A stretch of 64,000 bases of DNA, taken from contig NZ_LMSS01000002.1 in NCBI RefSeq assembly GCF_001429605.1, positions 476,618-540,617 on the forward strand. Reading direction: 5' to 3'. This DNA is from Phycicoccus sp. Soil802 (lineage in GTDB: Bacteria > Actinomycetota > Actinomycetes > Actinomycetales > Dermatophilaceae). The notes below the pieces were generated by a model. The model was not told where the DNA came from. It was given only the letters and a program-made list of their open reading frames with translations, and made no database searches. Shown here piece after piece: positions 1 to 64,000 of the stretch (positions within the stretch are counted from its first letter, which is position 1; every line of letters starts with the position of its first letter). Made by a program: the position numbers and the translations under genes.

Positions 1-549
1 GAGAACGCCGTCGACCAGCGCGTCGCGGTGCGGGGACTCACCCTGCACCGCAGCGGGCAGCAGGCCCTCGCCGGCGCCGGCGCGGCCGTGATCGCCCCGG
101 GTGCCACGGCCCAGGTCCCGGTCTCCTTCCGACTCGAGCCGGACACCCCGCCGGGTGAGTACCCGGCGGAGGTGGAGGTGGGCGGCATCCGTCGGGAGGC
201 GGTCCTACGGGTCGAGCCCGACCTCTCGATGCACGTCTCGCCACGGCGGGTGATGGCCGAGGTGGGCGGCTCGGCGGTCACGATCACCGTGACCAACGAC
301 GGCAACCTCCCGATCCCGCTGGCCGCCGTCGTGCGCGCCCGCACCGACGACGGCGGACCCGACCCGGGCCCCGACGTCACCCTCACGCTGACCGACGCGA
401 CGACTGCCGCGCCGGGCACCACCTCCGTGCTCCGGGGCAGCCTCAGCGTCCCCGACGAGCTCGACCCCACCCGTCGGCACACCGCACGGGTCCCGGTCGG
501 CACGGCCGACCTCGACGTCATCATCCTGCCTCGCGACCCATCGGAGTGA
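1..549 (+). CDS. Hypothetical protein, beta-sandwich domain (5' partial)
   Basis: The open frame runs in from the left edge in frame 1, so the true start lies outside the window; the GTG at 28 is probably internal. The visible 182 residues alternate hydrophobic and polar residues with motifs such as VTNDGNLPIP, typical of Ig-like or CARDB-like beta-sandwich domains, in two repeats (about residues 15-75 and 80-180). No signal peptide or membrane segment is visible. It is followed within 5 bp by a gene with a related C-terminal domain, so the three genes at 1-2145 probably form one operon. No specific function is recognised. Confidence 0.7.
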   Translation, partial: ENAVDQRVAVRGLTLHRSGQQALAGAGAAVIAPGATAQVPVSFRLEPDTPPGEYPAEVEVGGIRREAVLRVEPDLSMHVSPRRVMAEVGGSAVTITVTNDGNLPIPLAAVVRARTDDGGPDPGPDVTLTLTDATTAAPGTTSVLRGSLSVPDELDPTRRHTARVPVGTADLDVIILPRDPSE

Positions 550-554
550 TCACC

Positions 555-1439
555 ATGAGCACCACCGCACCCGAGTACCTCACCTCCCTGCGCGACGGCT
601 TCGCCGATGCCGTGCAGCAGTGGGTGGACCAGTCGACGACCGCCTGGGACCAGTGGCAGCAGGCCTGGTCGCCGGTCGTCGAGGCAGCAGGGCTCGGTAT
701 GCCGGGTGCTCCCGGCACAGCCCCCGGTCGCCGGTCGAAGGGTGCGCGCGGCCACGGCCACGGCCACGACCAGCACCACGAGCACGGGCACGACCACCAC
801 CAGCACGGGCACGACCACCACGAGCACGGGCACGACCACCACGAGCACGGGCACGACCACCAGGGGTGCGGCTGTCACGACCGGTGCGGGTGCGGCGATG
901 TGTGTGACTGCTGCGTGCCGGCGGCGGACGTGATCGTCCACGCCCGGGCCGGTGAGGTGCGCGTGGTGCCCTTCAGGCTCCACAACCCCTGGCGTCGCGA
1001 GCGCGAGGTGTCCCTCGAGGTCGGGCCCTGGCACGGCTGCGACGGTGACGACCTCGAGATCCGCGCGGTCCTGGAGGAGGAGAAGGTCGTCCTGAAGCCG
1101 TGCGAGGACAGGGTGGTCCGGCTGCTGGTGTCGACCCGCGGCGACGGCTCGTCGACCAGCAGGTCCGCGGACGTGGTCGACAAGGCGGAGCCCAAGGACC
1201 CGGCATCGGACGCACCCACCAAGCCCACCAAGGCGGCCGCAGCCGCAGCTGCGGCGCGTGAGTCCGTGGACGTGGTGGTCGCCTCGAGGAGCCGGACCGC
1301 CGACGTCGACTCGTGCGTGAGTGCCTATGCGGACGTCCGCTTCGAGGGCTGCGCGCGCCCGCAGCGGGTCGCCGTCGTGGTGCTGCCCGCGGAGTGCGAC
1401 GCGGTCGACCTGGGCTGCGACTGCGGATGCTGCTGCTAG
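555..1439 (+). CDS. His/Cys-rich hypothetical protein with helical N-terminus and beta-sandwich C-terminus
   Basis: 294 residues. Residues about 1-45 form an amphipathic, Trp-rich helical segment (WVDQSTTAWDQWQQAW) resembling phasin-type helices. Residues about 70-125 are a His-rich tract with four copies of a seven-residue H(E/Q)HGHDH unit, followed by a Cys cluster (CGCHDRCGCGDVCDCC), a plausible metal-binding module. A beta-rich domain follows with an Ala/Lys linker, and the protein ends in CDCGCCC-like cysteines. ATG 555 is preferred to GTG 546 because GGAG lies 8 nt upstream of it. It is sandwiched between genes with related beta-sandwich domains. The function is unknown; binding of a metal and of a particle or granule surface is inference. 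Confidence 0.75.
   Translation: MSTTAPEYLTSLRDGFADAVQQWVDQSTTAWDQWQQAWSPVVEAAGLGMPGAPGTAPGRRSKGARGHGHGHDQHHEHGHDHHQHGHDHHEHGHDHHEHGHDHQGCGCHDRCGCGDVCDCCVPAADVIVHARAGEVRVVPFRLHNPWRREREVSLEVGPWHGCDGDDLEIRAVLEEEKVVLKPCEDRVVRLLVSTRGDGSSTSRSADVVDKAEPKDPASDAPTKPTKAAAAAAAARESVDVVVASRSRTADVDSCVSAYADVRFEGCARPQRVAVVVLPAECDAVDLGCDCGCCC
777..860 (+). repeat. Four 21-bp tandem repeats encoding H(E/Q)HGHDH
   Basis: Four consecutive 21-bp units (CACGAGCACGGGCACGACCAC, the second unit with CAG in place of GAG) lie in frame inside the gene at 555-1439. They are nearly identical at the DNA level, which suggests recent expansion by slippage or unequal recombination. They continue into a Cys-rich stretch at the protein level. 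Confidence 0.9.
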
Positions 1440-1449
1440 GAGGAGTGTC

Positions 1450-2145
1450 ATGACGGAGACGAACAGCACCGACGAGACGCTGGCCCGGATCACCGAGCTG
1501 GCGCGCCAAGCCCTGCAGTCACAGTCGACCCTGGCCAAGCAGTCGCTCGAGCTGGGCCGGGCGGCCCTGTCCGGCGATGTCGACCGGTCCACCACCAGCA
1601 AGGCCTACCTCGACGCCGTGAGCCGCGAGGGCGCGCGCTACTGGCGTGAGGCCAGCGCCCTGGGCCTCGACTACGCCAGCGAGCTCATGGCGCTGGGCAC
1701 CCGGAGTGCGGCCCGCATCATCAGCGACGCCTCCGCTGCCGGCGGCACGCGGGTGCGTCGCGGCACCACCACCTCGCGCACCGGCGCTCCGCCGGCGCCG
1801 CCGGCCGAGCCGGACGACGGGGTCCGCCGCTCACGGGTGCACCTGCGAGCGGCCGTGGGGCAGACCGCCCAGGGCACGGTCACGGTCGTCAACCGGCACC
1901 CACGCGCCCGTCGCGTCGAGCTGGAGCCCAGCGACCTGCGCGACGCCACCGGCACGGTGGTCGCGCTCAGCCTGGAGGTCGAGCCCGAGCACGTGACGAT
2001 CCCGGCCGGGGAGGAGCACCAGGTCCGGATCTCGGTCGACCTCGAGGAGGCGGTCGTGCAGCCGGGTCAGCAGTACGTGGGGAGCGTGACCGTCAGCGGC
2101 GGCGACGAGGCCATGCTGGAGGTGACCGTCGAGGTCGCGGACTGA
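1450..2145 (+). CDS. Phasin-like hypothetical protein with beta-sandwich C-terminus
   Basis: 231 residues. Residues about 1-100 are predicted helical (LARITELARQALQSQSTLAK, then YWREASALGLDYASELMALG), resembling phasin-type granule-associated proteins, although no family is certain. A Pro/Ala/Arg linker follows. Residues about 135-231 form a beta-sandwich like those in the two upstream genes (VTVVNRHPRARRVELEP; VTIPAGEEHQVRISVDL). The strong RBS AGGAGGAG at 1438-1445 overlaps the upstream stop, so the gene is co-transcribed. Its 3' end overlaps the convergent epimerase gene by 53 bp. The function is not recognised. Confidence 0.72.
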   Translation: MTETNSTDETLARITELARQALQSQSTLAKQSLELGRAALSGDVDRSTTSKAYLDAVSREGARYWREASALGLDYASELMALGTRSAARIISDASAAGGTRVRRGTTTSRTGAPPAPPAEPDDGVRRSRVHLRAAVGQTAQGTVTVVNRHPRARRVELEPSDLRDATGTVVALSLEVEPEHVTIPAGEEHQVRISVDLEEAVVQPGQQYVGSVTVSGGDEAMLEVTVEVAD

Positions 2146-3226
2146 CCTCCCCCGGATCCGTCAGGGGTGCGGCGACCAGGTCCCGGGCGGCGCGCACCTC
2201 GGGGTGCAACCGCAGTCCTTCACGCGCCCATCGGGGCAGGTCGGGGCTCACCGCCAGCCACGCCAGTGAGGCGGCCACCGACGCGCGAGCCGGCCGCGCG
2301 GCATACCCGAGGCCCTGGGCCTTGGTCGAGGTGTACCAGTAGAACCGGCCCACGGTGGAGGCTTCCTCGCGCGTGGTCAGCGGGGTCGCGTCCCGCAGCT
2401 GGGCCCACCACTCGGTCGCGGCCGAGACGGCCCACGCGCTGCCCGCGTCCATCTCTGCGAAGGGGCCGGGCAGCCCGGCGAGGTCGGACACGAGGCTGTG
2501 GAGCATGCGCCAGCTGACGTCCTCGCCGCCGAGCAGGTAGCGCTCACCGGCCACCCCGCGCTCGAGCAGGCACACGTGGCCTGCGCCGACGTCACGGGCG
2601 TCGACGACGTTGCACCCGCCGGGGAAGGTGCTGCGCGTCGGGTCGAGCAGGTAGCGCAGGACGATGGCGTTGCTCGGGGCGAGCCGGGTGAAGGGTCCAC
2701 CCAGGACCACGGTGGGCAGGGCCAGCACGACCTCGAGGTCCAGCCGGCGACCGGTCTCGAGGGCGATCTCCTCCTGGGCGACCTTGCTGGCGTAGTAGGC
2801 CGGCGCTGGTTCGGACCCGAGGTGGTCTCGTTCGGACCGCGCCCGGGGGAGCAGGCTCGACCCGCGGGTCACCGACGACGAGGTGACGACGGCACGCGCG
2901 ATCCCGGCCGCGGCGGCTGCCTCGAGGACGGCCCGGGTGCCGTCGGTGTTGACCTGGTCGACCTCGGCGGCCCGGGCGGCACCGAAGGCGTAGACCGCGG
3001 CGCAGTGGACGACGGCGTCGCACCCCTGCATGGCGGCGCGGAGGGCGGGCGGGTCGGTGAGGGCCGCGGTCGCGACGGGCACCGTGTGGACTCCGACCTT
3101 CACCTGCGTCCTGCGGTGCTCGGGGTCGGGCCGCGCGATCGCGAGCACCTCGTGCCCCGCCGCGAGGGCGGCCGCCACGACCTGGCCCCCCACCATGCCG
3201 GTGGCGCCGGTGACCGCGACCTTCAT
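2093..3226 (-). CDS. NAD-dependent epimerase/dehydratase (extended SDR)
   Basis: 377 residues. The N-terminal Rossmann motif TGATGMVGGQV at residues 7-17 and the YYASK active-site motif (Tyr-xxx-Lys) near residue 143 mark an extended short-chain dehydrogenase of the dihydroflavonol reductase/HpnA-like type. A serine-rich TSSSVTRGS segment supplies the catalytic Ser. The substrate cannot be told. The ATG overlaps the stop of the upstream DUF362-like gene (ATGA), so the two are translationally coupled. The last about 20 residues are Pro/Arg-rich and lie antisense to the 3' end of the convergent gene at 1450-2145, so this tail is probably not part of the fold. Confidence 0.85.
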   Translation of the reverse strand: MKVAVTGATGMVGGQVVAAALAAGHEVLAIARPDPEHRRTQVKVGVHTVPVATAALTDPPALRAAMQGCDAVVHCAAVYAFGAARAAEVDQVNTDGTRAVLEAAAAAGIARAVVTSSSVTRGSSLLPRARSERDHLGSEPAPAYYASKVAQEEIALETGRRLDLEVVLALPTVVLGGPFTRLAPSNAIVLRYLLDPTRSTFPGGCNVVDARDVGAGHVCLLERGVAGERYLLGGEDVSWRMLHSLVSDLAGLPGPFAEMDAGSAWAVSAATEWWAQLRDATPLTTREEASTVGRFYWYTSTKAQGLGYAARPARASVAASLAWLAVSPDLPRWAREGLRLHPEVRAARDLVAAPLTDPGEVSPRPRRSPPAWPRRRR

Positions 3227-5181
3227 CGCGCACCCCGGACGTGGCGGAAGCCCTGCGCGTCGACCTCGGGACCGGTCGCCCTCGCGGCGCCCCCGGTGGG
3301 GTCGGGACCGGCCGGGCTGCCCGGGCGGTCGCCGAGCCAGTCGGTGACCGCACCGAGGACGAGGTCGAGGGCCTGCGTCAGGAGGGGTTCGGCGGGGTCC
3401 ATGGGCGGTCGTCCGATCCGGAACCCGCGACCCTCGAAGCAGGCCTCCAGGTTGTCGAACGTCGTCGTGAAGAAGCGTCGGTAGGCCTCCTCCAGCAACG
3501 GGTTCCGCAGCTCGGGCACCGCGGCGAGGTCGATGCCCGCCCACGTCGCGGGGAGGGCGAAGAGCTGTCGCCCGCGCACCACCACGAGGGTGCCCGACGG
3601 GGTGCGGGTGAAGGTCAGGCTGCCGTCGTCGAACTCCGCAGAACCGTTGGGGCTGCTGACAGTTCGCCAGGTGAGCCGGTGCCGGTCCGGGCTCCGCTCG
3701 ACCAGCTCGATCTTGCAGACGTCGATCGGCTCACCACCCCACGCTGCCAGGTAGTTGGGCTGGGGCAGGTAGAGGTTCCGCTCGGCCTGACGCGTGCGAG
3801 TGGTGCCGGTGGAGGACGGCGCCGACGAGACGGTCACCCGGCGCCCACCGAGGTAGTCGGCCATCAGGCTGATGCCCGCGGCCACGTCCACCCGGGCGAC
3901 CCACTCGTCGAAGTCGGCCCGGACCTCGCGGCCCACCTCGAACACGGTTGCCCCGTCCACGAGCCGCCAGCGCATCCCATCGGCGTTCTCCGGGATCCCT
4001 TCCACCAGCGCGTCGAACGCCGCGAAGAACGCCGGCAGCCCGTCATAGGCGCTGACCGGGTATGCCGCGGGGTCGAATCCGAGGGGTACCTCACGGCGGT
4101 CGACGGTGTCCTTGTCCACTCCGGTGGACCAGGCGAGCGCGCCCTGTCGGGCGGCGCCGACCGCACCGAGGACGGCCGTGAGGGGAAGGTGGCCGGCGGG
4201 GTCGTCGGCCGCGACGACCAAGGGGGTGAGGAGAGCCCGCACGGTCGACAGCACCGCGTCGGCGGGCGACGCGCCCTCGTCCGGCCCACCGGTGGCGGCG
4301 CTGAGGACCCGCGCCAGGCGCGGCTCCACCGCGACCGACCGCGCCGCGCCGCGGGCCAGCGGATGGGCCGCATGAGCGCCCTCCAGCATCGTCAGGCGGC
4401 CCTCGGTGCGTCCCGGGGAGGGGCCGACGGCGAGCAGGGCGCGTTCGAACAAGGCTGACGTCGACCGGTCGAGCCCGAGCAGCGCCGCGGTGGCGCTGTC
4501 AGCCGCGAGCAGGTCGGTGGCCACCACGAGGGTGCGGCTGTCGAGCGTCTGGGCGAGCCGGCCGCCGTCCGGTCCCACGCTCGCCTCGAGGGCGTCGACG
4601 ACGACCAGCGTCGGTGCGAGGTGGGCCAGGAGGTCGGCAGCGACGTCCGCGGCTTCGGCACCGGCCACCTCGGGAGCCGCGCCGAGGAGCGTCGTGAGGC
4701 CCGCGGCATACCCGTCGACCAGGTCGGTGACCGCGCGGGCGGCCACCACCCGCGTGGGCGCCTCCACCCACGCGCGGGACGCGAGGTGACCGGACAGCAC
4801 GCTCGTGTCGGGGACCCGTGCGGCGACCAGGTCGCGGCCGAGGTCGACCACGTCATAGCGCGTGCCGGTCGCCGTGCGGCCACCGAGACCCGCGAGCCGA
4901 GCCAGCTCCTGCACCGAGTCGTGCCCGCGGTCGCGGTCGTACGCCTGCACGGTCGCGCCGACGACGACGGGGCTGCATCCCCTGTCCTGCAACAGGTCCA
5001 CCAGCGCGTGGACCACGCTCGAGGCGACCGGCGTGGGCTGGCGCAGCCGCACGAGCACGACGGCGGCGCCGGAGAGCTCCGGGGCGAGGGCCGTGACCGC
5101 CGGGCCGAGGGCATCGACGTCCCCACCGCCGACCACGATGCAGGCCAGCGGGTCCCGGCTCGGCACGCCTCGGGGTGCCAC
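3223..5181 (-). CDS. DUF362-like protein with C-terminal SRPBCC/START-like region
   Basis: 652 residues from GTG 5181. The N-terminal about 250 residues show the DUF362 pattern (VVLVRLRQPTPVASSVVHAL, then a glycine-rich strand and ARLAGLGG), but no ferredoxin-like cysteines are present. The C-terminal region (about 430-600) alternates beta strands and helices like a lipid-binding SRPBCC/START fold (NLYLPQPNYLAAWGG, LTFTRTPSGTLVVV). The GTG start is supported by TTACAT six bases upstream on the same strand, a leaderless arrangement. It overlaps the epimerase by 4 bp. Family assignment is by pattern only and the function is unknown. Confidence 0.65.
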   Translation of the reverse strand: MAPRGVPSRDPLACIVVGGGDVDALGPAVTALAPELSGAAVVLVRLRQPTPVASSVVHALVDLLQDRGCSPVVVGATVQAYDRDRGHDSVQELARLAGLGGRTATGTRYDVVDLGRDLVAARVPDTSVLSGHLASRAWVEAPTRVVAARAVTDLVDGYAAGLTTLLGAAPEVAGAEAADVAADLLAHLAPTLVVVDALEASVGPDGGRLAQTLDSRTLVVATDLLAADSATAALLGLDRSTSALFERALLAVGPSPGRTEGRLTMLEGAHAAHPLARGAARSVAVEPRLARVLSAATGGPDEGASPADAVLSTVRALLTPLVVAADDPAGHLPLTAVLGAVGAARQGALAWSTGVDKDTVDRREVPLGFDPAAYPVSAYDGLPAFFAAFDALVEGIPENADGMRWRLVDGATVFEVGREVRADFDEWVARVDVAAGISLMADYLGGRRVTVSSAPSSTGTTRTRQAERNLYLPQPNYLAAWGGEPIDVCKIELVERSPDRHRLTWRTVSSPNGSAEFDDGSLTFTRTPSGTLVVVRGRQLFALPATWAGIDLAAVPELRNPLLEEAYRRFFTTTFDNLEACFEGRGFRIGRPPMDPAEPLLTQALDLVLGAVTDWLGDRPGSPAGPDPTGGAARATGPEVDAQGFRHVRGAR

Positions 5182-5227
5182 CCGTCCATGTAACCAGCGT
5201 GCCCTCGCCAGCGACAGGGGCCGATGA

Positions 5228-5233
5228 CATAGT
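5228..5233 (+). promoter_or_regulatory. Leaderless -10 element for DUF2630 gene
   Basis: CATAGT lies exactly 6 nt before the GTG start at 5240, so transcription would begin at or next to the start codon. No Shine-Dalgarno sequence fits. Confidence 0.45.
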
Positions 5234-5239
5234 GAGGAC

Positions 5240-5488
5240 GTGGCCGACGACATCGACATCCAGCAGCACATCAAGGGACTCATCGACGAGGAGCACAGCC
5301 TGCGCGGCAAGCTCGGCGCCGGCGAGATCAGCGTCGAGGAGGAGAACCAGCGCCTGCAGACCATCGAGGTCGAGCTCGACCAGTGCTGGGACCTGCTGCG
5401 CCAGCGTCGCGCCAAGCGCGAGTTCGGCGAGGACCCCTCCGCTGCCGAGGTGCGGGACGCACGCATCGTGGAGAACTACCGGGGCTGA
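5240..5488 (+). CDS. DUF2630 family protein
   Basis: 82 residues, acidic and helical, matching the small actinobacterial DUF2630 family in length and in features such as HIKGLIDEEHSLR near the start, LDQCWDLLRQRRAKRE in the middle and a short C-terminal VENYRG. The family has no known function; the protein is probably a coiled-coil of two helices. The GTG start is preceded only by a -10-like CATAGT at 6 nt, which suggests a leaderless transcript. It is divergent from the DUF362-like gene, and the two promoters lie in the same 58 bp. Confidence 0.88.
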   Translation: MADDIDIQQHIKGLIDEEHSLRGKLGAGEISVEEENQRLQTIEVELDQCWDLLRQRRAKREFGEDPSAAEVRDARIVENYRG

Positions 5489-5588
5489 GCCACCCGCCGT
5501 TCACCCGGCGTTCGGCGCGGCGGACTGGACACCTCAGCGAAGGGTTCTACTCTCGAAGTAGGCCGGAACCCGACAAAGGGGGTGCGCC

Positions 5589-5753
5589 ATGCGCACAACA
5601 CTCGCCCACCTGCACGTTCCCCACCCGCACGTAGCCCACCATGAACCGAAGTGGTGGCTGAGCCACAGCCTCGTGGCCGTCGCGGCCGCCGCACTGATGA
5701 TCTATGGTGCAGCCGTGCTGCTCGTCCTGACCGGGTTGCTGCTCTTCGCCTGA
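5589..5753 (+). CDS. Small single-pass membrane protein, His-rich N-terminus
   Basis: 54 residues: a His-rich N-terminus (six His in the first 18 residues, e.g. HVPHPHVAHHEPK), then WWLSHS and one hydrophobic helix at about residues 27-53. A strong purine-rich RBS (AAAGGGGG) lies 8 nt before ATG 5589, and the stop is followed 27 bp later by a large hairpin. It is too short for many gene callers. The function is unknown; the His cluster next to a membrane helix suggests metal or pH sensing, which is speculation. Confidence 0.6.
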   Translation: MRTTLAHLHVPHPHVAHHEPKWWLSHSLVAVAAAALMIYGAAVLLVLTGLLLFA

Positions 5754-5779
5754 CCCCGTCACCCCCAGATCTCCGCCCT

Positions 5780-5823
5780 GTTGAAGGTGGAACTACCGGA
5801 TATCCGGGCGTTTCACTTCCAAC
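5780..5823. repeat. Intergenic hairpin with CCGGATATCCGG core (bidirectional terminator candidate)
   Basis: A 12-bp perfect palindrome CCGGATATCCGG is flanked by imperfect arms GTTGAAGGTGGAA and TTTCACTTCCAAC. It lies between convergent genes ending at 5753 and 5842, so it fits a shared terminator. It is a weaker relative of the CCGG-core hairpins at 26716, 51930, 52910 and 62171. Confidence 0.55.
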
Positions 5824-5841
5824 ACAGGTGGAATCACTGGG

Positions 5842-6495
5842 TCACCAGCGTCGGTCGACCCACTCCTGGAGGTGGGGCAGCTCGTCCGCGATGACGGTCG
5901 AGTCGCCGTGGCCGGGCAGCACCACCGTGTCTGCGGGCAGGGTGAACAGCCGGGTGCGCACCGACTCGATGATGGTGTCGAAGTCGCTGTAGTCGTGGCG
6001 GGTCGCTCCCGGCCCGCCCGGGAACAGCGTGTCGCCCGTGAAGACGACCCCGAGCGCTGGGGCGTGGAAGCAGCACGACCCCGGCGTGTGGCCCGGGGTG
6101 TGGATGACGTGCAGCTCGACGTCACCGACCGTCAGCACCTGGCCGTCGGCCAGGGCCGCGTCGGGGGTGACCGGGTAGAGCTCGTCCCACAGGAAGCGGT
6201 CCTCCGGGTGCAGGTGCGCGGGCGCACGAGTGCCGTCGCAGACCTCGCCCACCGCGTCGATGTGGTCGAAGTGGCCGTGGCTGATGAGGACGCCCTGCAC
6301 GCGCTGCTCGCGCGGGATCGACTTCACGATCGCCCGGCCGTCGTGGCCCGCGTCGATGACCAGGCACTCTGTGTCGTCGCCGATCACCCAGGTGTTGTTC
6401 TCGAGGGTCAAGGCGCCCTCGGGTCGGTCGAAGGTGCCTGCGGTGACGATGCGCGCGACGCGCACGCCGCCCGGGGAAGGTGCGATGTCCGGCAT
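5842..6495 (-). CDS. MBL-fold metallo-hydrolase (glyoxalase II-like)
   Basis: 217 residues. It has the metallo-beta-lactamase metal motif [10 protein letters not shown] (HxHxDH) at about residue 80, a distal HTPGHTPGS motif, [10 protein letters not shown] with the bridging Asp, and a final LPGHGD histidine. Length and motif order match small hydroxyacylglutathione-hydrolase-like thioesterases. Substrate is unknown; mycothiol or other thioester adducts are possible in actinobacteria. The ATG at 6495 ([10 protein letters not shown]) is preferred because GAGGATGGGGG precedes it; an in-frame ATG at 6513 is the alternative. It is divergent from the DUF2200 gene. Confidence 0.85.
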
Positions 6496-6519
6496 ACCCC
6501 CATCCTCACCCATCGCGGC

Positions 6520-6525
6520 TAGGCT
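6520..6525 (+). promoter_or_regulatory. Leaderless -10 element for DUF2200 gene
   Basis: TAGGCT lies 7 nt before GTG 6533. The same GGCTAGGCT string precedes the start at 24397, also at 7 nt, which supports a leaderless promoter. Confidence 0.5.
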
Positions 6526-6532
6526 CGCGCAG

Positions 6533-6874
6533 GTGAGCCGGATCTTCACGACGAGCGTGGCCGCGGTCTACCCCCACTACGTGAACAAGGTGGCGAAGAA
6601 GGGCCGCAGCCGCGCCGAGCTGGACCAGGTGATCGAGTGGCTGACCGGGTTCGACGAGCCCACGTTGACGCGACACCTCGCCGACGAGACCACCTTCGAG
6701 GACTTCTTCGCCGCCGCGACGGTGAACCCCAACGCGTCGTTGATCACCGGGTCGATCTGCGGGATCCGGGTCGAGGAGGTCGAGGACCCCCTGATGCAGA
6801 AGATCCGGTACCTCGACAAGCTCGTCGACGAGCTGGCCAAGGGCAAGCCGATGGACAAGGTGCTCCGCGGCTGA
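6533..6874 (+). CDS. DUF2200 family protein
   Basis: 113 residues. The start ([20 protein letters not shown]), the [10 protein letters not shown] segment and the C-terminal [20 protein letters not shown] match DUF2200, a small family of unknown function, over its full usual length. The GTG start is used here; the -10 candidate at 6520-6525 leaves no room for a 5' leader. The stop codon shares one base with the ATG of the next gene (TGATG), so the two are coupled. Confidence 0.88.
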
Positions 6875-7203
6875 TGACCCACGGGCTCTTCGTCTACGGG
6901 ACGCTCGCGCCCGGGCGACCCAACGCGCACGAGATGGACGGCATGGTCGGCACCTGGGAGCCGGCCGTCGCGCGCGGCGACCTGTTGCCGGACGGGTGGG
7001 GTGCGGCCGCCGGCTACCCCGCGATCGTGCTCGATGACGAAGGGCCCGAGGTGCCCGGGCTGCTGTTCCGGTCGGACGACCTGCCGGCCCACTGGGACCG
7101 GCTCGACGCGTTCGAGGGCGAGGGCTACGACCGGGTGCTGACGACCGTGCACCTGCACACCGGTGAGGATGTCCGCGCCTACGTCTACGCCCTGCGCCGG
7201 TAG
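6874..7203 (+). CDS. Gamma-glutamylcyclotransferase-like family protein
   Basis: 109 residues. FVYGTLAPG at residues 6-14 is the signature loop of the GGCT/AIG2 fold, and the acidic residue in LDAFEGEGYDR supplies the expected catalytic Glu. Members release 5-oxoproline from gamma-glutamyl peptides or amines, but the substrate of this branch is unknown. It is coupled to the DUF2200 gene by a one-base overlap. Confidence 0.82.
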   Translation: MTHGLFVYGTLAPGRPNAHEMDGMVGTWEPAVARGDLLPDGWGAAAGYPAIVLDDEGPEVPGLLFRSDDLPAHWDRLDAFEGEGYDRVLTTVHLHTGEDVRAYVYALRR

Positions 7204-7265
7204 TCCCGATTCGCCCCCACGGTGTCCGGCGACTTGGTAGCGTCCGGGCCGATGAAGGGGATGCC

Positions 7266-7847
7266 GTGTCAGCAGCCGGTGTGATGACGTCGCAGCAGAC
7301 GGCTGCGCGGTCGAGGGTGGCTGTCCTCGGGGCTGTCCTCGCGGGGGTCCTGCTGGTGGTGGGCGCAGTGGGCGTGCGGTTCTACGAACCGCTGACGTGG
7401 AACGGTTACGTCGGCCCCGGGGGAACAGGTGTCACCCTGGTCGACGATCCACTCTTCGGGTCCGCCGCGGTCCTCGATGGACCGGCCGGCAGCACCGCGA
7501 CCGTCGTCTACTCGGTCCGGAACGACGGTCACCTCCCGGTCACGGTCTTCGCTCCCGGCGCCGACGGGACGCAGGCCGACATCGTCGACGTGCGCTGGGC
7601 CCCGGTGTTGGGACCGGGCAACACCTTCGGCGGGGTGCGACCCGACCCGGAGGCCACCTCGATGCGGGTTGGACCGGGCGAGGAGGTCGCCATGTGGGTC
7701 ACCGCCACCAAGCCGCCCTGCGAGCCGGGTGTGACCTCGACACTCGACGTCGTCCCGATCCGGTGGGGGCTGTTCGGCCTGACCAAGGTGCAGCAGTTCG
7801 AGCTGAGCCCCAAGGGCCCTCCGCCCCTGGTGCTCTGCAAGGCCTAG
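7266..7847 (+). CDS. Membrane-anchored hypothetical protein with Ig-like domain
   Basis: 193 residues from GTG 7266. A single hydrophobic segment at about residues 18-40 (VAVLGAVLAGVLLVVGAVGV) is an uncleaved anchor or signal. The extracytoplasmic remainder is a beta-sandwich with two cysteines (CEPG and the terminal CKA) that could form a disulfide. AAGGGG sits 6 nt before the GTG. Position 7233 carries TAGCGT, a plausible -10. No close family is recognised; the motif VVYSVRNDGHLPVTV resembles the domains in the genes at 1-2145. Confidence 0.7.
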   Translation: MSAAGVMTSQQTAARSRVAVLGAVLAGVLLVVGAVGVRFYEPLTWNGYVGPGGTGVTLVDDPLFGSAAVLDGPAGSTATVVYSVRNDGHLPVTVFAPGADGTQADIVDVRWAPVLGPGNTFGGVRPDPEATSMRVGPGEEVAMWVTATKPPCEPGVTSTLDVVPIRWGLFGLTKVQQFELSPKGPPPLVLCKA

Positions 7848-7861
7848 GAGGTACGCACGAC

Positions 7862-8644
7862 CTAGGCGCCCGGGACCCACTCGACGAGACCGTCGAGCAC
7901 GGCTCGGTCGCCGGTGATCTCCAGTGTCTCCAACGGGATCCGGCCGTACATCGTGAGGACGATCTCGCTCGCCGAACCCCGGCCCGTCATGGTCGCAGGG
8001 TCCGTCGAGTCGCCACCATCCGGGAGGCGGGCGAAGCGAGCGCCGTCACCGTCGAGCCAGAGCCGCCAGGCGGGGCCCTCGGTCGACACGTAGTCGAGCG
8101 TCGCCGGTTCGTGCGGCCAGGCGTACGTGGTGGCGTTGCAGGAGGAGAGGAACTCCTCGACGCCGTCGACTGCTGCCTCGTCGGGGATGGGCTGCGGTGC
8201 GCCGAGGGCGACCTGGGCGTCATAGGTGTGCACCGCGACCTCCTGCAGCTGGTGTCGGGCGACCGCCCCGGCCGTCAGTGGCGACTGCGAGACATCCCAC
8301 CAGGCCCAGCTCCCCCGGTCCGGTCCGGCGTCCCGCAGGGTGGTGTCCAGCTCGGCAACCGAGTCGGCCAGCCAGGCCTGCAGGGCATCGCGGTCCCGGG
8401 GCGCGTCCGCGCCATCCCCAGGGGCCGTGCCCGCCGGTCGCTCGTCGGAGGGGCCGAACGCCACGATCGTCGCCCAGCGCTGTCGCCCTTGGCCGATGTG
8501 CTCGGCGAGGTCGAACAGCGTCCACCCGGGGCAGGTCGGCACCGGGACGTCGAGATCGGGCGCCGCGGCCACCAGGGCAAGGAAGGCGGTCGATCGCTCG
8601 TCGATCAGTCGCAGCAGGTCGGGGAACTCCGGCGTCGTGTGCAC
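7862..8644 (-). CDS. Maleylpyruvate isomerase family mycothiol-dependent enzyme
   Basis: 260 residues. The N-terminal DinB-like four-helix domain carries the metal-binding histidines (LAEHIGQGRQRW near residue 47; RHQLQEVAVHTYDAQVAL near residue 150) and CPGWTLFDLAEH, typical of the MDMPI N-terminal family. A smaller C-terminal beta/alpha domain follows. Such proteins use a divalent metal and mycothiol; the substrate here is unknown. It is the last of two minus-strand genes, with 103 bp separating it from the AraC-type gene. Confidence 0.82.
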   Translation of the reverse strand: MHTTPEFPDLLRLIDERSTAFLALVAAAPDLDVPVPTCPGWTLFDLAEHIGQGRQRWATIVAFGPSDERPAGTAPGDGADAPRDRDALQAWLADSVAELDTTLRDAGPDRGSWAWWDVSQSPLTAGAVARHQLQEVAVHTYDAQVALGAPQPIPDEAAVDGVEEFLSSCNATTYAWPHEPATLDYVSTEGPAWRLWLDGDGARFARLPDGGDSTDPATMTGRGSASEIVLTMYGRIPLETLEITGDRAVLDGLVEWVPGA

Positions 8645-8732
8645 CCCGGATGTCTACCAGCCCGATGACCCTCGGCGACATCGAGTTTCGGGCGGCCATC
8701 GGTATGAACCGTGCGGCCTTCGATCGTTTCTT

Positions 8733-8747
8733 GCCTCCGCGGGAGGC
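8733..8747 (-). terminator. Short hairpin after the AraC-type gene
   Basis: GCCTCC and GGAGGC form a 6-bp stem with a 3-nt loop immediately after the stop of the regulator at 8748. There is no T-tract, so it is weak. Confidence 0.3.
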
Positions 8748-9842
8748 TCAGGCGTGGTTGCCGGCGCCGATGCGGGCGCGCAGGCCGAGGCTGAACACCT
8801 CGGCGGGAGGTTTCTGCGAGGACTCGAGCCTGCGGTAGGCCGTGGGGGTCGCGCCCACCTCGGCGAGGAACTGGCGGTTGAAGTTGGCCATGTTGCGGTA
8901 GCCACTCAGCTCCGCCACCTGCGCGATGGAGGCCGGGGTCGTGTCGAGCAGGCGGCGGGCGTGCGCGATCCGCAGCTTCTTGACCATGTTGCTGAAGGTC
9001 ATGCCGGTGGCACTGCGGAAGTACTTCGAGAACGTCGGCTCCGACATGTAGGCGAGCTTGGCCGCCGTGGAGAGCCGGATGTCGTCGGTGAGGTTCTCGA
9101 AGATGTAGGCCAGACCCGCCTCGACGGCGTTGAGCGAGTTCGGGTCGGTGGGGCGGCCGAGCCACTCACTGGCCACGACCTCGCGCTCCTCCTGGGGGGC
9201 GCGCGCGAAGATCGAGAGCAGGCGGAACAGGCTTGCGACCTGCTCGGTGCCCTCGGTGCGCACGACCTCGAGGATGTTCTCGGCGGCCCGCCAGGCGGTG
9301 GCGCCGGAGAAGACGATGCCTCGCGCCGACTGGGCGAGGATGTCGTCGATCTCCTGCAGCTCGGGGATGAGCCGCATGCACTCCCGCACCCACTCGTCGG
9401 TGAACTGGATGACGGCGTCGCGGTCGGGGGCCACCTGCCCCGGGGGCAGGTCACTCACCCAGTCGTGGGGCAGCAGCGGGCCCATGATGCTGACGTGTCC
9501 GGGGGCGAAGGTGCCCACGTGGTCGCCGGCGATGAAGCTGCCGTGGGTCTTGGTGATGAGGTGGATCTCGTACTCGGGGTGGGCGCCCCACCCACAGATC
9601 TCACTGGGGAAGTCGTGGGTGAGCGCACGGAAGGCGTGCTGCGGGTGAGGGGGGATCACCTCACGGCGAGGGGCGGCTGGGTAGGGGCTGCCGGGGCGGT
9701 GGGCCGAGGGGAGCTCGACCACTTCCGGGGGCGCGAAGCGCGCGAGGGGGCGCCTCGGCGTGCCCGTCGACTGATACGAAGTCCTCACCTCCATCTGCTC
9801 CAGCGTGCGGTCAGAGCCGATCGAGACCTCAGTCTGCCGCAC
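8748..9842 (-). CDS. AraC family transcriptional regulator of the polyol operon
   Basis: 364 residues from GTG 9842 (an in-frame ATG at 9794 is possible). Residues about 75-150 form a cupin-like sensor segment (EYEIHLITKTHGSFIAGDHV, SIMGPLLPHDWVSDL). Residues about 245-345 hold two helix-turn-helix motifs of the AraC/XylS type (LSTAAKLAYMSEPTFSKYFR and IAQVAELSGYRNMANFNRQF). It is transcribed divergently from the sugar-alcohol ABC transporter genes with 206 bp between them, so it most likely controls that operon in response to a polyol; this is inferred from position. Confidence 0.88.
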   Translation of the reverse strand: MRQTEVSIGSDRTLEQMEVRTSYQSTGTPRRPLARFAPPEVVELPSAHRPGSPYPAAPRREVIPPHPQHAFRALTHDFPSEICGWGAHPEYEIHLITKTHGSFIAGDHVGTFAPGHVSIMGPLLPHDWVSDLPPGQVAPDRDAVIQFTDEWVRECMRLIPELQEIDDILAQSARGIVFSGATAWRAAENILEVVRTEGTEQVASLFRLLSIFARAPQEEREVVASEWLGRPTDPNSLNAVEAGLAYIFENLTDDIRLSTAAKLAYMSEPTFSKYFRSATGMTFSNMVKKLRIAHARRLLDTTPASIAQVAELSGYRNMANFNRQFLAEVGATPTAYRRLESSQKPPAEVFSLGLRARIGAGNHA

Positions 9843-10048
9843 GAATGCTCAGGCGTGAAGGGCCCTGCTCAGATGAGCGGGATGGGAAAGTATCGAAACT
9901 CTGGCGAAGGCGTCATTGTCCGGTTGCCTGCCTCGCGGCCACGCTGAGGTCATCCCGGCACCGCGGCCAGGACCAGGTGAGCCCCACCTCGTCCCCTGCG
10001 AACGGCGGGACTCGAGTACCAAAGGCTCACCTACCAAAGGAGTTAGGC

Positions 10049-11404
10049 ATGCTCTGTTCGAAGCGCGCCCTGACCGCGGGTGCGGGCGTGGTGGCAGCCG
10101 CGCTCGCCATGGCGGCCTGCTCGTCGGGCGCAGTGTCCAGTGGCGGCGGCGGAGGCGACGGCAAGAACGTCACCCTCAACCTGGCCACCGTGAACAACGG
10201 CCAGATGAAGGACATGGAGAAGCTCAAGGGGGAGTACGAGACTGCTCACCCCGGCACCAAGATCAACTTCCAGGTCATGGAGGAGGGTGACCTCCGCGCA
10301 GCGGTCACCGCCGACGTCGCCAGCAAGGCCGGCCAGTACGACATCGTCACCATCGGCGCGTACGAGACCCCGCAGTGGGGTGCGAACGGCTGGCTGGTCG
10401 ACCTGACCGGACCGCTCAAGTCCGACGCGGCATACGACGTCGACGACCTCCTCGCGCCGGTGCGCGAGGCGATCTCCAACGACGGCAAGCAGTATGCCGT
10501 CCCGTTCTACGGCGAGTCGTCGATCCTCATGTACAACAAGGAGATCCTCGACAAGGCGAGTGTCACCCTCTCCGCCAACCCCACCTGGCAGCAGGTCGCG
10601 GACGCGGCCAAGAAGGTCAACACCTCCTCACGGGCCGGCATCTGCATGCGCGGCAAGCCCGGCTGGGGTGACCTCTTCGCGCCGCTCACCACGGTCGTGC
10701 AGACCTTCGGTGGCAACTGGTACGACACCAGCTGGAACGCCACGGTCAACACGCCGGAGTGGAAGCAGGCGGTCACGTTCTACAAGACGCTGCTCGACAC
10801 CTCGGGGGAGAAGGACCCGGTCTCCTACTCCTTCAACGAGTGCCTGACTGCGCTCAAGGAAGGCAAGGCCGCCATGTGGGCCGACGCCTCCGTGGCCGCC
10901 TCGATGCTCGAGGCCGACGACTCCCCGGTGAAGGGCAAGATGGGCTACGCCCACATGCCTGTCGACAAGACCAAGGAGTCGGGCTGGCTGTGGAGCTGGA
11001 ACCTCGCGGTCCCGGCGACCACGAAGAACAAGGACGCCGCGATCGACTTCATCAAGTGGGCGACGAGCAAGGACTACCACAAGCTCGTGGGCGAGAAGCT
11101 CGGCTGGTCCCTGGTGCCCCCGGGTGCCCGTCAGTCGACCTACGACCTGCCCGAGTACAAGCAGGCTGCCGCGGCCTACGCGCCCATCACCCTGGACGTC
11201 ATGAAGTCGGTGAACCCGAAGCAGCCGGGCGTGAACCCGCAGCCCTGGGTCGGTATCCAGTACGTGTCGATCCCTGAGTTCCAGGACGTCGGCAACCAGT
11301 GCGCCCAGCTGATCGCCGACTACCTCGCCAACCGCGGCACGGTGGACGACGCACTCGGCAAGTGCCAGGGCATCGCCAAGAAGGCGGGCGACGCGCACAA
11401 GTAG
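10049..11404 (+). CDS. smoE: Sugar-alcohol ABC transporter substrate-binding lipoprotein
   Basis: 451 residues. A lipoprotein signal with lipobox ending at Cys24 (ALAMAAC) is followed by a Gly/Ser linker. The body matches cluster D extracellular solute-binding proteins: MEKLKGEYETAHPG, YDIVTIGAYETPQWG, a conserved GWLWSWNLAVPATTKN block and CQGIAKKAG at the end. The closest recognised type is the sorbitol/mannitol-binding SmoE/MtlE family, supported by the mannitol dehydrogenase downstream. AAAGGAG precedes ATG 10049. It is the first gene of the operon and is separated from the permeases by two hairpins. Confidence 0.88.
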   Translation: MLCSKRALTAGAGVVAAALAMAACSSGAVSSGGGGGDGKNVTLNLATVNNGQMKDMEKLKGEYETAHPGTKINFQVMEEGDLRAAVTADVASKAGQYDIVTIGAYETPQWGANGWLVDLTGPLKSDAAYDVDDLLAPVREAISNDGKQYAVPFYGESSILMYNKEILDKASVTLSANPTWQQVADAAKKVNTSSRAGICMRGKPGWGDLFAPLTTVVQTFGGNWYDTSWNATVNTPEWKQAVTFYKTLLDTSGEKDPVSYSFNECLTALKEGKAAMWADASVAASMLEADDSPVKGKMGYAHMPVDKTKESGWLWSWNLAVPATTKNKDAAIDFIKWATSKDYHKLVGEKLGWSLVPPGARQSTYDLPEYKQAAAAYAPITLDVMKSVNPKQPGVNPQPWVGIQYVSIPEFQDVGNQCAQLIADYLANRGTVDDALGKCQGIAKKAGDAHK

Positions 11405-11426
11405 TCCCCGCCCGGTCCTGAGGACC

Positions 11427-11494
11427 TCCGTCCGAACTCGCACGGACGGAAGACAGGGTGCCGGGGTCGTGACTCCCATCCGGCTCCGGCACCC
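11427..11494 (+). terminator. Two intercistronic hairpins between binding protein and permeases
   Basis: Hairpin one has perfect arms TCCGTCCG/CGGACGGA (11427-11450). Hairpin two has perfect arms GGGTGCCGG/CCGGCACCC (11456-11494). There is no T-tract, so partial termination or protection of the upstream mRNA is likely, giving more binding protein than permease. Confidence 0.6.
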
Positions 11495-11583
11495 TCCCCC
11501 AGGTCCTCCCGCCCGTCGCGCAGATCTCCTGCTCACATCCCCCGAACACCACCTGTCCAAGCCACAACCAGGGGAGTTTCCTC

Positions 11584-12522
11584 ATGGCCGTCACCGAGCT
11601 CGACACCGTCGTCGCGCAGACTGCGACCGACAAGCGGCGGGTCAAGACCACCTCCAAGGAGGTGTGGACCGCACGGTGGCTGTTGCTGCCGGCCGTCCTC
11701 TTCCTCATCCTGCTGACCCAGATCCCGTTCCTCACGACCGTCGGCTACTCAACGATCCGGTGGAACCTCCTCTACCCCAACGACCGCGGCTTCACCTGGT
11801 TCAAGAACTACGGCACGGCGCTGTCGTCCGGCGACCTGTGGCCGTCGATCGTCGCCACCGTCGTGATCACCGCGTTGGCCGTGGTGTTCTCGCTCCTGTT
11901 CGGCATGATCTTCGCCCTCCTGCTGAACCGTCAGTTCCGCGGGCGGGCGGTGGCCCGCACGCTGATGATCACGCCGTTCCTGATCATGCCTGCGGCCTCG
12001 GCGCTGATCTGGAAGTACTCGATGTTCGACACGAACATCGGCATCCTCAACTGGCTCTCGCGGACGCTGCACCTGCCGGTCATCTCGTGGAGCACCGAGC
12101 ACCCGCTCCTGGCCGTGATCATCGTGCTGACGTGGGAGTTCACCCCGTTCATGATGCTGATCCTGCTGGCTGGGCTCCAGGGCCAGGACACGGGAATCCT
12201 CGAGGCGGCCCAGGTCGACGGCGCCGGCCCGTGGCGCATCTTCACCTGGATCACGTTGCCGCACCTGCGGATGTACGTGGAGATCGGTGTCCTGCTGGGC
12301 GCGGTCATCATCATCCAGGTCTTCGACCCGATCGCGATCCTGACCAAGGGCACCGGCGGCACCAAGACGCTCGCCTACCTGCTCTACGAGCGAGCCTTCA
12401 TCGGCCTCGACGTCGGTCAGGCCGCGGCATACGGAGTCATCACCGTGGTGCTCACGATCATCGTGGCCACGATCGCGCTCCGCACCCTGTTCAAGGTCTT
12501 CATGGCTGGAGGAAGTCGATGA
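11584..12522 (+). CDS. smoF: Sugar-alcohol ABC transporter permease (MalF type)
   Basis: 312 residues with six predicted membrane helices; the first is at about residues 35-55 (LLLPAVLFLILLTQIPFL). The ATPase-contacting EAA loop is present (EAAQVDGAGPWRIFTWITLP, about residue 213). It pairs with the next gene as the two inner-membrane subunits of a CUT1 transporter. AGGGGAG precedes the ATG by 7 nt. The stop overlaps the next ATG (ATGA). No ABC ATPase gene is in the operon, so a shared MsiK-like ATPase encoded elsewhere is expected. Confidence 0.9.
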   Translation: MAVTELDTVVAQTATDKRRVKTTSKEVWTARWLLLPAVLFLILLTQIPFLTTVGYSTIRWNLLYPNDRGFTWFKNYGTALSSGDLWPSIVATVVITALAVVFSLLFGMIFALLLNRQFRGRAVARTLMITPFLIMPAASALIWKYSMFDTNIGILNWLSRTLHLPVISWSTEHPLLAVIIVLTWEFTPFMMLILLAGLQGQDTGILEAAQVDGAGPWRIFTWITLPHLRMYVEIGVLLGAVIIIQVFDPIAILTKGTGGTKTLAYLLYERAFIGLDVGQAAAYGVITVVLTIIVATIALRTLFKVFMAGGSR

Positions 12523-13334
12523 CACGCAGCGTCCGGGGAGGCCTCGTCACCACACTCACGTGGGTGCTCGTCCTGGTCTTCTTCTTTCCCGTCTTCTGGA
12601 TGATCATCAACGGCTTCAAGCCGGAGGCGATCGCCTCGTCCATCCACCCGAAGGTGTTCTTCAGTCCGGTGACCACCGGCTACCAGCTCGCGATGGACCG
12701 CGGGATGAAGGGCTACCTGATCAACTCCATCACCGCGTCGGTGACCGCGACGATCATCGCCGTGGTGCTCGCCATCCCCGCGGCGTACGCGCTCAGCATC
12801 CGGCGGGTGAAGAACGTCGAGAGTGCTCTCTCGTTCTTCATCTCCACCCGCTTCATGCCGATGGCCGCGGTGGTGCTGCCGCTGTACATCATCCTCAAGA
12901 ACCTCGGCCTGCTCGACAACATCTACATGCTGGCCGTGGTCTACGGCGCGGTGAACCTGCCCGTCACGGTGTGGATGATGCGGTCGTTCTTCCTCGAGGT
13001 GCCGTTCGAGATCGTGGAGGCAGCCCGCGTCGACGGCGCCGGCCTCTACCGCGAGATCGTGCGGATCGTCCTGCCGCTGGTGCTCCCCGGCGTTGCCGCG
13101 GCTGCGCTGATCAGCTTCATCTTCAGCTGGAACGAGTACTTCCTCGCCACCCTGCTGACCAGCAACGCGGCCCGGACCACGCCCCCGTTCCTCGGCAGCT
13201 TCGTCGACGGACGTGGACAGTTCCTCGCGGTCCTCTCCGCGGCCGCGACGATCGCGGCGCTGCCAGTCATCCTCGCCGGGTGGGTCGCGCAGAAGCAGCT
13301 GGTGCGCGGTCTGTCCATGGGCGCCATCAAGTAA
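12519..13334 (+). CDS. smoG: Sugar-alcohol ABC transporter permease (MalG type)
   Basis: 271 residues with six predicted helices; the first is at about residues 10-30. The EAA loop (EAARVDGAGLYREIVRIVLP) lies near residue 171, and the protein ends with QLVRGLSMGAIK, the usual carbohydrate-permease tail. It starts within the stop of the upstream permease and is followed 21 bp later by the dehydrogenase. With the binding protein it should import mannitol, sorbitol or arabinitol; the exact substrate is inferred from the neighbours. Confidence 0.9.
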   Translation: MTRSVRGGLVTTLTWVLVLVFFFPVFWMIINGFKPEAIASSIHPKVFFSPVTTGYQLAMDRGMKGYLINSITASVTATIIAVVLAIPAAYALSIRRVKNVESALSFFISTRFMPMAAVVLPLYIILKNLGLLDNIYMLAVVYGAVNLPVTVWMMRSFFLEVPFEIVEAARVDGAGLYREIVRIVLPLVLPGVAAAALISFIFSWNEYFLATLLTSNAARTTPPFLGSFVDGRGQFLAVLSAAATIAALPVILAGWVAQKQLVRGLSMGAIK

Positions 13335-13355
13335 CCGACGGCCAGGACCAATTCC

Positions 13356-14858
13356 GTGACACACGAACCCACCGTCCACCACCGTGCCGCGGCCGGGGCG
13401 ACCCTGCTCCCCGTCGTGCCCGAATGGGTCGCCCAACCCACCTACGACCGCTCGCAGGTGACGGCCTCTATCGTCCACTTCGGCGTCGGCGGCTTCCACC
13501 GGTCGCACGAAGCCGTCTACCTCGACACCCTGATGAACCAGGGGCAGGCGCTCGACTGGGGCATCTGCGGGGTCGGCGTGCTGCCGCACGACCGACGCGT
13601 CATCGACACCCTCGACGCCCAGCGTGGCCTGTACACGCTGATCGTCAAGCACCCTGACGGGAAGTGGTCCGCCAAGGTGGTGGGCTCGATCGTGGAGGTG
13701 GTCTTCGCCCCCGCGGACCGTGAGTACGTCGTCGACCGCCTGGTCGACGAGCGGACCCGGATCGTGTCGATGACCATCACCGAGGGCGGCTACCTGGTCA
13801 ACCAGGAGACGGGTGACTTCGACGCGGACGACCCCGACATCAGGCTCGACCTCGAGCCGGATGCCGTGCCGCACACCGTGTTCGGGTACGTCGTCGCCGC
13901 GCTGGCCCGCCGCCGCGCCGAGGGTCGCGAGCCGTTCACGGTGATGAGCTGCGACAACCTGCCCGACAACGGCGACGTCGCGAAGCGGATGATCTGCGCG
14001 TTCGCCCGGCTCAAGGACCCCGACCTCGCCGACTGGATGGAGGCCAACGTCGCCTTCCCCAACAGCATGGTCGACCGGATCACGCCGGTCACGACCGAGG
14101 AGGACATCGAGCGGCTCACCGACCAGTTCGGCGTGACCGACCTGTGGCCGGTGGTCTGCGAGCCGTTCAGCCAGTGGGTGCTCGAGGACAGCTTCACCCA
14201 GGGCCGCCCGCCACTGGAGGACGCCGGGGTGCAGCTGGTCGAGGACGTCGTGCCCTACGAGCTGATGAAGCTGCGACTGCTCAACGCCAGCCACCAGGCG
14301 ATGTGCTACCTCGGCTACCTCGCCGGGTACCGGTACGCGCACGAGGTCTGCCAGGACCCGCTGTTCGTCCGCATGCTCGCCACCTTCATGGAGCAGGAGG
14401 CCAGCCCCACCCTCCAGCCGGTGCCGGGTGTCGACCTCGCGGAGTACCGGCGGCAGCTGCTCGAGCGGTTCGCCAACCCCGAGATCCGGGACCCGCTCAC
14501 CCGGCTGTGTGCCGAGTCCAGCGACCGCATCCCCAAGTGGCTGGTGCCCGTCATCCGCCACAACCTCGGCGCCGGTGGGGCGGTCGACATCTCCGCGCTG
14601 ATCGTGGCGTCCTGGGCCCGGTATGCGGAGGGGACGGACGAGCAGGGCAACCCGATCGAGGTCGTCGACCGGCGCAAGGACGCGGTCGTGGCCCGGGCCG
14701 CACGCCAGCACGAGGACCCCTGCGCGTTCCTGCGCGACCCCGACCTGTTCGGTGACCTGGCCGACCAGCCGCGGTTCACCGAGGCCTACACCCGCGCGCT
14801 CGCCGACCTGCACGAGCGCGGGGCCGTGGCCGCGACCGAGGCGGCCCTCCAGTCCTGA
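13356..14858 (+). CDS. mtlK: Mannitol 2-dehydrogenase family oxidoreductase
   Basis: 500 residues, the usual length for long-chain polyol dehydrogenases. The N-terminal NAD-binding motif is IVHFGVGGFHRSHEAVYLD at about residues 35-53. Other signatures are CDNLPDNGDV near 204 and the catalytic Lys region KLRLLNASHQAMCYLG near 307. These enzymes oxidise mannitol, arabinitol or sorbitol to the ketose with NAD+. GTG start at 13356. Its position after the transporter indicates that the imported polyol is oxidised without prior phosphorylation. A strong hairpin follows at 14860. Confidence 0.9.
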   Translation: MTHEPTVHHRAAAGATLLPVVPEWVAQPTYDRSQVTASIVHFGVGGFHRSHEAVYLDTLMNQGQALDWGICGVGVLPHDRRVIDTLDAQRGLYTLIVKHPDGKWSAKVVGSIVEVVFAPADREYVVDRLVDERTRIVSMTITEGGYLVNQETGDFDADDPDIRLDLEPDAVPHTVFGYVVAALARRRAEGREPFTVMSCDNLPDNGDVAKRMICAFARLKDPDLADWMEANVAFPNSMVDRITPVTTEEDIERLTDQFGVTDLWPVVCEPFSQWVLEDSFTQGRPPLEDAGVQLVEDVVPYELMKLRLLNASHQAMCYLGYLAGYRYAHEVCQDPLFVRMLATFMEQEASPTLQPVPGVDLAEYRRQLLERFANPEIRDPLTRLCAESSDRIPKWLVPVIRHNLGAGGAVDISALIVASWARYAEGTDEQGNPIEVVDRRKDAVVARAARQHEDPCAFLRDPDLFGDLADQPRFTEAYTRALADLHERGAVAATEAALQS

Positions 14859-14859
14859 T

Positions 14860-14891
14860 CCGGCCGACCACTGTGACGCATGGTCGGCCGG
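14860..14891 (+). terminator. Terminator of the polyol operon
   Basis: Perfect 10-bp arms CGGCCGACCA/TGGTCGGCCG with a 10-nt loop start 2 bp after the mannitol dehydrogenase stop. No long T-run follows, as is common in GC-rich actinobacteria. Confidence 0.7.
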
Positions 14892-15070
14892 GTCAGCCCA
14901 ACGGTGCGCCGAGCCCGGCGTCCAGACCCACTGCCCGGTATGCCGCGCGCCCGGCTGCGCGGGCGGGCACAGCCCGGCGCGGGCGGGCATAGAACGGGGT
15001 GAGGGCGCGTTGCGGGTCGAGGTAGGCACCCTTGTCCATCTCGCGCGAAGCGCCGCACCCAGGAGTCACC

Positions 15071-15727
15071 ATGAAGATCGCAGTCCTCGGCACCGGCAGC
15101 GTGGGGCAGGCCCTCGCCGGCCGCCTCCTCGAGCTCGGCCACGACGTGGTCGTCGGCACCCGCGACCCGGAGGCCACCCGCAGCCGCAGCGAGTCCTTCG
15201 TCGCCTGGCACGACGCCCATCGCGACGCGAGCCTGGCCACCTTCGCCGAGGCGGCCGCAGCCGCGGAGCTCGTCGTCAACGCGACGAGTGGGCCCGGCGC
15301 CCTCCCGGCGCTCGAGTCCGCCGGCGCCGACCAGCTGGCCGGCAAGGTCGTCATCGACATCTCCAACCCGCTCGACTTCTCGGCCGGCTTCCCGCCCACC
15401 CTGTTCGTGAAGGACACCGACTCCCTCGCCGAGCAGATCCAGCGCACCTTCCCGCAGGCCCGCGTCGTCAAGACCCTGAACACCCTCACCGCCGCGCTGA
15501 TGGTGAACCCCGCGGACCTCGGCGCGGACTCGTCGGTCTTCGTCTCGGGCAACGACGACGCGGCCAAGGCCACCGTCACCGAGCTGCTCCAGAGCTTCGG
15601 TCACACCGACGTCATCGACCTCGGGGACATCACGACCGCACGCGGTCCGGAGATGCTGCTCCCCGTCTGGCTGCGGCTGATGGGCGCGCTCGGCACGCCC
15701 ACCTTCAACTTCAAGATCGTCCGCTGA
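15071..15727 (+). CDS. NADPH-dependent F420 reductase-like / NAD(P)-binding oxidoreductase
   Basis: 218 residues. The Rossmann motif AVLGTGSVGQALAGRLLELG is at residues 4-23, with GTRDPEATRSR afterwards suggesting NADP(H) phosphate binding. VVIDISNPLDFSAGFPPTL and VVKTLNTLTAALM are typical of the F420-dependent NADP reductase-like family. Cofactor F420 is present in many actinobacteria, but a dinucleotide-only function is also possible. RBS AGGAG lies 6 nt before the ATG. It is flanked by a terminator upstream and appears to be a single-gene unit. Confidence 0.82.
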   Translation: MKIAVLGTGSVGQALAGRLLELGHDVVVGTRDPEATRSRSESFVAWHDAHRDASLATFAEAAAAAELVVNATSGPGALPALESAGADQLAGKVVIDISNPLDFSAGFPPTLFVKDTDSLAEQIQRTFPQARVVKTLNTLTAALMVNPADLGADSSVFVSGNDDAAKATVTELLQSFGHTDVIDLGDITTARGPEMLLPVWLRLMGALGTPTFNFKIVR

Positions 15728-15855
15728 GTCGGTTTGCCGCTGCCCGCCAGCACCCTGGCGATCGGGGCATACCCGATCAAAGGGATATTCGGCGTAGTGT
15801 CACCCTTGCCGCGCTGGGGCCCGTTGGGTCCGCGCCGAGCTGAGGTCGTCCCGCC

Positions 15856-16149
15856 ATGCCGAACGACACCGCACCAACCGTCCCAGAGCCACGACGCACC
15901 CTGGCCGAGCTGGCCGAGGACGTGCGCACGGCACGCGGGGAGGTCGCGGCGCGGCGGATGTCTCCGGTGACCCAGACCAGCCTGCTCTCGGCCCGTCGGG
16001 AGCTGCTCCGCGTGATGGAGCTCTATGCGGATGAGCTGGTCGCGCGCCGCTTGCCGGTGCCGCACCAGCTGCGCGACGACCTGCGCCTGCTGCGGGAGAT
16101 CCGCGGAAACCCCGGTAGTGACTGGCATCGGCGGGGCAGGGCCCTCTAG
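15856..16149 (+). CDS. Small hypothetical helical protein
   Basis: 97 residues, rich in Arg, Glu and Leu, predicted all-helical (LAELAEDVRTARGEVAARR; LLRVMELYADELVARR). No membrane segment, cysteine pair or recognised family. TGAGG lies about 12 nt before ATG 15856, and codon use matches the neighbours. It is followed 90 bp later by the converging tRNA-Pro. No function can be assigned. Confidence 0.55.
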   Translation: MPNDTAPTVPEPRRTLAELAEDVRTARGEVAARRMSPVTQTSLLSARRELLRVMELYADELVARRLPVPHQLRDDLRLLREIRGNPGSDWHRRGRAL

Positions 16150-16194
16150 GGGCGTGCCCCGCGGTCAGTCTCCGCAACCGCTGCACAGACGCAG

Positions 16195-16232
16195 GAGGGC
16201 GGCTCCTTCGACTCCGTCGAAGAACCGCCCTC
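16195..16232 (-). terminator. Terminator downstream of tRNA-Pro
   Basis: Outer arms GAGGGCGG/CCGCCCTC and inner arms TTCGAC/GTCGAA form a nested stem 7 bp past the 3' end of the tRNA gene on the minus strand. Confidence 0.7.
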
Positions 16233-16238
16233 AGTGCG

Positions 16239-16312
<74 letters not shown>

Positions 16313-16443
16313 TGGCAATCGCCACCCACGCCAGTTCGACGGGAGCAGCGACAGTGAAGGATAGCCCACCTCACCCGGCCGCTCCCAATCGGTATGCCGC
16401 GTGCTCGCGGCCGGTGGTCGGGTCACCGACAATCGGCGCCAGC

Positions 16444-16510
16444 GCCACGGATCGACGCCGATCCGGACGAAGCACCTCCATCCTTGGCCACAGTGGCACG
16501 GATCGACGCC
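16444..16510. repeat. Pair of 14-16 bp direct repeats (CACGGATCGACGCC)
   Basis: GCCACGGATCGACGCC at 16444-16459 recurs as GGCACGGATCGACGCC at 16495-16510, in the 205 bp between the tRNA gene and the convergent phosphoesterase end. No mobile-element gene is nearby. Function unknown. Confidence 0.6.
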
Positions 16511-16517
16511 AGGTGGC

Positions 16518-17462
16518 TCAGGAGCGCGGCGCCAGGGTGAGCAGCGTGGCCTCGGGGCGGCAGCAGAACCGGACGGGGGCGTAGGGCGACGTGCCCAGCC
16601 CCGCCGACACGTGCAGCCACGCGGCGTCCGGGGGCGCGGCGGACGACGGGGCGGACCCGGCCCCGGGCCACCAGCGCGAGACCCCCTTGGCCCGGTCGGT
16701 CGGCAGGTCGCAGTTGGTGACCAGCGCGCCGTAGAAGGGCAGCGCGAGCTGGCCGCCGTGCGTGTGGCCCGCGATCAGGAGCCGGGCTCCGTCCGCGGCC
16801 ATCGGGTCGAGCACGCGCTGGTAGGGGGCGTGCGTGACGCCGATCGTCACGGCGGCGGAGGTCGAGGCCGGCCCGGCCACGGCGGCATACTCGTCCATCC
16901 GGATGTGGGCGTCGTCGGTGCCGACGAGCTCCACCTCGGCCCCACCGACCGACAGGGTGGTGCGGGCGTTGTCGAGGTCGACCCACCCGCCGTCGCGCAG
17001 GCCGGCGCGCAGGTCCTCTACCGGCAGGCGCACCCGTCCCGCTGGAGCGTGGGCGTGCCGACGGGTGAGGTAGCGGGCCGGGTTCTTCGGCACCGGCGCG
17101 TAGTAGTCGTTGGAGCCCATGACGAACACGCCTTGGAACGCGAACAACGGCTCCATCGCGTGCAGCGCCCCCGGCACGGCGTCGAGGGCAGCGAGGTTGT
17201 CACCCGAGTTGACCACCAGGTCGGGCTCCAGCGCCGCGAGGCCACGCACCCACTCGATGCGGCGACGCTGGCGGGGCACGAGGTGGAGGTCGGAGACCTG
17301 GAGGACGCGCAGCGGCCGCGACCCGGGCGCGAGCACCGGCACGGTGAACCGCCGCAGGGCGAACCAGTTGCGCTCAACCACGCTGGCGTAGCCGACGCCC
17401 GCCACGCCCAGCGCGGCGACACCAGCGACCGTGCCCAGCGCGGCGCCCAGGGGAGTGTTCAT
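16518..17462 (-). CDS. Membrane-anchored metallophosphoesterase (YkuE-like)
   Basis: 314 residues. A signal/anchor helix at about residues 4-24 is followed by calcineurin-like motifs: VSDLHL (D-x-H), VNSGDNLA (GDxxx), GSNDYYAP in the position of GNH(D/E), and HTHGGQLALP (GHTHGGQ) at about 240. The GSND variant replaces the usual His with Asp. The fold is extracytoplasmic. ATG 17462 is preferred because AAGG lies 9 nt upstream. A homologue occupies the same place next to ponA2 in mycobacteria. It is divergent from the YqeY-type gene. Confidence 0.85.
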   Translation of the reverse strand: MNTPLGAALGTVAGVAALGVAGVGYASVVERNWFALRRFTVPVLAPGSRPLRVLQVSDLHLVPRQRRRIEWVRGLAALEPDLVVNSGDNLAALDAVPGALHAMEPLFAFQGVFVMGSNDYYAPVPKNPARYLTRRHAHAPAGRVRLPVEDLRAGLRDGGWVDLDNARTTLSVGGAEVELVGTDDAHIRMDEYAAVAGPASTSAAVTIGVTHAPYQRVLDPMAADGARLLIAGHTHGGQLALPFYGALVTNCDLPTDRAKGVSRWWPGAGSAPSSAAPPDAAWLHVSAGLGTSPYAPVRFCCRPEATLLTLAPRS

Positions 17463-17527
17463 CCCCGTCATCCTTGCAAACCGGATCTCGGTGGGTCGGA
17501 CCACCACCCGCCTGCGAGACTGGGGGC

Positions 17528-17992
17528 ATGACCGAGCAGAGCCTCAAGGCCACCGTCCAGAGCGACCTCACCGACGCCATCCGCCAGCGGGATGCGGTGC
17601 GGTCGGGCACGCTCCGCCTCGCGCTCACCTCCATCACCAACGAAGAGGTGTCGGGGACGGAAGCGCGCGAGCTCAGTGACGACGAGGTGCTCAAGGTGCT
17701 GGCGAAGGAAGCCAAGAAGCGCAAGGAGGCCGCGACCGCCTATGCCGGTGCAGGGCGCCCCGAGCTCGCCGCCAAGGAGGAGGCCGAGCTCGCGGTCCTC
17801 GAGGCCTACCTACCCGCCCAGCTCTCCGACGACGAGCTCACGTCCATCGTCGCCGCCGCGATCGAGCAGACCGGGGCGACCGGTATGCCGCAGCTGGGCC
17901 AGGTCATGAAGGTCGCCCAGGGCGTCGTGGCCGGCCGCGCCGACGGTGGTCGCGTGGCCGCCGCCGTGAAGGCGGCGCTGACCAAGGGCTGA
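17528..17992 (+). CDS. GatB/YqeY domain-containing protein
   Basis: 154 residues covering the whole stand-alone YqeY family (LKATVQSDLTDAIRQRDAVR, LAKEAKKRKEAATAYAGAGR, LEAYLPAQLSDDEL, MPQLGQVMKVAQGVVAGRAD). The domain resembles the tail of the GatB amidotransferase subunit; its separate role is not settled, though interaction with tRNA or aminoacyl-tRNA metabolism is suspected. GAGACT lies 6 nt before the ATG, so the transcript may be leaderless. It is convergent with the PBP gene through a perfect 20-bp hairpin. Confidence 0.9.
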   Translation: MTEQSLKATVQSDLTDAIRQRDAVRSGTLRLALTSITNEEVSGTEARELSDDEVLKVLAKEAKKRKEAATAYAGAGRPELAAKEEAELAVLEAYLPAQLSDDELTSIVAAAIEQTGATGMPQLGQVMKVAQGVVAGRADGGRVAAAVKAALTKG

Positions 17993-18040
17993 CCCTGCCG
18001 TGGTGAGCTGCCCGCGGAGCCGGCTCCGCGGCATACCTCG

Positions 18041-18083
18041 AGACGAAAGGGCCCCGCACCGATGGTGCGGGGCCCTTTCGTCT
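18041..18083. terminator. Bidirectional terminator with perfect 20-bp stem
   Basis: The arms AGACGAAAGGGCCCCGCACC and its exact complement flank a GAT loop. It lies between the convergent YqeY-type gene (end 17992) and the PBP gene (end 18085); both directions end in short T-containing tails (TTTCGTCT). Confidence 0.92.
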
Positions 18084-18084
18084 G

Positions 18085-20511
18085 TCACCGATGACCGGGC
18101 GGTGGCTTGGTCTTGGTCGGCTTCGGGTCGGGTGTCTTGGTCGGGTCGGGCTTGGGCGGCGGGTTGAAGCCGCTCGAGACGTAGAGGCCGACGGTCGACC
18201 CGCGCAGCGCCGAGCCGCTCGGGTTGGTGTAGACCACGATGCCCTGCGGGTAGCCGCTGTTGGTCTGTCCGGCGACCTGCACGAGGAAGCCGGCCTCCTT
18301 GAGCCTCGCGGTGGCCTCCGCGATCGACATGCCGCCGACGAACGGCACCGAGATGCGGTCGCCGTTGACGATCTTGTTGCTCGGGTCGTCGAACTGGCGC
18401 TCGGGCAGACCCTGCGACGCGTTCTCGATCAGGTTCTTCCAGATCGGAGCCGCGATGTCACCACCGAAGACGCCCCGGTAGTAGTTGCCGCCGAGCTGGA
18501 TGCCGTTCATCCCGTTCTGCGAGTAGGGCGTGCCGACCCACACCGCGGCGGCTCGCTGGGCGGTGTAGCCGACGAACCAGGACTCGACGTGCTTGTCGGT
18601 GGTACCCGTCTTGCCGGCTGCGGGACGTGAGCCGAGCCGGGCCCGGCTGCCGGTGCCGTCCTTGATCACGCCGGTGAGCAGCTCGGTCGCGCCCTTGGCG
18701 ACGTCGGGGTCGATGACCTGCTTGCAGCTGGTCGCGCCGATCTTGAGCGGCTTCCGGTCGGCGGTGGTGATCGACAGGATCGGGTTCGGGGGGCAGTACT
18801 TGCCGTTGTTCGCCAGGATCGCGTAGGAGCTGGCGAGGGTCATCGGGGTGACGTCACCGGTGCCGAGGACGGTGCTGGCGTAGCACGGGAGGTTCGTTCC
18901 CGAGCCGGTGTGCAGGTGCATCTTCGTCATCGTGTTGAGCACGTTCCTGGTGCCCAGCTTGAAGGTCAGCGACGCGAACGCGGTGTTGATGGAGTCGGCG
19001 GTCGCCTTCTTCAGCGGCAGCGGCTTGCCACCGATCGCGTAGTCGTTGTGGATCGTGTAGGGCCCACCCGGGGCGCAGGAACCGATCTCCTGCGGGGTGT
19101 AGACGGCGCCCCGCGTCGTGCTGGCGAACTTCGACGGCACCGTGCCGTTGACCGGCGTGCCGGTCTCGAGGGCCCGCACGATCGCGAACATCTTGGCCGT
19201 GGAGCCGAACTGGAAGCCCGCCGTGCCGTTGTACTTCTCGTCGACGTTCCAGTTCACCTCGGTGTAGCCGTAGGCGTTCTGCTGGGCTTTCGTCGTCGGG
19301 TACTTGGTGTTCTGGACCATGGCGAGCACCCGGCCGGTGCTGGGCTCGATGATCGTGCCGGCGCTGCCGACCATCCTGGAGTAGCCCGCCTTGGTCTTGT
19401 CCTTGGAGTCCTTGCCCATCGCGGTGTTGCCGAACGGCACCCGCTTGGTCAGGTCCTTGAGCGACTGCTCCTGCACCTGCGGGTCGAGCGTGGTCTGGAT
19501 GGTCAGGCCGCCGCCGGTGATGTTCTTGATCCGCTCCGGACGGGTCTTGCCGAGCACGTCGAGGGCATGGTTGTCCATGTCCTTGAGGTACTCCATGACG
19601 TAGTTGCAGAAGTACGGCTCGGACGACGCGGCGCAGTTGCTCAGCGGGTTCTTCAGCTTGAGCATCTTCTTGACCGGGATGGCCTTCGCGGACTTGAGCT
19701 GCTTGGCGGTGATGATCCCCAGGGCGTACATCCGGTCGAGGACCACGTCGCGACGGGCCTGGGCCTTCTCGGGGTAGTTGCGCGGGTCGGTCTTGCCCGG
19801 GTTCTGCACGAGACCGGCGAGCAGGGCGGCCTGGGGGATGTTCAGCTTCGACGCGCTGACGCTGAAGTAGTGCTGGGCGGCGGCCTCGACGCCGTACGCG
19901 AGGTCGCCGTAGTAGGCCAGGTTGAGGTAGCCCTGCAGGATCTGGTCCTTGGTCATCTCCTTCTCGAGCGTGACCGCGTACTTGATCTCCTGGATCTTGC
20001 GCGCTGCACTCTTGCGGACGGCCGCCTGGGCGGCCTCCTCGTCGTTGTTCCGCAGCGCGTTCTCCTGCAGCGTCAGCTTGACGTACTGCTGGGTCAGCGT
20101 GGACGCGCCCTGGACGTCGCCGCCCTGGGCGTTCGACGCCACGGCGCGCAAGATGCCTCGGGGGTCGACCCCGCCGTGCTCGTAGAACCGGCTGTCCTCG
20201 ATCGCGATCTGCGCCTTCTGCATGATCGGCGCGACCTGCTTGAGGTTGACGATGATGCGGTTCTCCTGCTGGGGAGTCGCCAGGATGCCGCCGCGGGCGT
20301 CCTTGATGGTCGACTGCTGCGACAGCTGGGTGGCGGTGAACTCGCCGGGAAGGTCATCGAACATCTTCACGCCGGAGGTCGCCGCGCTGCCCGTGGCGCC
20401 CACCGCGGGGATGAGCAGACCAGCCGTCAGCAGGCCCATGACCATCGCCGTGGCGACGAAGGCTCCGAGCAGGCTGACGACATTTCCGAGGTTGGTGGCG
20501 CGTCCTTGCAT
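18085..20511 (-). CDS. ponA: Bifunctional class A penicillin-binding protein (PonA-type) with PASTA domain
   Basis: 808 residues. A membrane anchor lies at about residues 15-38. The GT51 glycosyltransferase domain has the catalytic Glu105 in EDSRFYEHGG. The transpeptidase has STAK at 437-440 (nucleophile Ser437), SIN at 507-509 and KTG at 634-636. A PASTA domain spans about 705-770, followed by a Pro/Lys/Thr-rich tail (PKPDPTKTPDPKPTKT). It polymerises and cross-links peptidoglycan outside the membrane. The gene order with WhiB4 and the ArsA-like ATPases matches mycobacterial ponA2. Confidence 0.93.
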   Translation of the reverse strand: MQGRATNLGNVVSLLGAFVATAMVMGLLTAGLLIPAVGATGSAATSGVKMFDDLPGEFTATQLSQQSTIKDARGGILATPQQENRIIVNLKQVAPIMQKAQIAIEDSRFYEHGGVDPRGILRAVASNAQGGDVQGASTLTQQYVKLTLQENALRNNDEEAAQAAVRKSAARKIQEIKYAVTLEKEMTKDQILQGYLNLAYYGDLAYGVEAAAQHYFSVSASKLNIPQAALLAGLVQNPGKTDPRNYPEKAQARRDVVLDRMYALGIITAKQLKSAKAIPVKKMLKLKNPLSNCAASSEPYFCNYVMEYLKDMDNHALDVLGKTRPERIKNITGGGLTIQTTLDPQVQEQSLKDLTKRVPFGNTAMGKDSKDKTKAGYSRMVGSAGTIIEPSTGRVLAMVQNTKYPTTKAQQNAYGYTEVNWNVDEKYNGTAGFQFGSTAKMFAIVRALETGTPVNGTVPSKFASTTRGAVYTPQEIGSCAPGGPYTIHNDYAIGGKPLPLKKATADSINTAFASLTFKLGTRNVLNTMTKMHLHTGSGTNLPCYASTVLGTGDVTPMTLASSYAILANNGKYCPPNPILSITTADRKPLKIGATSCKQVIDPDVAKGATELLTGVIKDGTGSRARLGSRPAAGKTGTTDKHVESWFVGYTAQRAAAVWVGTPYSQNGMNGIQLGGNYYRGVFGGDIAAPIWKNLIENASQGLPERQFDDPSNKIVNGDRISVPFVGGMSIAEATARLKEAGFLVQVAGQTNSGYPQGIVVYTNPSGSALRGSTVGLYVSSGFNPPPKPDPTKTPDPKPTKTKPPPGHR

Positions 20512-20784
20512 GCCGACAGGGTAACTGCCGAACCTTGAGCAGCCCGTTTCCCGCGAGTTGGGCAGCTGTATGGGGTGTTTGCGCCCGATTACGTCCTAGT
20601 TTTCGCACCGCCCGTTGGAGCGAGCCGCGATGGCTCGGAGTGACTAGTCCCTTTGGTCATGCCAGAACCACACGAATGGGCCATGTCGTCGGAGTGCCTT
20701 CAGTTCCTATCGTTTCCACACGTCGATACGGACATAAGACGCACGGTGAAGCGTCTGAAGCAGGAGTATCTGGAGGCACTGACA

Positions 20785-21117
20785 ATGACTATCGCACCGG
20801 AGCGGCCCAGCGGGCCCGCAGGGACCGTGTGGATGGATGACTGGGCCCCGCTGGGCTCCTGCTCCAAGTCAGACCCTGATGCACTCTTCGTCCAGGGTGC
20901 TGCCCAGCAGACCGCCAAGGTCGTCTGCCAGCGTTGTCCCGTGATCGCCGAGTGCCTCGCCGACGCCCTCGACAACCGCACCGAGTTCGGCGTGTGGGGT
21001 GGGATGACCGAGCGTGAGCGCCGGGCCCTGCTCAAGCGTCGTCCCAACATCACCTCCTGGGCCGCCCTGTTCGCGCAGGCCCGCAGCCAGACCCCCTCCG
21101 AGGCGGAGAGCGCCTGA
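20785..21117 (+). CDS. whiB4: WhiB-family redox regulator, WhiB4/WblA type
   Basis: 110 residues. Four cysteines (GSCSKSD, then VCQRC and AEC) bind the [4Fe-4S] cluster, followed by the EFGVWGGMTERERRALLKRR block, which is the WhiB4/WblA version of the G(V/I)WGG turn and basic DNA-binding end. These proteins bind an NO/O2-sensitive cluster and act with the sigma factor or directly on DNA in redox and developmental control. GGAGG lies 8 nt before ATG 20785, so upstream in-frame ATGs are rejected. It is divergent from ponA, with a 273-bp gap holding both promoters. Confidence 0.92.
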   Translation: MTIAPERPSGPAGTVWMDDWAPLGSCSKSDPDALFVQGAAQQTAKVVCQRCPVIAECLADALDNRTEFGVWGGMTERERRALLKRRPNITSWAALFAQARSQTPSEAESA

Positions 21118-21164
21118 CCTCCTCTGCACTCATGAGACGCCGCGGCTATCGCGGACCCCCCGAA

Positions 21165-21203
21165 CGAAGCCCTTGACCCATCCCCCGCGGGTCAGGGGCT
21201 TCG
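21165..21203 (+). terminator. Terminator of the whiB gene
   Basis: Arms CGAAGCCCTTGACCC and GGGTCAGGGGCTTCG (one wobble pair) form a 15-bp stem 48 bp after the stop codon. Confidence 0.8.
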
Positions 21204-21250
21204 TCGTTCCTCGGACACCGGGTCGGGTGACCTGGAAGGCCTCACCCCGG

Positions 21251-21320
21251 AAGGTTGACCTTCACCCCGGAACCGTTCCGGGGTGAAGCACAACCTTCTC
21301 CCTAGACCCGATAAAGCTGG
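21251..21320. repeat. Palindromic repeat, diverged copy of the GACCCGATAAAGCT element
   Basis: An inner perfect inverted repeat TTCACCCCGGAAC/GTTCCGGGGTGAA (21261-21287) sits within GGTTG/CAACC arms and is followed by CCTAGACCCGATAAAGCTGG (21301-21320). Its right half aligns over about 40 bp with the complement of the left half of the element at 42000. The left outer arm is missing, so this copy looks truncated. Confidence 0.75.
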
Positions 21321-21321
21321 G

Positions 21322-21378
21322 GCGGGTGGGGTCAGGAGGGATCAGGTGGGGGTGGGGATCAGGTGGGGGTCGGGGTGG
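21322..21378 (+). other. G-rich tract with 18-bp tandem repeat (possible G-quadruplex)
   Basis: The plus strand carries more than six runs of three to five G, including two copies of GATCAGGTGGGGGT at 21339-21371. The repeat straddles the stop codon of the ArsA-like gene on the minus strand. Confidence 0.55.
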
Positions 21379-22588
21379 TGAGGGCGGCGGCCACCTCGCG
21401 CAGGCCGGCCAGGTCGTGGATGTCCTGGGCCGAGGCCGGCACCTCCACCACGGGTATGCCGGGGTGTCCGGCCGTGAACCGCGCCGCCAGCCGTTCCTGC
21501 CGATCGGCGGTCTCTGCCAACGCGGCGTGCAGCCGCAGCAGCCCTTGCGTGGTGGCGGCCGTGGTCGAGCGGGTCTCCGCGTCGGCCAGCTGCTCGGCGG
21601 CGGCCAGAGCCCGCGCGGCCGTCAGGGAGGGTGCGGCCACGCGCTGGATCCGGTTCACGACGAGCCCGGCGAGCGGCATACCCTCCTCGTCGAGGCGACC
21701 GGCGAAGAAGGAGGCCTCGCGCAGCGCGTCGCGCTCGGGGGCGGCGACCACGACGAACGCGGTCTCGGGGGCCTTGAGCAGCGCGTAGGTCTGGTCGGCG
21801 CGCTCGCGGAAGCCGCCGAACATGGTGTCGAGGGCCGCCACGAAGGTCTGCACGTCCTGGAGCAGCTGGCCGCCCAGCACCCGCGACAGGGTGCTCGTGA
21901 CGACATTGACCCCGACGCTGAACACCTTGAAGCCGGCCCGACCGCCGGCCTTGGCCGGGGCGGAGAGCAGCCGGATGAACCGCCCGTCGAGGAACGACCC
22001 GAGCCGCTTGGGGGCGTCGAGGAAGTCGAGCGCGGACCGTGACGGGGGAGTGTCGACCACGATGAGGTCCCAGCGCCCGGATCGCCCGGCCTCGGCCCGG
22101 AGCTGCCCGAGCTTCTCCATCGCCATGTACTCCTGCGTGCCCGCGAACGAGCTCGAGACCGCCTGGTAGAACGGGTTCGCGAGGATCTGGGCGGCCTTCT
22201 CGGGGGTGGCGTGCTGCTCGACCACCTCGTCGAAGGTGCGCTTCATGTCGAGCATCATGGCGTCGAGCGAGCCGTCCGAGCCGCCCGTGCCGCCGCCCCC
22301 TCCGGCGACCGGGCGCGGGGTGTTGTCGAGCTCGGTGAGCCCCAGCGACTGGGCGAGCCGGCGGGCCGGGTCGATGGTGAGGACGACGACGCGCCGGCCG
22401 TGCTCGGCGGCCCAGAGGCCCAGCGCGGCGGCAGTGGTCGTCTTGCCCACGCCACCAGCGCCGCAACAGACGACGATGCGCGTCCCGGGGTCGGTGAGCA
22501 GGGCGGCGAGGTCGAGCCCCGGGGCTCCGGGGCGGGCGGTGGACGGCGAGGAGGAGGCGGCCTTGGCGGACCGGGTGCGGGGAGGCAT
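21359..22588 (-). CDS. ArsA/GET3-family ATPase (second of pair)
   Basis: 409 residues. The deviant P-loop [10 protein letters not shown] at about residue 42 places it in the ArsA/MinD class. [17 protein letters not shown] follows as switch region, and [20 protein letters not shown] is the Walker B/switch II segment. No metal-binding CxxC pair is visible, so it is not an obvious arsenite pump or tail-anchored insertase. It overlaps the upstream ATPase gene by one base (TGATG), and the pair probably works as a heteromer. The same pair lies beside whiB4 in mycobacteria (Rv3679-Rv3680 type). Confidence 0.88.
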
Positions 22589-23589
22589 CAGACCATCCCC
22601 TGCTCGGTGAGGGCCTGGGCCAGCACGGTGATGCCGCCACCCTCGGTGCCCTCGGCGAGCAACGGCAGGCGCACGGTCAGCCGGCCCTCCTCCGCCAGGA
22701 TGGCGTCCTGCTCACGCTCGAGGGCGATCCGGTCGGCGTGGTGGCCCGCGTCCGCCAACAGTCCGGCGACCAGGCCGTCGGTGACCTTCACCCCGACGGT
22801 GGCGAGGTCGGCCGCGACGCCGTTGGCCAGCCTCGCGTTGCGGGAGCGCCGCACCGAGGACAGCGCCTTGTCGGTCAGGAGCGGGTCGCGGAGCTGGTTG
22901 ACGACGATCGCGCCGAGGGGGAGGTCGGTGCGGCGCAGCTCGGCCAGTGCGTCGACGGTCTCCTGGACCGGCATCTCCTCGAGCAGCGTCACCACGTGGA
23001 CCGCCGTGGTGTGGCTGCGCAGCATCCGGGTGATCGAGTCGGCCTGCGAGCGGATCGGGCCCACCTTGGCGACGTCGGCGACCTCGGCGTTGACGTTGAG
23101 GAACCGCACGACCCGACCGGTGGGCGGGGCGTCGAGCACCACGGCGTCGTACGTCGGGGCGGCCGGACCCTTGCCGGACCGCCTCCCCGCAGCCTCGTAG
23201 ACCTTGCCGATCAGCAGCACGTCGCGCACGCCGGGCGCGATCGTCGTCGCGAAGTCGACGGCCCCGAACCGGTCGAGCACCGTCATCGCCTTGCCGACCT
23301 TGTAGAACTTCTGGAGGTACTCGCGCAGGGAGTCCTTGGCGTCGACCGAGATCGCCCACAGCTGGCCGCCGCTGCGGTCGTGCAGGATCCGGGTCTCGGT
23401 GTGGCCCAGCGGTGGCACGTCGAATGTCTGCGAGATCCCCTGCCGGTCCTCGACCTCGGCCAGCAGCACCCGCTTGCCCTGCCGGGTCAGCGCGAGCGCC
23501 AGCGCGGCGGCCACCGTCGTCTTGCCCGTGCCGCCCTTGCCGGTCACGACGTGCAGGCGGACCTTCGACAGGTCGGGAGCCTCGGGCAT
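22588..23589 (-). CDS. ArsA/MinD-family ATPase (first of pair)
   Basis: 333 residues. The P-loop [20 protein letters not shown] starts at residue 15, and [20 protein letters not shown] near 150 is the switch II segment. [19 protein letters not shown] and [13 protein letters not shown] are typical of the mycobacterial Rv3679-like subfamily. It is encoded immediately before the second ATPase with a one-base stop/start overlap. In mycobacteria this pair is linked to envelope functions; here that is inferred from conserved neighbours (PBP, WhiB4). Confidence 0.88.
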
Positions 23590-23598
23590 GACCTCAGC

Positions 23599-24360
23599 CT
23601 AGGAGGCCAGCAGGTCGACCGCCTCGAGGACCCTGGCGAACGCCGGGTGCTCGGGGTCGATCAGCCCGTAGTGGCCCCCACCGTCCACGGGCGTGAGGCG
23701 GACGTGCGGCCCGTGGTGCGCCGCGGCATACCGCTCGCTCAGCTCGAACGGCACCACGTCGTCGTCGCGCGCATGCACCAACAGCGTGGGGATGGCGGGT
23801 GCGAGCCGCGCGGGGTCGGCCGCGGCGTAGGCGTCGGGGACGTCGGCCGGCCGGCCGCCGAGGAACGTCGTGATCGCGTCGCCGCCCACGCCGTGCTCGA
23901 CGCCGTGGGCGAGGTCGAGGACTCCGGCGAGGCTCACGACCCCGCGTATGCCGTGGGCCCACGACTGCGCCGCGGCCCAGGTCACCAGCTGGCCGCCGGC
24001 GGAGTGGCCGACGAGCACCCAGGGCTGGTCGAGGTCGGGGTCGCGGCGGACCGCCGTGACGGCGTCGGCGATGTCCTCGGTGGTCCCGGGCCACCCGCCA
24101 CCGGGCATGCCGGGGCGGCGGTACTCGAGGACCGCGGTCGGGTAGCCGGCGTCGGCGAACGCCTGGGACTGGCGGCCGGCATGCGCCCGGTCGTACTCGG
24201 GCCGCCAGAACCCGCCGTGGACGACGACGACGGTGAGGCGTCGCGTGACCCGCTCGGGAAGGCGCACGTCGTAGACCTGGGCGGGGTCGTCGCCGTACTG
24301 CGTCGTGCGGGTCGGCGGGGCGGCCTGCTCGTCGAGCATCTGGATCGGGTCACGGGCCAT
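23599..24360 (-). CDS. Alpha/beta hydrolase (kynurenine formamidase-like)
   Basis: 253 residues. VVVHGGFWRPEYDRAHA carries the HGGFW oxyanion motif near residue 48, GHSAGGQLVTWAAAQ the nucleophile Ser near 120, LLVHARDDDVVP the Asp, and GGHYGLIDP the His, so the full triad is present. This combination matches BD-FAE/formamidase-like esterases. RBS AGGATGG precedes ATG 24360. It follows the ATPase pair in reverse and is divergent from the DUF4177-like gene. It has no counterpart that I recall in the mycobacterial version of the block, so it may be an insertion. Confidence 0.83.
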   Translation of the reverse strand: MARDPIQMLDEQAAPPTRTTQYGDDPAQVYDVRLPERVTRRLTVVVVHGGFWRPEYDRAHAGRQSQAFADAGYPTAVLEYRRPGMPGGGWPGTTEDIADAVTAVRRDPDLDQPWVLVGHSAGGQLVTWAAAQSWAHGIRGVVSLAGVLDLAHGVEHGVGGDAITTFLGGRPADVPDAYAAADPARLAPAIPTLLVHARDDDVVPFELSERYAAAHHGPHVRLTPVDGGGHYGLIDPEHPAFARVLEAVDLLAS

Positions 24361-24383
24361 GCGGCCATCCTGCCAGCGGTGGC

Positions 24384-24389
24384 TAGGCT
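24384..24389 (+). promoter_or_regulatory. Leaderless -10 element for DUF4177-like gene
   Basis: TAGGCT inside GGCTAGGCT lies 7 nt before ATG 24397, the same spacing and nonamer as at 6520. Confidence 0.5.
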
Positions 24390-24396
24390 GCCACCC

Positions 24397-24552
24397 ATGA
24401 AGAAGTTCGAGTACGCGACGGTGCCACTCATCGTCCACGCGACGAAGCAGATCCTCGACCAGTGGGGCGAGGACGGCTGGGAGCTCGTCCAGGTTCTCAC
24501 CGGTCCCGACGGCAACGGCCTGGTCGCCTACCTGAAGCGGGAGAAGGCCTGA
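24397..24552 (+). CDS. DUF4177-like small protein
   Basis: 51 residues: KKFEYATVPLIVHATKQILD and QWGEDGWELVQVL followed by VAYLKREKA. The pattern fits the small DUF4177-like beta-alpha proteins of unknown function. Its stop shares one base with the RidA start (TGATG). A small gene occupies this position beside the RidA gene in mycobacteria as well. It is probably transcribed without a leader. Confidence 0.8.
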   Translation: MKKFEYATVPLIVHATKQILDQWGEDGWELVQVLTGPDGNGLVAYLKREKA

Positions 24553-25028
24553 TGAGCGCAGTCGAGGACCGTCTGGCAGAGCTCGGCCTGACCGTGCCCG
24601 AGGTCGCCAAGCCCGTGGCCGCCTACGTCCCGGCCATCCAGGACGGGCGCCGGATCTACACCTCCGGTCAGCTGCCCATGGTGTCCGGGGCGATCGTGCA
24701 GACCGGCAAGGTCGGCGAGGGCCACGGGCTGGTGCCGCCGGAGGACGCGAAGAAGCTCGCGGAGATCTGCGCGCTCAACGCGATCGCCGCGGTCAAGAGC
24801 ATCGTGGGCGACCTCGACAAGGTGACCCAGGTGGTCAAGCTCGTCGGGTTCGTCGCCTCGGACCCGGCCTTCACCGGTCAGCCCGGCGTGATCAACGGCG
24901 CCAGCGAGCTGATGGGCAAGGCCTTCGGCGACGCCGGCATCCACGCCCGGTCGGCCGTCGGGGTCGCCGTGCTGCCGCTGGACGCGCCGGTCGAGGTCGA
25001 GATCGTCGTCGCCCTCGCCGACGAGTAG
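24552..25028 (+). CDS. RidA/YjgF family protein (Rv3678c type)
   Basis: 158 residues with the long RidA subtype pattern: YVPAIQDGRRIYTSGQLPM, ICALNAIAAVKSIVGDLDKV and GIHARSAVGVAVLPLDAPVEVE, with the Arg that binds the carboxylate of imine substrates in HARSAVG. RidA proteins hydrolyse reactive enamine/imine intermediates of amino-acid metabolism. It sits between the DUF4177-like gene and a NUDIX gene within the conserved block; co-transcription is likely. Confidence 0.9.
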   Translation: MSAVEDRLAELGLTVPEVAKPVAAYVPAIQDGRRIYTSGQLPMVSGAIVQTGKVGEGHGLVPPEDAKKLAEICALNAIAAVKSIVGDLDKVTQVVKLVGFVASDPAFTGQPGVINGASELMGKAFGDAGIHARSAVGVAVLPLDAPVEVEIVVALADE

Positions 25029-25035
25029 CCCCGGG

Positions 25036-25875
25036 GTGGTCAGGCGCGAGTTCCCGATCGCCGACTCCCCGTCGCTGCGGGCCAGGGCGGACGCCTGGCT
25101 GAGTGCGCCCGACCCGTCGGGACCGGTGCCGCCCAAGCGCGCCGCCACCGTCATGTTCGTGCGTGACGGGTCGGCCGGGGTCGAGGTGTTCATGCTGCGC
25201 CGGGTCGCCAGCATGGAGTTCGCCCCGCGGATGATGGTGTTCCCCGGCGGCGGGGTCGACCCGCGTGACGCCGATGCGGCGCTGCCGTGGGCCGGACCGA
25301 CCCCAGCCGAGTGGGCCGACCGTCTGGAGGTCGACGAGCCGACCGCCCGCGTGCTGGTCGCGGCTGCGGTGCGTGAGGTGTTCGAGGAGTCCGGCGTGCT
25401 GCTGGCCGGAACGTCACCCGACGAGGTGATCTCCGACGTCAGCAGTGACCACTGGCACGAACAGCGTCGCCGACTGCTCGACCGCGAGGCGTCCCTCTCC
25501 GAGGTCCTGCAGGAGCACGGTCTGCTGCTGCGCTCCGACCTGCTGGGCTACCGCGCGCACTGGATCACCCCCGAGTTCGAGGTGCGTCGCTACGACACCC
25601 GGTTCTTCAGCGCCGCCGTGCCGCAGGGACAGCGCGCCGACGACGACACCACCGAGGCCGACGTCGCCGACTGGGTGCGTCCGGCCGACCTCCTCGAGGC
25701 CTGGCGCGACGGGCGGGCGCTGATGCTGCCGCCCACCGTCGTGGCGGTGGAGGAGGTCGCTGCGGCGACGTCGGCCGCGGCGTTCATCGCGGAGACCCCG
25801 GTGATCGCTCCGGTGCAGCCCGAGCTGGTCGACACCGGCGACGGCCTGGTGATGCGGGCGGACCTCCCCCGATGA
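25036..25875 (+). CDS. NUDIX hydrolase domain protein
   Basis: 279 residues from GTG 25036. FPGGGVDPRDAD and AAVREVFEESGVLLAG form the Nudix box, split by a roughly 30-residue insertion as in the NUDT7/NUDT19-like group. The RHWITPEFEVRRYDTRF-like region (HWITPEFEVRRYDTRFF) is typical of that group, which often hydrolyses CoA derivatives. The gene is 7 bp after ridA, and its stop overlaps the ATG of the MBL gene (ATGA). Confidence 0.86.
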   Translation: MVRREFPIADSPSLRARADAWLSAPDPSGPVPPKRAATVMFVRDGSAGVEVFMLRRVASMEFAPRMMVFPGGGVDPRDADAALPWAGPTPAEWADRLEVDEPTARVLVAAAVREVFEESGVLLAGTSPDEVISDVSSDHWHEQRRRLLDREASLSEVLQEHGLLLRSDLLGYRAHWITPEFEVRRYDTRFFSAAVPQGQRADDDTTEADVADWVRPADLLEAWRDGRALMLPPTVVAVEEVAAATSAAAFIAETPVIAPVQPELVDTGDGLVMRADLPR

Positions 25876-26705
25876 CCTCAGGAATGGCGCAGGCGCCCGA
25901 GCCGTCGGCGGCCTTCGGCGACTGGCACGGCGGACAGGTGACCGAGCGGGCCCTCTGCGTCCTCTGCCCCAACCCGAGCCCGATGACCCTCGACGGCACC
26001 AACACCTGGGTGCTGCTCGAGCCCGGCTCGACCGACGCCGTCGTCATCGACCCCGGCCCCCTCGACGAGGGCCACCTGCGCGCAGTCGTCGACGCGGTCA
26101 GCGCGCGGGGTGCCCGTGTCGCGCAGACCATCCTCACCCACGGCCACGCCGACCACGCCGAGGGAGCTGGCCGCTTCGCCGAGCTGACCGGTGCCCCGAC
26201 CCGGGCGGTCGGTCGCGGCCACGACGACCTCACGGACGGCGACGTCGTGACCGCCGGTGGCCTCGACCTGCGAGTGGTCGCCACGCCCGGGCACACCTCT
26301 GACTCGCTGTCCTTCGCGCTCGCCGCCGACCATGCCCTCCTCACCGGCGACACCGTCCTGGGCCGCGGCACCACGGTGGTCGCGCACCCTGACGGTGAGC
26401 TCGCGGCATACCTCGCGTCGTTGGAGCGGATCGCCCGGCTCACGGGCGACGGCGAGGTGACCGCGATCCTGCCCGGGCACGGGCCGGTCGTGCCGGACGC
26501 GTCGGCGATGGTCGCGTTCTACCGCACCCACCGTGCCGAGCGGCTCGAGCAGGTGCGCCAGGCGCTCGCGGACGGCGCGGCCACCGCAGCCGACCCGGTG
26601 CTGGCCGTGGTCGAGCGCGTGTATGCCGACGTGCCCCGCGAGGTCTGGCCGGCCGCGGCCCAGAGCGTGGCGGCCCACCTGGACTACCTCCGGGCGCGCG
26701 GCTGA
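25872..26705 (+). CDS. MBL-fold hydrolase (LACTB2-like, Rv3677c type)
   Basis: 277 residues. Metal motifs are THGHADHAEG (HxHxDH, near residue 90), TPGHTSDSLSF, LTGDTVLGRG and LPGHGPVV. The C-terminal about 70 residues (RLEQVRQALADGAA ... VWPAAAQSVAAHLDYL) are the winged-helix-like extension of LACTB2 relatives. LACTB2 proteins are ribonucleases or thioester hydrolases; the substrate is unknown here. It is coupled to the NUDIX gene and faces crp, as in mycobacteria. Confidence 0.88.
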   Translation: MTSGMAQAPEPSAAFGDWHGGQVTERALCVLCPNPSPMTLDGTNTWVLLEPGSTDAVVIDPGPLDEGHLRAVVDAVSARGARVAQTILTHGHADHAEGAGRFAELTGAPTRAVGRGHDDLTDGDVVTAGGLDLRVVATPGHTSDSLSFALAADHALLTGDTVLGRGTTVVAHPDGELAAYLASLERIARLTGDGEVTAILPGHGPVVPDASAMVAFYRTHRAERLEQVRQALADGAATAADPVLAVVERVYADVPREVWPAAAQSVAAHLDYLRARG

Positions 26706-26715
26706 CACTCCTGCG

Positions 26716-26762
26716 GGTCGATGTAAACGCGCCGGGAAAGACCGGCGTTTTTACATCGAACC
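26716..26762. repeat. Long intergenic hairpin, TTCGATGTAAA arms with CCGG core
   Basis: Left arm GGTCGATGTAAACGCGCCGG and right arm CCGGCGTTTTTACATCGAACC are near-perfect complements around GAAAGA. It lies between convergent genes (ends 26705 and 26791) and can terminate both. It belongs to the same sequence family as 51930, 52910 and 62171. Confidence 0.85.
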
Positions 26763-26790
26763 GGCGAAGAGAGGCGGGAAGGGGCCGAGG

Positions 26791-27468
26791 TCAGCGGGCG
26801 CGGCGCTTGAGGCGCTCGACGTCGAGCAGCAGCACCGCACGGGCCTCGAGCCGCAGCCAGCCGCGGGTGGCGAAGTCGGCGAGCGCCTTGTTGACCGTCT
26901 CGCGGGAGGCGCCGACCAGCTGGGCGAGCTCCTCCTGGGTGAGGTCGTGGGCGACGAGGATGCCTTCCTCGACCGGGCGGCCGAACCGGGCCGACAGGTC
27001 GAGCAGTGCCTTCGCCACGCGACCGGGGACGTCGGTGAAGACGAGGTCGGCCAGGTTCTCGTTGGTGCGGCGCAGGCGCTTGGCGAGCGCGGCCAGCAGG
27101 ACCTTGGCGACGCTGGGGCGGCCCTCGAGCAGGCCGTTGAGGTCGTCGTTGCCGATGCCGAGCAGCTGGGTCTCGGCGACGGCGGTCGCGGTCATGGTGC
27201 GCGGGCCGGGGTCGAAGAGGCTGAGCTCGCCGAACATCTCGCCGGGGCCGAGGATGGCGACGAGGTTCTCGCGGCCGTCGGCGCTGCGCCGCCCGAGCTT
27301 CACCTTGCCCTCGCGGATGACGTAGAGCCGGTCGCCCTGGTCACCCTCCGTGAAGAGCACGTCGCCGCGCTCGAGGCGGGTCTGCGTCATCGAGGCCATC
27401 AGCGTCGTCGACGCCTCGTCGTCCAGCGCTGCGAACAGCGGGGCCTTCTTCACCACGTCGTGATCCAC
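26791..27468 (-). CDS. crp: Crp/Fnr family transcriptional regulator (Crp)
   Basis: 225 residues from GTG 27468. The cyclic-nucleotide fold spans about 10-125, with FGELSLFDPGPRTMTATA (phosphate-binding cassette) near residue 80. The dimer helix is RLRRTNENLADLVFTDVPGR. The winged HTH has DLTQEELAQLVGASRETVNKAL. The length and these segments are very close to mycobacterial Crp (Rv3676). It is divergent from nth, with about 50 bp between the starts. Confidence 0.94.
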   Translation of the reverse strand: MDHDVVKKAPLFAALDDEASTTLMASMTQTRLERGDVLFTEGDQGDRLYVIREGKVKLGRRSADGRENLVAILGPGEMFGELSLFDPGPRTMTATAVAETQLLGIGNDDLNGLLEGRPSVAKVLLAALAKRLRRTNENLADLVFTDVPGRVAKALLDLSARFGRPVEEGILVAHDLTQEELAQLVGASRETVNKALADFATRGWLRLEARAVLLLDVERLKRRAR

Positions 27469-27507
27469 GGGCGACAGTGTGCCACGTCGGATGTCTGTGC
27501 CGCCCCG

Positions 27508-27513
27508 TAGTCT
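27508..27513 (+). promoter_or_regulatory. Leaderless -10 element for nth
   Basis: TAGTCT ends 6 nt before GTG 27520, which favours this start over GTG 27514. Confidence 0.45.
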
Positions 27514-27519
27514 GTGCTG

Positions 27520-28290
27520 GTGTCTGGAGCTCCCGCGCGCGCCGCTGGCGACGAGTCCCCCGTCGCCCTGACCCGACGTGCCCGGCGGATGTACCGGCTG
27601 CTCCACGAGCACTACCCCTACGCCCACTGCGAGCTCGACTTCGACAACCCGCTGCAGCTCCTGGTGGCGACCGTCCTGTCCGCGCAGACCACCGACGTGA
27701 TGGTCAACAAGGTCACGCCGCAGCTGTTCGCGCGCTACCCCGACGCCGCGGCCCTCGCCGGTGCCGACCGCGAGGAGATGGAGACGCTGCTCAAGCCGAC
27801 CGGCTTCTTCCGGGCCAAGACCAACTCGGTGATGAAGCTCGGCGCGGACCTGGTCGAGCGGTTCCACGGTGAGGTGCCACCGCGGATGAAGGACCTCGTC
27901 ACGCTGCCCGGCGTCGGTCGCAAGACCGCGAACGTCGTGCTCGGCAACGCCTTCGACATCCCCGGCATCACGGTCGACACCCACTTCGGCCGGCTGGTGC
28001 GCCGGTTCGGCTGGACCACCGAGGACGACCCGGTCAAGGTCGAGCACGCGGTCGGGGCGCTGATCCCGCGCAAGGAGTGGACGATGCTGTCGCACGTCCT
28101 GATCTTCCACGGTCGCCGGACCTGCCACGCCAAGAAGCCGGCCTGCGGCGCCTGCCCGGTCGCCCGGCTGTGCCCCTCCTACGGGGTGGGTGAGACCGAC
28201 CCGGTCAAGGCCGAGAAGCTGCTCAAGTTCGAGCTCGCGCCCGGGGCGACCAACCCGTATGCCGCGGCGACCGGGACCCTCGCGCCGTGA
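27520..28290 (+). CDS. nth: Endonuclease III
   Basis: 256 residues. The helix-hairpin-helix [17 protein letters not shown] holds the catalytic Lys, and [11 protein letters not shown] holds the catalytic Asp. The [4Fe-4S] cluster motif is [17 protein letters not shown] (C-x6-C-x2-C-x5-C) near residue 203. The enzyme removes oxidised pyrimidines and nicks abasic sites. The start GTG 27520 is chosen from the -10 spacing; GTG 27514 would add two residues. Its stop overlaps the next GTG (GTGA). Confidence 0.93.
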
Positions 28291-28979
28291 CCGTCGCTCG
28301 TCCCGCCTGGATCGACCGCGCCCGCGACGCGATCGCCGCTGCCGACCGGGGGTACTTCGAGACGTTCGCCCCGCCGCCGGAGGGTGGTCGGCGGTCCAGC
28401 GTGATGATCCTGTTCGGGCCGTCCGAGGGCGGGGGCGAGGACGTGGTGCTCACCGAGCGCGCCCACACGCTGCGCACCCAGCCCGGTGACATCTCCTTCC
28501 CCGGCGGCAAGCGCGAGCCGTCCGACGCCTCGGACGCTGCCGCTGCCCTGCGCGAGACGCAGGAGGAGGTCGGGATCGACCCCGCCACCATCGACGTCGT
28601 GGCCGAGCTGCCCGACATCTACCTGAGCCCACGCCAGTTCGTCGTCACGCCGGTGCTCGGGTGGTGGCGGGAGCCGAGCCCCCTCGACACGGTCGACCCC
28701 ATCGAGGTGCACCGGGCCGTCCGGGCGCCGCTGGCCGACCTGCTCGACCCGGCCGCCCGGTTCACCGTGTCGCACCCGAGCGGCTACCGCGGGCCCGGTT
28801 TCGAGTTCGACGGGCTGTTCGTCTGGGGGTTCACGGCGGGACTCCTGTCCGCTGTGCTCGATTTCGGTGGTTTGACCGTTCCGTGGGACCGTAGCGTCGA
28901 GCGTCCGCTTCCTGACCGCTACCGGCCAGGGGGTTCGCAGGACGCCCTGACCCGGACCGCGACGGAAGGCCGAGCCTGA
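28287..28979 (+). CDS. NUDIX CoA pyrophosphatase-like protein
   Basis: 230 residues. The Nudix box is [20 protein letters not shown] followed by [12 protein letters not shown], preceded by [13 protein letters not shown], the CoA-type UPF0035 signature. It should cleave CoA or its derivatives to phosphopantetheine and ADP. It lies directly after nth and before marP, with 4-bp and 1-bp overlaps. In mycobacteria a membrane thioredoxin gene lies between nth and this gene; it is absent here. Confidence 0.9.
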
Positions 28980-30190
28980 TGTTCCTCGGACTGACCGTCC
29001 TCGACTACCTGCTGATCCTGTTGTTCATCAGCTACGGCTTCACCGGGTTCCGGCAGGGCCTGGTGGTCAGCGTGCTGTCGCTCGCCGGGTTCCTCACCGG
29101 GGGTGCGCTCGCGATGTGGCTCATCCCGAAGGGGATCGAGCACTGGACCGAGCTCGAGTCGTCTCCGCTGCTGCGGTCGGTCGTCCTGATCGCCGGGGTG
29201 TTCATCCTCGCGTCCAGCGGGCAGGCGATCGCCGTGGCGGTCGGTGGGTCGCTGCGGTCCAAGCTGAAGATCAAGCCCGCCCAGTGGTTCGACGCCAGCC
29301 TCGGGGCGGTCGCAGTCGTCCTCTCGGCCGCCGTGCTCGTCTGGTTCATCGCCGGAGCCCTCCGCGGTGGCGCCCCGGCCCCGATCGCCAAGGCCATCGG
29401 TGAGTCGCGCGTGCTGCGCGCCATCGACACCGTGGTGCCCCCGGGCACGTCTCGGTTGTTCGCGTCGTTCCGCGAGGTGCTCGACCGTGAGGGCTTCCCC
29501 CGCGTGTTCGACGGCCTCGAGAGCGAGCGGATCGCGCCGATCGCCCCTCCGGACCCCTCAGTCGCCCAGACCGCCGGGGTACGACAGGCTGCGGCCTCGG
29601 TCATCAAGATCACCGGGGTCGCCGATGCCTGCAACCGTGGCCAGGAGGGCAGTGGCTGGGTCGTCGCCCGGGAGCGGGTGGTGACCAACGCCCACGTCGT
29701 CGCCGGCATGGACACCGCCACCCTGCGCATCCACGGCACCGGACGGTCCTACGTCGGCCGCGTGGTCATCTTCGACGCCAAGCGCGACCTGGCCGTCCTC
29801 GCCGTGCCCGGTCTGCCCGCCGACCCGCTGAGCCAGGGACCCGACCTGGCCCGGGGCGACAGCGGGGTGGTGGCGGGCTTCCCGCTCGACGGTCCCTACC
29901 GGCTCGACGCCGCCAGGGTCCGTGAGGTCGTCGACGCCCGAGGCTCGGACATCTACGGCCAGCCCGGCACCAGTCGCGAGGTCTACTCGCTCTACGCGCA
30001 GGTGCGTCCGGGCAACTCCGGTGGCCCGCTGCTGTCGACCGACGGCCGGGTGGTCGGGGTCGTGTTCGCCAAGTCGCTCGACGACCCCAGCACCGGGTAC
30101 GCCCTCACGATGGACGAGGCCAAGCCGGTCCTCGACGCCGCGTCCAGCGCCTCGACCCCGGTCGACACCGGCGCCTGCGTCGCCGGCTGA
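28979..30190 (+). CDS. marP: MarP-type membrane serine protease
   Basis: 403 residues. Four predicted helices in residues 1-130 form a CvpA-like membrane domain. The periplasmic trypsin-like domain has the triad His239 (VTNAHVVAG), Asp270 (AKRDLAVLAV) and Ser347 (RPGNSGGPL). Cys218 and Cys400 match the regulatory disulfide of mycobacterial MarP. In Mycobacterium it is needed for intrabacterial pH control in acid and acts on a peptidoglycan hydrolase; the same role here is inference. It is the last gene of the nth operon and is followed by a large imperfect hairpin. Confidence 0.92.
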   Translation: MFLGLTVLDYLLILLFISYGFTGFRQGLVVSVLSLAGFLTGGALAMWLIPKGIEHWTELESSPLLRSVVLIAGVFILASSGQAIAVAVGGSLRSKLKIKPAQWFDASLGAVAVVLSAAVLVWFIAGALRGGAPAPIAKAIGESRVLRAIDTVVPPGTSRLFASFREVLDREGFPRVFDGLESERIAPIAPPDPSVAQTAGVRQAAASVIKITGVADACNRGQEGSGWVVARERVVTNAHVVAGMDTATLRIHGTGRSYVGRVVIFDAKRDLAVLAVPGLPADPLSQGPDLARGDSGVVAGFPLDGPYRLDAARVREVVDARGSDIYGQPGTSREVYSLYAQVRPGNSGGPLLSTDGRVVGVVFAKSLDDPSTGYALTMDEAKPVLDAASSASTPVDTGACVAG

Positions 30191-30223
30191 CGCCCGCGGC
30201 ATACCCTCTCACCCGACACTTCT

Positions 30224-30316
30224 CCCGACTTCCCCCACTGGTTGCGCGCTGGTGGTCACCGACCGGCGGTTCGAGGGGTCTGGTGACGATCAGGTGGCAA
30301 CAAGTGGGAGAAGGGG
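30224..30316. repeat. Long imperfect hairpin between convergent genes
   Basis: Arms CCCACTGGTTGC (30234-30245) and GCAACAAGTGGG (30298-30309) extend inward through GGTCACC/GGTGACG segments with few mismatches, giving a stem of about 35 bp. It separates marP (end 30190) from the hydrolase (end 30321) and may terminate both. Confidence 0.65.
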
Positions 30317-30320
30317 TGGA

Positions 30321-31232
30321 TCAGCGGAGGGTGCCGAGCCAGTCGAGCAGGTGCTGGTTGACCACGTCGGGCGCCTCTTCGGGCAGGAAGTGGCCTGCGT
30401 TCGGCACCAGGTGCCGTTCGAAGCGGCCGGTCACGTAGGCCGCCGAGCCGGCCGCCGGGTCGGCCAGCACCGCGCCGTCGTGCTCACCGTGCAGCTGGAG
30501 CACCGGCAGGTTGATGGGGGTCTTCATCCGGGCGGCGAACTTCCACCCGTCGGGCCGCACCTGGCTGCGCACCACCCAGCGGTAGTACTCCGCCGCCGAG
30601 TGGGCCACGAACGGCAGCGCCATCGCGTCGGAGTAGATCCGGGCCTCCTCCGGCGAGGGCCAGATGCCCTCGGGCGAGGCCCACTCGCGCAGCAGCCGCT
30701 GGACGTACCCGCCGTGCACGGTCATCTGCCGCTCCGGGACGAACGGTCGCTGCAGCCCACCGAGGTAGGCGTTGGCCTTGAGCTGGCGCAGGTTCGCGAA
30801 CGACGCCTTCCGGAACACCAGCGGGTGGGGCATCGACAGCGAGGCGATCGCCCGGGTCACGGTGGGCTGCAGGGTCGGCATGCTCCAGGCGATCCAGCCA
30901 CCCCAACCGTGCCCGACGACGACCGCGCGCGACCCACCGAGCGAGCGCAGCACCGACGCGACGTCGGTCGCCGACGTGCGGGTGTCGTAGCCACGCGGCG
31001 GCTTGTCGGACGCGCCGTAGCCCCGCAGGTCCATCGCGCAGGCGCGGTAGCCGGCCTCGGCGAGCGCAGCCATCTGGTGCCGCCAGGCCCACCAGAACTG
31101 CGGGAAACCGTGCAGCAGCAACACGATCGGGCCCTCGCCCTGCTCGGCGACGTGGAACCTCGCGCCGTTGGCGGCGACGAAGCGGTGCTCCCACGGGCCC
31201 TCCATGAGGGCCATCGAGGCGTCGAGACTCAT
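30321..31232 (-). CDS. Alpha/beta hydrolase, EphE-like, with no canonical nucleophile
   Basis: 303 residues. HGFPQFWWAWRHQ carries the oxyanion HGFP motif, LRGYGASDKPPRGYD is the epoxide-hydrolase/dehalogenase-type signature, and NAGHFLPEEAPD carries the C-terminal His. The nucleophile elbow reads VGHGWGG, so position 109 is Gly instead of Asp or Ser. It may therefore be non-hydrolytic, or use another residue. A similar protein lies beside marP in mycobacteria (EphE). It is the last gene of a minus-strand group after the holin-X and NhaA genes. Confidence 0.85.
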   Translation of the reverse strand: MSLDASMALMEGPWEHRFVAANGARFHVAEQGEGPIVLLLHGFPQFWWAWRHQMAALAEAGYRACAMDLRGYGASDKPPRGYDTRTSATDVASVLRSLGGSRAVVVGHGWGGWIAWSMPTLQPTVTRAIASLSMPHPLVFRKASFANLRQLKANAYLGGLQRPFVPERQMTVHGGYVQRLLREWASPEGIWPSPEEARIYSDAMALPFVAHSAAEYYRWVVRSQVRPDGWKFAARMKTPINLPVLQLHGEHDGAVLADPAAGSAAYVTGRFERHLVPNAGHFLPEEAPDVVNQHLLDWLGTLR

Positions 31233-31317
31233 GGCTGGGTATGCCGTTCGGCTGGGTGTCGGTGGATGGGTCGGGTGTCGCGGTGGCCGGGTGGAGGTTG
31301 CGTGGGGGTGGCCGCGC

Positions 31318-31722
31318 TCAGGACGCGGACTTGACGGCGGTGACGGTGTCCTGGGCGTTCTTGATGGTGCGCTCCGGCTTGCCCTTGATCTTCTTCATGC
31401 TGCTGCGGCCGAGGAGCGCGAGGACGGCGGCGACGAGGAAGAGCAGGCCGGTGGTGATCAGGTAGCCCGCCCACTCGGGGAGCCAGATGTCGATCACGGC
31501 CACGATGGTGTGGAACAGGAAGATCAGCCCGAGCAGCGCGACGAACGCAGCCGCCCCGAACATGCCGGCCCCTGCCCCGGCGCGCTTGGCGTCGGCCGCG
31601 ATCTCGGCCTTGGCCAACGCGATCTCGCTACGGACGATGGTCGAGACGTCGTGGGTGGCATCGGCCACGAGCTGTCCGATGGTCCGTTCGGTGCCGTCGC
31701 TGTTCAGCTGGTTGGGAGCCAT
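31318..31722 (-). CDS. Actinobacterial holin-X / phage_holin_3_6 family membrane protein
   Basis: 134 residues. TIGQLVADATHDVSTIVRSE and IALAKAEIAADAKRAGAG are the family's N-terminal amphipathic part, followed by two membrane helices (about 52-75 and 85-107) and a basic tail. Despite its name it is a chromosomal actinobacterial family with no phage genes around it; function is unknown. A homologue sits at the same place near marP in mycobacteria. Confidence 0.87.
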   Translation of the reverse strand: MAPNQLNSDGTERTIGQLVADATHDVSTIVRSEIALAKAEIAADAKRAGAGAGMFGAAAFVALLGLIFLFHTIVAVIDIWLPEWAGYLITTGLLFLVAAVLALLGRSSMKKIKGKPERTIKNAQDTVTAVKSAS

Positions 31723-31770
31723 GCGCCTTCACCTTCGCTTCCTCGTGTCCGGTCTGCCGGCTTCCCAACC

Positions 31771-33120
31771 CTAACGGCGTCGTTCGCCGTCCACACCCGT
31801 GACCTCGGCCGATGCGTCGTCGTCGTCGCGCGACTCCAGCTCCCAGAGCCGCCGGTAGACCCGGTTGCGGGCGCGCAGCACCACGGTGGCGAGGACCGCG
31901 GAGGCCAGCGAGCCGACCAGGACGGCCAGCTTGACGTGCTCGTCTCGCGGGCTGCCCGCACCGAAGGCCAGCTCTCCCACGAGGAGCGAGACGGTGAACC
32001 CGATGCCGGCCAGCAGCGACAGGCCGACGACGTCCCACCAGGCGAGGTCGTCGTCGAGCTCGGCCCTGGTGAACCGCGCGAAGACCCACGTCCCGCCAAA
32101 CACCCCGACCAGCTTGCCGAGCACCAGGGCGAGCACCACGGCGAGGGCGGCCTCGTCGGCCAGGCTGTCGCCGAAGCCGCCGCCCACCACCACCGGCACA
32201 CCCGCCGCGAAGAAGGCGAACACCGGCACCGCGACCCCAGCGGACAGCGGTCGCAGTCGGTGCTCCAGCCGGTGCGCCACGTCGACGTCGGCGGCCAGCG
32301 GGCGCACGGCCGGCACCCGGGCCACCCGGGACGCCCGGGGTCGCGGTTTCACCGGCACGGCCAGCCCGAGCAGCACCCCGGCCACGGTCGCGTGGATGCC
32401 CGAGGCGTGCACCAGTCCCCACGTCAGGGCAGCCAGGGGGAGCAGCAGCCACCAGTGCGCCACCCGCCGCTGCACCAGTGCAGCGAAGAGCGCGAGGGGG
32501 ACCAGTGAGAGGGCGAGCAGCGGGAGGTCGAGGCGCTGCGTGTAGAAGACCGCGATGATCGTGATCGCCACGAGGTCGTCGACGACCGCCAGCGTCAGCA
32601 GGAAGCTGCGCAGCGCCGAGGGCAGGTGGGTGCCGATCACCGCGAGCACGGCGAGCGCGAAGGCGATGTCGGTGGCCGTCGGGATCGCCCACCCGCGCAA
32701 CGCGTCACCCCCCGCGCCCAGGAAGGTGACGGTCACGGCATACACCAGGGCGGGGAGGGCGACGCCGCACAGGGCGGCGGCGACGGGCAGCGCGGCCCTG
32801 GCCGGGGTGCGCAGCTCGCCGACCAGGAACTCGCGCTTGAGCTCGAGACCGGCGACGAAGAAGAAGAGGGCGAGCAGGCCGTCGGCAGCCCACTGCCCGA
32901 GGGTGAGGTCGAGGTGCAGCGCGGGTGGCCCGATCGTGGTGTCGCGCAAGCCCGTGTATGCCGCGTGCCACGGTGAGTTGGCCCAGGCCAGGGCCGCGGT
33001 GGCGGCCAGGAGGAGCAGCGCACCGCCGACCGTCTCGGTGCGCAGGGCTCCTGCGACGTGCTGCGCCTCCTGCCACGTGGTGCGGGCGAAGAGGCGGGGC
33101 CGCAGGGGGTTGAGGCTCAT
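31771..33120 (-). CDS. nhaA: Na+/H+ antiporter NhaA
   Basis: 449 residues, longer than E. coli NhaA (388) because of an N-terminal extension and an acidic/basic tail. Eleven or twelve membrane helices are predicted. The transport aspartates are present: Asp151 in [17 protein letters not shown] and Asp181-Asp182 in [34 protein letters not shown] is the family signature near residue 83. It exchanges Na+ or Li+ for protons and sets internal pH, thematically close to MarP. It lies 48 bp upstream of the holin-X gene on the same strand. Confidence 0.92.
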
Positions 33121-33199
33121 GGGTTCCTCAGGGGTCGGCGACGGGGAGGACGTCGAACGACGCCGCCGACCAGACTTCCCGGCTCACCAGCGGCCCATC

Positions 33200-33760
33200 C
33201 TAGTCGTGGGCGACGGTGGGGACCTTCGTGCGCGCCTTGGCCCGGAGCTCCTCGAACATCGCGGCGAGGGCCTGGTCGTCCTCGTGGCCGGCACTGACCA
33301 CGCCCTCCTGGGTGAGGGTCTTCCCGAACGCGAGCCCCGGGCCGTCGACCACCGTCATCTTGACCCGCTCGAGGGTCTGCCGCAGCGCCGACTTGGCGTA
33401 GCTCGCGCCGTGCCAGCCGTAGCCGACACACCCCACCGGCAGGCCCTCCCACTCGGCGTAGAGGTAGTCGATGGCGTTCTTGAGGGCGGCGTTGTAGCCG
33501 CGGTTGTACTCCGGCATGACGAGCACGAGGGCGTCGGTCGCCAGCATCTTGGCCGACCACTGACGGGTGTGCTCGTGGGCGTAGTGGCCGTCGGCGGGCT
33601 GGCCGGGTTCGTCGAGGAAGGGCAGCCCGATCTCGCGCAGGTCGTGGACCGTCACGTGGAGGTCCGCGGGCACGGCGTCGAGCACCCACTGCGCCACCTG
33701 GTGGCCGATCCGGTGCGGGCGGGTGCTGGCGATGATGACGGACACGCGCGGGGAAGCCAT
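33200..33760 (-). CDS. NADPH-dependent FMN reductase
   Basis: 186 residues with a flavodoxin-like fold: VSVIIASTRPHRIGHQVAQW is the FMN phosphate loop near residue 6, and LVMPEYNRGYNAALKNAIDYLYAEW is the family's central signature. It transfers hydride from NADPH to FMN or to small quinones/azo compounds. It lies 9 bp downstream of a thioesterase gene and may serve the flavoprotein of the adjacent aromatic operon; this link is inference. Confidence 0.88.
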   Translation of the reverse strand: MASPRVSVIIASTRPHRIGHQVAQWVLDAVPADLHVTVHDLREIGLPFLDEPGQPADGHYAHEHTRQWSAKMLATDALVLVMPEYNRGYNAALKNAIDYLYAEWEGLPVGCVGYGWHGASYAKSALRQTLERVKMTVVDGPGLAFGKTLTQEGVVSAGHEDDQALAAMFEELRAKARTKVPTVAHD

Positions 33761-33769
33761 GGCGGAAGC

Positions 33770-34246
33770 CTAGGCGGGGCCGCCGCCGAGGCGTTCGACC
33801 CACTCGGCCGGCCACGGCGCGCTGGTGGCTCGCCCCGGTGCGCTGCGGTCGAGGTGCACCGTGACGTAGCGACCACGCGCGGCCCGGACGCGCGGGGCCT
33901 GCTCGAACTCCTCGCCCCACACCTCGAACCCGAAGGTCATCGACGACCTCCCGAGCTCGACCACCGAGACCGTCGTCGTCACCTCCTGCCCGAAGAAGAG
34001 CGGCGCCTCGAAATCCGCCTCGTAGCGGACGCGGGGCGCGACGGGGAAGTATCCGTCCATCCCGCGCTCGCGGGCGAGGTGGGCCTCGGCGGCCTCCACG
34101 AGCCGGATCACGGTGCTGTTGTGGTAGATCCCGGCGGCGTCGGTGTCGACCCACTCGATCCTGGAGCGCAGCGTCGCGGACGCGAGGACGGGGCGCGCAT
34201 CCGCGTTGCCGTCCGTCCAGTCGGCTCCGGGTGCGGCGGTGCTCAC
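33770..34246 (-). CDS. Hotdog-fold acyl-CoA thioesterase (4HBT type)
   Basis: 158 residues from GTG 34246. The hotdog signature IEWVDTDAAGIYHNSTVIRL (with the active-site Asp) and VRYEADFEAPLFFGQEVTTT match 4-hydroxybenzoyl-CoA thioesterase-like proteins. It overlaps the hydroxylase gene by 4 bp, so it probably releases the aromatic product from CoA after ring hydroxylation. A second, TesB-type thioesterase is encoded in the same operon. Confidence 0.85.
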   Translation of the reverse strand: MSTAAPGADWTDGNADARPVLASATLRSRIEWVDTDAAGIYHNSTVIRLVEAAEAHLARERGMDGYFPVAPRVRYEADFEAPLFFGQEVTTTVSVVELGRSSMTFGFEVWGEEFEQAPRVRAARGRYVTVHLDRSAPGRATSAPWPAEWVERLGGGPA

Positions 34247-36645
34247 GCGGACACGGGCGTGGGGGTCGGCGTTGCGGCCTCGCTCGCGCCGGGACGCCAG
34301 CGCAGGTGGACCGCGTCCTCGGTGCCCTCGCGCAGCAGGGCCAGTCGCGGCGGGATCTTGTCGGTGCGCGCCGTGGGCGGCCGGCGTCGCCCGGCCTTCC
34401 ACGGGTCGGGCCACTCGGCTGCCGGCCCGGTGTAGTCCTGCTCCGCGGCCGCGTGCAGGGTCCACATCGGGTCGTAGAGGTGGGTCCGGCCGAGGGCACA
34501 CAGGTCGGCGCGCCCGGCGAGGAGGATCGAGTTGACGTCGTCGTGCGACGAGATCGCGCCGACCGCGATGACCGCGACCCCGGCCGGCCGGGCGGCCTCG
34601 TGCCGGATCCGGTCGGCGAACGGGGTCTGGTAGGACCGCCCGAAGGCCGGCTTCTCGTCCTTGGTGACCTGTCCGGAGGAGACGTCGATGGCCGCGGCGC
34701 CGTGGGCGATGAAGGCGCGCGCGATCTCGACGCCGTCGTGCTCGGTGTTGCCGTCCGGCATCCAGTCGGTCGCCGAGATGCGCACCGTGACCGGCACGTG
34801 GGCGGGGACGGCCGCGGTCACGGCGTCGAAGACCTCGAGGGGGAAGCGGAGCCGGTTCTCCAGCGACCCGCCGTACTCGTCGGTGCGCTGGTTGGAGATG
34901 GGGGACAGGAACGACGACAAGAGGTAGCCGTGCGCCGCGTGCACCTCGACGAGGTCGAAGCCGGCCTCCATGCCGCGCCGGGCTGCGTCGCGGAAGTCGA
35001 CGACCACCTGGTCCATGTCGGCGCGGGTCATCTCGCGGGGGAGGTGGCAGCCCTCGCCGTAGGGGAGCGGCGATGGTCCGACCACCTCCCAGTTGTCCTC
35101 GGGCAGCGGCTCGTCCATGCCCTCCCACATCAGCTTGGTCGAGCCCTTGCGGCCGGAGTGCCCCAGCTGCAGCCCGATCTTCGCGGTGCTGCGCTCGTGC
35201 ACGAACCGCACGACCCGTGCCCAGGCGTCGCGCTGCTCGTCGGTCCACAGCCCCGGGCAGCCGAGGGTGATCCGGCCCTCGGGTGACACGCAGGTCATCT
35301 CCGACATCACCAGGCCGGCCCCGCCCAGGGCCTTGGACCCCAGGTGCACGAGGTGGAACTCACCGGGCAGACCGTCGACCGCGGAGTACATGTCCATCGG
35401 GGAGAGGACGACGCGGTTCTTCAGCTCCAGGGATCCGATGCGCACCGGCTGGAACATCGCCGGTGCCAGCTCGTCGCCCCCGGCCACCTGTCGCGCGAAC
35501 GCGCCCTGGATGCGGGCGGCGAACTCCGTGTCGCGGTCCTTGAGGTTCTCGAAGGTGATCCGGCGTGAGCGGGTGAGCAGGTTGAAGACGAACTCGTCGG
35601 GGTCCTGGTCGGCGTACATCCCGATGTTCTCGAACCACTCGAGGCTGGCCTGCGCCGCGCGTTGCGTCGACTCGACGACCGGCTTGCGCTCGTCCTGGTA
35701 GGCGGCAAGGGCTTTCGGGACGGAGTCGTGCTCGTGCAGGCAGGCGGCCAGGGCCAGCGCGTCCTCCATGGCGAGCTTGGTGCCCGACCCGATGGAGAAG
35801 TGGGCGGTGTGCGCGGCGTCGCCGATCAGGACGACGTTGTCGTGGTGCCAGCTGGCGTTGCGCACCGTCGTGAAGCTCAGCCACTTGGAGTTGTTGGTGA
35901 GGATGCGGTGTCCGCCGAGGTCGTCGGCGAAGATCTCCGCGACCCGCTCGACGGCATACTCGTCCGACACCCCGGGCGGGAACACCTGGTCCTCGGTGCG
36001 GTCGAACCCGGCCCGGCGCCAGACGTCCTCGTGCATCTCCACGATGAAGGTGGATCCCCGGTCCGAGTAGGGATAGCCGTGGATCTGCATGGTGCCGAAC
36101 TCGGTGTTGCGCACGATGAACTGGAAGGCCTCGAAGACCAGGTCGGTGCCGAACCAGATGTACTTGTTGTGCCGCGGGTCGAGGCTGGGGCCGAACGCGT
36201 CGGCGTACCTGCCGCGCACCTGGGAGTTCAGGCCATCGGCGGCGACGACGAGGTCGTGGGAGGCGCGCAGCTCGTCGGCATCGGGCGCGACGGTGCGGTA
36301 GTGGACCTGCACGCCGAGCTCGGCGACCCGGCCCTGCAGGATGCGCAGCAGCTCCTTGCGGCTCATCGCCGCGAAGCCCTGGCCGCCGATCGTCGACGAC
36401 TGCCCGTCGATCGCGACGTCGATGTCGGTCCACCGCGCGAACTGGCTCTCCATCGCCCGGTAGATCGTGGTGTCGGCGCTCTCGATCCCGCCGAGCGTCT
36501 CGTCGGAGAAGACCACACCGAAGCCGAAGGTGTCGTCCGGGGCGTTGCGCTCCCAGACGGTCACCTCGTGGCCCGCGTCGAGCTGCTTCATCAGGGCGGC
36601 GAGGTAGAGGCCGCCGGGGCCGCCACCCACGATCGCGATCCTCAT
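34243..36645 (-). CDS. Fused FAD monooxygenase/OYE reductase: salicylyl-CoA 5-hydroxylase or anthraniloyl-CoA monooxygenase
   Basis: 800 residues. Residues 1-390 form a class A flavin monooxygenase (IVGGGPGGLYLAALM at 5-19; LIGDAAHTAHFSIGSGTKLA near 290). Residues about 405-770 form an old-yellow-enzyme barrel (MFQPVRIGSLELKNRVVLSP; AAHGYLLSSFLSPISNQRTD). This fusion is known from salicylyl-CoA 5-hydroxylase (SdgC) of Streptomyces and from 2-aminobenzoyl-CoA monooxygenase/reductase of Azoarcus. It is translationally coupled to the CoA ligase upstream and the thioesterase downstream. Which substrate it uses cannot be settled from sequence alone; the RidA gene nearby favours the amino compound. 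Confidence 0.9.
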   Translation of the reverse strand: MRIAIVGGGPGGLYLAALMKQLDAGHEVTVWERNAPDDTFGFGVVFSDETLGGIESADTTIYRAMESQFARWTDIDVAIDGQSSTIGGQGFAAMSRKELLRILQGRVAELGVQVHYRTVAPDADELRASHDLVVAADGLNSQVRGRYADAFGPSLDPRHNKYIWFGTDLVFEAFQFIVRNTEFGTMQIHGYPYSDRGSTFIVEMHEDVWRRAGFDRTEDQVFPPGVSDEYAVERVAEIFADDLGGHRILTNNSKWLSFTTVRNASWHHDNVVLIGDAAHTAHFSIGSGTKLAMEDALALAACLHEHDSVPKALAAYQDERKPVVESTQRAAQASLEWFENIGMYADQDPDEFVFNLLTRSRRITFENLKDRDTEFAARIQGAFARQVAGGDELAPAMFQPVRIGSLELKNRVVLSPMDMYSAVDGLPGEFHLVHLGSKALGGAGLVMSEMTCVSPEGRITLGCPGLWTDEQRDAWARVVRFVHERSTAKIGLQLGHSGRKGSTKLMWEGMDEPLPEDNWEVVGPSPLPYGEGCHLPREMTRADMDQVVVDFRDAARRGMEAGFDLVEVHAAHGYLLSSFLSPISNQRTDEYGGSLENRLRFPLEVFDAVTAAVPAHVPVTVRISATDWMPDGNTEHDGVEIARAFIAHGAAAIDVSSGQVTKDEKPAFGRSYQTPFADRIRHEAARPAGVAVIAVGAISSHDDVNSILLAGRADLCALGRTHLYDPMWTLHAAAEQDYTGPAAEWPDPWKAGRRRPPTARTDKIPPRLALLREGTEDAVHLRWRPGASEAATPTPTPVSA

Positions 36646-38327
36646 GAGGTCCTCTCCTCTGCCTGGTCGCGCTCTGCCGGCTGGTGCTGGGTCAGGTCGC
36701 GGAGCTTGAAGTGCTGGAGCTTGCCGCTGGTGTTGCGTGGCAGCTGGTCGACGAACCGGACCCGACGGGGGTACTTGTACGGCGCCAACGTCGCCTTGAC
36801 GTGGTCCTGGATCTCGCGCGCCTTGGCGTCGTCGCCGACCACTCCTTCGCGGAGCACGACGAACGCGCTGACGATGGAACCGCGCTCGGGGTCGGGCTCG
36901 CCGACGACTCCGGCCTCGACCACGTCTGGGTGTCCGTCGATGGCGGCCTCGACCTCCGGGGCGCCGATGTTGTAGCCGGACGACACGATCATGCTGTCGG
37001 TGCGGGCCCGGTAGAAGAAGTAGCCGTCCTCGTCCTGCACGAAGGTGTCGCCGGTGACGTTCCAGCCGTCGACGACGTAGGCGTGCTGCCGGTCGTCGTC
37101 GAGGTAGCGGCACCCGACCGGCCCGATCACGGCGAGCCGTCCCTCGGTGCCGGGAGCGACCGGCTGGTCGTCGGGGCCGAGGATCGTGGCGCGGTAGCCG
37201 GGGACGGGCCGTCCGGTGCTCCCCGGACGGATGTCGTCGCCGGCGGCGGAGATGAAGATGTGCAGCATCTCGGTGGCGCCGATGCCGTCGACGATGGCCA
37301 GCCCGAGCTCGGAGCGGATGGTCTCCCAGACCTCCTGCGGGATGTGCTCGCCGGCGCTGACCGCGATGCGGAGCCCCTTGAGCTTGTGGAGGTGGCCGGC
37401 CTTCATGATCTGCTTGTATGCCGTGGGGGCCGTCGCGAGCACCGTCACCCCGTGCTCCTCCACGATCTCGGCGAGCTGCGCCGGCGTGGCCTGCTCGGTG
37501 ACCAGCGCGCACGCGCCGGCGCGGAGGGTGAAGACCACGAGCATGCCCAGCCCGAAGGTGAACGCGAACGGCGCCGTGCACGCGACGACGTCGTCCTCGG
37601 TGAGCCGCAGCGTGTGGCGTCCGAAGGTGTTGTCGATCGACAGGATGTCGCGGTGGAAGTGCGTCGTGATCTTGGGGACGCCGGTGCTGCCCGAGGTCGG
37701 ACCGAACAGGGCGACATCGTCCGCAGCGGTGGCGACGGCAGTGAACTCACCGGACTTCGTGGCGCAGCGGCTGGCCAGCAGGTCGTTCGGGCCTCCGTCG
37801 CCGTACGGCACGACGACGAGGTCGGGCGCCAGGGTGTCGCGGACCTCGATGGCATCGACGACGGAGCGCAGGTCGACGAGGGCGATCGACGGCTTGGTCT
37901 TCTCGACGATCGGGCCGAGCTCGCGGGCACGCAGGGCCGCCATCGTCGTGACGACCACGCCGCCGGCCTTGAGGGTGCCCAGCCAGGCGGCCACGGTCCA
38001 GGGGTTGTTGGGTGAGCGCAGCAGCACGCGGTTGCCGGGCACCAGTCCGAGGTCGTCGGTCAGCACGGCTGCGACCTGGTTGACGGTCCGAAGCAGCTCG
38101 CCGTAGCTCCACACCGTGCCGTCGGGCGTGCGCAGCGCCGGCCGGTCGGGGCCGTGCCTGGCGATCGTCGCATCGAGCAGCTCGACCGCGGCATTGAGCC
38201 GGTCGGGGTACTGCAGCTCGGGCGTCGTGAACTCCAGGGTCGGCCAGTCGCCGGCGGGCGGCAGGTGGTCGCGGGCGAACGTGTCGGTGTAGCCGCTCGG
38301 AGAGAGCGCGACCGGCGAGCTGGACAT
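36642..38327 (-). CDS. Aromatic acid-CoA ligase (2-aminobenzoate/benzoate-CoA ligase family)
   Basis: 561 residues. Adenylation motifs are present: FGPTSGSTGVPK (A3), DGIGATEML (A5), GWNVTGDTF (A7), YRARTDSMIVSSGYNI (A8) and PRNTSGKLQ with the catalytic Lys (A10). The N-terminal YTDTFARDHLPPAGDWP segment resembles that of 2-aminobenzoate-CoA ligases. It should activate the aromatic acid with ATP and CoA for the coupled hydroxylase, with which it overlaps by 4 bp. The substrate (anthranilate, salicylate or benzoate) is not proven. Confidence 0.88.
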   Translation of the reverse strand: MSSSPVALSPSGYTDTFARDHLPPAGDWPTLEFTTPELQYPDRLNAAVELLDATIARHGPDRPALRTPDGTVWSYGELLRTVNQVAAVLTDDLGLVPGNRVLLRSPNNPWTVAAWLGTLKAGGVVVTTMAALRARELGPIVEKTKPSIALVDLRSVVDAIEVRDTLAPDLVVVPYGDGGPNDLLASRCATKSGEFTAVATAADDVALFGPTSGSTGVPKITTHFHRDILSIDNTFGRHTLRLTEDDVVACTAPFAFTFGLGMLVVFTLRAGACALVTEQATPAQLAEIVEEHGVTVLATAPTAYKQIMKAGHLHKLKGLRIAVSAGEHIPQEVWETIRSELGLAIVDGIGATEMLHIFISAAGDDIRPGSTGRPVPGYRATILGPDDQPVAPGTEGRLAVIGPVGCRYLDDDRQHAYVVDGWNVTGDTFVQDEDGYFFYRARTDSMIVSSGYNIGAPEVEAAIDGHPDVVEAGVVGEPDPERGSIVSAFVVLREGVVGDDAKAREIQDHVKATLAPYKYPRRVRFVDQLPRNTSGKLQHFKLRDLTQHQPAERDQAEERTS

Positions 38328-39274
38328 CACTGACCTCCGGTGGTGGCGCGGATCATGCCTTCCTGCACGACGGTCGCGAGGTGCTCGCCGTCGGGGGTGA
38401 AGAAGCGGCCGAGGCCGACACCACGACCGGAGTCGGCGGACACCGCCTCCTGCGCGTAGAGCAGCCAGTCGTCGAGGGCTCCGGGCGCCGGCTGCCGGTG
38501 GAACCACATGGCGTGGTCGAGGCTGGCGGTGACCAGACCGGGCCGCGCCCAGGGCAGGTCGAGGACCCGGAGCACCGGCTCGAGGATCGTGTAGTCGCAG
38601 ACGTAGGCGAGGACGGCCAGGTCGCGCTGGGCGTCGGTGAGCCCGTCGACCGGCCGCAGGGCGTCGAAAGGCTTGACCCACAAGGCCTGCTGGGGCGTGC
38701 GGCCGCCGTCCACCTCGAGGTAGACCGGTCCAGGCACGTGTCGCATGTCGAAGCTGCGCCCGCCGGACCAGTACTCCTTCGACTCCGCCGTCATCGTCGA
38801 GTCGCCGCCCGGCGTGCGGTCGAGCAGGTATGCCGCGGAGCTGGGCAGCGTGTCCGGTACGGCGATGTCGGCAGGCGCCGACGCGGCATACCGGCCCCCG
38901 GGCTCGCCTGCAGCGAAGCTGGCGAGGCAGGTGTAGGCGGCCTTGCCGTTCTGGAAGGCACGGACCTGGCGGGTGGCGTAGCCGCGGCCGTCGCGGAGCA
39001 CCTCGACCTCGTAGGTGACGGGCGCGCCGATGTCGACGGGGCGCATGAAGTAGCTGTGCATCGAGTGCATGCTCTTGCCGTCGGTCACCGTGAGCATCGC
39101 CGCTGCTGCGGCCTGCGCGACCATGTCACCGCCATACGCCTTGGGCCACGGGCAGGGCTGCGTCGTCGCCGTGAAGGCGACGTCGAAGTGCTGTGCTGCA
39201 ACGGATTCCAGCTCGAGTGCCCTCGTCACGATCTCCGAGGTGGGCGCCTGGGCCCCGCCGGGGGTGCTCGTCAC
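38327..39274 (-). CDS. TesB-type acyl-CoA thioesterase II
   Basis: 315 residues with two hotdog repeats. CPWPKAYGGDMVAQAAAAAM in repeat one and LDHAMWFHRQ with DWLLYAQEAVSADSGRGVGL in repeat two are the TesB signatures; the Asp, Gln and Thr positions of the active site appear conserved. GTG start at 39274, overlapping the cupin stop by 4 bp; its own stop shares one base with the ligase start. It is a second thioesterase in the aromatic operon, possibly acting on a different CoA intermediate. Confidence 0.87.
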   Translation of the reverse strand: MTSTPGGAQAPTSEIVTRALELESVAAQHFDVAFTATTQPCPWPKAYGGDMVAQAAAAAMLTVTDGKSMHSMHSYFMRPVDIGAPVTYEVEVLRDGRGYATRQVRAFQNGKAAYTCLASFAAGEPGGRYAASAPADIAVPDTLPSSAAYLLDRTPGGDSTMTAESKEYWSGGRSFDMRHVPGPVYLEVDGGRTPQQALWVKPFDALRPVDGLTDAQRDLAVLAYVCDYTILEPVLRVLDLPWARPGLVTASLDHAMWFHRQPAPGALDDWLLYAQEAVSADSGRGVGLGRFFTPDGEHLATVVQEGMIRATTGGQ

Positions 39275-39756
39275 GGGCGGTCCGCCCAGTTGCGCAGCTC
39301 GTCGTCGGAGACCTGGAGGAGGTTGACGACGATGTTCTCGGGGGTGCGGGTCGTCATCCAGGTGAGCGGGTTGTTGCGGTCGAGGTTGCACTCGACGTGC
39401 GGCATGAACGGCGGCACGAAGACCCAGTCGCCCTCGGCCATGTCCAGGTAGTCCTCGAACCGCTCGCCGAAGTAGATGCGGGCTCGGCCCGAGAGGACGT
39501 AGCCGCCGGTCTCCGCCTCGCCGTGGTGATGCGGTGCCGAGCGGTAGCCGGCCTCGTTGCTCACCTTGCCGAACCACAGCCGGGTCGCCGGGGTGTGCTG
39601 GATGCTCACGCCGGAGATCCGGCTGGCGCCCTCCGACTGGCCGGTGTCGCCGACCTCCAGCCCACCGCGGGTGACGACCGGGACGACGAGGCCGCTGGCG
39701 TCGGCATACATCGAGTTGTCGCCCTCGAGCTGGTACTTGCTGAAGTCAGGTTCCAC
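39271..39756 (-). CDS. Single-domain cupin, candidate ring-cleavage dioxygenase
   Basis: 161 residues. Cupin motif 1 is SAPHHHGEAETGGYVLSG and motif 2 is GDWVFVPPFMPHVECN, so the three His and one Glu metal ligands are all present. Gentisate 1,2-dioxygenases have about 350 residues and two cupin domains, so this is a shorter type. Its place between an FAH-family hydrolase and the CoA pathway genes suggests cleavage of the hydroxylated ring, but an isomerase or accessory function is equally possible. It overlaps the thioesterase by 4 bp. Confidence 0.8.
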   Translation of the reverse strand: MEPDFSKYQLEGDNSMYADASGLVVPVVTRGGLEVGDTGQSEGASRISGVSIQHTPATRLWFGKVSNEAGYRSAPHHHGEAETGGYVLSGRARIYFGERFEDYLDMAEGDWVFVPPFMPHVECNLDRNNPLTWMTTRTPENIVVNLLQVSDDELRNWADRP

Positions 39757-39815
39757 GGGTGGCTCTCCTTCGTCGGTGGCGGCAGTCCGGTCGGACAGGT
39801 CGGTCGGTCGGGCTG

Positions 39816-40637
39816 TCAGGCTGGTTTGGTCAGGCGGATCGTGTTGCGTAGCAGGCCGATCCCCTCGATCTCGGTCTCGAGGACATCGCCGTCGGCGAGG
39901 AACCGCTGGGGGTCACGGGCGACGCCGACTCCTCCGGGTGTGCCGGTGAGCACCAGGTCGCCGGGGCGCAGGACCGTGAAGGTCGAGATGTAGGCGAGCA
40001 GGTCGGCGGAGTCGAAGACCAGCGTGGCCGTCGTGTCGCGCTGCACCTCCTCGTCGTTGACGCGGCAGGTGATGGTCAGGCCCCGCGTGGGGTCGACCTC
40101 GTCGGGGCTCACGACGACGGGGCCGGTCGGGGTCGAGTCGTCCCACGCCTTGCCCTGGAACCACTGCAGCGTGCGGTACTGCCAGTCGCGCACCGACACG
40201 TCGTTGGCGACCGTGTAGCCGGCGATCGCGGCGGCGGCCGTCGCGCGGTCGGCGCCCCGGATCGTCGCCCCGACCACCACGGCGAGCTCGGCCTCCCAGT
40301 CGACGTCGGTGCCGGCGGGCAGCGCGACGTCGTCGACGGGGCCGACCAGGCTGTCGGCGTACTTCACGAACAGCGTGGGGTGGCTCGGCAGCTCGCGCCC
40401 GGTCTCGAGGATGTGGTCGCCGTAGTTGAGCCCGCAGCAGATCACCTTGCCGGGCCGGGGGAGCGGGGCGACCGGCTCGGCCCCGGGGAGCAGCTCGCCC
40501 AGCGGGGTGTCCGGGCCGAGGGTGCCGCCCGCGGCGAGGTGGGCGGACAGGTCGGCGGCCGGGAGGGCCCGCCAGCCGTCGGCGGTGCGGGCCGCGGCAT
40601 GGGTGGTCCCCTCGTGGGCGACGGTGCCGAACTGCAT
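39816..40637 (-). CDS. Fumarylacetoacetate hydrolase family protein (fumarylpyruvate hydrolase candidate)
   Basis: 273 residues. The FAH fold signatures are VICCGLNYGDHI, DVDWEAELAVVVG (Glu metal ligands), ANDVSVRDWQ and LVLTGTPGGVGV. In gentisate-type pathways FAH members hydrolyse fumarylpyruvate to fumarate and pyruvate; that role fits the operon but is inferred. It is the first gene of the minus-strand operon, 59 bp ahead of the cupin. No Shine-Dalgarno precedes the ATG, and a -10-like GAAAAT lies 8 nt upstream, so the operon is probably leaderless. Confidence 0.87.
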   Translation of the reverse strand: MQFGTVAHEGTTHAAARTADGWRALPAADLSAHLAAGGTLGPDTPLGELLPGAEPVAPLPRPGKVICCGLNYGDHILETGRELPSHPTLFVKYADSLVGPVDDVALPAGTDVDWEAELAVVVGATIRGADRATAAAAIAGYTVANDVSVRDWQYRTLQWFQGKAWDDSTPTGPVVVSPDEVDPTRGLTITCRVNDEEVQRDTTATLVFDSADLLAYISTFTVLRPGDLVLTGTPGGVGVARDPQRFLADGDVLETEIEGIGLLRNTIRLTKPA

Positions 40638-40644
40638 ATAGCGA

Positions 40645-40672
40645 GATTTTCACGATCGTCGCCAAAGGTCAA
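40645..40672 (-). promoter_or_regulatory. Promoter and possible operator of the aromatic operon
   Basis: On the minus strand TTGACC (40672-40667) is followed 15 bp later by GAAAAT (40651-40646) and the ATG at 40637. The spacer contains TTTGGCGACGATCGTGAAA, an imperfect palindrome that could bind the PaaX-type regulator encoded next door. Confidence 0.45.
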
Positions 40673-40719
40673 TAGATGGGCTAGGCTCGAAGCACGCCCA
40701 GCCCGACCCTGGAGGTTCG

Positions 40720-41151
40720 ATGTCCGCCCAGCCGCTGACCCCCGTACCCGTCAACCCCGCGTCCCTGGCCGCACCGAGCGGTTACTCGCACGGCACGCTG
40801 AGCGGCAACACGCTCTACCTCGGTGGGCAGACCGCCCTCGACGCGCAGATGCAGATCGTGCCGGGCGGCATCGTCGAGCAGTTCCGGCAGGCGTTCTCCA
40901 ACGTCCTCACCACCCTGGCCGAGGCCGGCGGGATCCCCGAGGACCTCGTCAGCATCACGATCTACCTGACCGACATCCCCGACTACCAGGCCCACGGGCG
41001 TGAGATCGGTCGCGCCTGGCGTGAGCTGGCCGGCCCGGTCTACCCCGCGATGGCCGGCATCGGCACGACTGCGCTCTGGCAGCCCGAGGCCCTGATCGAG
41101 ATCGTCGGCGTCGCGGTCATCCCGGACGAGCGGCTCCGGTCTGCGCGGTGA
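40720..41151 (+). CDS. RidA family protein associated with aromatic catabolism
   Basis: 143 residues of the short RidA type (GYSHGTLSGNTLYLGGQTAL; LEAGG-like LAEAGGIPEDLVSITIYLTD; VYPAMAGIGTTALWQPEALI). The usual Arg of the imine-binding site (HxRxxV) is not obvious, so it may be a divergent subtype; RidA relatives include 2-aminomuconate deaminase. GGAGG lies 6 nt before the ATG. It is divergent from the aromatic operon across 82 bp, and its 3' end overlaps the convergent PaaX gene by 35 bp. A deaminase role in an amino-aromatic pathway is inference. Confidence 0.86.
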   Translation: MSAQPLTPVPVNPASLAAPSGYSHGTLSGNTLYLGGQTALDAQMQIVPGGIVEQFRQAFSNVLTTLAEAGGIPEDLVSITIYLTDIPDYQAHGREIGRAWRELAGPVYPAMAGIGTTALWQPEALIEIVGVAVIPDERLRSAR

Positions 41152-41974
41152 CGAAGTCGTGCGCCGGCTCTGCGAGGAGGCGGTGCAGCTCGAAGAAGGT
41201 CTCAGCCGCCCGAGTGCCCGACCACGAGGCGGGCAGCAGGTCGGTCGGCAGGCCGGGGTCGAGATAGGGCAGCCGTCGCCACGCGGTGAGTGCCCGGATG
41301 TAGTCGGCGAACGCCTGGGGCCCGGGCTCGACCTCGGGTTGCGCAGCCCAGCTCGCTCGCGCGGGCTCGTGGGCGTCGAGGAAGTCCGTGTAGAGCTGGC
41401 CCAGCGCGTCGAGGTCCCACCACTGGGCGACCTTGTCGGCAGGGTCGCCGAACGCGACGTACTCGGCGCGGAACAGGTCGACGTACAGGTCGAGCCCGTT
41501 GGCGACGAGCACGTCCCGCGCGTCGTCGGCGAGGTGGCCGGGAGCGATCCACACGCCGGAGGACACGGTGCCGAAGCCGAGCCAGGCCAGCCGGGCCCTC
41601 AGGGCGTGCCGCTTCTGGCGCTCGGACTCGGGCACCGAGAAGACCACGACGACCCAGTCGCGGGACTGTGGCTCGGGGCGGGCGAAGATGCGGCGGTCGC
41701 CCACCTCGAGCACGTGGCGGGCGTACTCCGACAGGGCGTAGCCGGCGACGCCGTCCCTGCGCTCGGCCTCGACGATCCCCCGGCGCTTGAGCCGCGACAG
41801 CGACGAGCGCACGGCCTGGTCGTCGACCCCGGCCGCGGCCATCAGCCGGATCAGGGCGCTGACGCTGATCCAGCCGCCGAACTCGCGGACGTAGAGCCCG
41901 AGCAGCGTGACGATCAGCGCCCGCGGCGGCAGGGGTCCCCGCTCGGTGCCACCATCGAGCTCGGTCGTCGTCAC
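41117..41974 (-). CDS. PaaX family transcriptional repressor
   Basis: 285 residues. The N-terminal winged helix (LPPRALIVTLLGLYVREFGG, ALIRLMAAAGVDDQAVRSSL, SRLKRRGIVEAERR) and the central RDWVVVVFSVPESERQKRHA and LAWLGFGTVSSGVWIAPG blocks define the PaaX family; the C-terminal domain is complete. PaaX proteins repress aromatic catabolic operons and are released by an aryl-CoA thioester. Its position suggests that it senses the CoA ester made by the ligase at 36642-38327. Confidence 0.9.
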   Translation of the reverse strand: MTTTELDGGTERGPLPPRALIVTLLGLYVREFGGWISVSALIRLMAAAGVDDQAVRSSLSRLKRRGIVEAERRDGVAGYALSEYARHVLEVGDRRIFARPEPQSRDWVVVVFSVPESERQKRHALRARLAWLGFGTVSSGVWIAPGHLADDARDVLVANGLDLYVDLFRAEYVAFGDPADKVAQWWDLDALGQLYTDFLDAHEPARASWAAQPEVEPGPQAFADYIRALTAWRRLPYLDPGLPTDLLPASWSGTRAAETFFELHRLLAEPAHDFVTAQTGAARPG

Positions 41975-41999
41975 GGACGAAATCTATCCGGCCCCCTCG

Positions 42000-42090
42000 C
42001 AGCTTTATCGGGTCTAGGAGGAACGTTGACCTTCACTCCGGTTCAGAAGTCGAGCGAAGATCAACGTTGTTGCCAGACCCGATAAAGCTG
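42000..42090. repeat. MITE-like palindromic element with CAGCTTTATCGGGTC termini
   Basis: Terminal inverted repeats CAGCTTTATCGGGTC (42000-42014) and GACCCGATAAAGCTG (42076-42090) are perfect. A second nested pair AACGTTGACCTTC/GAAGATCAACGTT has one wobble. The 91-bp element lies between divergent genes, so it is not a terminator. A diverged copy is at 21251-21320. Confidence 0.8.
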
Positions 42091-42106
42091 TTGGCCGGGG
42101 ACAGGG

Positions 42107-42171
42107 TTGTTCTGAGGGCCCGAATCGCTCTAGAGTTCCGTTGAACAGAAATTGAAATCCGCATTGTGGAA
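42107..42171 (+). promoter_or_regulatory. Promoter with tandem operators before malic enzyme
   Basis: TTGTTC (42107-42112), an 18-bp spacer, TAGAGT (42131-42136), then operators TTCCGTTGAACAGAA (42136-42150) and ATCCGCATTGTGGAA (42157-42171), 21 bp apart. The same geometry occurs at 45557 and 50986. Confidence 0.7.
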
Positions 42172-42186
42172 GATTGAGGTCGAGTG

Positions 42187-43632
42187 ATGTCAGCACCGAG
42201 TCCGGGATACTCCATCACCGTGCGGGCCCAGGCGCCTGTCGCGATCGACACCACCGGTGTCATCGCCGCAGCGGTGGCCGCGGCCGGAGGGGCGCTCACC
42301 GCCCTCGACGTCGTGGAGTCGCGCAGTGACCACCTGGTCGTCGACGTGACCTGCAATGCCTCCGACGCCGACCACGCCGACCAGATCACTGCGCAGATCG
42401 CCGCCGTCCCTGGGGTGACGGTGCGCAAGGTCAGCGACCGCACCTTCCTGCTCCACCTCGGCGGCAAGCTCGAGGTCGTGCCGAAGGTGCCGCTCAAGCA
42501 CCGCGACGACCTGTCCCGCGCCTACACCCCCGGGGTGGCCCGCGTCTGCCTGGCCATCGCCGAGAACCCCGAGGACGCCCGCCGCCTCACCATCAAGCGC
42601 AACACCGTCGCCGTGGTCACCGACGGCTCCGCGGTGCTGGGGCTCGGCAACATCGGGCCTGCTGCGGCGCTCCCGGTGATGGAGGGCAAGGCGGCGCTCT
42701 TCAAGCAGTTCGCGGGGGTCGACGCGTGGCCGGTGTGCCTCGACACCCAGGACACCGAGCAGATCATCATGATCGTCAAGGCGATCGCCCCGGTCTACGG
42801 CGGCATCAACCTCGAGGACATCTCGGCGCCGCGGTGCTTCGAGATCGAGGCCCGGCTGCGCGACGAGCTCGACATCCCGGTCTTCCACGACGACCAGCAC
42901 GGCACCGCGATCGTCACCCTCGCCGCCCTGCGCAACGCCCTGCGCGTCGTGGACAAGAAGCTGGAGGAGGTGCGGATCGTGGTCTCCGGGGTGGGTGCCG
43001 CCGGACACGCCATCGTCCGGCTCCTCGACGCCCAGGGTGCCACCGACATCATCGGGTGTGACCGCCGCGGCGCCCTGGATCCCGAGGCCGACCACGCGGA
43101 CGAGTTCCGCGGCTGGATCGCCCGCAACACCAACCCTTCCCGCACGACCGGGACGCTCAAGGAGGTGCTGCGCGGGGCCGACGTGTTCATCGGCGTCTCG
43201 GCGCCGAACCTGCTCGACGGCGACGACATCGCGGGCATGGCCGACCGGGCCGTCGTCTTCGCGATGGCCAACCCCGACCCCGAGGTCGACCCCGTGGCGG
43301 CAAGCCACCACGCCGCGGTCGTCGCCACGGGCCGCTCCGACTACGCCAACCAGATCAACAACGTCCTTGCCTTCCCCGGCTTCTTCCGCGGACTGCTCGA
43401 CGCCGGTGCCCGCGACATCACCGACGAGATGATGATCGCGGCGGCGGCGGCGATCGCCGACTGCGTCCACCCCGACGAGCTCAACGCCAGCTACATCGTG
43501 CCCAGTGTCTTCGACGCCGACGTCGCGCCAGCCGTGGCCGCCGCGGTGCGACAGGCGGCCGGAGGGCGGCACGCCGACCAGGCCGCGCGGCATACCGGCT
43601 CCGCCACGAGCCGCGAGGCGGCGACCCGGTGA
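42187..43632 (+). CDS. NAD(P)-dependent malic enzyme with N-terminal ACT-like domain
   Basis: 481 residues. Residues about 1-85 form an ACT-like regulatory domain. The catalytic part carries the active-site Tyr in [12 protein letters not shown], the Lys in [12 protein letters not shown], metal ligands in [12 protein letters not shown] and [13 protein letters not shown], and NAD binding in [16 protein letters not shown]. It decarboxylates malate to pyruvate. ATG 42187 is preferred over GTG 42184 because GAGG is 8 nt upstream. Its promoter shares operators with the uricase operon, and it overlaps the CitE-like gene (GTGA), so it probably disposes of malate formed from glyoxylate. Confidence 0.92.
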
Positions 43633-44885
43633 CCGTCGACCTGGCTGCCCTGGGCGCGACCCTCGACGAGCGCCTGCGGCACGCCGATGCCGACCTCGCC
43701 ACGCGCTTCCCCGGCGAGCGACCGGTGCGCCAGCCGGTCCACACGGTCTACGTGCCGGCTGACCGCTACGACTCCGAGCTGGTCGGGCGCTGGCGGACCG
43801 AGGCGGTCGCTTCCCTCGACGAGCACGGCGGTGGCGCCGACGGGGTGGCAGGCGCGTTCGGGCTGCCCCCGACGCTCGCTGCCGACCTGCTCCAGCGGGT
43901 GCGGGACAAGCTCGAGCGTGAGGCCATCGAGGACCTGCGGATCGACTTCGAGGACGGCTACGGCGCGCGGTCCGACGAGGAGGAGGACGCGGCCGTCGAC
44001 GCCGCGGCCGCGGCGCTCCTGCGCGCCGTCGACGCAGGGACCGCGACCGCCTTCAACGGCATCCGGTTCAAGAGCTTCGAGGCCCCCACCCGGCAGCGCG
44101 GCCTGCGCACGTTCGCACGGTTCGTCGAGGCGGTGACCCGCGACGGGCGGCTGCCGGACGGGTTCGTGGTGACCTTCCCCAAGGTCACGTCCGTCGACCA
44201 GGTCGAGGCGATGGTGGTCGCCTGCGAGCAGCTCGAGCAGGGCGTCGGGCTGGCCCCCGGGGCGATCCGGTTCGAGATCCAGGTCGAGACCCCCCAGGCC
44301 ATCGGCGGGCCGGACGGCACGGCCCTGGTCGCCCGGATGGTGCACGCCTCGTCGGGCCGCTGCACCTCGCTGCACTACGGCACCTACGACTACTCCGCCT
44401 CCTGCGGCATCGCGGCGGCCTACCAGTCGATGGAGCACCCAGCGGCTGACCATGCCAAGGCGGTCATGCAGGTCGCCGCTGCGGGGACCGGCGTGCACCT
44501 GTCCGACGGCTCGACCAACGTGCTGCCCGTCGGCGACCACGAGCAGGTCGTGGCGGCCTGGCGGCTGCACGGACGGCTGGTGCGACGTTCGCTCGAGCGC
44601 GGCTACTACCAGGGCTGGGACCTGCACCCGGCCCAGCTGCCGAGCCGGTTCCTCGCGACCTACGCCTTCTACCGCGAAGGTCTGCCGGCGGCGGGCCAGC
44701 GCCTGAAGAACTATGTGGGACAAGTGGATTCGGGCGTCATGGACGAGCCGGCCACGGCACGTGCCCTCTCCGACTTCGTGGTCCGGGCGCTCGACTGTGG
44801 TGCCACGGACGAACAGGAGGTGCAGGCCCTGACCGGCCTGGACCGCGCTGCCATCGACCGCCTGGCCCGTCGTTCGCCCGCCTGA
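43629..44885 (+). CDS. DUF6986-like protein, HpcH/CitE aldolase-malate synthase superfamily
   Basis: 418 residues from GTG 43629. IDFEDGYGARSDEEEDA and AIRFEIQVETPQAIGG (with the Glu/Asp metal ligands of CitE-type lyases) and LHYGTYDYSASCGI place it in the citrate lyase beta/malate synthase superfamily. It is longer than CitE (about 290) and shorter than malate synthase G. It is translationally coupled to malic enzyme and lies under a promoter shared with urate genes. A malate-synthase-like or other glyoxylate-using role is therefore attractive, but this is inference. Confidence 0.8.
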   Translation: MTVDLAALGATLDERLRHADADLATRFPGERPVRQPVHTVYVPADRYDSELVGRWRTEAVASLDEHGGGADGVAGAFGLPPTLAADLLQRVRDKLEREAIEDLRIDFEDGYGARSDEEEDAAVDAAAAALLRAVDAGTATAFNGIRFKSFEAPTRQRGLRTFARFVEAVTRDGRLPDGFVVTFPKVTSVDQVEAMVVACEQLEQGVGLAPGAIRFEIQVETPQAIGGPDGTALVARMVHASSGRCTSLHYGTYDYSASCGIAAAYQSMEHPAADHAKAVMQVAAAGTGVHLSDGSTNVLPVGDHEQVVAAWRLHGRLVRRSLERGYYQGWDLHPAQLPSRFLATYAFYREGLPAAGQRLKNYVGQVDSGVMDEPATARALSDFVVRALDCGATDEQEVQALTGLDRAAIDRLARRSPA

Positions 44886-44890
44886 CCGCC

Positions 44891-44919
44891 TGGCGTCCCT
44901 CCTCGCCTCGTTGACGCCA
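44891..44919 (+). terminator. Weak hairpin after the CitE-like gene
   Basis: TGGCGTC and GACGCCA form a 7-bp stem with a 15-nt loop, 6 bp after the stop. There is no T-tract. Confidence 0.35.
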
Positions 44920-44947
44920 CGTCGCTGACCTCAGCGGGGCGCGCGGG

Positions 44948-44953
44948 TAGGTT
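44948..44953 (+). promoter_or_regulatory. Leaderless -10 element for HTH regulator
   Basis: TAGGTT lies 6 nt before ATG 44960; no Shine-Dalgarno is visible. Confidence 0.45.
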
Positions 44954-44959
44954 GGCCGC

Positions 44960-45472
44960 ATGCGCGTGCGGGTGGAGTTCACGACCGAGCCGTTCCATGG
45001 CGAGGACGACCAGCTGCCGGCGCACGTCACCGCGTCCGCCGACGCGCTGAGGTATGCCGGGTTGTCACCCGACCTGGGACCGCTCGGCACGTCCGTGGAG
45101 GGCGAGGCCGACGTGGTCGTCGACGCCGTGGCCGCGGCGCTCAAGGAAGCCATGTCCCACGGAGCGACCCGGGTGACGCTCACCCTGGGGGACGTCGACG
45201 CCGTCACCGCCTCTGCGCCGGTCGCTGGTGCCACGGACTTCACCGACGGGCTGTCGCGGCTCATCGCCGACGTCGAGCGCGAGCTCGGTGGCGCGCTGGC
45301 CACCCTGCCACGCGCCGAGAAGCAGCACGCCGTGCGGCTGCTGGAGGAGCGCGGGGCGTTCGAGATGCGCCGTAGCGCGGAGACCGTGGCGGAGGCGCTG
45401 GGCCTGACCCGCTTCACCGTCTACAACTACCTGAACCGGATCCGCGACTCGGCGGCCGAGCCCACCGGCTGA
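44960..45472 (+). CDS. Regulator: MTH1187/thiamine-binding-like domain fused to DauR-type HTH
   Basis: 170 residues. Residues 1-75 (RVRVEFTTEPFHGEDDQLPA, LGTSVEGEADVVVDAVAAAL) resemble the MTH1187/YkoF small-ligand fold. Residues about 105-165 hold a helix-turn-helix like the C-terminus of YheO/DauR (RLLEERGAFEMRRSAETVAE followed by GLTRFTVYNYLNRIRD). It is probably a ligand-responsive regulator, and it directly precedes the uricase promoter by 84 bp, so it is a candidate for one of the shared operators here. Both domain assignments are by pattern; no ligand is known. Confidence 0.78.
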   Translation: MRVRVEFTTEPFHGEDDQLPAHVTASADALRYAGLSPDLGPLGTSVEGEADVVVDAVAAALKEAMSHGATRVTLTLGDVDAVTASAPVAGATDFTDGLSRLIADVERELGGALATLPRAEKQHAVRLLEERGAFEMRRSAETVAEALGLTRFTVYNYLNRIRDSAAEPTG

Positions 45473-45545
45473 CGCGGCATACCCATCCCTGGGATCTCGG
45501 CGACCGCTCGTCGCAAGGGCACCGAACTTTTGAGGCGACAACTTT

Positions 45546-45560
45546 TCAACAAACTGTTGA
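45546..45560. promoter_or_regulatory. Palindromic operator TCAACA-N3-TGTTGA before uricase
   Basis: A perfect 6-bp inverted repeat, TCAACA and TGTTGA around AAC, overlaps the -35 of the uricase promoter. The same operator with spacer GTT occurs in the xanthine dehydrogenase promoter at 62258-62272. Confidence 0.65.
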
Positions 45561-45621
45561 CTGGGTCACACCATCGCATTTATGGTTCCATCATTCGTAA
45601 ACAGGTTTCCACCATTCGGAA
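45557..45621 (+). promoter_or_regulatory. Uricase promoter with tandem operators
   Basis: TTGACT (45557-45562), an 18-bp spacer, TATGGT (45581-45586), then operators TTCCATCATTCGTAA (45586-45600) and TTCCACCATTCGGAA (45607-45621), 21 bp apart. Binding would cover the transcription start, so repression is expected. Confidence 0.75.
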
Positions 45622-45700
45622 GATCTTCGAATCGCTCGGGAAGCCATCCGCGCCACCCACGCCTGACCCGCCAGGGTCGACGGGCACCGCAAGGAGCACC

Positions 45701-46609
45701 ATGAGCTTCGTCCTCGGACCCAACCAGTACGGCAAGGCGGAGAACCGAGTCGTCCGCGTCTACCGCGACACCGCCCGCCACGAGATCCGCGACCTCAACG
45801 TGTCGACCGCCCTGCGCGGCGACTTCACCGAGGCGCACACCACCGGTGACCAGGCCAACGTCCTGCCCACCGACACCCAGAAGAACACCGCCTTCGCCTT
45901 CGCCAAGGAGCACGGCGTCACCTCCCCGGAGGACTACGCCCTCACCCTCGGCCAGCGCTTCCTCGACGTGACACCCGCCGCGAGCGCCAGCCGGATCGAG
46001 GTCGAGGAGTACGCCTGGGACCGCATCGAGGTCGGCGGCACCGGTCACGACCACGCATTCGTGAAGCGGGGTGGCGAGGTACGCACGACCGTCGTCACCC
46101 GCGACCGCAGCGGTGCCGAGCCGCGCGCCTGGGTCGTCTCCGGTGTGAAGGACCTCGTCGTCCTCAAGTCCACCGGCTCGGAGTTCAAGGGCTACCTCAA
46201 GGACGAGTACACGACGCTGAAGGAGACCGACGACCGCATCCTCGCGACCTCGCTCGTGGCGCGGTGGCGTTACGAGACCACCGAGGGCGTGGACTGGAAC
46301 AAGTCGTTCGACGACGTGCGGTCCCTCCTCCTCGAGACGTTCGCGACCACCTACAGCCGCGCGCTGCAGGAGAGCCTCTACGCGATGGGCTCCGCCGTGT
46401 TGGCGGCCCACCCGGAGGTCGCCGAGATCAAGTTCTCCGCCCCCAACAAGCACCACTTCCTGGTCGACCTCGCCCCGTTCGGGCTGGACAACCCGGGTGA
46501 GGTGTTCATCGCCGCCGACCGTCCCTACGGGTTGATCGAGGCCACCGTCCAGCGCGAGAACGGCTCCGACGCCGGCGACGCCTGGCTCACCGTGCCCGGC
46601 TTCTGCTGA
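45701..46609 (+). CDS. uox: Urate oxidase (uricase)
   Basis: 302 residues, the usual uricase length. YGKAENRVVRVYRD carries the catalytic Lys, NVLPTDTQKNTAFAFAKEHG the conserved Thr-Asp segment, and VLKSTGSEFKGYLKDEYTTL and SAPNKHHFLVDL the urate-binding and dimer motifs. It oxidises urate with O2 to 5-hydroxyisourate without cofactor. RBS AAGGAG is 5 nt before ATG 45701. It heads an operon with the urate permease/OHCU fusion, OHCU decarboxylase, HIU hydrolase and 8-oxoguanine deaminase, and is preceded by the tandem-operator promoter. Confidence 0.94.
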   Translation: MSFVLGPNQYGKAENRVVRVYRDTARHEIRDLNVSTALRGDFTEAHTTGDQANVLPTDTQKNTAFAFAKEHGVTSPEDYALTLGQRFLDVTPAASASRIEVEEYAWDRIEVGGTGHDHAFVKRGGEVRTTVVTRDRSGAEPRAWVVSGVKDLVVLKSTGSEFKGYLKDEYTTLKETDDRILATSLVARWRYETTEGVDWNKSFDDVRSLLLETFATTYSRALQESLYAMGSAVLAAHPEVAEIKFSAPNKHHFLVDLAPFGLDNPGEVFIAADRPYGLIEATVQRENGSDAGDAWLTVPGFC

Positions 46610-46614
46610 TGCAC

Positions 46615-46690
46615 TGACGCACCAACGCGCCACACCACCGCGCCACACCACAGCACCACAGCACCGCACCACGTCCTGACCGCCCGCGTC
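46615..46690 (+). other. C-rich, G-poor intercistronic tract (rut-like)
   Basis: The tract carries repeated GCGCCACACCAC and AGCACCACAGCACC units between uricase and the permease. The RNA would be C-rich and unstructured, resembling a Rho-utilisation site that could reduce expression of the downstream genes. Confidence 0.4.
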
Positions 46691-46802
46691 GCGTCACAGC
46701 CGCAAGGACCCCCACCGGCCGGTCACGACGTCCAGCACGCCCTCTCCCGCACGCCCTCCTCCTGCACCCCCTCCTCCCGGAGCCTCCCGAAAGGTGCCTG
46801 TC

Positions 46803-48734
46803 ATGAGCGCAGCCACCGCAACACCCCAGTCCCAGCGCGCCTCCCGCCACCCGGTCGACGAGGTCCTGCCCATCCCGAAGCTCGCGATCTACGGCTTCCA
46901 GCACGTGCTGGCGTTCTACGCCGGCGCGGTCATCGTGCCGATCCTCCTGGCCAGCGCCATCGGCCTGTCGACCCAGGAGCTCATCCACCTGATCAACGCC
47001 GATCTCTTCACCTGCGGCATCGCCTCCATCATCCAGTCCGTCGGGTTCTGGAAGGTCGGCGTGAAACTGCCTCTCCTGCAAGGGGTCACGTTCACCGCCG
47101 TCTCGCCGATGATCGCCATCGGCATGGCCGCCGGGGGCGGCACCGACGGCCTCCTGGTCATCTACGGGGCGGTGATCGTGGCGGGGCTGTCCACCTTCCT
47201 CGTGGCTCCCTACTTCAGCCAGCTCATCCGCTACTTCCCGCCGGTGGTCACCGGTTCGGTGATCACGATCATCGGCCTGGCACTGCTGCCGGTCGCCGCC
47301 GCCGATGCGGCTGGTGGCGCGGGCCCGACCCTCGACCCGTCGAGCGGACGAAACCTCGCCTACGCCCTCGGGACGCTGGCCCTCATCGTCGCGATCCAGC
47401 GGATCTTCAAGGGCTTCATGGCGACCGTGGCCGTCCTCATCGGACTGGTGGTCGGCACCGTCATCGCGTGGATCCTCGGCGACGCGCACTTCGACTCTGT
47501 GTCGGGCTCGGGCTGGGTCGGGGTCACCACGCCGTTCCACTTCGGCTGGCCCAAGTTCTCGGCGGCCGCGATCATCTCGATGATCGTCGTCATGCTCATC
47601 ACCGCCGTCGAGACCACCGGTGACGTGTTCGCCACCGGAGAGATCGTCGAGAAGCGGGTCGGCAAGGAGGACATCGCCCGGGCCCTGCGCGCCGACGGCC
47701 TGGCCACCACGATCGGTGGCGTCTTCAACTCCTTCCCCTACACCTGCTTCGCCGAGAACGTCGGCCTGGTGCGACTGACCCGGGTCAAGAGCCGCTACGT
47801 CGTCGCCACCGCCGGGCTGATCATGATCATCATCGGCCTGATCCCCAAGGCCGGTGCCATCGTCGCGGGTATCCCGCACCCGGTGCTCGGCGGCGCCGCG
47901 CTGGCGATGTTCGCGACCGTCGCCGTGGTGGGCTTCCAGACCTTGTCGCGGGTCGACTTCCACGACCACCGCAACGTCGTCATCGTGGCGACCGCGGTCG
48001 GCCTCGCGATGTATGTCACCGCGCAGCCCGACGTCGCCAAGGCGGTGCCGGACTGGGCCCAGATCATCCTGGGCTCGGGCATCACGCTCGGCTCGATCAC
48101 GGCCATCGTCCTCAACTTCCTGTTCCACCACGTCGGCTCGAGCCGTGGTCCGGCCGTGGCCGGTGCGCCCGGTGCGCTCGTGCGGCTCAACGAGGTCAAC
48201 CAGATGTCCCGTGAGGACTTCGCCGACACCTTCGGCAGCCTCTTCCAGGGCCCGCGGTGGGTGGTCGAGCGCGCCTACGACTCGCGGCCGTTCAGCGACA
48301 CCAGCGACCTGCGGCGGGCCTTCCAGGAGGCGCTGTTCTCGGCGAACGAGGACGAGCAGCGCCAGCTGATCGACTCCTACCCCGACCTCGGTGCCGACAG
48401 CGTGGCCGAGGGCGACGAGGGGCCCGACTCCCTGCGTGACCAGTCCTCGCTCGGGCTCACCCGGCTCGACGAGAAGGGCCACGGCGAGCTGGCCGAGCTC
48501 ACCTCGCAGTACCGCGACCGGTTCGGCTTCCCCCTCGTGACGTGTGTGCGCGACCGCGACTCGTTCGACCAGGTCGTGCGCACGGGGTGGGAGCGGCTCA
48601 ACAACTCCCAGGCCCAGGAACACGCCTCGGCCCTCGTCGAGATCGCCAAGATCGCCGGCTACCGGTTTGATGACCTCGTGGCCGACGCCAACCCGATCCA
48701 CTCAGCCCGGACCCGCTTCGTGGAGGGTCGATGA
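46803..48734 (+). CDS. Urate/xanthine permease (NCS2) fused to a degenerate OHCU decarboxylase domain
   Basis: 643 residues. Residues 1-450 form an NCS2 nucleobase:cation symporter with about 12-14 helices, a VETTGDVFATGEI motif near 269 and the NAT signature ENVGLVRLTR at 318-327. Residues about 458-630 form a cytoplasmic OHCU decarboxylase domain (RLNEVNQMSREDFADTFGSL; AQEHASALVEIAKIAGYRFD). The catalytic His is Tyr526 (SYPDLG) and the catalytic Glu is Asp546 (SLRDQ), so the domain may be inactive or altered. ATG 46803 is preferred (AAGG 9 nt upstream). It overlaps a separate intact OHCU decarboxylase gene. Confidence 0.9.
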   Translation: MSAATATPQSQRASRHPVDEVLPIPKLAIYGFQHVLAFYAGAVIVPILLASAIGLSTQELIHLINADLFTCGIASIIQSVGFWKVGVKLPLLQGVTFTAVSPMIAIGMAAGGGTDGLLVIYGAVIVAGLSTFLVAPYFSQLIRYFPPVVTGSVITIIGLALLPVAAADAAGGAGPTLDPSSGRNLAYALGTLALIVAIQRIFKGFMATVAVLIGLVVGTVIAWILGDAHFDSVSGSGWVGVTTPFHFGWPKFSAAAIISMIVVMLITAVETTGDVFATGEIVEKRVGKEDIARALRADGLATTIGGVFNSFPYTCFAENVGLVRLTRVKSRYVVATAGLIMIIIGLIPKAGAIVAGIPHPVLGGAALAMFATVAVVGFQTLSRVDFHDHRNVVIVATAVGLAMYVTAQPDVAKAVPDWAQIILGSGITLGSITAIVLNFLFHHVGSSRGPAVAGAPGALVRLNEVNQMSREDFADTFGSLFQGPRWVVERAYDSRPFSDTSDLRRAFQEALFSANEDEQRQLIDSYPDLGADSVAEGDEGPDSLRDQSSLGLTRLDEKGHGELAELTSQYRDRFGFPLVTCVRDRDSFDQVVRTGWERLNNSQAQEHASALVEIAKIAGYRFDDLVADANPIHSARTRFVEGR

Positions 48735-49225
48735 CCCTGGAGCGCCTCAACGCGCTGCCCGCGTCCGAGCTGGAGGAGCAGCTGACCGCGTGCCTCCCGG
48801 TGCCCAGGTGGGTGGCCGCCGTCCGCGACGGCCGACCGTATGCCGCGTGGCCGGACCTCGAAGCCACCGCCGGCGCCGCCGCCCAGCACCTCGACGACGA
48901 GGAGCTGGAGGCGGCGCTGGCCGGCCACCCGCGGATCGGCGAACGCGCCGCCAGCCCGCACCACAACGCGGCCGCCAGCGCGCGGGAGCAGGCCGGGGTG
49001 GACCCGGCCGACGCCGAGGTGGCGCAGGCTCTCGCGGCCGGCAACGCGGCATACGAAGCACGTTTCGACCGGGTGTTCCTCATCCGGGCGGCAGGTCGCT
49101 CCGCGCCCGAGATCCTCGCCGAGCTCGACCGTCGGCTCGGCAACGACGACGACACCGAGCGTGAAGAGACCGTGACCCAGCTGCGCGAGATCGCGCTGCT
49201 CCGACTCCGACAGGTGGCCTCCTGA
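48731..49225 (+). CDS. uraD: OHCU decarboxylase (stand-alone)
   Basis: 164 residues. LAGHPRIGERA holds the catalytic His66, SAREQAGV the catalytic Glu86, and FDRVFLIRAAGRSAPEIL the substrate-binding region with Arg near the end. It converts 2-oxo-4-hydroxy-4-carboxy-5-ureidoimidazoline to S-allantoin. It is coupled by ATGA to the upstream permease fusion and by TGATG to the HIU hydrolase, giving a contiguous enzyme set. Confidence 0.92.
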   Translation: MTLERLNALPASELEEQLTACLPVPRWVAAVRDGRPYAAWPDLEATAGAAAQHLDDEELEAALAGHPRIGERAASPHHNAAASAREQAGVDPADAEVAQALAAGNAAYEARFDRVFLIRAAGRSAPEILAELDRRLGNDDDTEREETVTQLREIALLRLRQVAS

Positions 49226-49566
49226 TGGGAACCCTCAGCACGCACGTCCTCGACACCAGTCTCGGGAAGCCGGCCGCCGGCATCACGGTCGTGCTGGAGT
49301 CCGTTGCGGGAACGGGCCTCTCGAACGACGTGCTCGGCGACGGCATCACCGACGGGGACGGCCGGGTCGGCAGCATCGGCCCGGAGCGCCTGGAAGCTGG
49401 CGACTACCGGCTCAGGTTCGCCTCGGGTGGCTACTTCTCGGCGCGTGGGGTCGAGGCGTTCTACCCCGAGGTGGTCGTGGTGTTCACGATCGCCGACGCC
49501 GACCAGCACTACCACGTGCCGGTGCTGCTCAACCCGTTCGGCTACTCCACCTACCGGGGGTCGTGA
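49225..49566 (+). CDS. uraH: 5-hydroxyisourate hydrolase
   Basis: 113 residues, a transthyretin-related protein. STHVLDTSLGKPAAGITV contains the active-site His, Arg58-type residue follows in ERLEAGDYRLRF, and the C-terminal YRGS tetrapeptide signature is intact (GYSTYRGS). It hydrolyses 5-hydroxyisourate to OHCU, between uricase and OHCU decarboxylase. The start shares a base with the uraD stop. Confidence 0.95.
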   Translation: MGTLSTHVLDTSLGKPAAGITVVLESVAGTGLSNDVLGDGITDGDGRVGSIGPERLEAGDYRLRFASGGYFSARGVEAFYPEVVVVFTIADADQHYHVPVLLNPFGYSTYRGS

Positions 49567-49568
49567 CC

Positions 49569-50966
49569 ATGTCGGCCGTCCCCCGGAAGGTCCTGGACGG
49601 TTGCACGGTGGTGACGATGGACCCGGCTCGCACGGAGCACGCCGTCGGCCACCTCGTCGTCGAAGGGACGCGCATCGTCGCCGTCGCTGCGGGTCGCTAT
49701 GTCGACGATGGCAGCGAAGCAGACGTGGTCGATGCCACGGGTTGCCTGGCCACTCCGGGCCTGGTCAACACCCACCACCACCTCTACCAGTGGGCCACGC
49801 GCGGTCTCGCGGTCGATGCCACGCTCTTCGGCTGGCTGACGGAGCTCTACCCGGTCTGGGGCGGCATCGACGAGGACGTCGTGGGTGCTGCTGCAGCAGC
49901 AGGCCTGGGCTGGCTCGCGCGCACCGGCTGCACGACGTCGATGGACCACCACTACGTCTTCCCCGCCCAGGGTGGTGACGTCCTGGGTGCCGAGGTGGAG
50001 GCTGCGCGGCGAATCGGCCTGCGGTTCCTGGCGACCCGGGGCTCGATGGACCTCGGTCAGAGCCAGGGCGGGCTGCCGCCCGACCACGTGGTCGAGGACC
50101 TCGACACGATCCTGGCCGCGACGGCGGCCGCGGTCGACGCCCACCACGACGCGTCAACCGACTCGATGCTGCGGATCGGGGTCGCCCCGTGCTCGCCCTT
50201 CTCGGTGACCGCAGACCTTCTCCGCGAGTCGGCGGCCCTGGCCCGCGACCGTGGGGTGCGGCTGCACACCCACCTGGCCGAGACGGTCGACGAGGGGCGC
50301 TACTGCGCGGAGCGGTTCGGGCTCAGCCCGCTGGCCTACCTGGAGTCGCTCGGCTGGCTCGGCGACGACGTGTGGCTCGCGCACGGCATCCACTTCGACG
50401 ACCCGGCGATCGGCACCTTGGCGGCCACGGGCACCGGCGTCGCCCACTGCCCGTCGTCGAACGCCCGCCTCGGCGCCGGCATCGCCCGCACCCGCGACCT
50501 GCGTGATGCTGGAGTGCCGGTCGGGCTCGGGGTGGACGGCGCGGCATCGAACGAGGCGTCCTCGCTGGTCGAGGAGGCGCGTCACGCCTTGCTCTTCGCC
50601 CGCGCCAGGGGCGGCCCGGAGGCGCTCGGAGTGCGTGACGCACTCGAGCTCGCCACGATCGGTGGCGCCCGGGTGCTCGGCTGGGACGACCAGATCGGCT
50701 CCCTGGAGGTCGGCAAGCAGGCCGACATCGCCCTCTGGCGGCTCGACGGCCTGGGTCATGCCGGCGTCGTCGACCCGGTGGCTGCCCTCGTGCTCGGCTC
50801 GCAGCCCCCACTGGAGCTGTTGCTCGTCGGCGGCAGACCCGTCGTGTCCCGCGACCGGCTCGTCACGGCCGACGAGGAATCGCTTGCGGCACAGGCGGTC
50901 TCGGCAGGGGAGCGGTTGCTCGCCCGGCACCGCGACTCGGCCGGATATATCTCCGCCACCCGCTGA
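49569..50966 (+). CDS. 8-oxoguanine deaminase
   Basis: 465 residues of the amidohydrolase superfamily. VNTHHHLYQWATRG holds the metal histidines (HxH near 68), LHTHLAETVDE and LAHGIHFDD further ligands, GVAHCPSSNARLGAGIA the substrate loop and GLGVDGAASNE the catalytic Asp. It deaminates 8-oxoguanine to urate, feeding the uricase operon. ATG 49569 is preferred because a GGGGG RBS sits 8 nt upstream; GTG 49563 overlaps the uraH stop. Confidence 0.88.
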   Translation: MSAVPRKVLDGCTVVTMDPARTEHAVGHLVVEGTRIVAVAAGRYVDDGSEADVVDATGCLATPGLVNTHHHLYQWATRGLAVDATLFGWLTELYPVWGGIDEDVVGAAAAAGLGWLARTGCTTSMDHHYVFPAQGGDVLGAEVEAARRIGLRFLATRGSMDLGQSQGGLPPDHVVEDLDTILAATAAAVDAHHDASTDSMLRIGVAPCSPFSVTADLLRESAALARDRGVRLHTHLAETVDEGRYCAERFGLSPLAYLESLGWLGDDVWLAHGIHFDDPAIGTLAATGTGVAHCPSSNARLGAGIARTRDLRDAGVPVGLGVDGAASNEASSLVEEARHALLFARARGGPEALGVRDALELATIGGARVLGWDDQIGSLEVGKQADIALWRLDGLGHAGVVDPVAALVLGSQPPLELLLVGGRPVVSRDRLVTADEESLAAQAVSAGERLLARHRDSAGYISATR

Positions 50967-50985
50967 GACGCCAGCCTGCCCGGTC

Positions 50986-51050
50986 TTGACGCCTCGACGG
51001 GATGAGTCTTACTCTCTCACTAGTTGGAAAATGACTTCCACAATACGGAA
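50986..51050 (+). promoter_or_regulatory. Promoter with tandem operators before hydroxypyruvate isomerase
   Basis: TTGACG (50986-50991), an 18-bp spacer, TACTCT (51010-51015), then operators TCTCACTAGTTGGAA (51015-51029, weaker) and TTCCACAATACGGAA (51036-51050), 21 bp apart. Confidence 0.72.
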
Positions 51051-51078
51051 TTATCGTGAACGCCAAAAGGAGATCATC

Positions 51079-51903
51079 GTGACGGACCACGGACTGCGCT
51101 ACGAGGTGAACTGCTCGATCCTGTTCACCGAGCTGCCGCTCCTCGAGCGGCCCGCCGCCGCGAAGGCCGCAGGCTTCGACGCCGTCGAGTTCTGGTGGCC
51201 GTGGCCCGACCAGCCGGTGCCCGGTGACCGCGAGGTCGACGCGTTCGCCGGCGCCGTCGAGGACGCCGGGGTGCAGCTGGTCGGCCTGAACTTCTTCGCG
51301 GGCGACCTGGCCGGGCCGGACTGTGGAGTCCTCTCCATCCCCGACCGCGTGCAGCAGTTCCGCGACAACGTCGACGTCACCGTGGGCCTCGGCGAGCGAC
51401 TGGGTGTCTCGGCCTGCAACGCCCTCTTCGGCAACCGGGTCGAGGGGGTGTCGGCGCAGGAGCAGGACGAGCTCGGCCGCGAGTCGATCGCGTTCGCCGC
51501 CAAGGCAGCCGACCGGATCGGGGCGACCGTCCTCGTCGAGTCGGTCAGCGGCCCCAAGCCCTACCCGTTGCGCACCGCGGCGGACGCCGTGGCTGTCGTC
51601 GACGACGTGCGGGCCACAGGAGCGAGCAACGTCGCCTTCCTGCTCGACCTCTATCACCTGGCCGCCAACGGCGACGACCTCGACGCGGCCATCGCGGCAT
51701 ACACGGGCCACACGGCTCACGTGCAGATCGCCGATGCGCCGGGTCGCGGCGAGCCCGGCTCGGGTGACCTCGACCTCCAGGGCCACCTCGGCGCCCTCGC
51801 CGCGAGCGGGTATGCCGGGTGGGTGGGTCTGGAGTACAAGCCCACCACCGCGACCACTCCAGAGAGCTTCGGCTGGCTGCCGCGCGAACGCCGCGGCGCC
51901 TGA
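51079..51903 (+). CDS. hyi: Hydroxypyruvate isomerase
   Basis: 274 residues, TIM-barrel sugar-isomerase family. NCSILFTELPLLERPAAAKA, FDAVEFWWPWPD, GLNFFAGDLAGPDCG, LLDLYHLAANGDD and HVQIADAPGRGEPGSGDLDL are Hyi signatures including the metal-binding Glu, Asp, His set. It interconverts hydroxypyruvate and tartronate semialdehyde. GTG 51079 is supported by AAAAGGAG 6 nt upstream. It heads the gcl operon under the third tandem-operator promoter. Confidence 0.9.
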   Translation: MTDHGLRYEVNCSILFTELPLLERPAAAKAAGFDAVEFWWPWPDQPVPGDREVDAFAGAVEDAGVQLVGLNFFAGDLAGPDCGVLSIPDRVQQFRDNVDVTVGLGERLGVSACNALFGNRVEGVSAQEQDELGRESIAFAAKAADRIGATVLVESVSGPKPYPLRTAADAVAVVDDVRATGASNVAFLLDLYHLAANGDDLDAAIAAYTGHTAHVQIADAPGRGEPGSGDLDLQGHLGALAASGYAGWVGLEYKPTTATTPESFGWLPRERRGA

Positions 51904-51929
51904 CCCTCGCCACCACCCCCTCCCACGCA

Positions 51930-51974
51930 TTCGAGGTAATCACCTACCGGATTCCGGTCCCCGAATACCTCGAA
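51930..51974. repeat. Intergenic hairpin, TTCGAGGTA arms with CCGG core
   Basis: Perfect outer arms TTCGAGGTA/TACCTCGAA and inner ACCGG/CCGGT around ATT. It lies between hyi and the reductase in the same direction, so it may adjust relative expression. It is a member of the 26716/52910/62171 family. Confidence 0.75.
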
Positions 51975-51996
51975 CCGCACGACCAAGGAGCACGAC

Positions 51997-52878
51997 ATGA
52001 CCACCATCGCCTTCATCGGACTCGGCATCATGGGCAGCCCCATGGCCGTCCACCTCCAGGACGCCGGGCACGACGTCATCGGCTACAACCTGCACCCCGA
52101 CAAGACCCAGCCGCTCGTGGACGCCGGTGGGACCGCAGCCGCATCGGTCGCCGATGCCGTGCGCGACGCCCAGGTGGTCGCGGTCATGGTGCCCGACAGC
52201 CCCGACGTGCAGGACGTGCTGCTCGGCGAGGACGGCGTCTTCGCCAACGCCAAGGAGGGCACGCTGGTGATCGACTTCTCCAGCATCCGCCCGGACGTCA
52301 CGGTCGAGCTCGCGAAGGCCGCACAGGCCAAGGGGTTCCGGCTCCTCGACGCCCCGGTCTCCGGCGGCGAGGCGGGCGCCAGGAACGCCGCGCTGTCGAT
52401 CATGGTCGGCGGCTCGGCCGAGGACTTCGCCGAGGCCAAGCCGCTCTTCGACGCGGTCGGCAAGACCATCGTCCACGTGGGCGGCAACGGCGCGGGACAG
52501 ACCGTCAAGGCCGCCAACCAGCTCATCGTCGCGGCCAACATCCAGGCGCTGGCCGAGGCGGTGGTCTTCCTCGAGGCGTACGGCGCCGACCTCGGACCTG
52601 CCCTCGACGTGCTCGGCGGCGGTCTGGCCGGTTCCAAGGTGCTCGACCAGAAGCGCGACAACATGGCCAAGAAGTCGTTCGAGCCGGGGTTCCGGATCGA
52701 CCTGCACCACAAGGACCTCGGGATCGTGACCAGCGCCGCGCGTGAGGCGGGGGTGGTCGTACCCCTCGGTGGGCTCGTCGCCCAGCTGATGGCCTCGGCC
52801 CGGGCGAACGGCGACGGCGGCCTCGACCACTCGGCCCTGCTGCGCGGCGTCCAGCGCCTCTCCGGTCAGACCCCCTGA
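51997..52878 (+). CDS. glxR: 2-hydroxy-3-oxopropionate (tartronate semialdehyde) reductase
   Basis: 293 residues of the beta-hydroxyacid dehydrogenase family. IAFIGLGIMGSPMAVHLQDAG is the Rossmann motif at residues 4-24, DAPVSGGEAGARNAALSIMV the substrate loop, and GAGQTVKAANQLIVAANIQA contains the catalytic Lys. It reduces tartronate semialdehyde, made by Gcl, to D-glycerate. RBS AAGGAG is 7 nt before the ATG. Confidence 0.93.
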   Translation: MTTIAFIGLGIMGSPMAVHLQDAGHDVIGYNLHPDKTQPLVDAGGTAAASVADAVRDAQVVAVMVPDSPDVQDVLLGEDGVFANAKEGTLVIDFSSIRPDVTVELAKAAQAKGFRLLDAPVSGGEAGARNAALSIMVGGSAEDFAEAKPLFDAVGKTIVHVGGNGAGQTVKAANQLIVAANIQALAEAVVFLEAYGADLGPALDVLGGGLAGSKVLDQKRDNMAKKSFEPGFRIDLHHKDLGIVTSAAREAGVVVPLGGLVAQLMASARANGDGGLDHSALLRGVQRLSGQTP

Positions 52879-52909
52879 CCCTTCCCGAACTTCCTTTCCA
52901 CTCCTCCCA

Positions 52910-52953
52910 TTCGATGTAAACCTGCCGGGATTCACCGGCGCCTTTACATCGAA
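52910..52953. repeat. Intergenic hairpin, TTCGATGTAAA arms with CCGG core
   Basis: Perfect arms TTCGATGTAAA/TTTACATCGAA with inner GCCGG/CCGGC around GATTCA. It is located between glxR and gcl, about 20 bp before the gcl RBS. Confidence 0.85.
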
Positions 52954-52982
52954 CCGGGGACAGCAAACCCAGGAGCACCACC

Positions 52983-54761
52983 ATGGCACGCATGACCGCG
53001 GCCCAAGCGGCCGTCGAGATCCTCAAGAAGGAAGGGGTGACGAACGTCTTCGGCCTGCCCGGAGCAGCGATCAACCCCTTCTACAAGGCGATGAAGACCA
53101 ACGGCGGCCTGCACCACACGCTGGCCCGCCACGTCGAGGGCGCCTCCCACATGGCCGAGGGCTACACCCGGGCCAAGGCCGGCAACATCGGCGTCTGTGT
53201 CGGCACGAGCGGTCCCGCCGGCACCGACATGATCACCGGGCTGTACTCGGCCAGCGCCGACTCGATCCCGATCCTGTGCATCACCGGCCAGGCGCCGGTC
53301 GCCAAGCTGCACAAGGAGGACTTCCAGGCCGTCGACATCGCCTCGATCGCCAAGCCGCTCACCAAGATGGCGGTCACGGTCCTCGAGCCGGCCCAGGTCC
53401 CCGGCACGTTCCAGCAGGCCTTCCACCTGATGCGCTCGGGACGCCCGGGCCCGGTGCTGATCGACCTGCCCATCGACGTCCAGATGGCCGAGATCGAGTT
53501 CGACGTCGAGACCTACGAGCCGCTGTCGACCTACAAGCCGGCTGCCACCCGTCCCCAGGTCGAGAAGGCGCTCGACCTGCTGGCCGCCAGCGAGCGACCG
53601 CTGATCGTCGCCGGCGGTGGCATCATCAACGCCGACGCGGCTGACCTGCTGGTCGAGCTGGCCGAGCTGACCGGGGTGCCCGTCATCCCGACGCTCATGG
53701 GCTGGGGCACCATCCCCGACGACCACGAGCTCAACGCCGGCATGGTCGGGCTGCAGACCAGCCACCGCTACGGCAACGCCACCATGCTCGAGTCGGACTT
53801 CGTCCTCGGCATCGGCAACCGCTGGGCCAACCGCCACACCGGTGACGTCGAGACCTACACGAAGGGCCGCACGTTCGTGCACGTCGACATCGAGCCGACC
53901 CAGATCGGCCGCGTCTTCGCGCCCGACTACGGGATCGTCTCCGACGCGAAGGCAGCCCTCCAGCTCTTCGTCGAGGTGGCCCGCGAGCGGCGCGAGGCCG
54001 GCCGCCTGGCCGACCGCACCGCGTGGGCGCAGTCCTGCCGCGACCGCAAGGCGACCATGTGGCGCAAGACCAACTTCGACGTCACGCCGGTCAAGCCGCA
54101 GCGGGTCTACCAGGAGATGAACCGCGCGTTCGGCAAGGACGTCCGTTACGTCTCGACCATCGGCCTGTCCCAGATCCAGGCAGCCCAGCTGCTGCACGTC
54201 TACAAGGACCGGCACTGGATCAACGCGGGGCAGGCCGGCCCGCTCGGCTGGACCGTCCCGGCCGCGCTGGGGGTCGCCACAGCGGTCCCGGACGAGACCG
54301 TCGTCGCCCTCTCCGGTGACTACGACTTCCAGTTCATGATGGAGGAGCTGGCGGTCGGGGCGCAGTTCAACATCCCCTACATCCACGTCCTGGTGAACAA
54401 CGCCTACCTCGGCCTGATCCGGCAGTCGCAGCGCGGCTTCGACATGGACTACTGCGTCCAGCTGTCGTTCGACAACATCAACAGCCCCGAGGTCGGCGGC
54501 TACGGCGTGGACCACGTCAAGGTCGTCGAAGGCCTGGGCTGCAAGGCGATCCGCGTCTTCGACCCCGAGGAGATCGCGCCCGCGCTGGAGAAGGCCAAGG
54601 CCATGGCGCAGGAGTACCGCGTGCCGGTCGTCGTCGAGGTCATCCTGGAGAGGGTCACCAACGTCTCGATGGGCCTGTCCATCGACGGCGTCACCGAGTT
54701 CGAGGAGCTGGCCGCCGGCGGCGCCGACGCCCCGACCGCGCTCTTCGCCAACCTGGACTAG
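52983..54761 (+). CDS. gcl: Glyoxylate carboligase
   Basis: 592 residues, a ThDP-dependent enzyme of the acetolactate synthase family. In [20 protein letters not shown] the usual catalytic Glu of ThDP enzymes is Val, which is the hallmark of Gcl. The ThDP-binding [20 protein letters not shown] segment (GDx-N motif) is near residue 447. It joins two glyoxylates to tartronate semialdehyde with release of CO2. It lies between glxR and glycerate kinase. Confidence 0.95.
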
Positions 54762-54769
54762 GGCTGCCG

Positions 54770-55900
54770 ATGCCCCGCGTCCTGCTCGCCCCCGACAAGT
54801 TCAAGGGCACCCTGACGGCCGCTGAGGTCGCGGGGCACCTGTCGGACGGCCTGCGCTCGGTCCGCCCCGACGTCGAGGTGGTCGTCGTCCCCGTCGCCGA
54901 CGGGGGCGACGGCACCCTCGCCGCAGCGGTGGCTGCGGGGTTCACGCGGGTGCCGGTGCGGGCCACCGGCCCGACGGGTATGCCGTGTGAGTCGGCCTAC
55001 GGGGTCCGCGGCGCCGAGGCCGTGGTCGAGCTGGCGGAGGTCTCCGGGCTCGCGCAGCTGCCGGGTGGCCGGGCCGCCCCGCTCGAGGCCTCCAGCAGGG
55101 GCACCGGCGAGCTGATCGCCGCCACCCTGGACGCGGGCGCGCGTCGCGTGGTCGTCGCCATCGGCGGCAGCGCGTGCACCGACGGCGGGGCCGGGTTGCT
55201 CCAGGCGCTCGGCGCCACCATCCGCACCGCGACCGGGAGCGAGGTGCGCCCCGGGGGAGCCGGGCTGCTCGACGCCGCCCGGCTGGACCTGAGCGGGCTC
55301 CGCCGCCGCCTGGCCGGGGCGGAGCTGGTCGTGGCGTGCGACGTCGACAACCCCCTCACGGGGAGCCGCGGTGCGGCCGCGGTCTACGGCCCGCAGAAGG
55401 GCGCCGGCCCCGAGGACGTCGAGCTGCTGGACTCCGCCCTGACCCGGTGGGCCGACCTGGTGGCGCGGGCCACCGGTCGCGACCAGCGCAACGCACCAGG
55501 AGCAGGAGCCGCCGGAGGGGTCGGCTTCGCGCTGTTGGCCGTGCTCGGCGCGACGACCCGACCAGGGGCCGAGCTCGTCTTCGAGCTGACCGGCCTCCCT
55601 GACGCCGTCGCCGGGGCCGACCTCGTCGTGACCGGCGAGGGATCGCTGGACGCCCAGACCCTGCACGGCAAGGCCCCGGCCGCCGTGGCCGCGCTGGCGC
55701 GCGACAAGGGCGTGCCGGCCGTGGCGGTGGCCGGTCAGGTCACGCTCACGCCTGCCGAGCTGGGAGCGGCAGGCCTGCACGCGGCATACGCGCTCGTCGA
55801 CGAAGCGGCCACGCGCCAGGAGGCGCTCGACGCACCGGGACCACTGCTCCAACGGATCGGCGCGCGCATCGCGCGCGAGCACCTCGGAGGTGCGCTGTGA
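54770..55900 (+). CDS. glxK: Glycerate kinase (GlxK/GarK family)
   Basis: 376 residues. LLAPDKFKGTLTAAEVAGHL, VPVADGGDGTLAA and GGSACTDGGAGLLQALGA are the signatures of type I glycerate kinases; GEGSLDAQTLHGKAPAAVAA is the C-terminal motif. It phosphorylates glycerate to 2-phosphoglycerate, the end of the glyoxylate branch. It starts 8 bp after gcl, and its stop overlaps the FAH gene start by 4 bp. Confidence 0.94.
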   Translation: MPRVLLAPDKFKGTLTAAEVAGHLSDGLRSVRPDVEVVVVPVADGGDGTLAAAVAAGFTRVPVRATGPTGMPCESAYGVRGAEAVVELAEVSGLAQLPGGRAAPLEASSRGTGELIAATLDAGARRVVVAIGGSACTDGGAGLLQALGATIRTATGSEVRPGGAGLLDAARLDLSGLRRRLAGAELVVACDVDNPLTGSRGAAAVYGPQKGAGPEDVELLDSALTRWADLVARATGRDQRNAPGAGAAGGVGFALLAVLGATTRPGAELVFELTGLPDAVAGADLVVTGEGSLDAQTLHGKAPAAVAALARDKGVPAVAVAGQVTLTPAELGAAGLHAAYALVDEAATRQEALDAPGPLLQRIGARIAREHLGGAL

Positions 55901-56766
55901 GGTTCGCCAGGGTCGGCCCACCGGGGGCCGAGCGTCCCGTCGTCGTCGCCGACGACGGCTCTCTCCTCGACCTGTCGAGGGTGACACCCGACATCGACGC
56001 GGCCTTCCTCGGCCGGCTCGACACGGTCGATACTGTTGCGCTGCCACGCCTTTCGCGGGGCGAGGACCTGCGGTTCGGTGCGCCCTTGACCCGCCCCGGC
56101 AAGGTGGTCGGCATCGGCCTCAACTACCGCGACCACGCTGCCGAGGCGAGGGTGCCGCTGCCCGCCGAGCCGGTCGTGTTCCTCAAGGCGCCGACGGCGG
56201 TCTGCGGCCCCACCGACGACATCCGGCTGCTGCCCCAGTCGGTCACGACCGACTACGAGGTCGAGCTCGGCGTCGTCCTCGGTGCCCCGCTCACGCACGA
56301 GCGCGACCACGACCGCGCGCTCGAGGCGGTCGCCGGCTACGTGCTGGCCCACGACGTCTCCGACCGCGCGCTCCAGCTCGAGCGTGGCGGCACCTGGACC
56401 AAGGGCAAGTCGGCCGACACCTTCTGCCCGGTCGGCCCGTGGCTGGTCACGCCCGAGGAGCTGGGCGACCCCGGCGACGTCAGGTTGCGCTTGTCGGTCA
56501 ACGGCAGCCCCCGCCAGGACGGGTCGACCGGCGACATGCTGTTCTCCGTCGGTGAGCTGCTCTGCTACGTCAGCGGCCTGATGACCCTCGAGCCAGGTGA
56601 CCTGGTCATCACCGGCACCCCGGCCGGAGTGGCCATGGGCCAACCCGAGCCGCGCCCCTACCTGCGCCACGGCGACGTCGTGGTCGTCGACGGGGGAGTC
56701 CTCGGGAGCCACCGGAGCCGGGTCGTCGACCACGCCCGTTCGGCCACACCGGCAGCGGCGAGCTGA
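55897..56766 (+). CDS. FAH-family hydrolase, ureidoglycolate lyase candidate
   Basis: 289 residues from GTG 55897. [34 protein letters not shown] (metal Glu residues), [20 protein letters not shown] with CPVGPWLV, and [15 protein letters not shown] define the fumarylacetoacetase family. No aromatic gene is near it; it is coupled to glycerate kinase and 16 bp before allantoinase. That position and the absence of any other ureidoglycolate lyase make that activity plausible, but it is a guess. Confidence 0.82.
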
Positions 56767-56782
56767 GTCAGGGATTACGGTC

Positions 56783-58156
56783 ATGACAGGTTCGGTGGAC
56801 GGCTCCGGGAAGAGGTCGGGCGTGACGGCAGAGGTGGTCCTGCGGGCGAGGCGGGCGGTGGTCGACGGTGCAGAGGTCGCGGTCGCGGTCTCCCTCGCGG
56901 GCGGACGCATCGTCGCGATCGACCCCTACGACACCGAGGTGCCCGGCGCCCGCGTGGTCGAGCTGGCCGACGACGAGGTGCTGCTCCCCGGCCTCGTCGA
57001 CGCCCACGTCCACGTGAACGAGCCGGGCCGCACCGACTGGGAGGGCTTCGCCAGCGCCACCCGGGCGGCGGCGGCCGGTGGCGTCACGACGATCATCGAC
57101 ATGCCCCTCAACTCGATCCCGCCGACGGTGAACGTGGCGGCCCTCGAGGAGAAGCGGGCCGTCGCCCGCGACCAGGCCTACGTCGACGTGGGGTTCTGGG
57201 GCGGTGCCGTGCCCGGCAACCTGCCCGACCTGCGACCGCTCCACGAGGCCGGCGTCTTCGGGTTCAAGTGCTTCCTGCTCCACTCCGGCGTCGACGAGTT
57301 CCCCCACCTGTCGGCGGCCGAGCTGCGCGAGGCGCTCGCCGAGACGGCGACCTTCGACGGCCTCGTCATCGTGCACGCCGAGGACGAGCAGACCATCGAG
57401 TCCGCACCGCAACCGCACGGCCAGGGGTATGCCGGGTTCCTGGGTTCACGTCCCAAGGAGGCCGAGGAGCGGGCCATCGCCGAGGTCATCGACGCGACGC
57501 GGGAGACCGGTGGCCGGGCGCACATCCTGCACCTGTCCGACGCCGACGCGATCCCGTTGATCGCCAAGGCCCAGGCGGAGGGGTTGCGGCTGTCGGTCGA
57601 GACCTGCCCGCACTACCTGACCCTCGACGCCGCGGAGATCCCCGACGGGGCGACGCAGTTCAAGTGCTGCCCGCCGATCCGTGAGCACGACAACCAGGAC
57701 CGGCTCTGGGCCGGGCTCGAGGACGGTGTGATCCGCACCGTGGTCTCCGACCACTCGCCGTGCACCGAGGACCTCAAGCGGTTCGACTCCGGCGACTTCG
57801 GCGAGGCGTGGGGCGGGATCGCCGGCCTCCAGCTCGGCCTCCCGGCGGTCTGGACCGAGGCGCGCGATCGAGGGCACTCGCTCGTCGACGTCGTGCGCTG
57901 GATGGGTGAGGGGCCGGCCGACCAGGTGGGCCTCACCGACCGCGGGCGGATCGCGGTCGGCGCCACCGCCGACCTCGTCGTCTTCGCACCCGACGAGTCG
58001 TTCACCGTCGACGTCGCGTCCCTGCGCCACAAGAACCCCGTGTCGGCGTATGCCGGCCGCACGCTCACCGGGGCGGTGCGCCAGACCTGGCTGCACGGCA
58101 CACCGGTCGACATCGAGGCCGACCCGCGCGGTCGGCTGCTCACGAGAACGTCATGA
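56783..58156 (+). CDS. allB: Allantoinase
   Basis: 457 residues of the cyclic amidohydrolase family. [18 protein letters not shown] holds the first metal histidines, [14 protein letters not shown] the bridging Lys, VIVHAEDEQ and [12 protein letters not shown] further histidines, and [12 protein letters not shown] the catalytic Asp. The set matches allantoinase rather than dihydropyrimidinase. It opens allantoin to allantoate. ATG 56783 is used; an in-frame GTG at 56822 is an alternative start, with the first residues poorly conserved. Confidence 0.92.
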
Positions 58157-58169
58157 CGAGAGGACAGCG

Positions 58170-59018
58170 ATGACCACGCCCCGCTACCCGACCACCCCTT
58201 ACTACGTCCCAGCCGGTGGGCTGCCGCCGCAGACCCAGCTGACGACGGACCGGGCGGTGTTCACCGAGGCGTACGCCGTCCTGCCGCGCGGGACGATGAC
58301 CGACATCGTCACGAGCAACCTGCCGTTCTGGGACGGCACCCGGCTGTGGGTCATCGCCCGACCGCTCTCGGGGTTCGCGGAGACGTTCTCGCAGTACATC
58401 GTCGAGGTCTCCCCGGGCGGTGGCTCCGACCGGCCCGAGGCGGACCCGGGAGCCGAGGGGGTGCTCTTCGTCGTCGCGGGCGGGCTGACCCTGACCCTGG
58501 GGGAGGAGAGGCACGAGCTGGCCACCGGCGGCTACGCGTTCCTCCCGCCGGGCCAGGCGTGGACGCTGCACAACCGCGGCGACGCGACCGCGACGTTCCA
58601 CTGGATCCGCAAGGCCTACCAGGTCGTCGAGGGGGTCGACGTGCCCGAGGCGTTCGTGACCAACGAGTCCGACGTCGAGGGTGGCGAGATGCCGGGCACC
58701 GACGGGGTGTGGACCACGCAGCGGTTCGTGGACCCGACCGACGTGCGACACGACATGCACGTCAACATCGTGAACTTCGAGCCGGGCGGGGCGATCCCGT
58801 TTCCCGAGACCCACGTGATGGAGCACGGCCTCTACGTCCTCGAGGGCAAGGCGGTCTACCTGCTCAACAACGACTGGGTCGAGGTGCAGGAGGGTGACTT
58901 CATGTGGCTGCGGGCCTTCTGCCCGCAGGCCTGCTACGCCGGAGGGCCGGGCCGGTTCCGCTACCTGCTCTACAAGGACGTCAACCGGCACGCGGTCCTC
59001 AGCCGCCAGTTCGTGTAG
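58170..59018 (+). CDS. allE: (S)-ureidoglycine aminohydrolase
   Basis: 282 residues with two cupin domains. YYVPAGGLPPQTQLTTDRAV, YAFLPPGQAWTLHNRGDATA and the C-terminal GGAIPFPETHVMEHGLYVLE (metal ligands Glu, His, His) with DFMWLRAFCPQACYAGG are the AllE/YlbA signatures. It releases ammonia from S-ureidoglycine to give S-ureidoglycolate. The presence of AllE implies the allantoate amidohydrolase route rather than allantoicase; the amidohydrolase gene is not in the window. It starts 13 bp after allB. Confidence 0.93.
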   Translation: MTTPRYPTTPYYVPAGGLPPQTQLTTDRAVFTEAYAVLPRGTMTDIVTSNLPFWDGTRLWVIARPLSGFAETFSQYIVEVSPGGGSDRPEADPGAEGVLFVVAGGLTLTLGEERHELATGGYAFLPPGQAWTLHNRGDATATFHWIRKAYQVVEGVDVPEAFVTNESDVEGGEMPGTDGVWTTQRFVDPTDVRHDMHVNIVNFEPGGAIPFPETHVMEHGLYVLEGKAVYLLNNDWVEVQEGDFMWLRAFCPQACYAGGPGRFRYLLYKDVNRHAVLSRQFV

Positions 59019-59025
59019 GTGCACC

Positions 59026-59715
59026 ATGGCGCAGCCGCGGCGGCAGTCGGGGATCGTCAGCCTCCTGACGCGTGAGGACGCCTACGTCTCCGGACCGCAG
59101 GTGCTCTCCGAGCTGCGCCGCGTCATCGCGTCCGGTGCTGTGCCGCCGGGGAGCCCGATCCCGCTCGACGACGTGGCTGCCTTCTTCGGCGTGAGCCTGA
59201 TCCCCGTGCGCGAGGCGCTCAAGACGCTGCTCGGTGAGGGGCTGCTGGAGCACCAGCCGCGACTCGGCTACACCGTCACCGCGCTCTCGCAGGCAGAGCT
59301 GGACGAGCTCTACATCGTGCGCGGCGCCCTGGAGGCGGCCGCGCTGGAGGCGGCCGTGCGCCAGGCGACTCCCACCGACGACGCCCGCGCCAGGGCCGTC
59401 CACCAAGGGCTGGGCGCGGCTGTGGCGGCCCAGGACGCCGCCGGCTTCCAGCGCGCCAGCCGCGAGTTCCACGAGGCCCTGCTCTCGCCGTGCCACATGC
59501 CGCGCCTGCTCCACATGCTCGAGATCGCGTGGAACCTCACCGAGCCGGTGCAGACGATGATGCGGGTCAGTGCCGAGGACAGGGCAGAGCTGCGCGCGGA
59601 CCACGAGGAGATGCTCAAAGCGTTCGTCGCTCGTGACGCCGCCTGGCTCACAGCCGTCGCGGCGGCACACCACAGCCGGCTCACCGCCTGCATCTCCAGC
59701 CTCAGCGACGACTGA
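59026..59715 (+). CDS. GntR family transcriptional regulator (FadR/FCD subfamily)
   Basis: 229 residues. The winged helix spans about 22-82 (VLSELRRVIASGAVPPGSPI, DVAAFFGVSLIPVREALKTL, GLLEHQPRLGYTVTALS). The all-helical FCD ligand domain follows, with Asp/His metal ligands in SREFHEALLSPC, LRADHEEMLKAF and AAAHHSRL. It lies 7 bp after allE and before the permease gene, so it is a natural candidate regulator of the allantoin genes; which operator it binds is not shown. Confidence 0.89.
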   Translation: MAQPRRQSGIVSLLTREDAYVSGPQVLSELRRVIASGAVPPGSPIPLDDVAAFFGVSLIPVREALKTLLGEGLLEHQPRLGYTVTALSQAELDELYIVRGALEAAALEAAVRQATPTDDARARAVHQGLGAAVAAQDAAGFQRASREFHEALLSPCHMPRLLHMLEIAWNLTEPVQTMMRVSAEDRAELRADHEEMLKAFVARDAAWLTAVAAAHHSRLTACISSLSDD

Positions 59716-59805
59716 CCCGGCCCCCTGTGCGTCTGCACCCGCCACCCGCTGTGCGGGTGGGTACGCGGCCTGTGCGCACCTGTCGACGTTAACGCAGTGT
59801 TGCCG

Positions 59806-59823
59806 GATATACGCAGATATACG
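59806..59823 (+). promoter_or_regulatory. Direct repeats GATATACG before the NCS1 permease
   Basis: Two copies of GATATACG start at 59806 and 59816, one helical turn apart, in the 176-bp gap after the GntR gene. They may be regulator sites; no matching copies were seen at the other operons. Confidence 0.4.
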
Positions 59824-59891
59824 GTTCAGGACATATGCCGGAAACTGTTGTCTCCCTAAGGTTCTCGTAACACAGAAACCTTGGAGGACCG

Positions 59892-61439
59892 ATGGCCGGC
59901 ATTGACACACCATTGACCGAGGAAGCTGCCGCAGAGGCAGGCTTCGCCACGCACCACGGTGAGCACGACCACGGGGCGGGCACGGGTCTGATCAAACCCA
60001 GCTACGACCGGCGGCTGACCAACGAGGACCTTGCGCCCCTGAAGGACCAGACCTGGTCCTGGTACAACATCTTCGCGTTCTGGATGTCCGACGTGCACAG
60101 CGTCGGTGGCTACATCACCGCCGGCAGCCTCTTCGCGCTGGGCCTCACCAGCTGGCAGGTGTTCGTGTGCCTGATCGTCGGCATCACGATCGTGCTGTTC
60201 TTCTGCAACCTCGTCGCGATGCCCAGCCAGCGCACCGGCGTCCCCTACCCGGTGATCTGCCGGTCGGTGTTCGGGGTGCTCGGCGCCAACATCCCCGCCA
60301 TCATCCGCGGGCTGATCGCAGTGGCCTGGTACGGCATCCAGACCTACCTCGCCTCGGCGTCGCTCGACATCCTGCTGGTCCGGATGTGGCCCGGGCTCGA
60401 GCCGTACGCCGACGTGAGCCAGCACGGGTTCCTCGGCCTGTCGACGCTCGGCTACGCGACGTTCGCGCTGCTGTGGGTGGCGCAGGCGGCGGTCTTCTGG
60501 ACCGGCATGAACACGATCCGCAAGTTCATCGACTTCGCCGGCCCGGCCGTCTACGTCGTGATGATCGCGCTGTGCGTCTACCTTCTCTCGAAGGCCGGCT
60601 GGAGCGTCAACCTCAACCTCTCCGACCACGAGCTGTCCGGTGGCAAGGTCTTCACGACGATGCTCGCGGCGACCGCCCTGGTGGTCTCGTACTTCTCCGG
60701 GCCGATGCTGAACTTCGGTGACTTCTCCCGCTACGGCCGCACCTTCCAGGCCGTGAAGAAGGGCAACTTCTGGGGCCTGCCGATCAACTTCGTCTTCTTC
60801 TCGCTGCTGACCGTGCTCACCGCCGCGGCCACCCTGCCGGTCTACGGCAAGCTGATCACCGACCCGGTGGAGACCGTCGGCCACATCGACAACACCTTCG
60901 CCCTCGTCCTCGCCGCCCTGACCTTCACGACGGCCACGATCGGGATCAACATCGTCGCCAACTTCGTCTCGCCCGCGTTCGACTTCTCCAACGTGAGCCC
61001 GCAGAAGATCAGCTGGCGGATGGGCGGCATGATCGCCGCGGTCGGCTCGGTCCTGCTGACGCCGTGGAACCTCTACAAGAGCCCTGAGACGATCCACTAC
61101 ACGCTCGACACCCTGGGCGCCTTCATCGGCCCGTTGTTCGGGGTCCTCATCGCGCACTACTACGTCGTGCACAAGCAGCGGGTGTGCGTCGACGACCTGT
61201 TCACCATGGACGAGGGCGGCGCCTACCACTACAAGCGGGGCTACAACCCGCCCGCGATCTGGGCGACCGCGATCGCTGCGGCCGGCGCCGTGGCGGCGGT
61301 GTTCGTCCCCGGCATCAACCGGTTCGACGACTACTCGTGGTTCATCGGCTGCGGCCTGGGCTTCGCGGCCTACGCCCTGCTCGCGCCGCGGATGGGTGTC
61401 AGCGACAGCCCGCTCGACGCGAAGACGTGTGTGAAGTGA
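59892..61439 (+). CDS. NCS1 family permease (allantoin/hydantoin/cytosine type)
   Basis: 515 residues with twelve predicted helices. The N-terminal LTNEDLAPLKDQTWSWYNIF and AFWMSDVHSVGGYITAGSLF are the NCS1 signature, and MPSQRTGVPYPVICRSVFGV and FSGPMLNFGDFSRYGRTF are conserved substrate-region blocks. Residues 21-27 carry a short His cluster (HHGEHDH). Location between the allantoin genes and an allantoin-racemase-like gene suggests allantoin or hydantoin uptake. Its stop overlaps the racemase start (GTGA). Confidence 0.9.
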   Translation: MAGIDTPLTEEAAAEAGFATHHGEHDHGAGTGLIKPSYDRRLTNEDLAPLKDQTWSWYNIFAFWMSDVHSVGGYITAGSLFALGLTSWQVFVCLIVGITIVLFFCNLVAMPSQRTGVPYPVICRSVFGVLGANIPAIIRGLIAVAWYGIQTYLASASLDILLVRMWPGLEPYADVSQHGFLGLSTLGYATFALLWVAQAAVFWTGMNTIRKFIDFAGPAVYVVMIALCVYLLSKAGWSVNLNLSDHELSGGKVFTTMLAATALVVSYFSGPMLNFGDFSRYGRTFQAVKKGNFWGLPINFVFFSLLTVLTAAATLPVYGKLITDPVETVGHIDNTFALVLAALTFTTATIGINIVANFVSPAFDFSNVSPQKISWRMGGMIAAVGSVLLTPWNLYKSPETIHYTLDTLGAFIGPLFGVLIAHYYVVHKQRVCVDDLFTMDEGGAYHYKRGYNPPAIWATAIAAAGAVAAVFVPGINRFDDYSWFIGCGLGFAAYALLAPRMGVSDSPLDAKTCVK

Positions 61440-62170
61440 CCGTCCGTCTCACCGTCGTCAACCCCAACACCACGGAGTCGATGACCGCGCTCATCGAGGC
61501 CGAGGCGCGGCGGGTGGCCGGCCCCGACACCGTCGTCACGGCTCGCACACCGTCGATGGGGCCGGCCTCGATCGAGAGCCACTACGACGAGGCCCTCGCC
61601 GTGCCCGGGCTGCTCGAGGTCATCCGCGCAGACCAGCAGGCGGACGCCTTCGTCCTGGCCTGCTTCGGGGACCCCGGTCTGGACGCCGCCCGGGAGGCGG
61701 CGTCCAGACCGGTCATCGGCATCGCCGAGGCGGCGATGAAGACCGCCTCGCTGTTGGGGCGGAGCTTCTCGGTCGTCACCACGATGAGCCGCACGGTGGG
61801 TCGCGCCTGGGACCTCACCCGCACCTACGGCCTGGAGCGCCAGTGCGCGGGCGTGCACGCGTGCGACATCCCCGTCCTCGAGCTCGAGGAGGACCGCGAC
61901 CGCACGTATGCCGTGATCCTCGCCTTCGCGAAGAACGCCCTCGCGGCCGACGGCTCCGACGCGATCGTGCTCGGGTGCGCGGGGATGGCCGGCCTGCCCG
62001 AGCTGCTCACCGAGCAGCTGGGCGTGCCGGTCGTCGACGGCGTCGCGGCCGGGACCCTGCTGGCCGAGAGCGTCGTGCGGCTGGGGCTGCACCCCTCGAC
62101 GCACGGCGAGCTCGCCCCGCCACCCCCGAAGGCCTACACCGGGGTGCTCAGCGGCTTCGGTCGCACCTGA
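61436..62170 (+). CDS. Hydantoin/allantoin racemase (Asp/Glu racemase superfamily)
   Basis: 244 residues from GTG 61436. VNPNTTESMTALIEAEARRV is the family's N-terminal block, and the catalytic cysteine pair is in ADAFVLACFGDPGLDAAREA and AIVLGCAGMAGLPELL. HyuE/HpxA-type enzymes racemise hydantoins or allantoin, here letting the S-specific allantoinase use both enantiomers. It is coupled to the permease and followed at once by a very strong hairpin. Confidence 0.9.
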   Translation: MTVRLTVVNPNTTESMTALIEAEARRVAGPDTVVTARTPSMGPASIESHYDEALAVPGLLEVIRADQQADAFVLACFGDPGLDAAREAASRPVIGIAEAAMKTASLLGRSFSVVTTMSRTVGRAWDLTRTYGLERQCAGVHACDIPVLELEEDRDRTYAVILAFAKNALAADGSDAIVLGCAGMAGLPELLTEQLGVPVVDGVAAGTLLAESVVRLGLHPSTHGELAPPPPKAYTGVLSGFGRT

Positions 62171-62231
62171 CCCACTGGGTTCGAGGTAAACCCGCCGGGG
62201 ATCCCCGGCGGGTTTACCTCGAACCAGTGGG
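62171..62231. repeat. Long hairpin/terminator, TTCGAGGTAAA arms with CCGCCGGGG core
   Basis: Arms of about 30 bp, from CCCACTGG (62171) through TTCGAGGTAAACCCGCCGGG to the complementary right half ending CCAGTGGG (62231), match with a single bulged G. It starts directly after the racemase stop, so it ends the allantoin operon. Confidence 0.9.
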
Positions 62232-62252
62232 TGAAACAGTCGCCCCAAACCC

Positions 62253-62282
62253 TTGATTCAACAGTTTGTTGAGAAGTATCGT
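62253..62282 (+). promoter_or_regulatory. Xanthine dehydrogenase promoter
   Basis: TTGATT (62253-62258), an 18-bp spacer, TATCGT (62277-62282): the same spacing as the three tandem-operator promoters. The spacer holds TCAACA-GTT-TGTTGA (62258-62272). Confidence 0.65.
62258..62272. promoter_or_regulatory. Palindromic operator TCAACA-N3-TGTTGA before xanthine dehydrogenase
   Basis: A perfect inverted repeat with spacer GTT, matching 45546-45560 upstream of uricase. It lies between the -35 and -10, so a repressor would block transcription. Confidence 0.65.
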
Positions 62283-62413
62283 GTTCAGGAACCAACGACA
62301 GGGCCGTCGTTCGGCATGGATAACCGGCGGACCCACTCCTGTCAGCAACCATGCCCCCTGGCGGTGACGCCTGGGGGATGATGGTCCCCAAGGACGGGGC
62401 GACGGGAGTAGAG

Positions 62414-63961
62414 ATGGCGCCAGCCGACACCCACGCTGTTGACGAGCTTCACGCTGTTGGAGAGCACCGGGTCACGGTGAACGGCGCGCCCCGCGCGCTC
62501 GACGGCACCGACCCGAGCACGACGATCCTCGACTGGCTCAGGGCCCAGGGCCTGACCGGTGCCAAGGAGGGCTGCGCCGAGGGGGAGTGCGGCGCCTGCT
62601 CGATCATGGTGGCTCGTCCCACCGAGGGGTCGGGCACCCAGTGGACGGCCATCAACGCGTGCCTCGTGCCGGTCGCCGCGCTCGACGGCCAGGAGGTCGT
62701 CACCTCCGAAGGGCTCGGCCGTCCCGACGCGCTCCACCCGGTGCAGCGCGAGATGGCGGTCCGCGGCGGGTCGCAGTGTGGCTACTGCACGCCGGGCTTC
62801 ATCTGCAGCATGGCCGCTGAGTACTACCGCGAGGGTCGCTGCGCCCCTACTGCCGCGACTCCGGACCCGTCTCAGAACGGCCACGAGCCTGCCGCCACGG
62901 CAAACGACCCCGGCAACGCACCGGACCACGAGCACGGACCCAACGGGTTCGACCTGCACGCCCTGTCGGGCAACCTCTGTCGCTGCACGGGCTACCGGCC
63001 GATCCGCGACGCCGCCTACGCCCTCGGCGCGCCCGCTGACGACGACCCGTATGCCGCGCGGCTGGCCGCCGCCCCGCCCGCAGCCCGTGCCACCCGGCTC
63101 GACGGCGCCACGGGCACCTACGCGCGCCCCGGGGACCTCACCGAGGCGCTCTCCCTCCTGGCCGACCACCCCGACGCCGTCCTCGTGGCCGGCGCCACCG
63201 ACTGGGGCGTCGAGGTCAACATCCGGGGCGCGCGCACCCCGTTCGCGATCGGCATCGACCGACTGCCCGAGCTCCGGACACTGTCGGTCGGTGACGACTC
63301 CGTCGAGATCGGCGCCGCCCTCAGCCTGAGCGAGGTCGAGCGCGGCCTGGCGGGGCGGGTCCCGTTGCTGGACAAGATGTTCCCGCAGTTCGCCTCTCGA
63401 CTGATCCGCAATGGCGCGACCATCGGCGGCAACCTCGGCACCGGGTCTCCCATCGGCGACACCCCGCCCGCGCTGCTCGCGCTGGAAGCCCTGGTCGTGC
63501 TCGCGTCGGCCGACGGCGAGCGCGAGGTGCCCCTGGCCGACTACTTCACCGGCTACCGCCAGACCGTCAAGCGCGAGGGCGAGCTCATCCGCGCCGTGCG
63601 GATCCCGTTGCCGCTCAGTGAGGTCACCGCCTTCCACAAGATCGCCAAGCGCCGGTTCGACGACATCTCCAGCGTGGCGGTCGGCTTCGCGCTCGACCTC
63701 CGCGAGGGGGTCGTCACCAAGGCGCGCATCGGCCTCGGCGGCGTCGCCGCCACCCCCATCCGGGCGCTGGCCACCGAGGCCGCGCTCGAGGGCCGGGCGT
63801 GGAGCGCTGACGTCGTCCGAGAGGCGGCAGCGGTGATGCGCGCCGAAGGCACGCCCATGGACGACCACCGCGCCAGCGCGGCATACCGCACGGCGACGCT
63901 CGGCACCGCGCTCCTGAAGCTCCATGCCGAGACCGCGACGCAGCAGGAGGTCGGAGCATGA
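62414..63961 (+). CDS. xdhA: Xanthine dehydrogenase small subunit (2Fe-2S and FAD domains)
   Basis: 515 residues. CAEGECGACSIMV and the following Cys (NACLV) bind the plant-type [2Fe-2S] cluster. GGSQCGYCTPGFICSM and GNLCRCTGYRPIRDA bind the second cluster; an unusual Ala/Pro/Gly/His-rich insertion of about 35 residues separates these two motifs. The FAD domain has LVAGATDWGVEV and NGATIGGNLGTGSPIGDTPP. ATG 62414 (GGGAG 5 nt upstream) is preferred to ATG 62351. It oxidises xanthine or hypoxanthine to urate together with the next subunit. Confidence 0.93.
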   Translation: MAPADTHAVDELHAVGEHRVTVNGAPRALDGTDPSTTILDWLRAQGLTGAKEGCAEGECGACSIMVARPTEGSGTQWTAINACLVPVAALDGQEVVTSEGLGRPDALHPVQREMAVRGGSQCGYCTPGFICSMAAEYYREGRCAPTAATPDPSQNGHEPAATANDPGNAPDHEHGPNGFDLHALSGNLCRCTGYRPIRDAAYALGAPADDDPYAARLAAAPPAARATRLDGATGTYARPGDLTEALSLLADHPDAVLVAGATDWGVEVNIRGARTPFAIGIDRLPELRTLSVGDDSVEIGAALSLSEVERGLAGRVPLLDKMFPQFASRLIRNGATIGGNLGTGSPIGDTPPALLALEALVVLASADGEREVPLADYFTGYRQTVKREGELIRAVRIPLPLSEVTAFHKIAKRRFDDISSVAVGFALDLREGVVTKARIGLGGVAATPIRALATEAALEGRAWSADVVREAAAVMRAEGTPMDDHRASAAYRTATLGTALLKLHAETATQQEVGA

Positions 63962-64000
63962 GCGCCCTGTCCGAACGCCCAGCCAATCCCGTGGTCGGGC
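63958..64000 (+). CDS. xdhB: Xanthine dehydrogenase large (molybdopterin) subunit, 3' partial
   Basis: Only the first 14 codons are in the window (MSALSERPANPVVG). It starts inside the xdhA stop (ATGA). The position and the NPVVG start, typical before the conserved G-(x)-S-xPH segment of the large subunit, support the call; the rest lies beyond the right edge. Confidence 0.7.
   Translation, partial: MSALSERPANPVVG

Follow-up and report, generated by a model that had tools for sequence, protein, structure and literature searches.

In the window, a stretch of 64,000 nt from Phycicoccus sp. Soil802, the promoters in front of malic enzyme, uricase and hyi carry paired sites that very probably serve as operators of one IclR-family repressor, an actinobacterial AllR, acting by the mechanism proposed below. 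The sites are unique in the genome as pairs, conserved in relatives, and co-occur and are linked with an IclR-family protein. From sequence alone, this would define a compact regulon leading from urate to central carbon.

Geometry of the Paired Sites

As read off the window, the malic enzyme, uricase and hyi promoters each have two 15-bp sites resembling TTCC-N7-GGAA that lie 21 bp apart, and at each of them the first base of site 1 coincides with the final base of the -10 region, as the preliminary description had stated. The promoter of the malic enzyme-DUF6986 operon (42107..42136, plus strand) has the -35 region TTGTTC (42107-42112), an 18-bp spacer and the -10 region TAGAGT (42131-42136). 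Its putative AllR-type site 1, TTCCGTTGAACAGAA, is located at 42136..42150 on the plus strand, and its putative site 2 at 42157..42171 on the minus strand (ATCCGCATTGTGGAA as read on the window, TTCCACAATGCGGAT on the minus strand). The uricase promoter (45557..45586, plus strand) combines TTGACT (45557-45562) and TATGGT (45581-45586) at a spacing of 18 bp with the putative sites TTCCATCATTCGTAA (site 1, 45586..45600) and TTCCACCATTCGGAA (site 2, 45607..45621). At the hyi promoter (50986..51015, plus strand), TTGACG (50986-50991) and TACTCT (51010-51015) are likewise separated by 18 bp, and the putative sites are TCTCACTAGTTGGAA (site 1, 51015..51029) and TTCCACAATACGGAA (site 2, 51036..51050). 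The uricase and hyi sites all lie on the plus strand and were placed, like both sites of malic enzyme, by the pattern scan and as conserved pairs.

The promoter-proximal sites at the three promoters of the window deviate from TTCC-N7-GGAA by one or two mismatches. This imperfection is partly conserved: 8 of 11 genomes have TCTCAC at hyi, and 7 of 11 have CGTAA at uricase. For each promoter, the geometry was counted in 11 genomes, namely G017 and 10 members of the genus (the genome under study among them), leaving aside the distant genomes G020, G028, G040, G041 and G048. The spacer of "exactly 18 bp", described earlier as invariant, did not hold in the relatives and was 17 bp in 10 of 33 promoters. 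It measured 18 bp in all 11 genomes for hyi, 18 bp in five and 17 bp in the other six for uricase, and 18 bp in five and 17 bp in four for malic enzyme, where TTG was absent in the remaining two. In 30 of the 33 promoters (11 genomes with three promoters each), the -10 region reads TA...T and its final base is also the first of site 1. The sites extend downstream from the last -10 base, which fits the earlier suggestion that they reach over the transcription start.

Rarity in the Genome and Conservation in Relatives

The single site was not enriched in the window (10 matches versus 10.83 expected), and therefore only pairs and conservation, not single sites alone, count as proof. The two-site pattern with up to two mismatches was found in the 4.29 Mb genome at these three promoters only. 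The preliminary description had named a paired motif at random genome positions as the outcome that would speak against it, and the genome scan did not return such a picture. With up to three mismatches, pairs occurred at 15 places genome-wide, compared to 9 for the reversed control. A refined single-site pattern with at most one mismatch gave 11 matches genome-wide (control: 0 forward, 1 reverse), five of which fall on the three operons and on the site before the regulator gene, while the remaining six were scattered.

In 58 genomes, 78 pairs with up to two mismatches were found versus 29 control matches, about 0.5 control matches per genome. Pairs with one to three mismatches were present at the malic enzyme, uricase and hyi promoters in the nine other genomes of the genus that keep the cluster and in G017. 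G005, of the same genus, has neither the IclR protein nor uricase, DUF6986 or any pair. Within 350 bp upstream of malic enzyme, the best pair in distant genomes showed 2 (G028), 3 (G048), 4 (G040) or 5 (G041) mismatches. The corresponding values were 1 (G020), 3 (G040), 6 (G048), 7 (G041) and 7 (G028) for uricase, and 2 (G041) and 3 (G028) for hyi. With 6-7 mismatches at best, the uricase genes of G041, G048 and G028 have no pair in this upstream region; in these three genomes uricase appears to be an internal gene of an operon.

An IclR-Family Protein as the Likely Binder

An IclR-type gene, suggested earlier to be sought beyond the right edge, is indeed present 6.4 kb outside the window (G000:C2:546978-547778). 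It adjoins the gene for malate synthase A and is transcribed away from it. Both domains of the protein scored above the cut-offs (HTH_IclR 57.6 bits, cut-off 22; IclR_C 136.4 bits, cut-off 24). The genome encodes seven IclR-family proteins, and the co-occurrence count refers to this AllR-type protein alone. Presence was defined as at least 45% identity in alignment A1 (25 genomes); G005, G022, G030, G039, G052 and G056 gave weaker hits only (32-38%) and were scored as lacking the protein. Of the 58 genomes, 23 had both IclR and pairs, 2 had IclR only, 4 had pairs only and 29 had neither (Fisher p = 5e-10). The association persisted when the genus was represented by one genome (p = 6e-7), and control pairs of the reversed pattern did not track the IclR protein in the 58 genomes (p = 0.5). 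This tracking across genomes supports the earlier proposal that one IclR-type regulator would serve all three promoters.

In G028, G029, G033 and G034, the pair directly adjoins the IclR gene of the AllR-type group. G016 and G035 possess IclR, yet no pair with up to two mismatches was found anywhere in these genomes, and stretches of 2.8 kb and 19 kb, respectively, around the IclR gene contained no pair with up to three. Pairs without IclR in G012, G015, G021 and G050 are probably due to chance, since the control gives 29 matches in 58 genomes. A site in front of the regulator's own gene, TTCCATGATACG[AG]AA, is present in all 10 genomes of the genus that have the regulator. We consider the IclR-family protein beyond the window the likely binder of the paired sites.

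Comparison with Known Regulators and Probable Mode of Action

Tandem sites at such spacing have already been published for the IclR family; the putative shared control of malic enzyme and DUF6986 is what is added here. For the motif class WTTYCRYW3RYGRAAW, tandem sites with a spacing of 18-22 nt were described in 94 orthologous groups and interpreted as binding by tetramers (PMC8222616). This class shares its half-sites with the sites described here, whose distance of 21 nt falls within the published centre-to-centre range; their putative binder is assigned by co-occurrence. The parts of PMC8222616 consulted on this motif class name no AllR regulon of this lineage, and a literature search over titles and the beginnings of abstracts gave none describing this regulon.

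AllR of E. coli, also an IclR-family protein in control of allantoin and glyoxylate genes, represses the allantoin and glyoxylate operons and binds the gcl promoter, and glyoxylate lowers its DNA binding (PMC11323563). Relative to our sites, the two arms of its motif KTTGGAAWAWTWTTCCAAC are swapped (PMC8222616), and the regulator reached 113.3 bits with the E. coli-type AllR model NF007548 (cut-off 406). IclR of E. coli is a tetramer that responds to glyoxylate and pyruvate and controls the glyoxylate shunt operon aceBAK (PMC11323563). The motif of this protein, TGGAAATNATTTCCA, is built differently from the sites here (PMC8222616), and the E. coli-type IclR model NF008601 gave 147.5 bits (cut-off 380). 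Its contacts to the glyoxylate/pyruvate oxygens, listed in Table 1 of PMC11323563, map by alignment to G153, V154, D205, S230 and S232; four of the five are identical, and the glyoxylate-binding residues are to this extent common to both proteins. The curated equivalog closest by score was BhcR of Paracoccus denitrificans, a glyoxylate-responsive IclR protein that activates the beta-hydroxyaspartate cycle genes (PMC11323563), with 192.6 bits for model NF045644 (cut-off 350). The regulator thus missed all three curated models by a wide margin.

BhcR acts as an activator in vivo (PMC11323563), and as it is the best curated relative, the IclR protein may be an activator or a dual regulator like BhcR, not a plain repressor. 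We regard this as unlikely. At all three promoters the sites run downstream from the last -10 base over the start, a position that suits blocking of the polymerase rather than its recruitment, and the S. coelicolor homologue represses allantoin genes according to a citing sentence in PMC12772271.

Linkage to the Regulator in Named Loci

By IclR alignment A1 alone, 80 named loci were found, with about 10 kb visible on each side. They contained 89 pairs, in 58 of the 80 loci, versus 0 control pairs. All 89 have the distance of 21 bp, versus at most 5 at other distances of 15-41 bp; 12 were found at 42 bp, which is 2 x 21. Many loci are from Streptomyces (though none is an S. coelicolor record), so the loci are not independent, and L100, L101 and L170 appear to be G026, G017 and G028 again, an overlap between the locus and genome sets. 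Of the 22 loci without a pair, some end at contig ends. In 45 of the 80 loci the neighbour of the regulator is a divergently oriented allantoinase gene, with a pair between the two in 34 of them. Malate synthase A is present in 50 loci and preceded by a pair within 250 bp in 29 of them; where DUF6986 is the neighbour of the regulator (11 loci), the pair is found between the two in eight. The Streptomyces relatives, 57-65% identical to the regulator of our genome, mostly adjoin allantoinase, often have malate synthase A nearby, and in many cases have the same pair.

The promoters of the allantoin genes are bound by Streptomyces-type AllR, and allantoate or glyoxylate releases the protein from them. 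The S. coelicolor protein, reportedly shown by Navone et al. 2015 to repress allantoin genes, is like our regulator an IclR-family regulator of allantoin/glyoxylate genes. In our genome, in contrast, uricase and malic enzyme-DUF6986 are part of the putative regulon, and the neighbour of the regulator is malate synthase A, not allantoinase. Co-occurrence, the ratio of 89 to 0 pairs, and the placement of allantoinase and malate synthase A mark the regulator as a putative actinobacterial AllR. The tandem TTCC-N7-GGAA sites at 21 bp would then be a sharp, genome-readable signature of this protein.

The AllR-type gene is farther from the sites than the genes for a PaaX protein (41117-41974), a PF01910-HTH_22 protein (44960-45472) and a GntR-type protein (59026-59715), and the sites might belong to one of these three proteins or to another of the seven IclR-family proteins. 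We attach very little probability to this. Pairs are present in 58 of the 80 named loci; a search of these at E 1e-15 (about 10 kb on each side) gave the PF01910-HTH_22 protein in 20 cases and the GntR and PaaX proteins not once. Among the 58 relatives, 12 have the PF01910-HTH_22 protein versus 27 with pairs, and it tracks a different palindrome. The pairs directly beside the AllR-type gene in four genomes also argue against another binder. A shared promoter composition, or promoters duplicated recently within the cluster, might also have produced the pairs without a common regulator, and all three promoters do lie within 9 kb. This reading can be practically dismissed: beyond the conserved arms the promoters differ, each with its own features kept across the genus, and the pairs recur beside the regulator, next to allantoinase or DUF6986, at the frequencies given above and with no control counterpart.

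Genes of the Cluster and Proposed Mechanism

The genes listed in this paragraph are all on the plus strand. Malic enzyme (42187..43632; Pfam malic and Malic_M) starts with ATG at 42187, the listed ORF with GTG at 42184. The DUF6986 protein follows (43629..44885), and then uricase (45701..46609; Pfam Uricase) and a xanthine/uracil-type permease fused to an OHCU decarboxylase domain (46794..48734). OHCU decarboxylase, HIUase and 8-oxoguanine deaminase (48731..50966) apparently belong to the uricase operon, because the genes overlap or adjoin. The TIM-barrel protein Hyi (51079..51903; Pfam AP_endonuc_2) had been named hydroxypyruvate isomerase, which fits its glxR-gcl neighbours. Downstream are glxR (2-hydroxy-3-oxopropionate reductase), gcl (glyoxylate carboligase) and glycerate kinase (51997..55900), all above the cut-offs, and after the hyi operon a fumarylacetoacetate hydrolase-like gene (below cut-offs) and allantoinase allB (55897..58156).

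The DUF6986 protein co-occurs with the regulator and, by fold comparison, has a predicted malate synthase/CitE/malyl-CoA lyase-type fold. Pfam HpcH_HpaI was just above the cut-off (28.8 versus 25 bits), a phmmer search against solved structures gave nothing useful, and the literature search found no paper with DUF6986. DUF6986 as a stand-in for malate synthase was rejected as a simple reading, because malate synthase A is present beside the regulator. Other families, in which malic enzyme and the CitE-like gene both adjoin the regulator, support the earlier proposal that these two belong with the breakdown of urate and glyoxylate.

For the putative AllR we infer binding, repression, a tetramer and an effector as follows. 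Each 15-bp site would take one dimer. With 21 bp, or two helical turns, from one to the next, both dimers would sit on the same face of the DNA, probably as a tetramer. The bound dimers would cover the -10 end and the transcription start and so block initiation. Late purine products (glyoxylate, perhaps allantoate) would bind the effector domain and loosen the tetramer, and the three operons would open together. The regulon would lead from urate via allantoin to glyoxylate, which could be converted to glycerate by the carboligase route (gcl, glxR, hyi, glycerate kinase) or to pyruvate by malate synthase A and malic enzyme. The latter two would form a glyoxylate-oxidising cycle, a reason for malic enzyme to be in the regulon.

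A Second Palindrome at the Uricase Promoter

A second palindrome, TCAACA-N3-TGTTGA, lies over the uricase -35 region and is a candidate second operator on uricase and xdhA. In the PF01910-HTH_22 protein, a putative, uncharacterised regulator, HTH_22 is joined to PF01910, a domain resembling thiamine-binding proteins. As a tentative reading, with chances slightly short of even, the uricase promoter may be a two-input gate, with AllR, responsive to a late product (glyoxylate or allantoate), over the start and the PF01910-HTH_22 protein at the -35 palindrome, the latter also controlling xdhA and sensing an early purine, and DUF6986, in the same regulon, may condense glyoxylate as an overlooked member of the malate synthase/CitE superfamily. 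The findings would connect purine catabolism with DUF6986, a family of unknown function, and with a candidate for a new family of regulators.

Gene content of the cluster and its right flank

The window (C2:476618-540617 of the genome, which has 4.29 Mb in nine contigs) holds a purine-catabolism cluster. It comprises malic enzyme and a DUF6986 gene (42187-44885), a small PF01910-HTH_22 protein (44960-45472), uricase, a permease-OHCU decarboxylase fusion, OHCU decarboxylase, HIUase and 8-oxoguanine deaminase (45701-50966), and hyi, glxR, gcl, glycerate kinase, a fumarylacetoacetate hydrolase-like gene and allantoinase (51079-58156). Next come a gene that we take to be allE, a GntR-type regulator, an NCS1-type permease, a presumably racemase-like gene and a gene for a xanthine dehydrogenase small subunit; the labels GntR, permease and xanthine dehydrogenase come from best hits that stay below their curated cut-offs. 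The fusion (46794-48734) carries both domains in a single protein and is followed by the second, stand-alone OHCU decarboxylase. A perfect 16-bp inverted repeat (CAGCTTTATCGGGTCT at 42000-42015, AGACCCGATAAAGCTG at 42075-42090) lies between a PaaX-type gene and the malic enzyme promoter; it was not found with up to three mismatches in 19 stretches from relatives, except for an unpaired three-mismatch match in L082.

Immediately past the right edge lie genes for a molybdopterin-binding subunit, guanine deaminase, malate synthase A (minus strand) and, divergent from the latter, an IclR-family regulator (P0001). An IclR/AllR-like gene past the right edge, proposed as a check in the preliminary description, was thus found. 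In L008, malate synthase A (6603-8252, minus) and the AllR-type regulator (8361-9161, plus) are divergent, with one strong conserved site in between.

Paired putative operators at three promoters

The six TTCC-N7-GGAA-like sites and the promoters of malic enzyme (42107), uricase (45557) and hyi (50986) were read off the window where the preliminary description had placed them. The single site was not enriched within the window. The pair, two sites 21 bp apart, occurred genome-wide at 15 places with up to three mismatches, versus 9 for the reversed control pattern. Since only the three promoter pairs had two mismatches or fewer, the scattered pairs that would speak against a dedicated operator were not seen.

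Nine further genus members in which the cluster is present, and G017 from another genus, retain the pair at 21-bp spacing with one to three mismatches at each of the three promoters. Together with our genome this gave 33 promoters, and in 30 of them the last base of the -10 element is also the initial base of site 1. The supposedly invariant 18-bp spacer did not hold, since the -35 to -10 distance was 18 bp in just 21/33 promoters and 17 bp in 10/33 (no value for two). In site 2, TCC and the leading G of GGAA never varied (33/33). Deviations in site 1 were promoter-specific and mostly kept, with TCTCAC at hyi in 8 of the 11 genomes and CGTAA at uricase in seven. They may reflect a compromise with the overlapping -10, or a weaker dimer site filled cooperatively.

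The sites begin at the -10 and extend over the transcription start, so that blocking of initiation is the simplest predicted mode. The 21-bp distance falls inside the 18-22 nt given for tandem sites of IclR-family proteins in PMC8222616.

Co-occurrence of the pairs with an IclR-family regulator

The genome encodes seven IclR-family proteins, and co-occurrence was tested for P0001, the one nearest the window. Among 58 relatives, 23 had both regulator and pairs, two the regulator only (G016, G035), four pairs only (G012, G015, G021, G050) and 29 neither (p = 5e-10; p = 6e-7 with our genus counted once). Control pairs showed no association in these genomes (p = 0.5). In G005, from our genus, the regulator, uricase, DUF6986 and all pairs are missing.

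Named genomes were scanned with the IclR alignment as the only query, and the best 80 of 590 relatives were retained (1.50 Mb). These 80 loci held 89 pairs, in 58 loci, versus none for the reversed control. All 89 are at 21 bp; no other spacing between 15 and 41 bp gave more than five pairs, and 42 bp (2 x 21) gave 12. L100, L101 and L170 appear to repeat G026, G017 and G028; of the three, only L170 has a pair.

A pair directly adjoins an IclR gene of the P0001 group in G028, G029, G033 and G034. The regulator's own promoter carries one strong site, TTCCATGATACG[AG]AA, in 10/10 genomes of the genus, and a degenerate TCTCATT stretch 21 bp past it in 9/10. More distant second IclR paralogues (33-51% identical) occur in G013, G029, G033 and G034, one with a paired site just upstream (G033:C1:3661652).

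The observation is confirmed, and its interpretation, shared urate/glyoxylate control by one IclR-type regulator, is supported. IclR-family tandem operators and the AllR regulon are known in kind; new are the lineage-specific regulon content and two side leads, DUF6986 and a second operator.

Relationship to AllR and predicted regulon

Streptomyces relatives of P0001 among the best 80 of 590 are 57-65% identical to it. In this set, allantoinase is divergent beside the regulator in 45/80 loci, with a pair in between in 34/45; malate synthase A (query: the L177 protein, TIGR01344) is present in 50/80, and in 29/50 the 250 bp ahead of it contain a pair. This context agrees with the AllR reported from S. 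coelicolor (Navone et al. 2015). Because P0001 missed the curated models of E. coli AllR, E. coli IclR and BhcR, it is best called the actinobacterial AllR, outside these equivalogs.

The regulon would join the enzymes from urate to glyoxylate with two glyoxylate-using routes, one through the carboligase to glycerate and the other through malate synthase A and malic enzyme to pyruvate. Malate synthase A and malic enzyme together convert glyoxylate to pyruvate. Table 1 of PMC11323563 lists five residues of E. coli IclR that hold glyoxylate/pyruvate oxygens; by alignment mapping, four are identical in P0001 and one is changed from A to V. The 25 sequences of alignment A1 all share both serines of this set but not the glycine. 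Given the residue match, the effector of P0001 is likely glyoxylate-like.

Malic enzyme and DUF6986

The proposed tie of malic enzyme and the CitE-like DUF6986 gene to this regulon is supported by G028, G041 and G048, in which both adjoin the regulator; in G040, malate synthase lies in between. DUF6986 tracked the regulator more closely (24 both, one regulator only, two DUF6986 only, 31 neither) than uricase did (23, two, six uricase only and 27) in the 58 relatives. It is divergent from the regulator within 500 bp in 11 of the best 80 of 590 loci, with a pair between in 8/11.

A structure model of DUF6986 (43629-44885; 13 sequences, mean pLDDT 81.6, pTM 0.82) matched malate synthases, CitE, citramalyl-CoA lyase and malyl-CoA lyase (best Foldseek E 1e-7), with query-normalised TM-scores of only 0.30-0.54 and at most 19% identity among the 50 matches listed. 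That DUF6986 catalyses another reaction condensing glyoxylate or an acyl-CoA is a reasonable guess at best. Our literature search found no paper naming DUF6986.

A second palindrome linked to the PF01910-HTH_22 protein

A perfect palindrome, TCAACA-N3-TGTTGA (45546-45560), overlaps the uricase -35, and its only other exact copy in the genome (62258-62272) lies upstream of xdhA. Across genomes the palindrome goes with the PF01910-HTH_22 protein. All 12 of the 58 relatives with the protein carry it before uricase, with one mismatch in G009 and before an OHCU-HIUase-uricase row in G028. Among the 17 relatives with uricase and without the protein, three (G020, G026, G040) have an exact copy, none near uricase. 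In the best 80 of 590 named loci, the exact palindrome occurs in 20/20 with the protein versus 5/60 without (p = 1.5e-14), an association confounded by linkage with uricase, which is present in all 20. Five further loci of this set have uricase and lack the protein: L144, L158 and L179 had no palindrome with up to one mismatch, and L142 and L151 had copies only at allantoinase. In many Streptomyces loci, a variant, often TCAACGTTCTGTTGA, recurs a short way upstream of allantoinase, for example at L177:9754.
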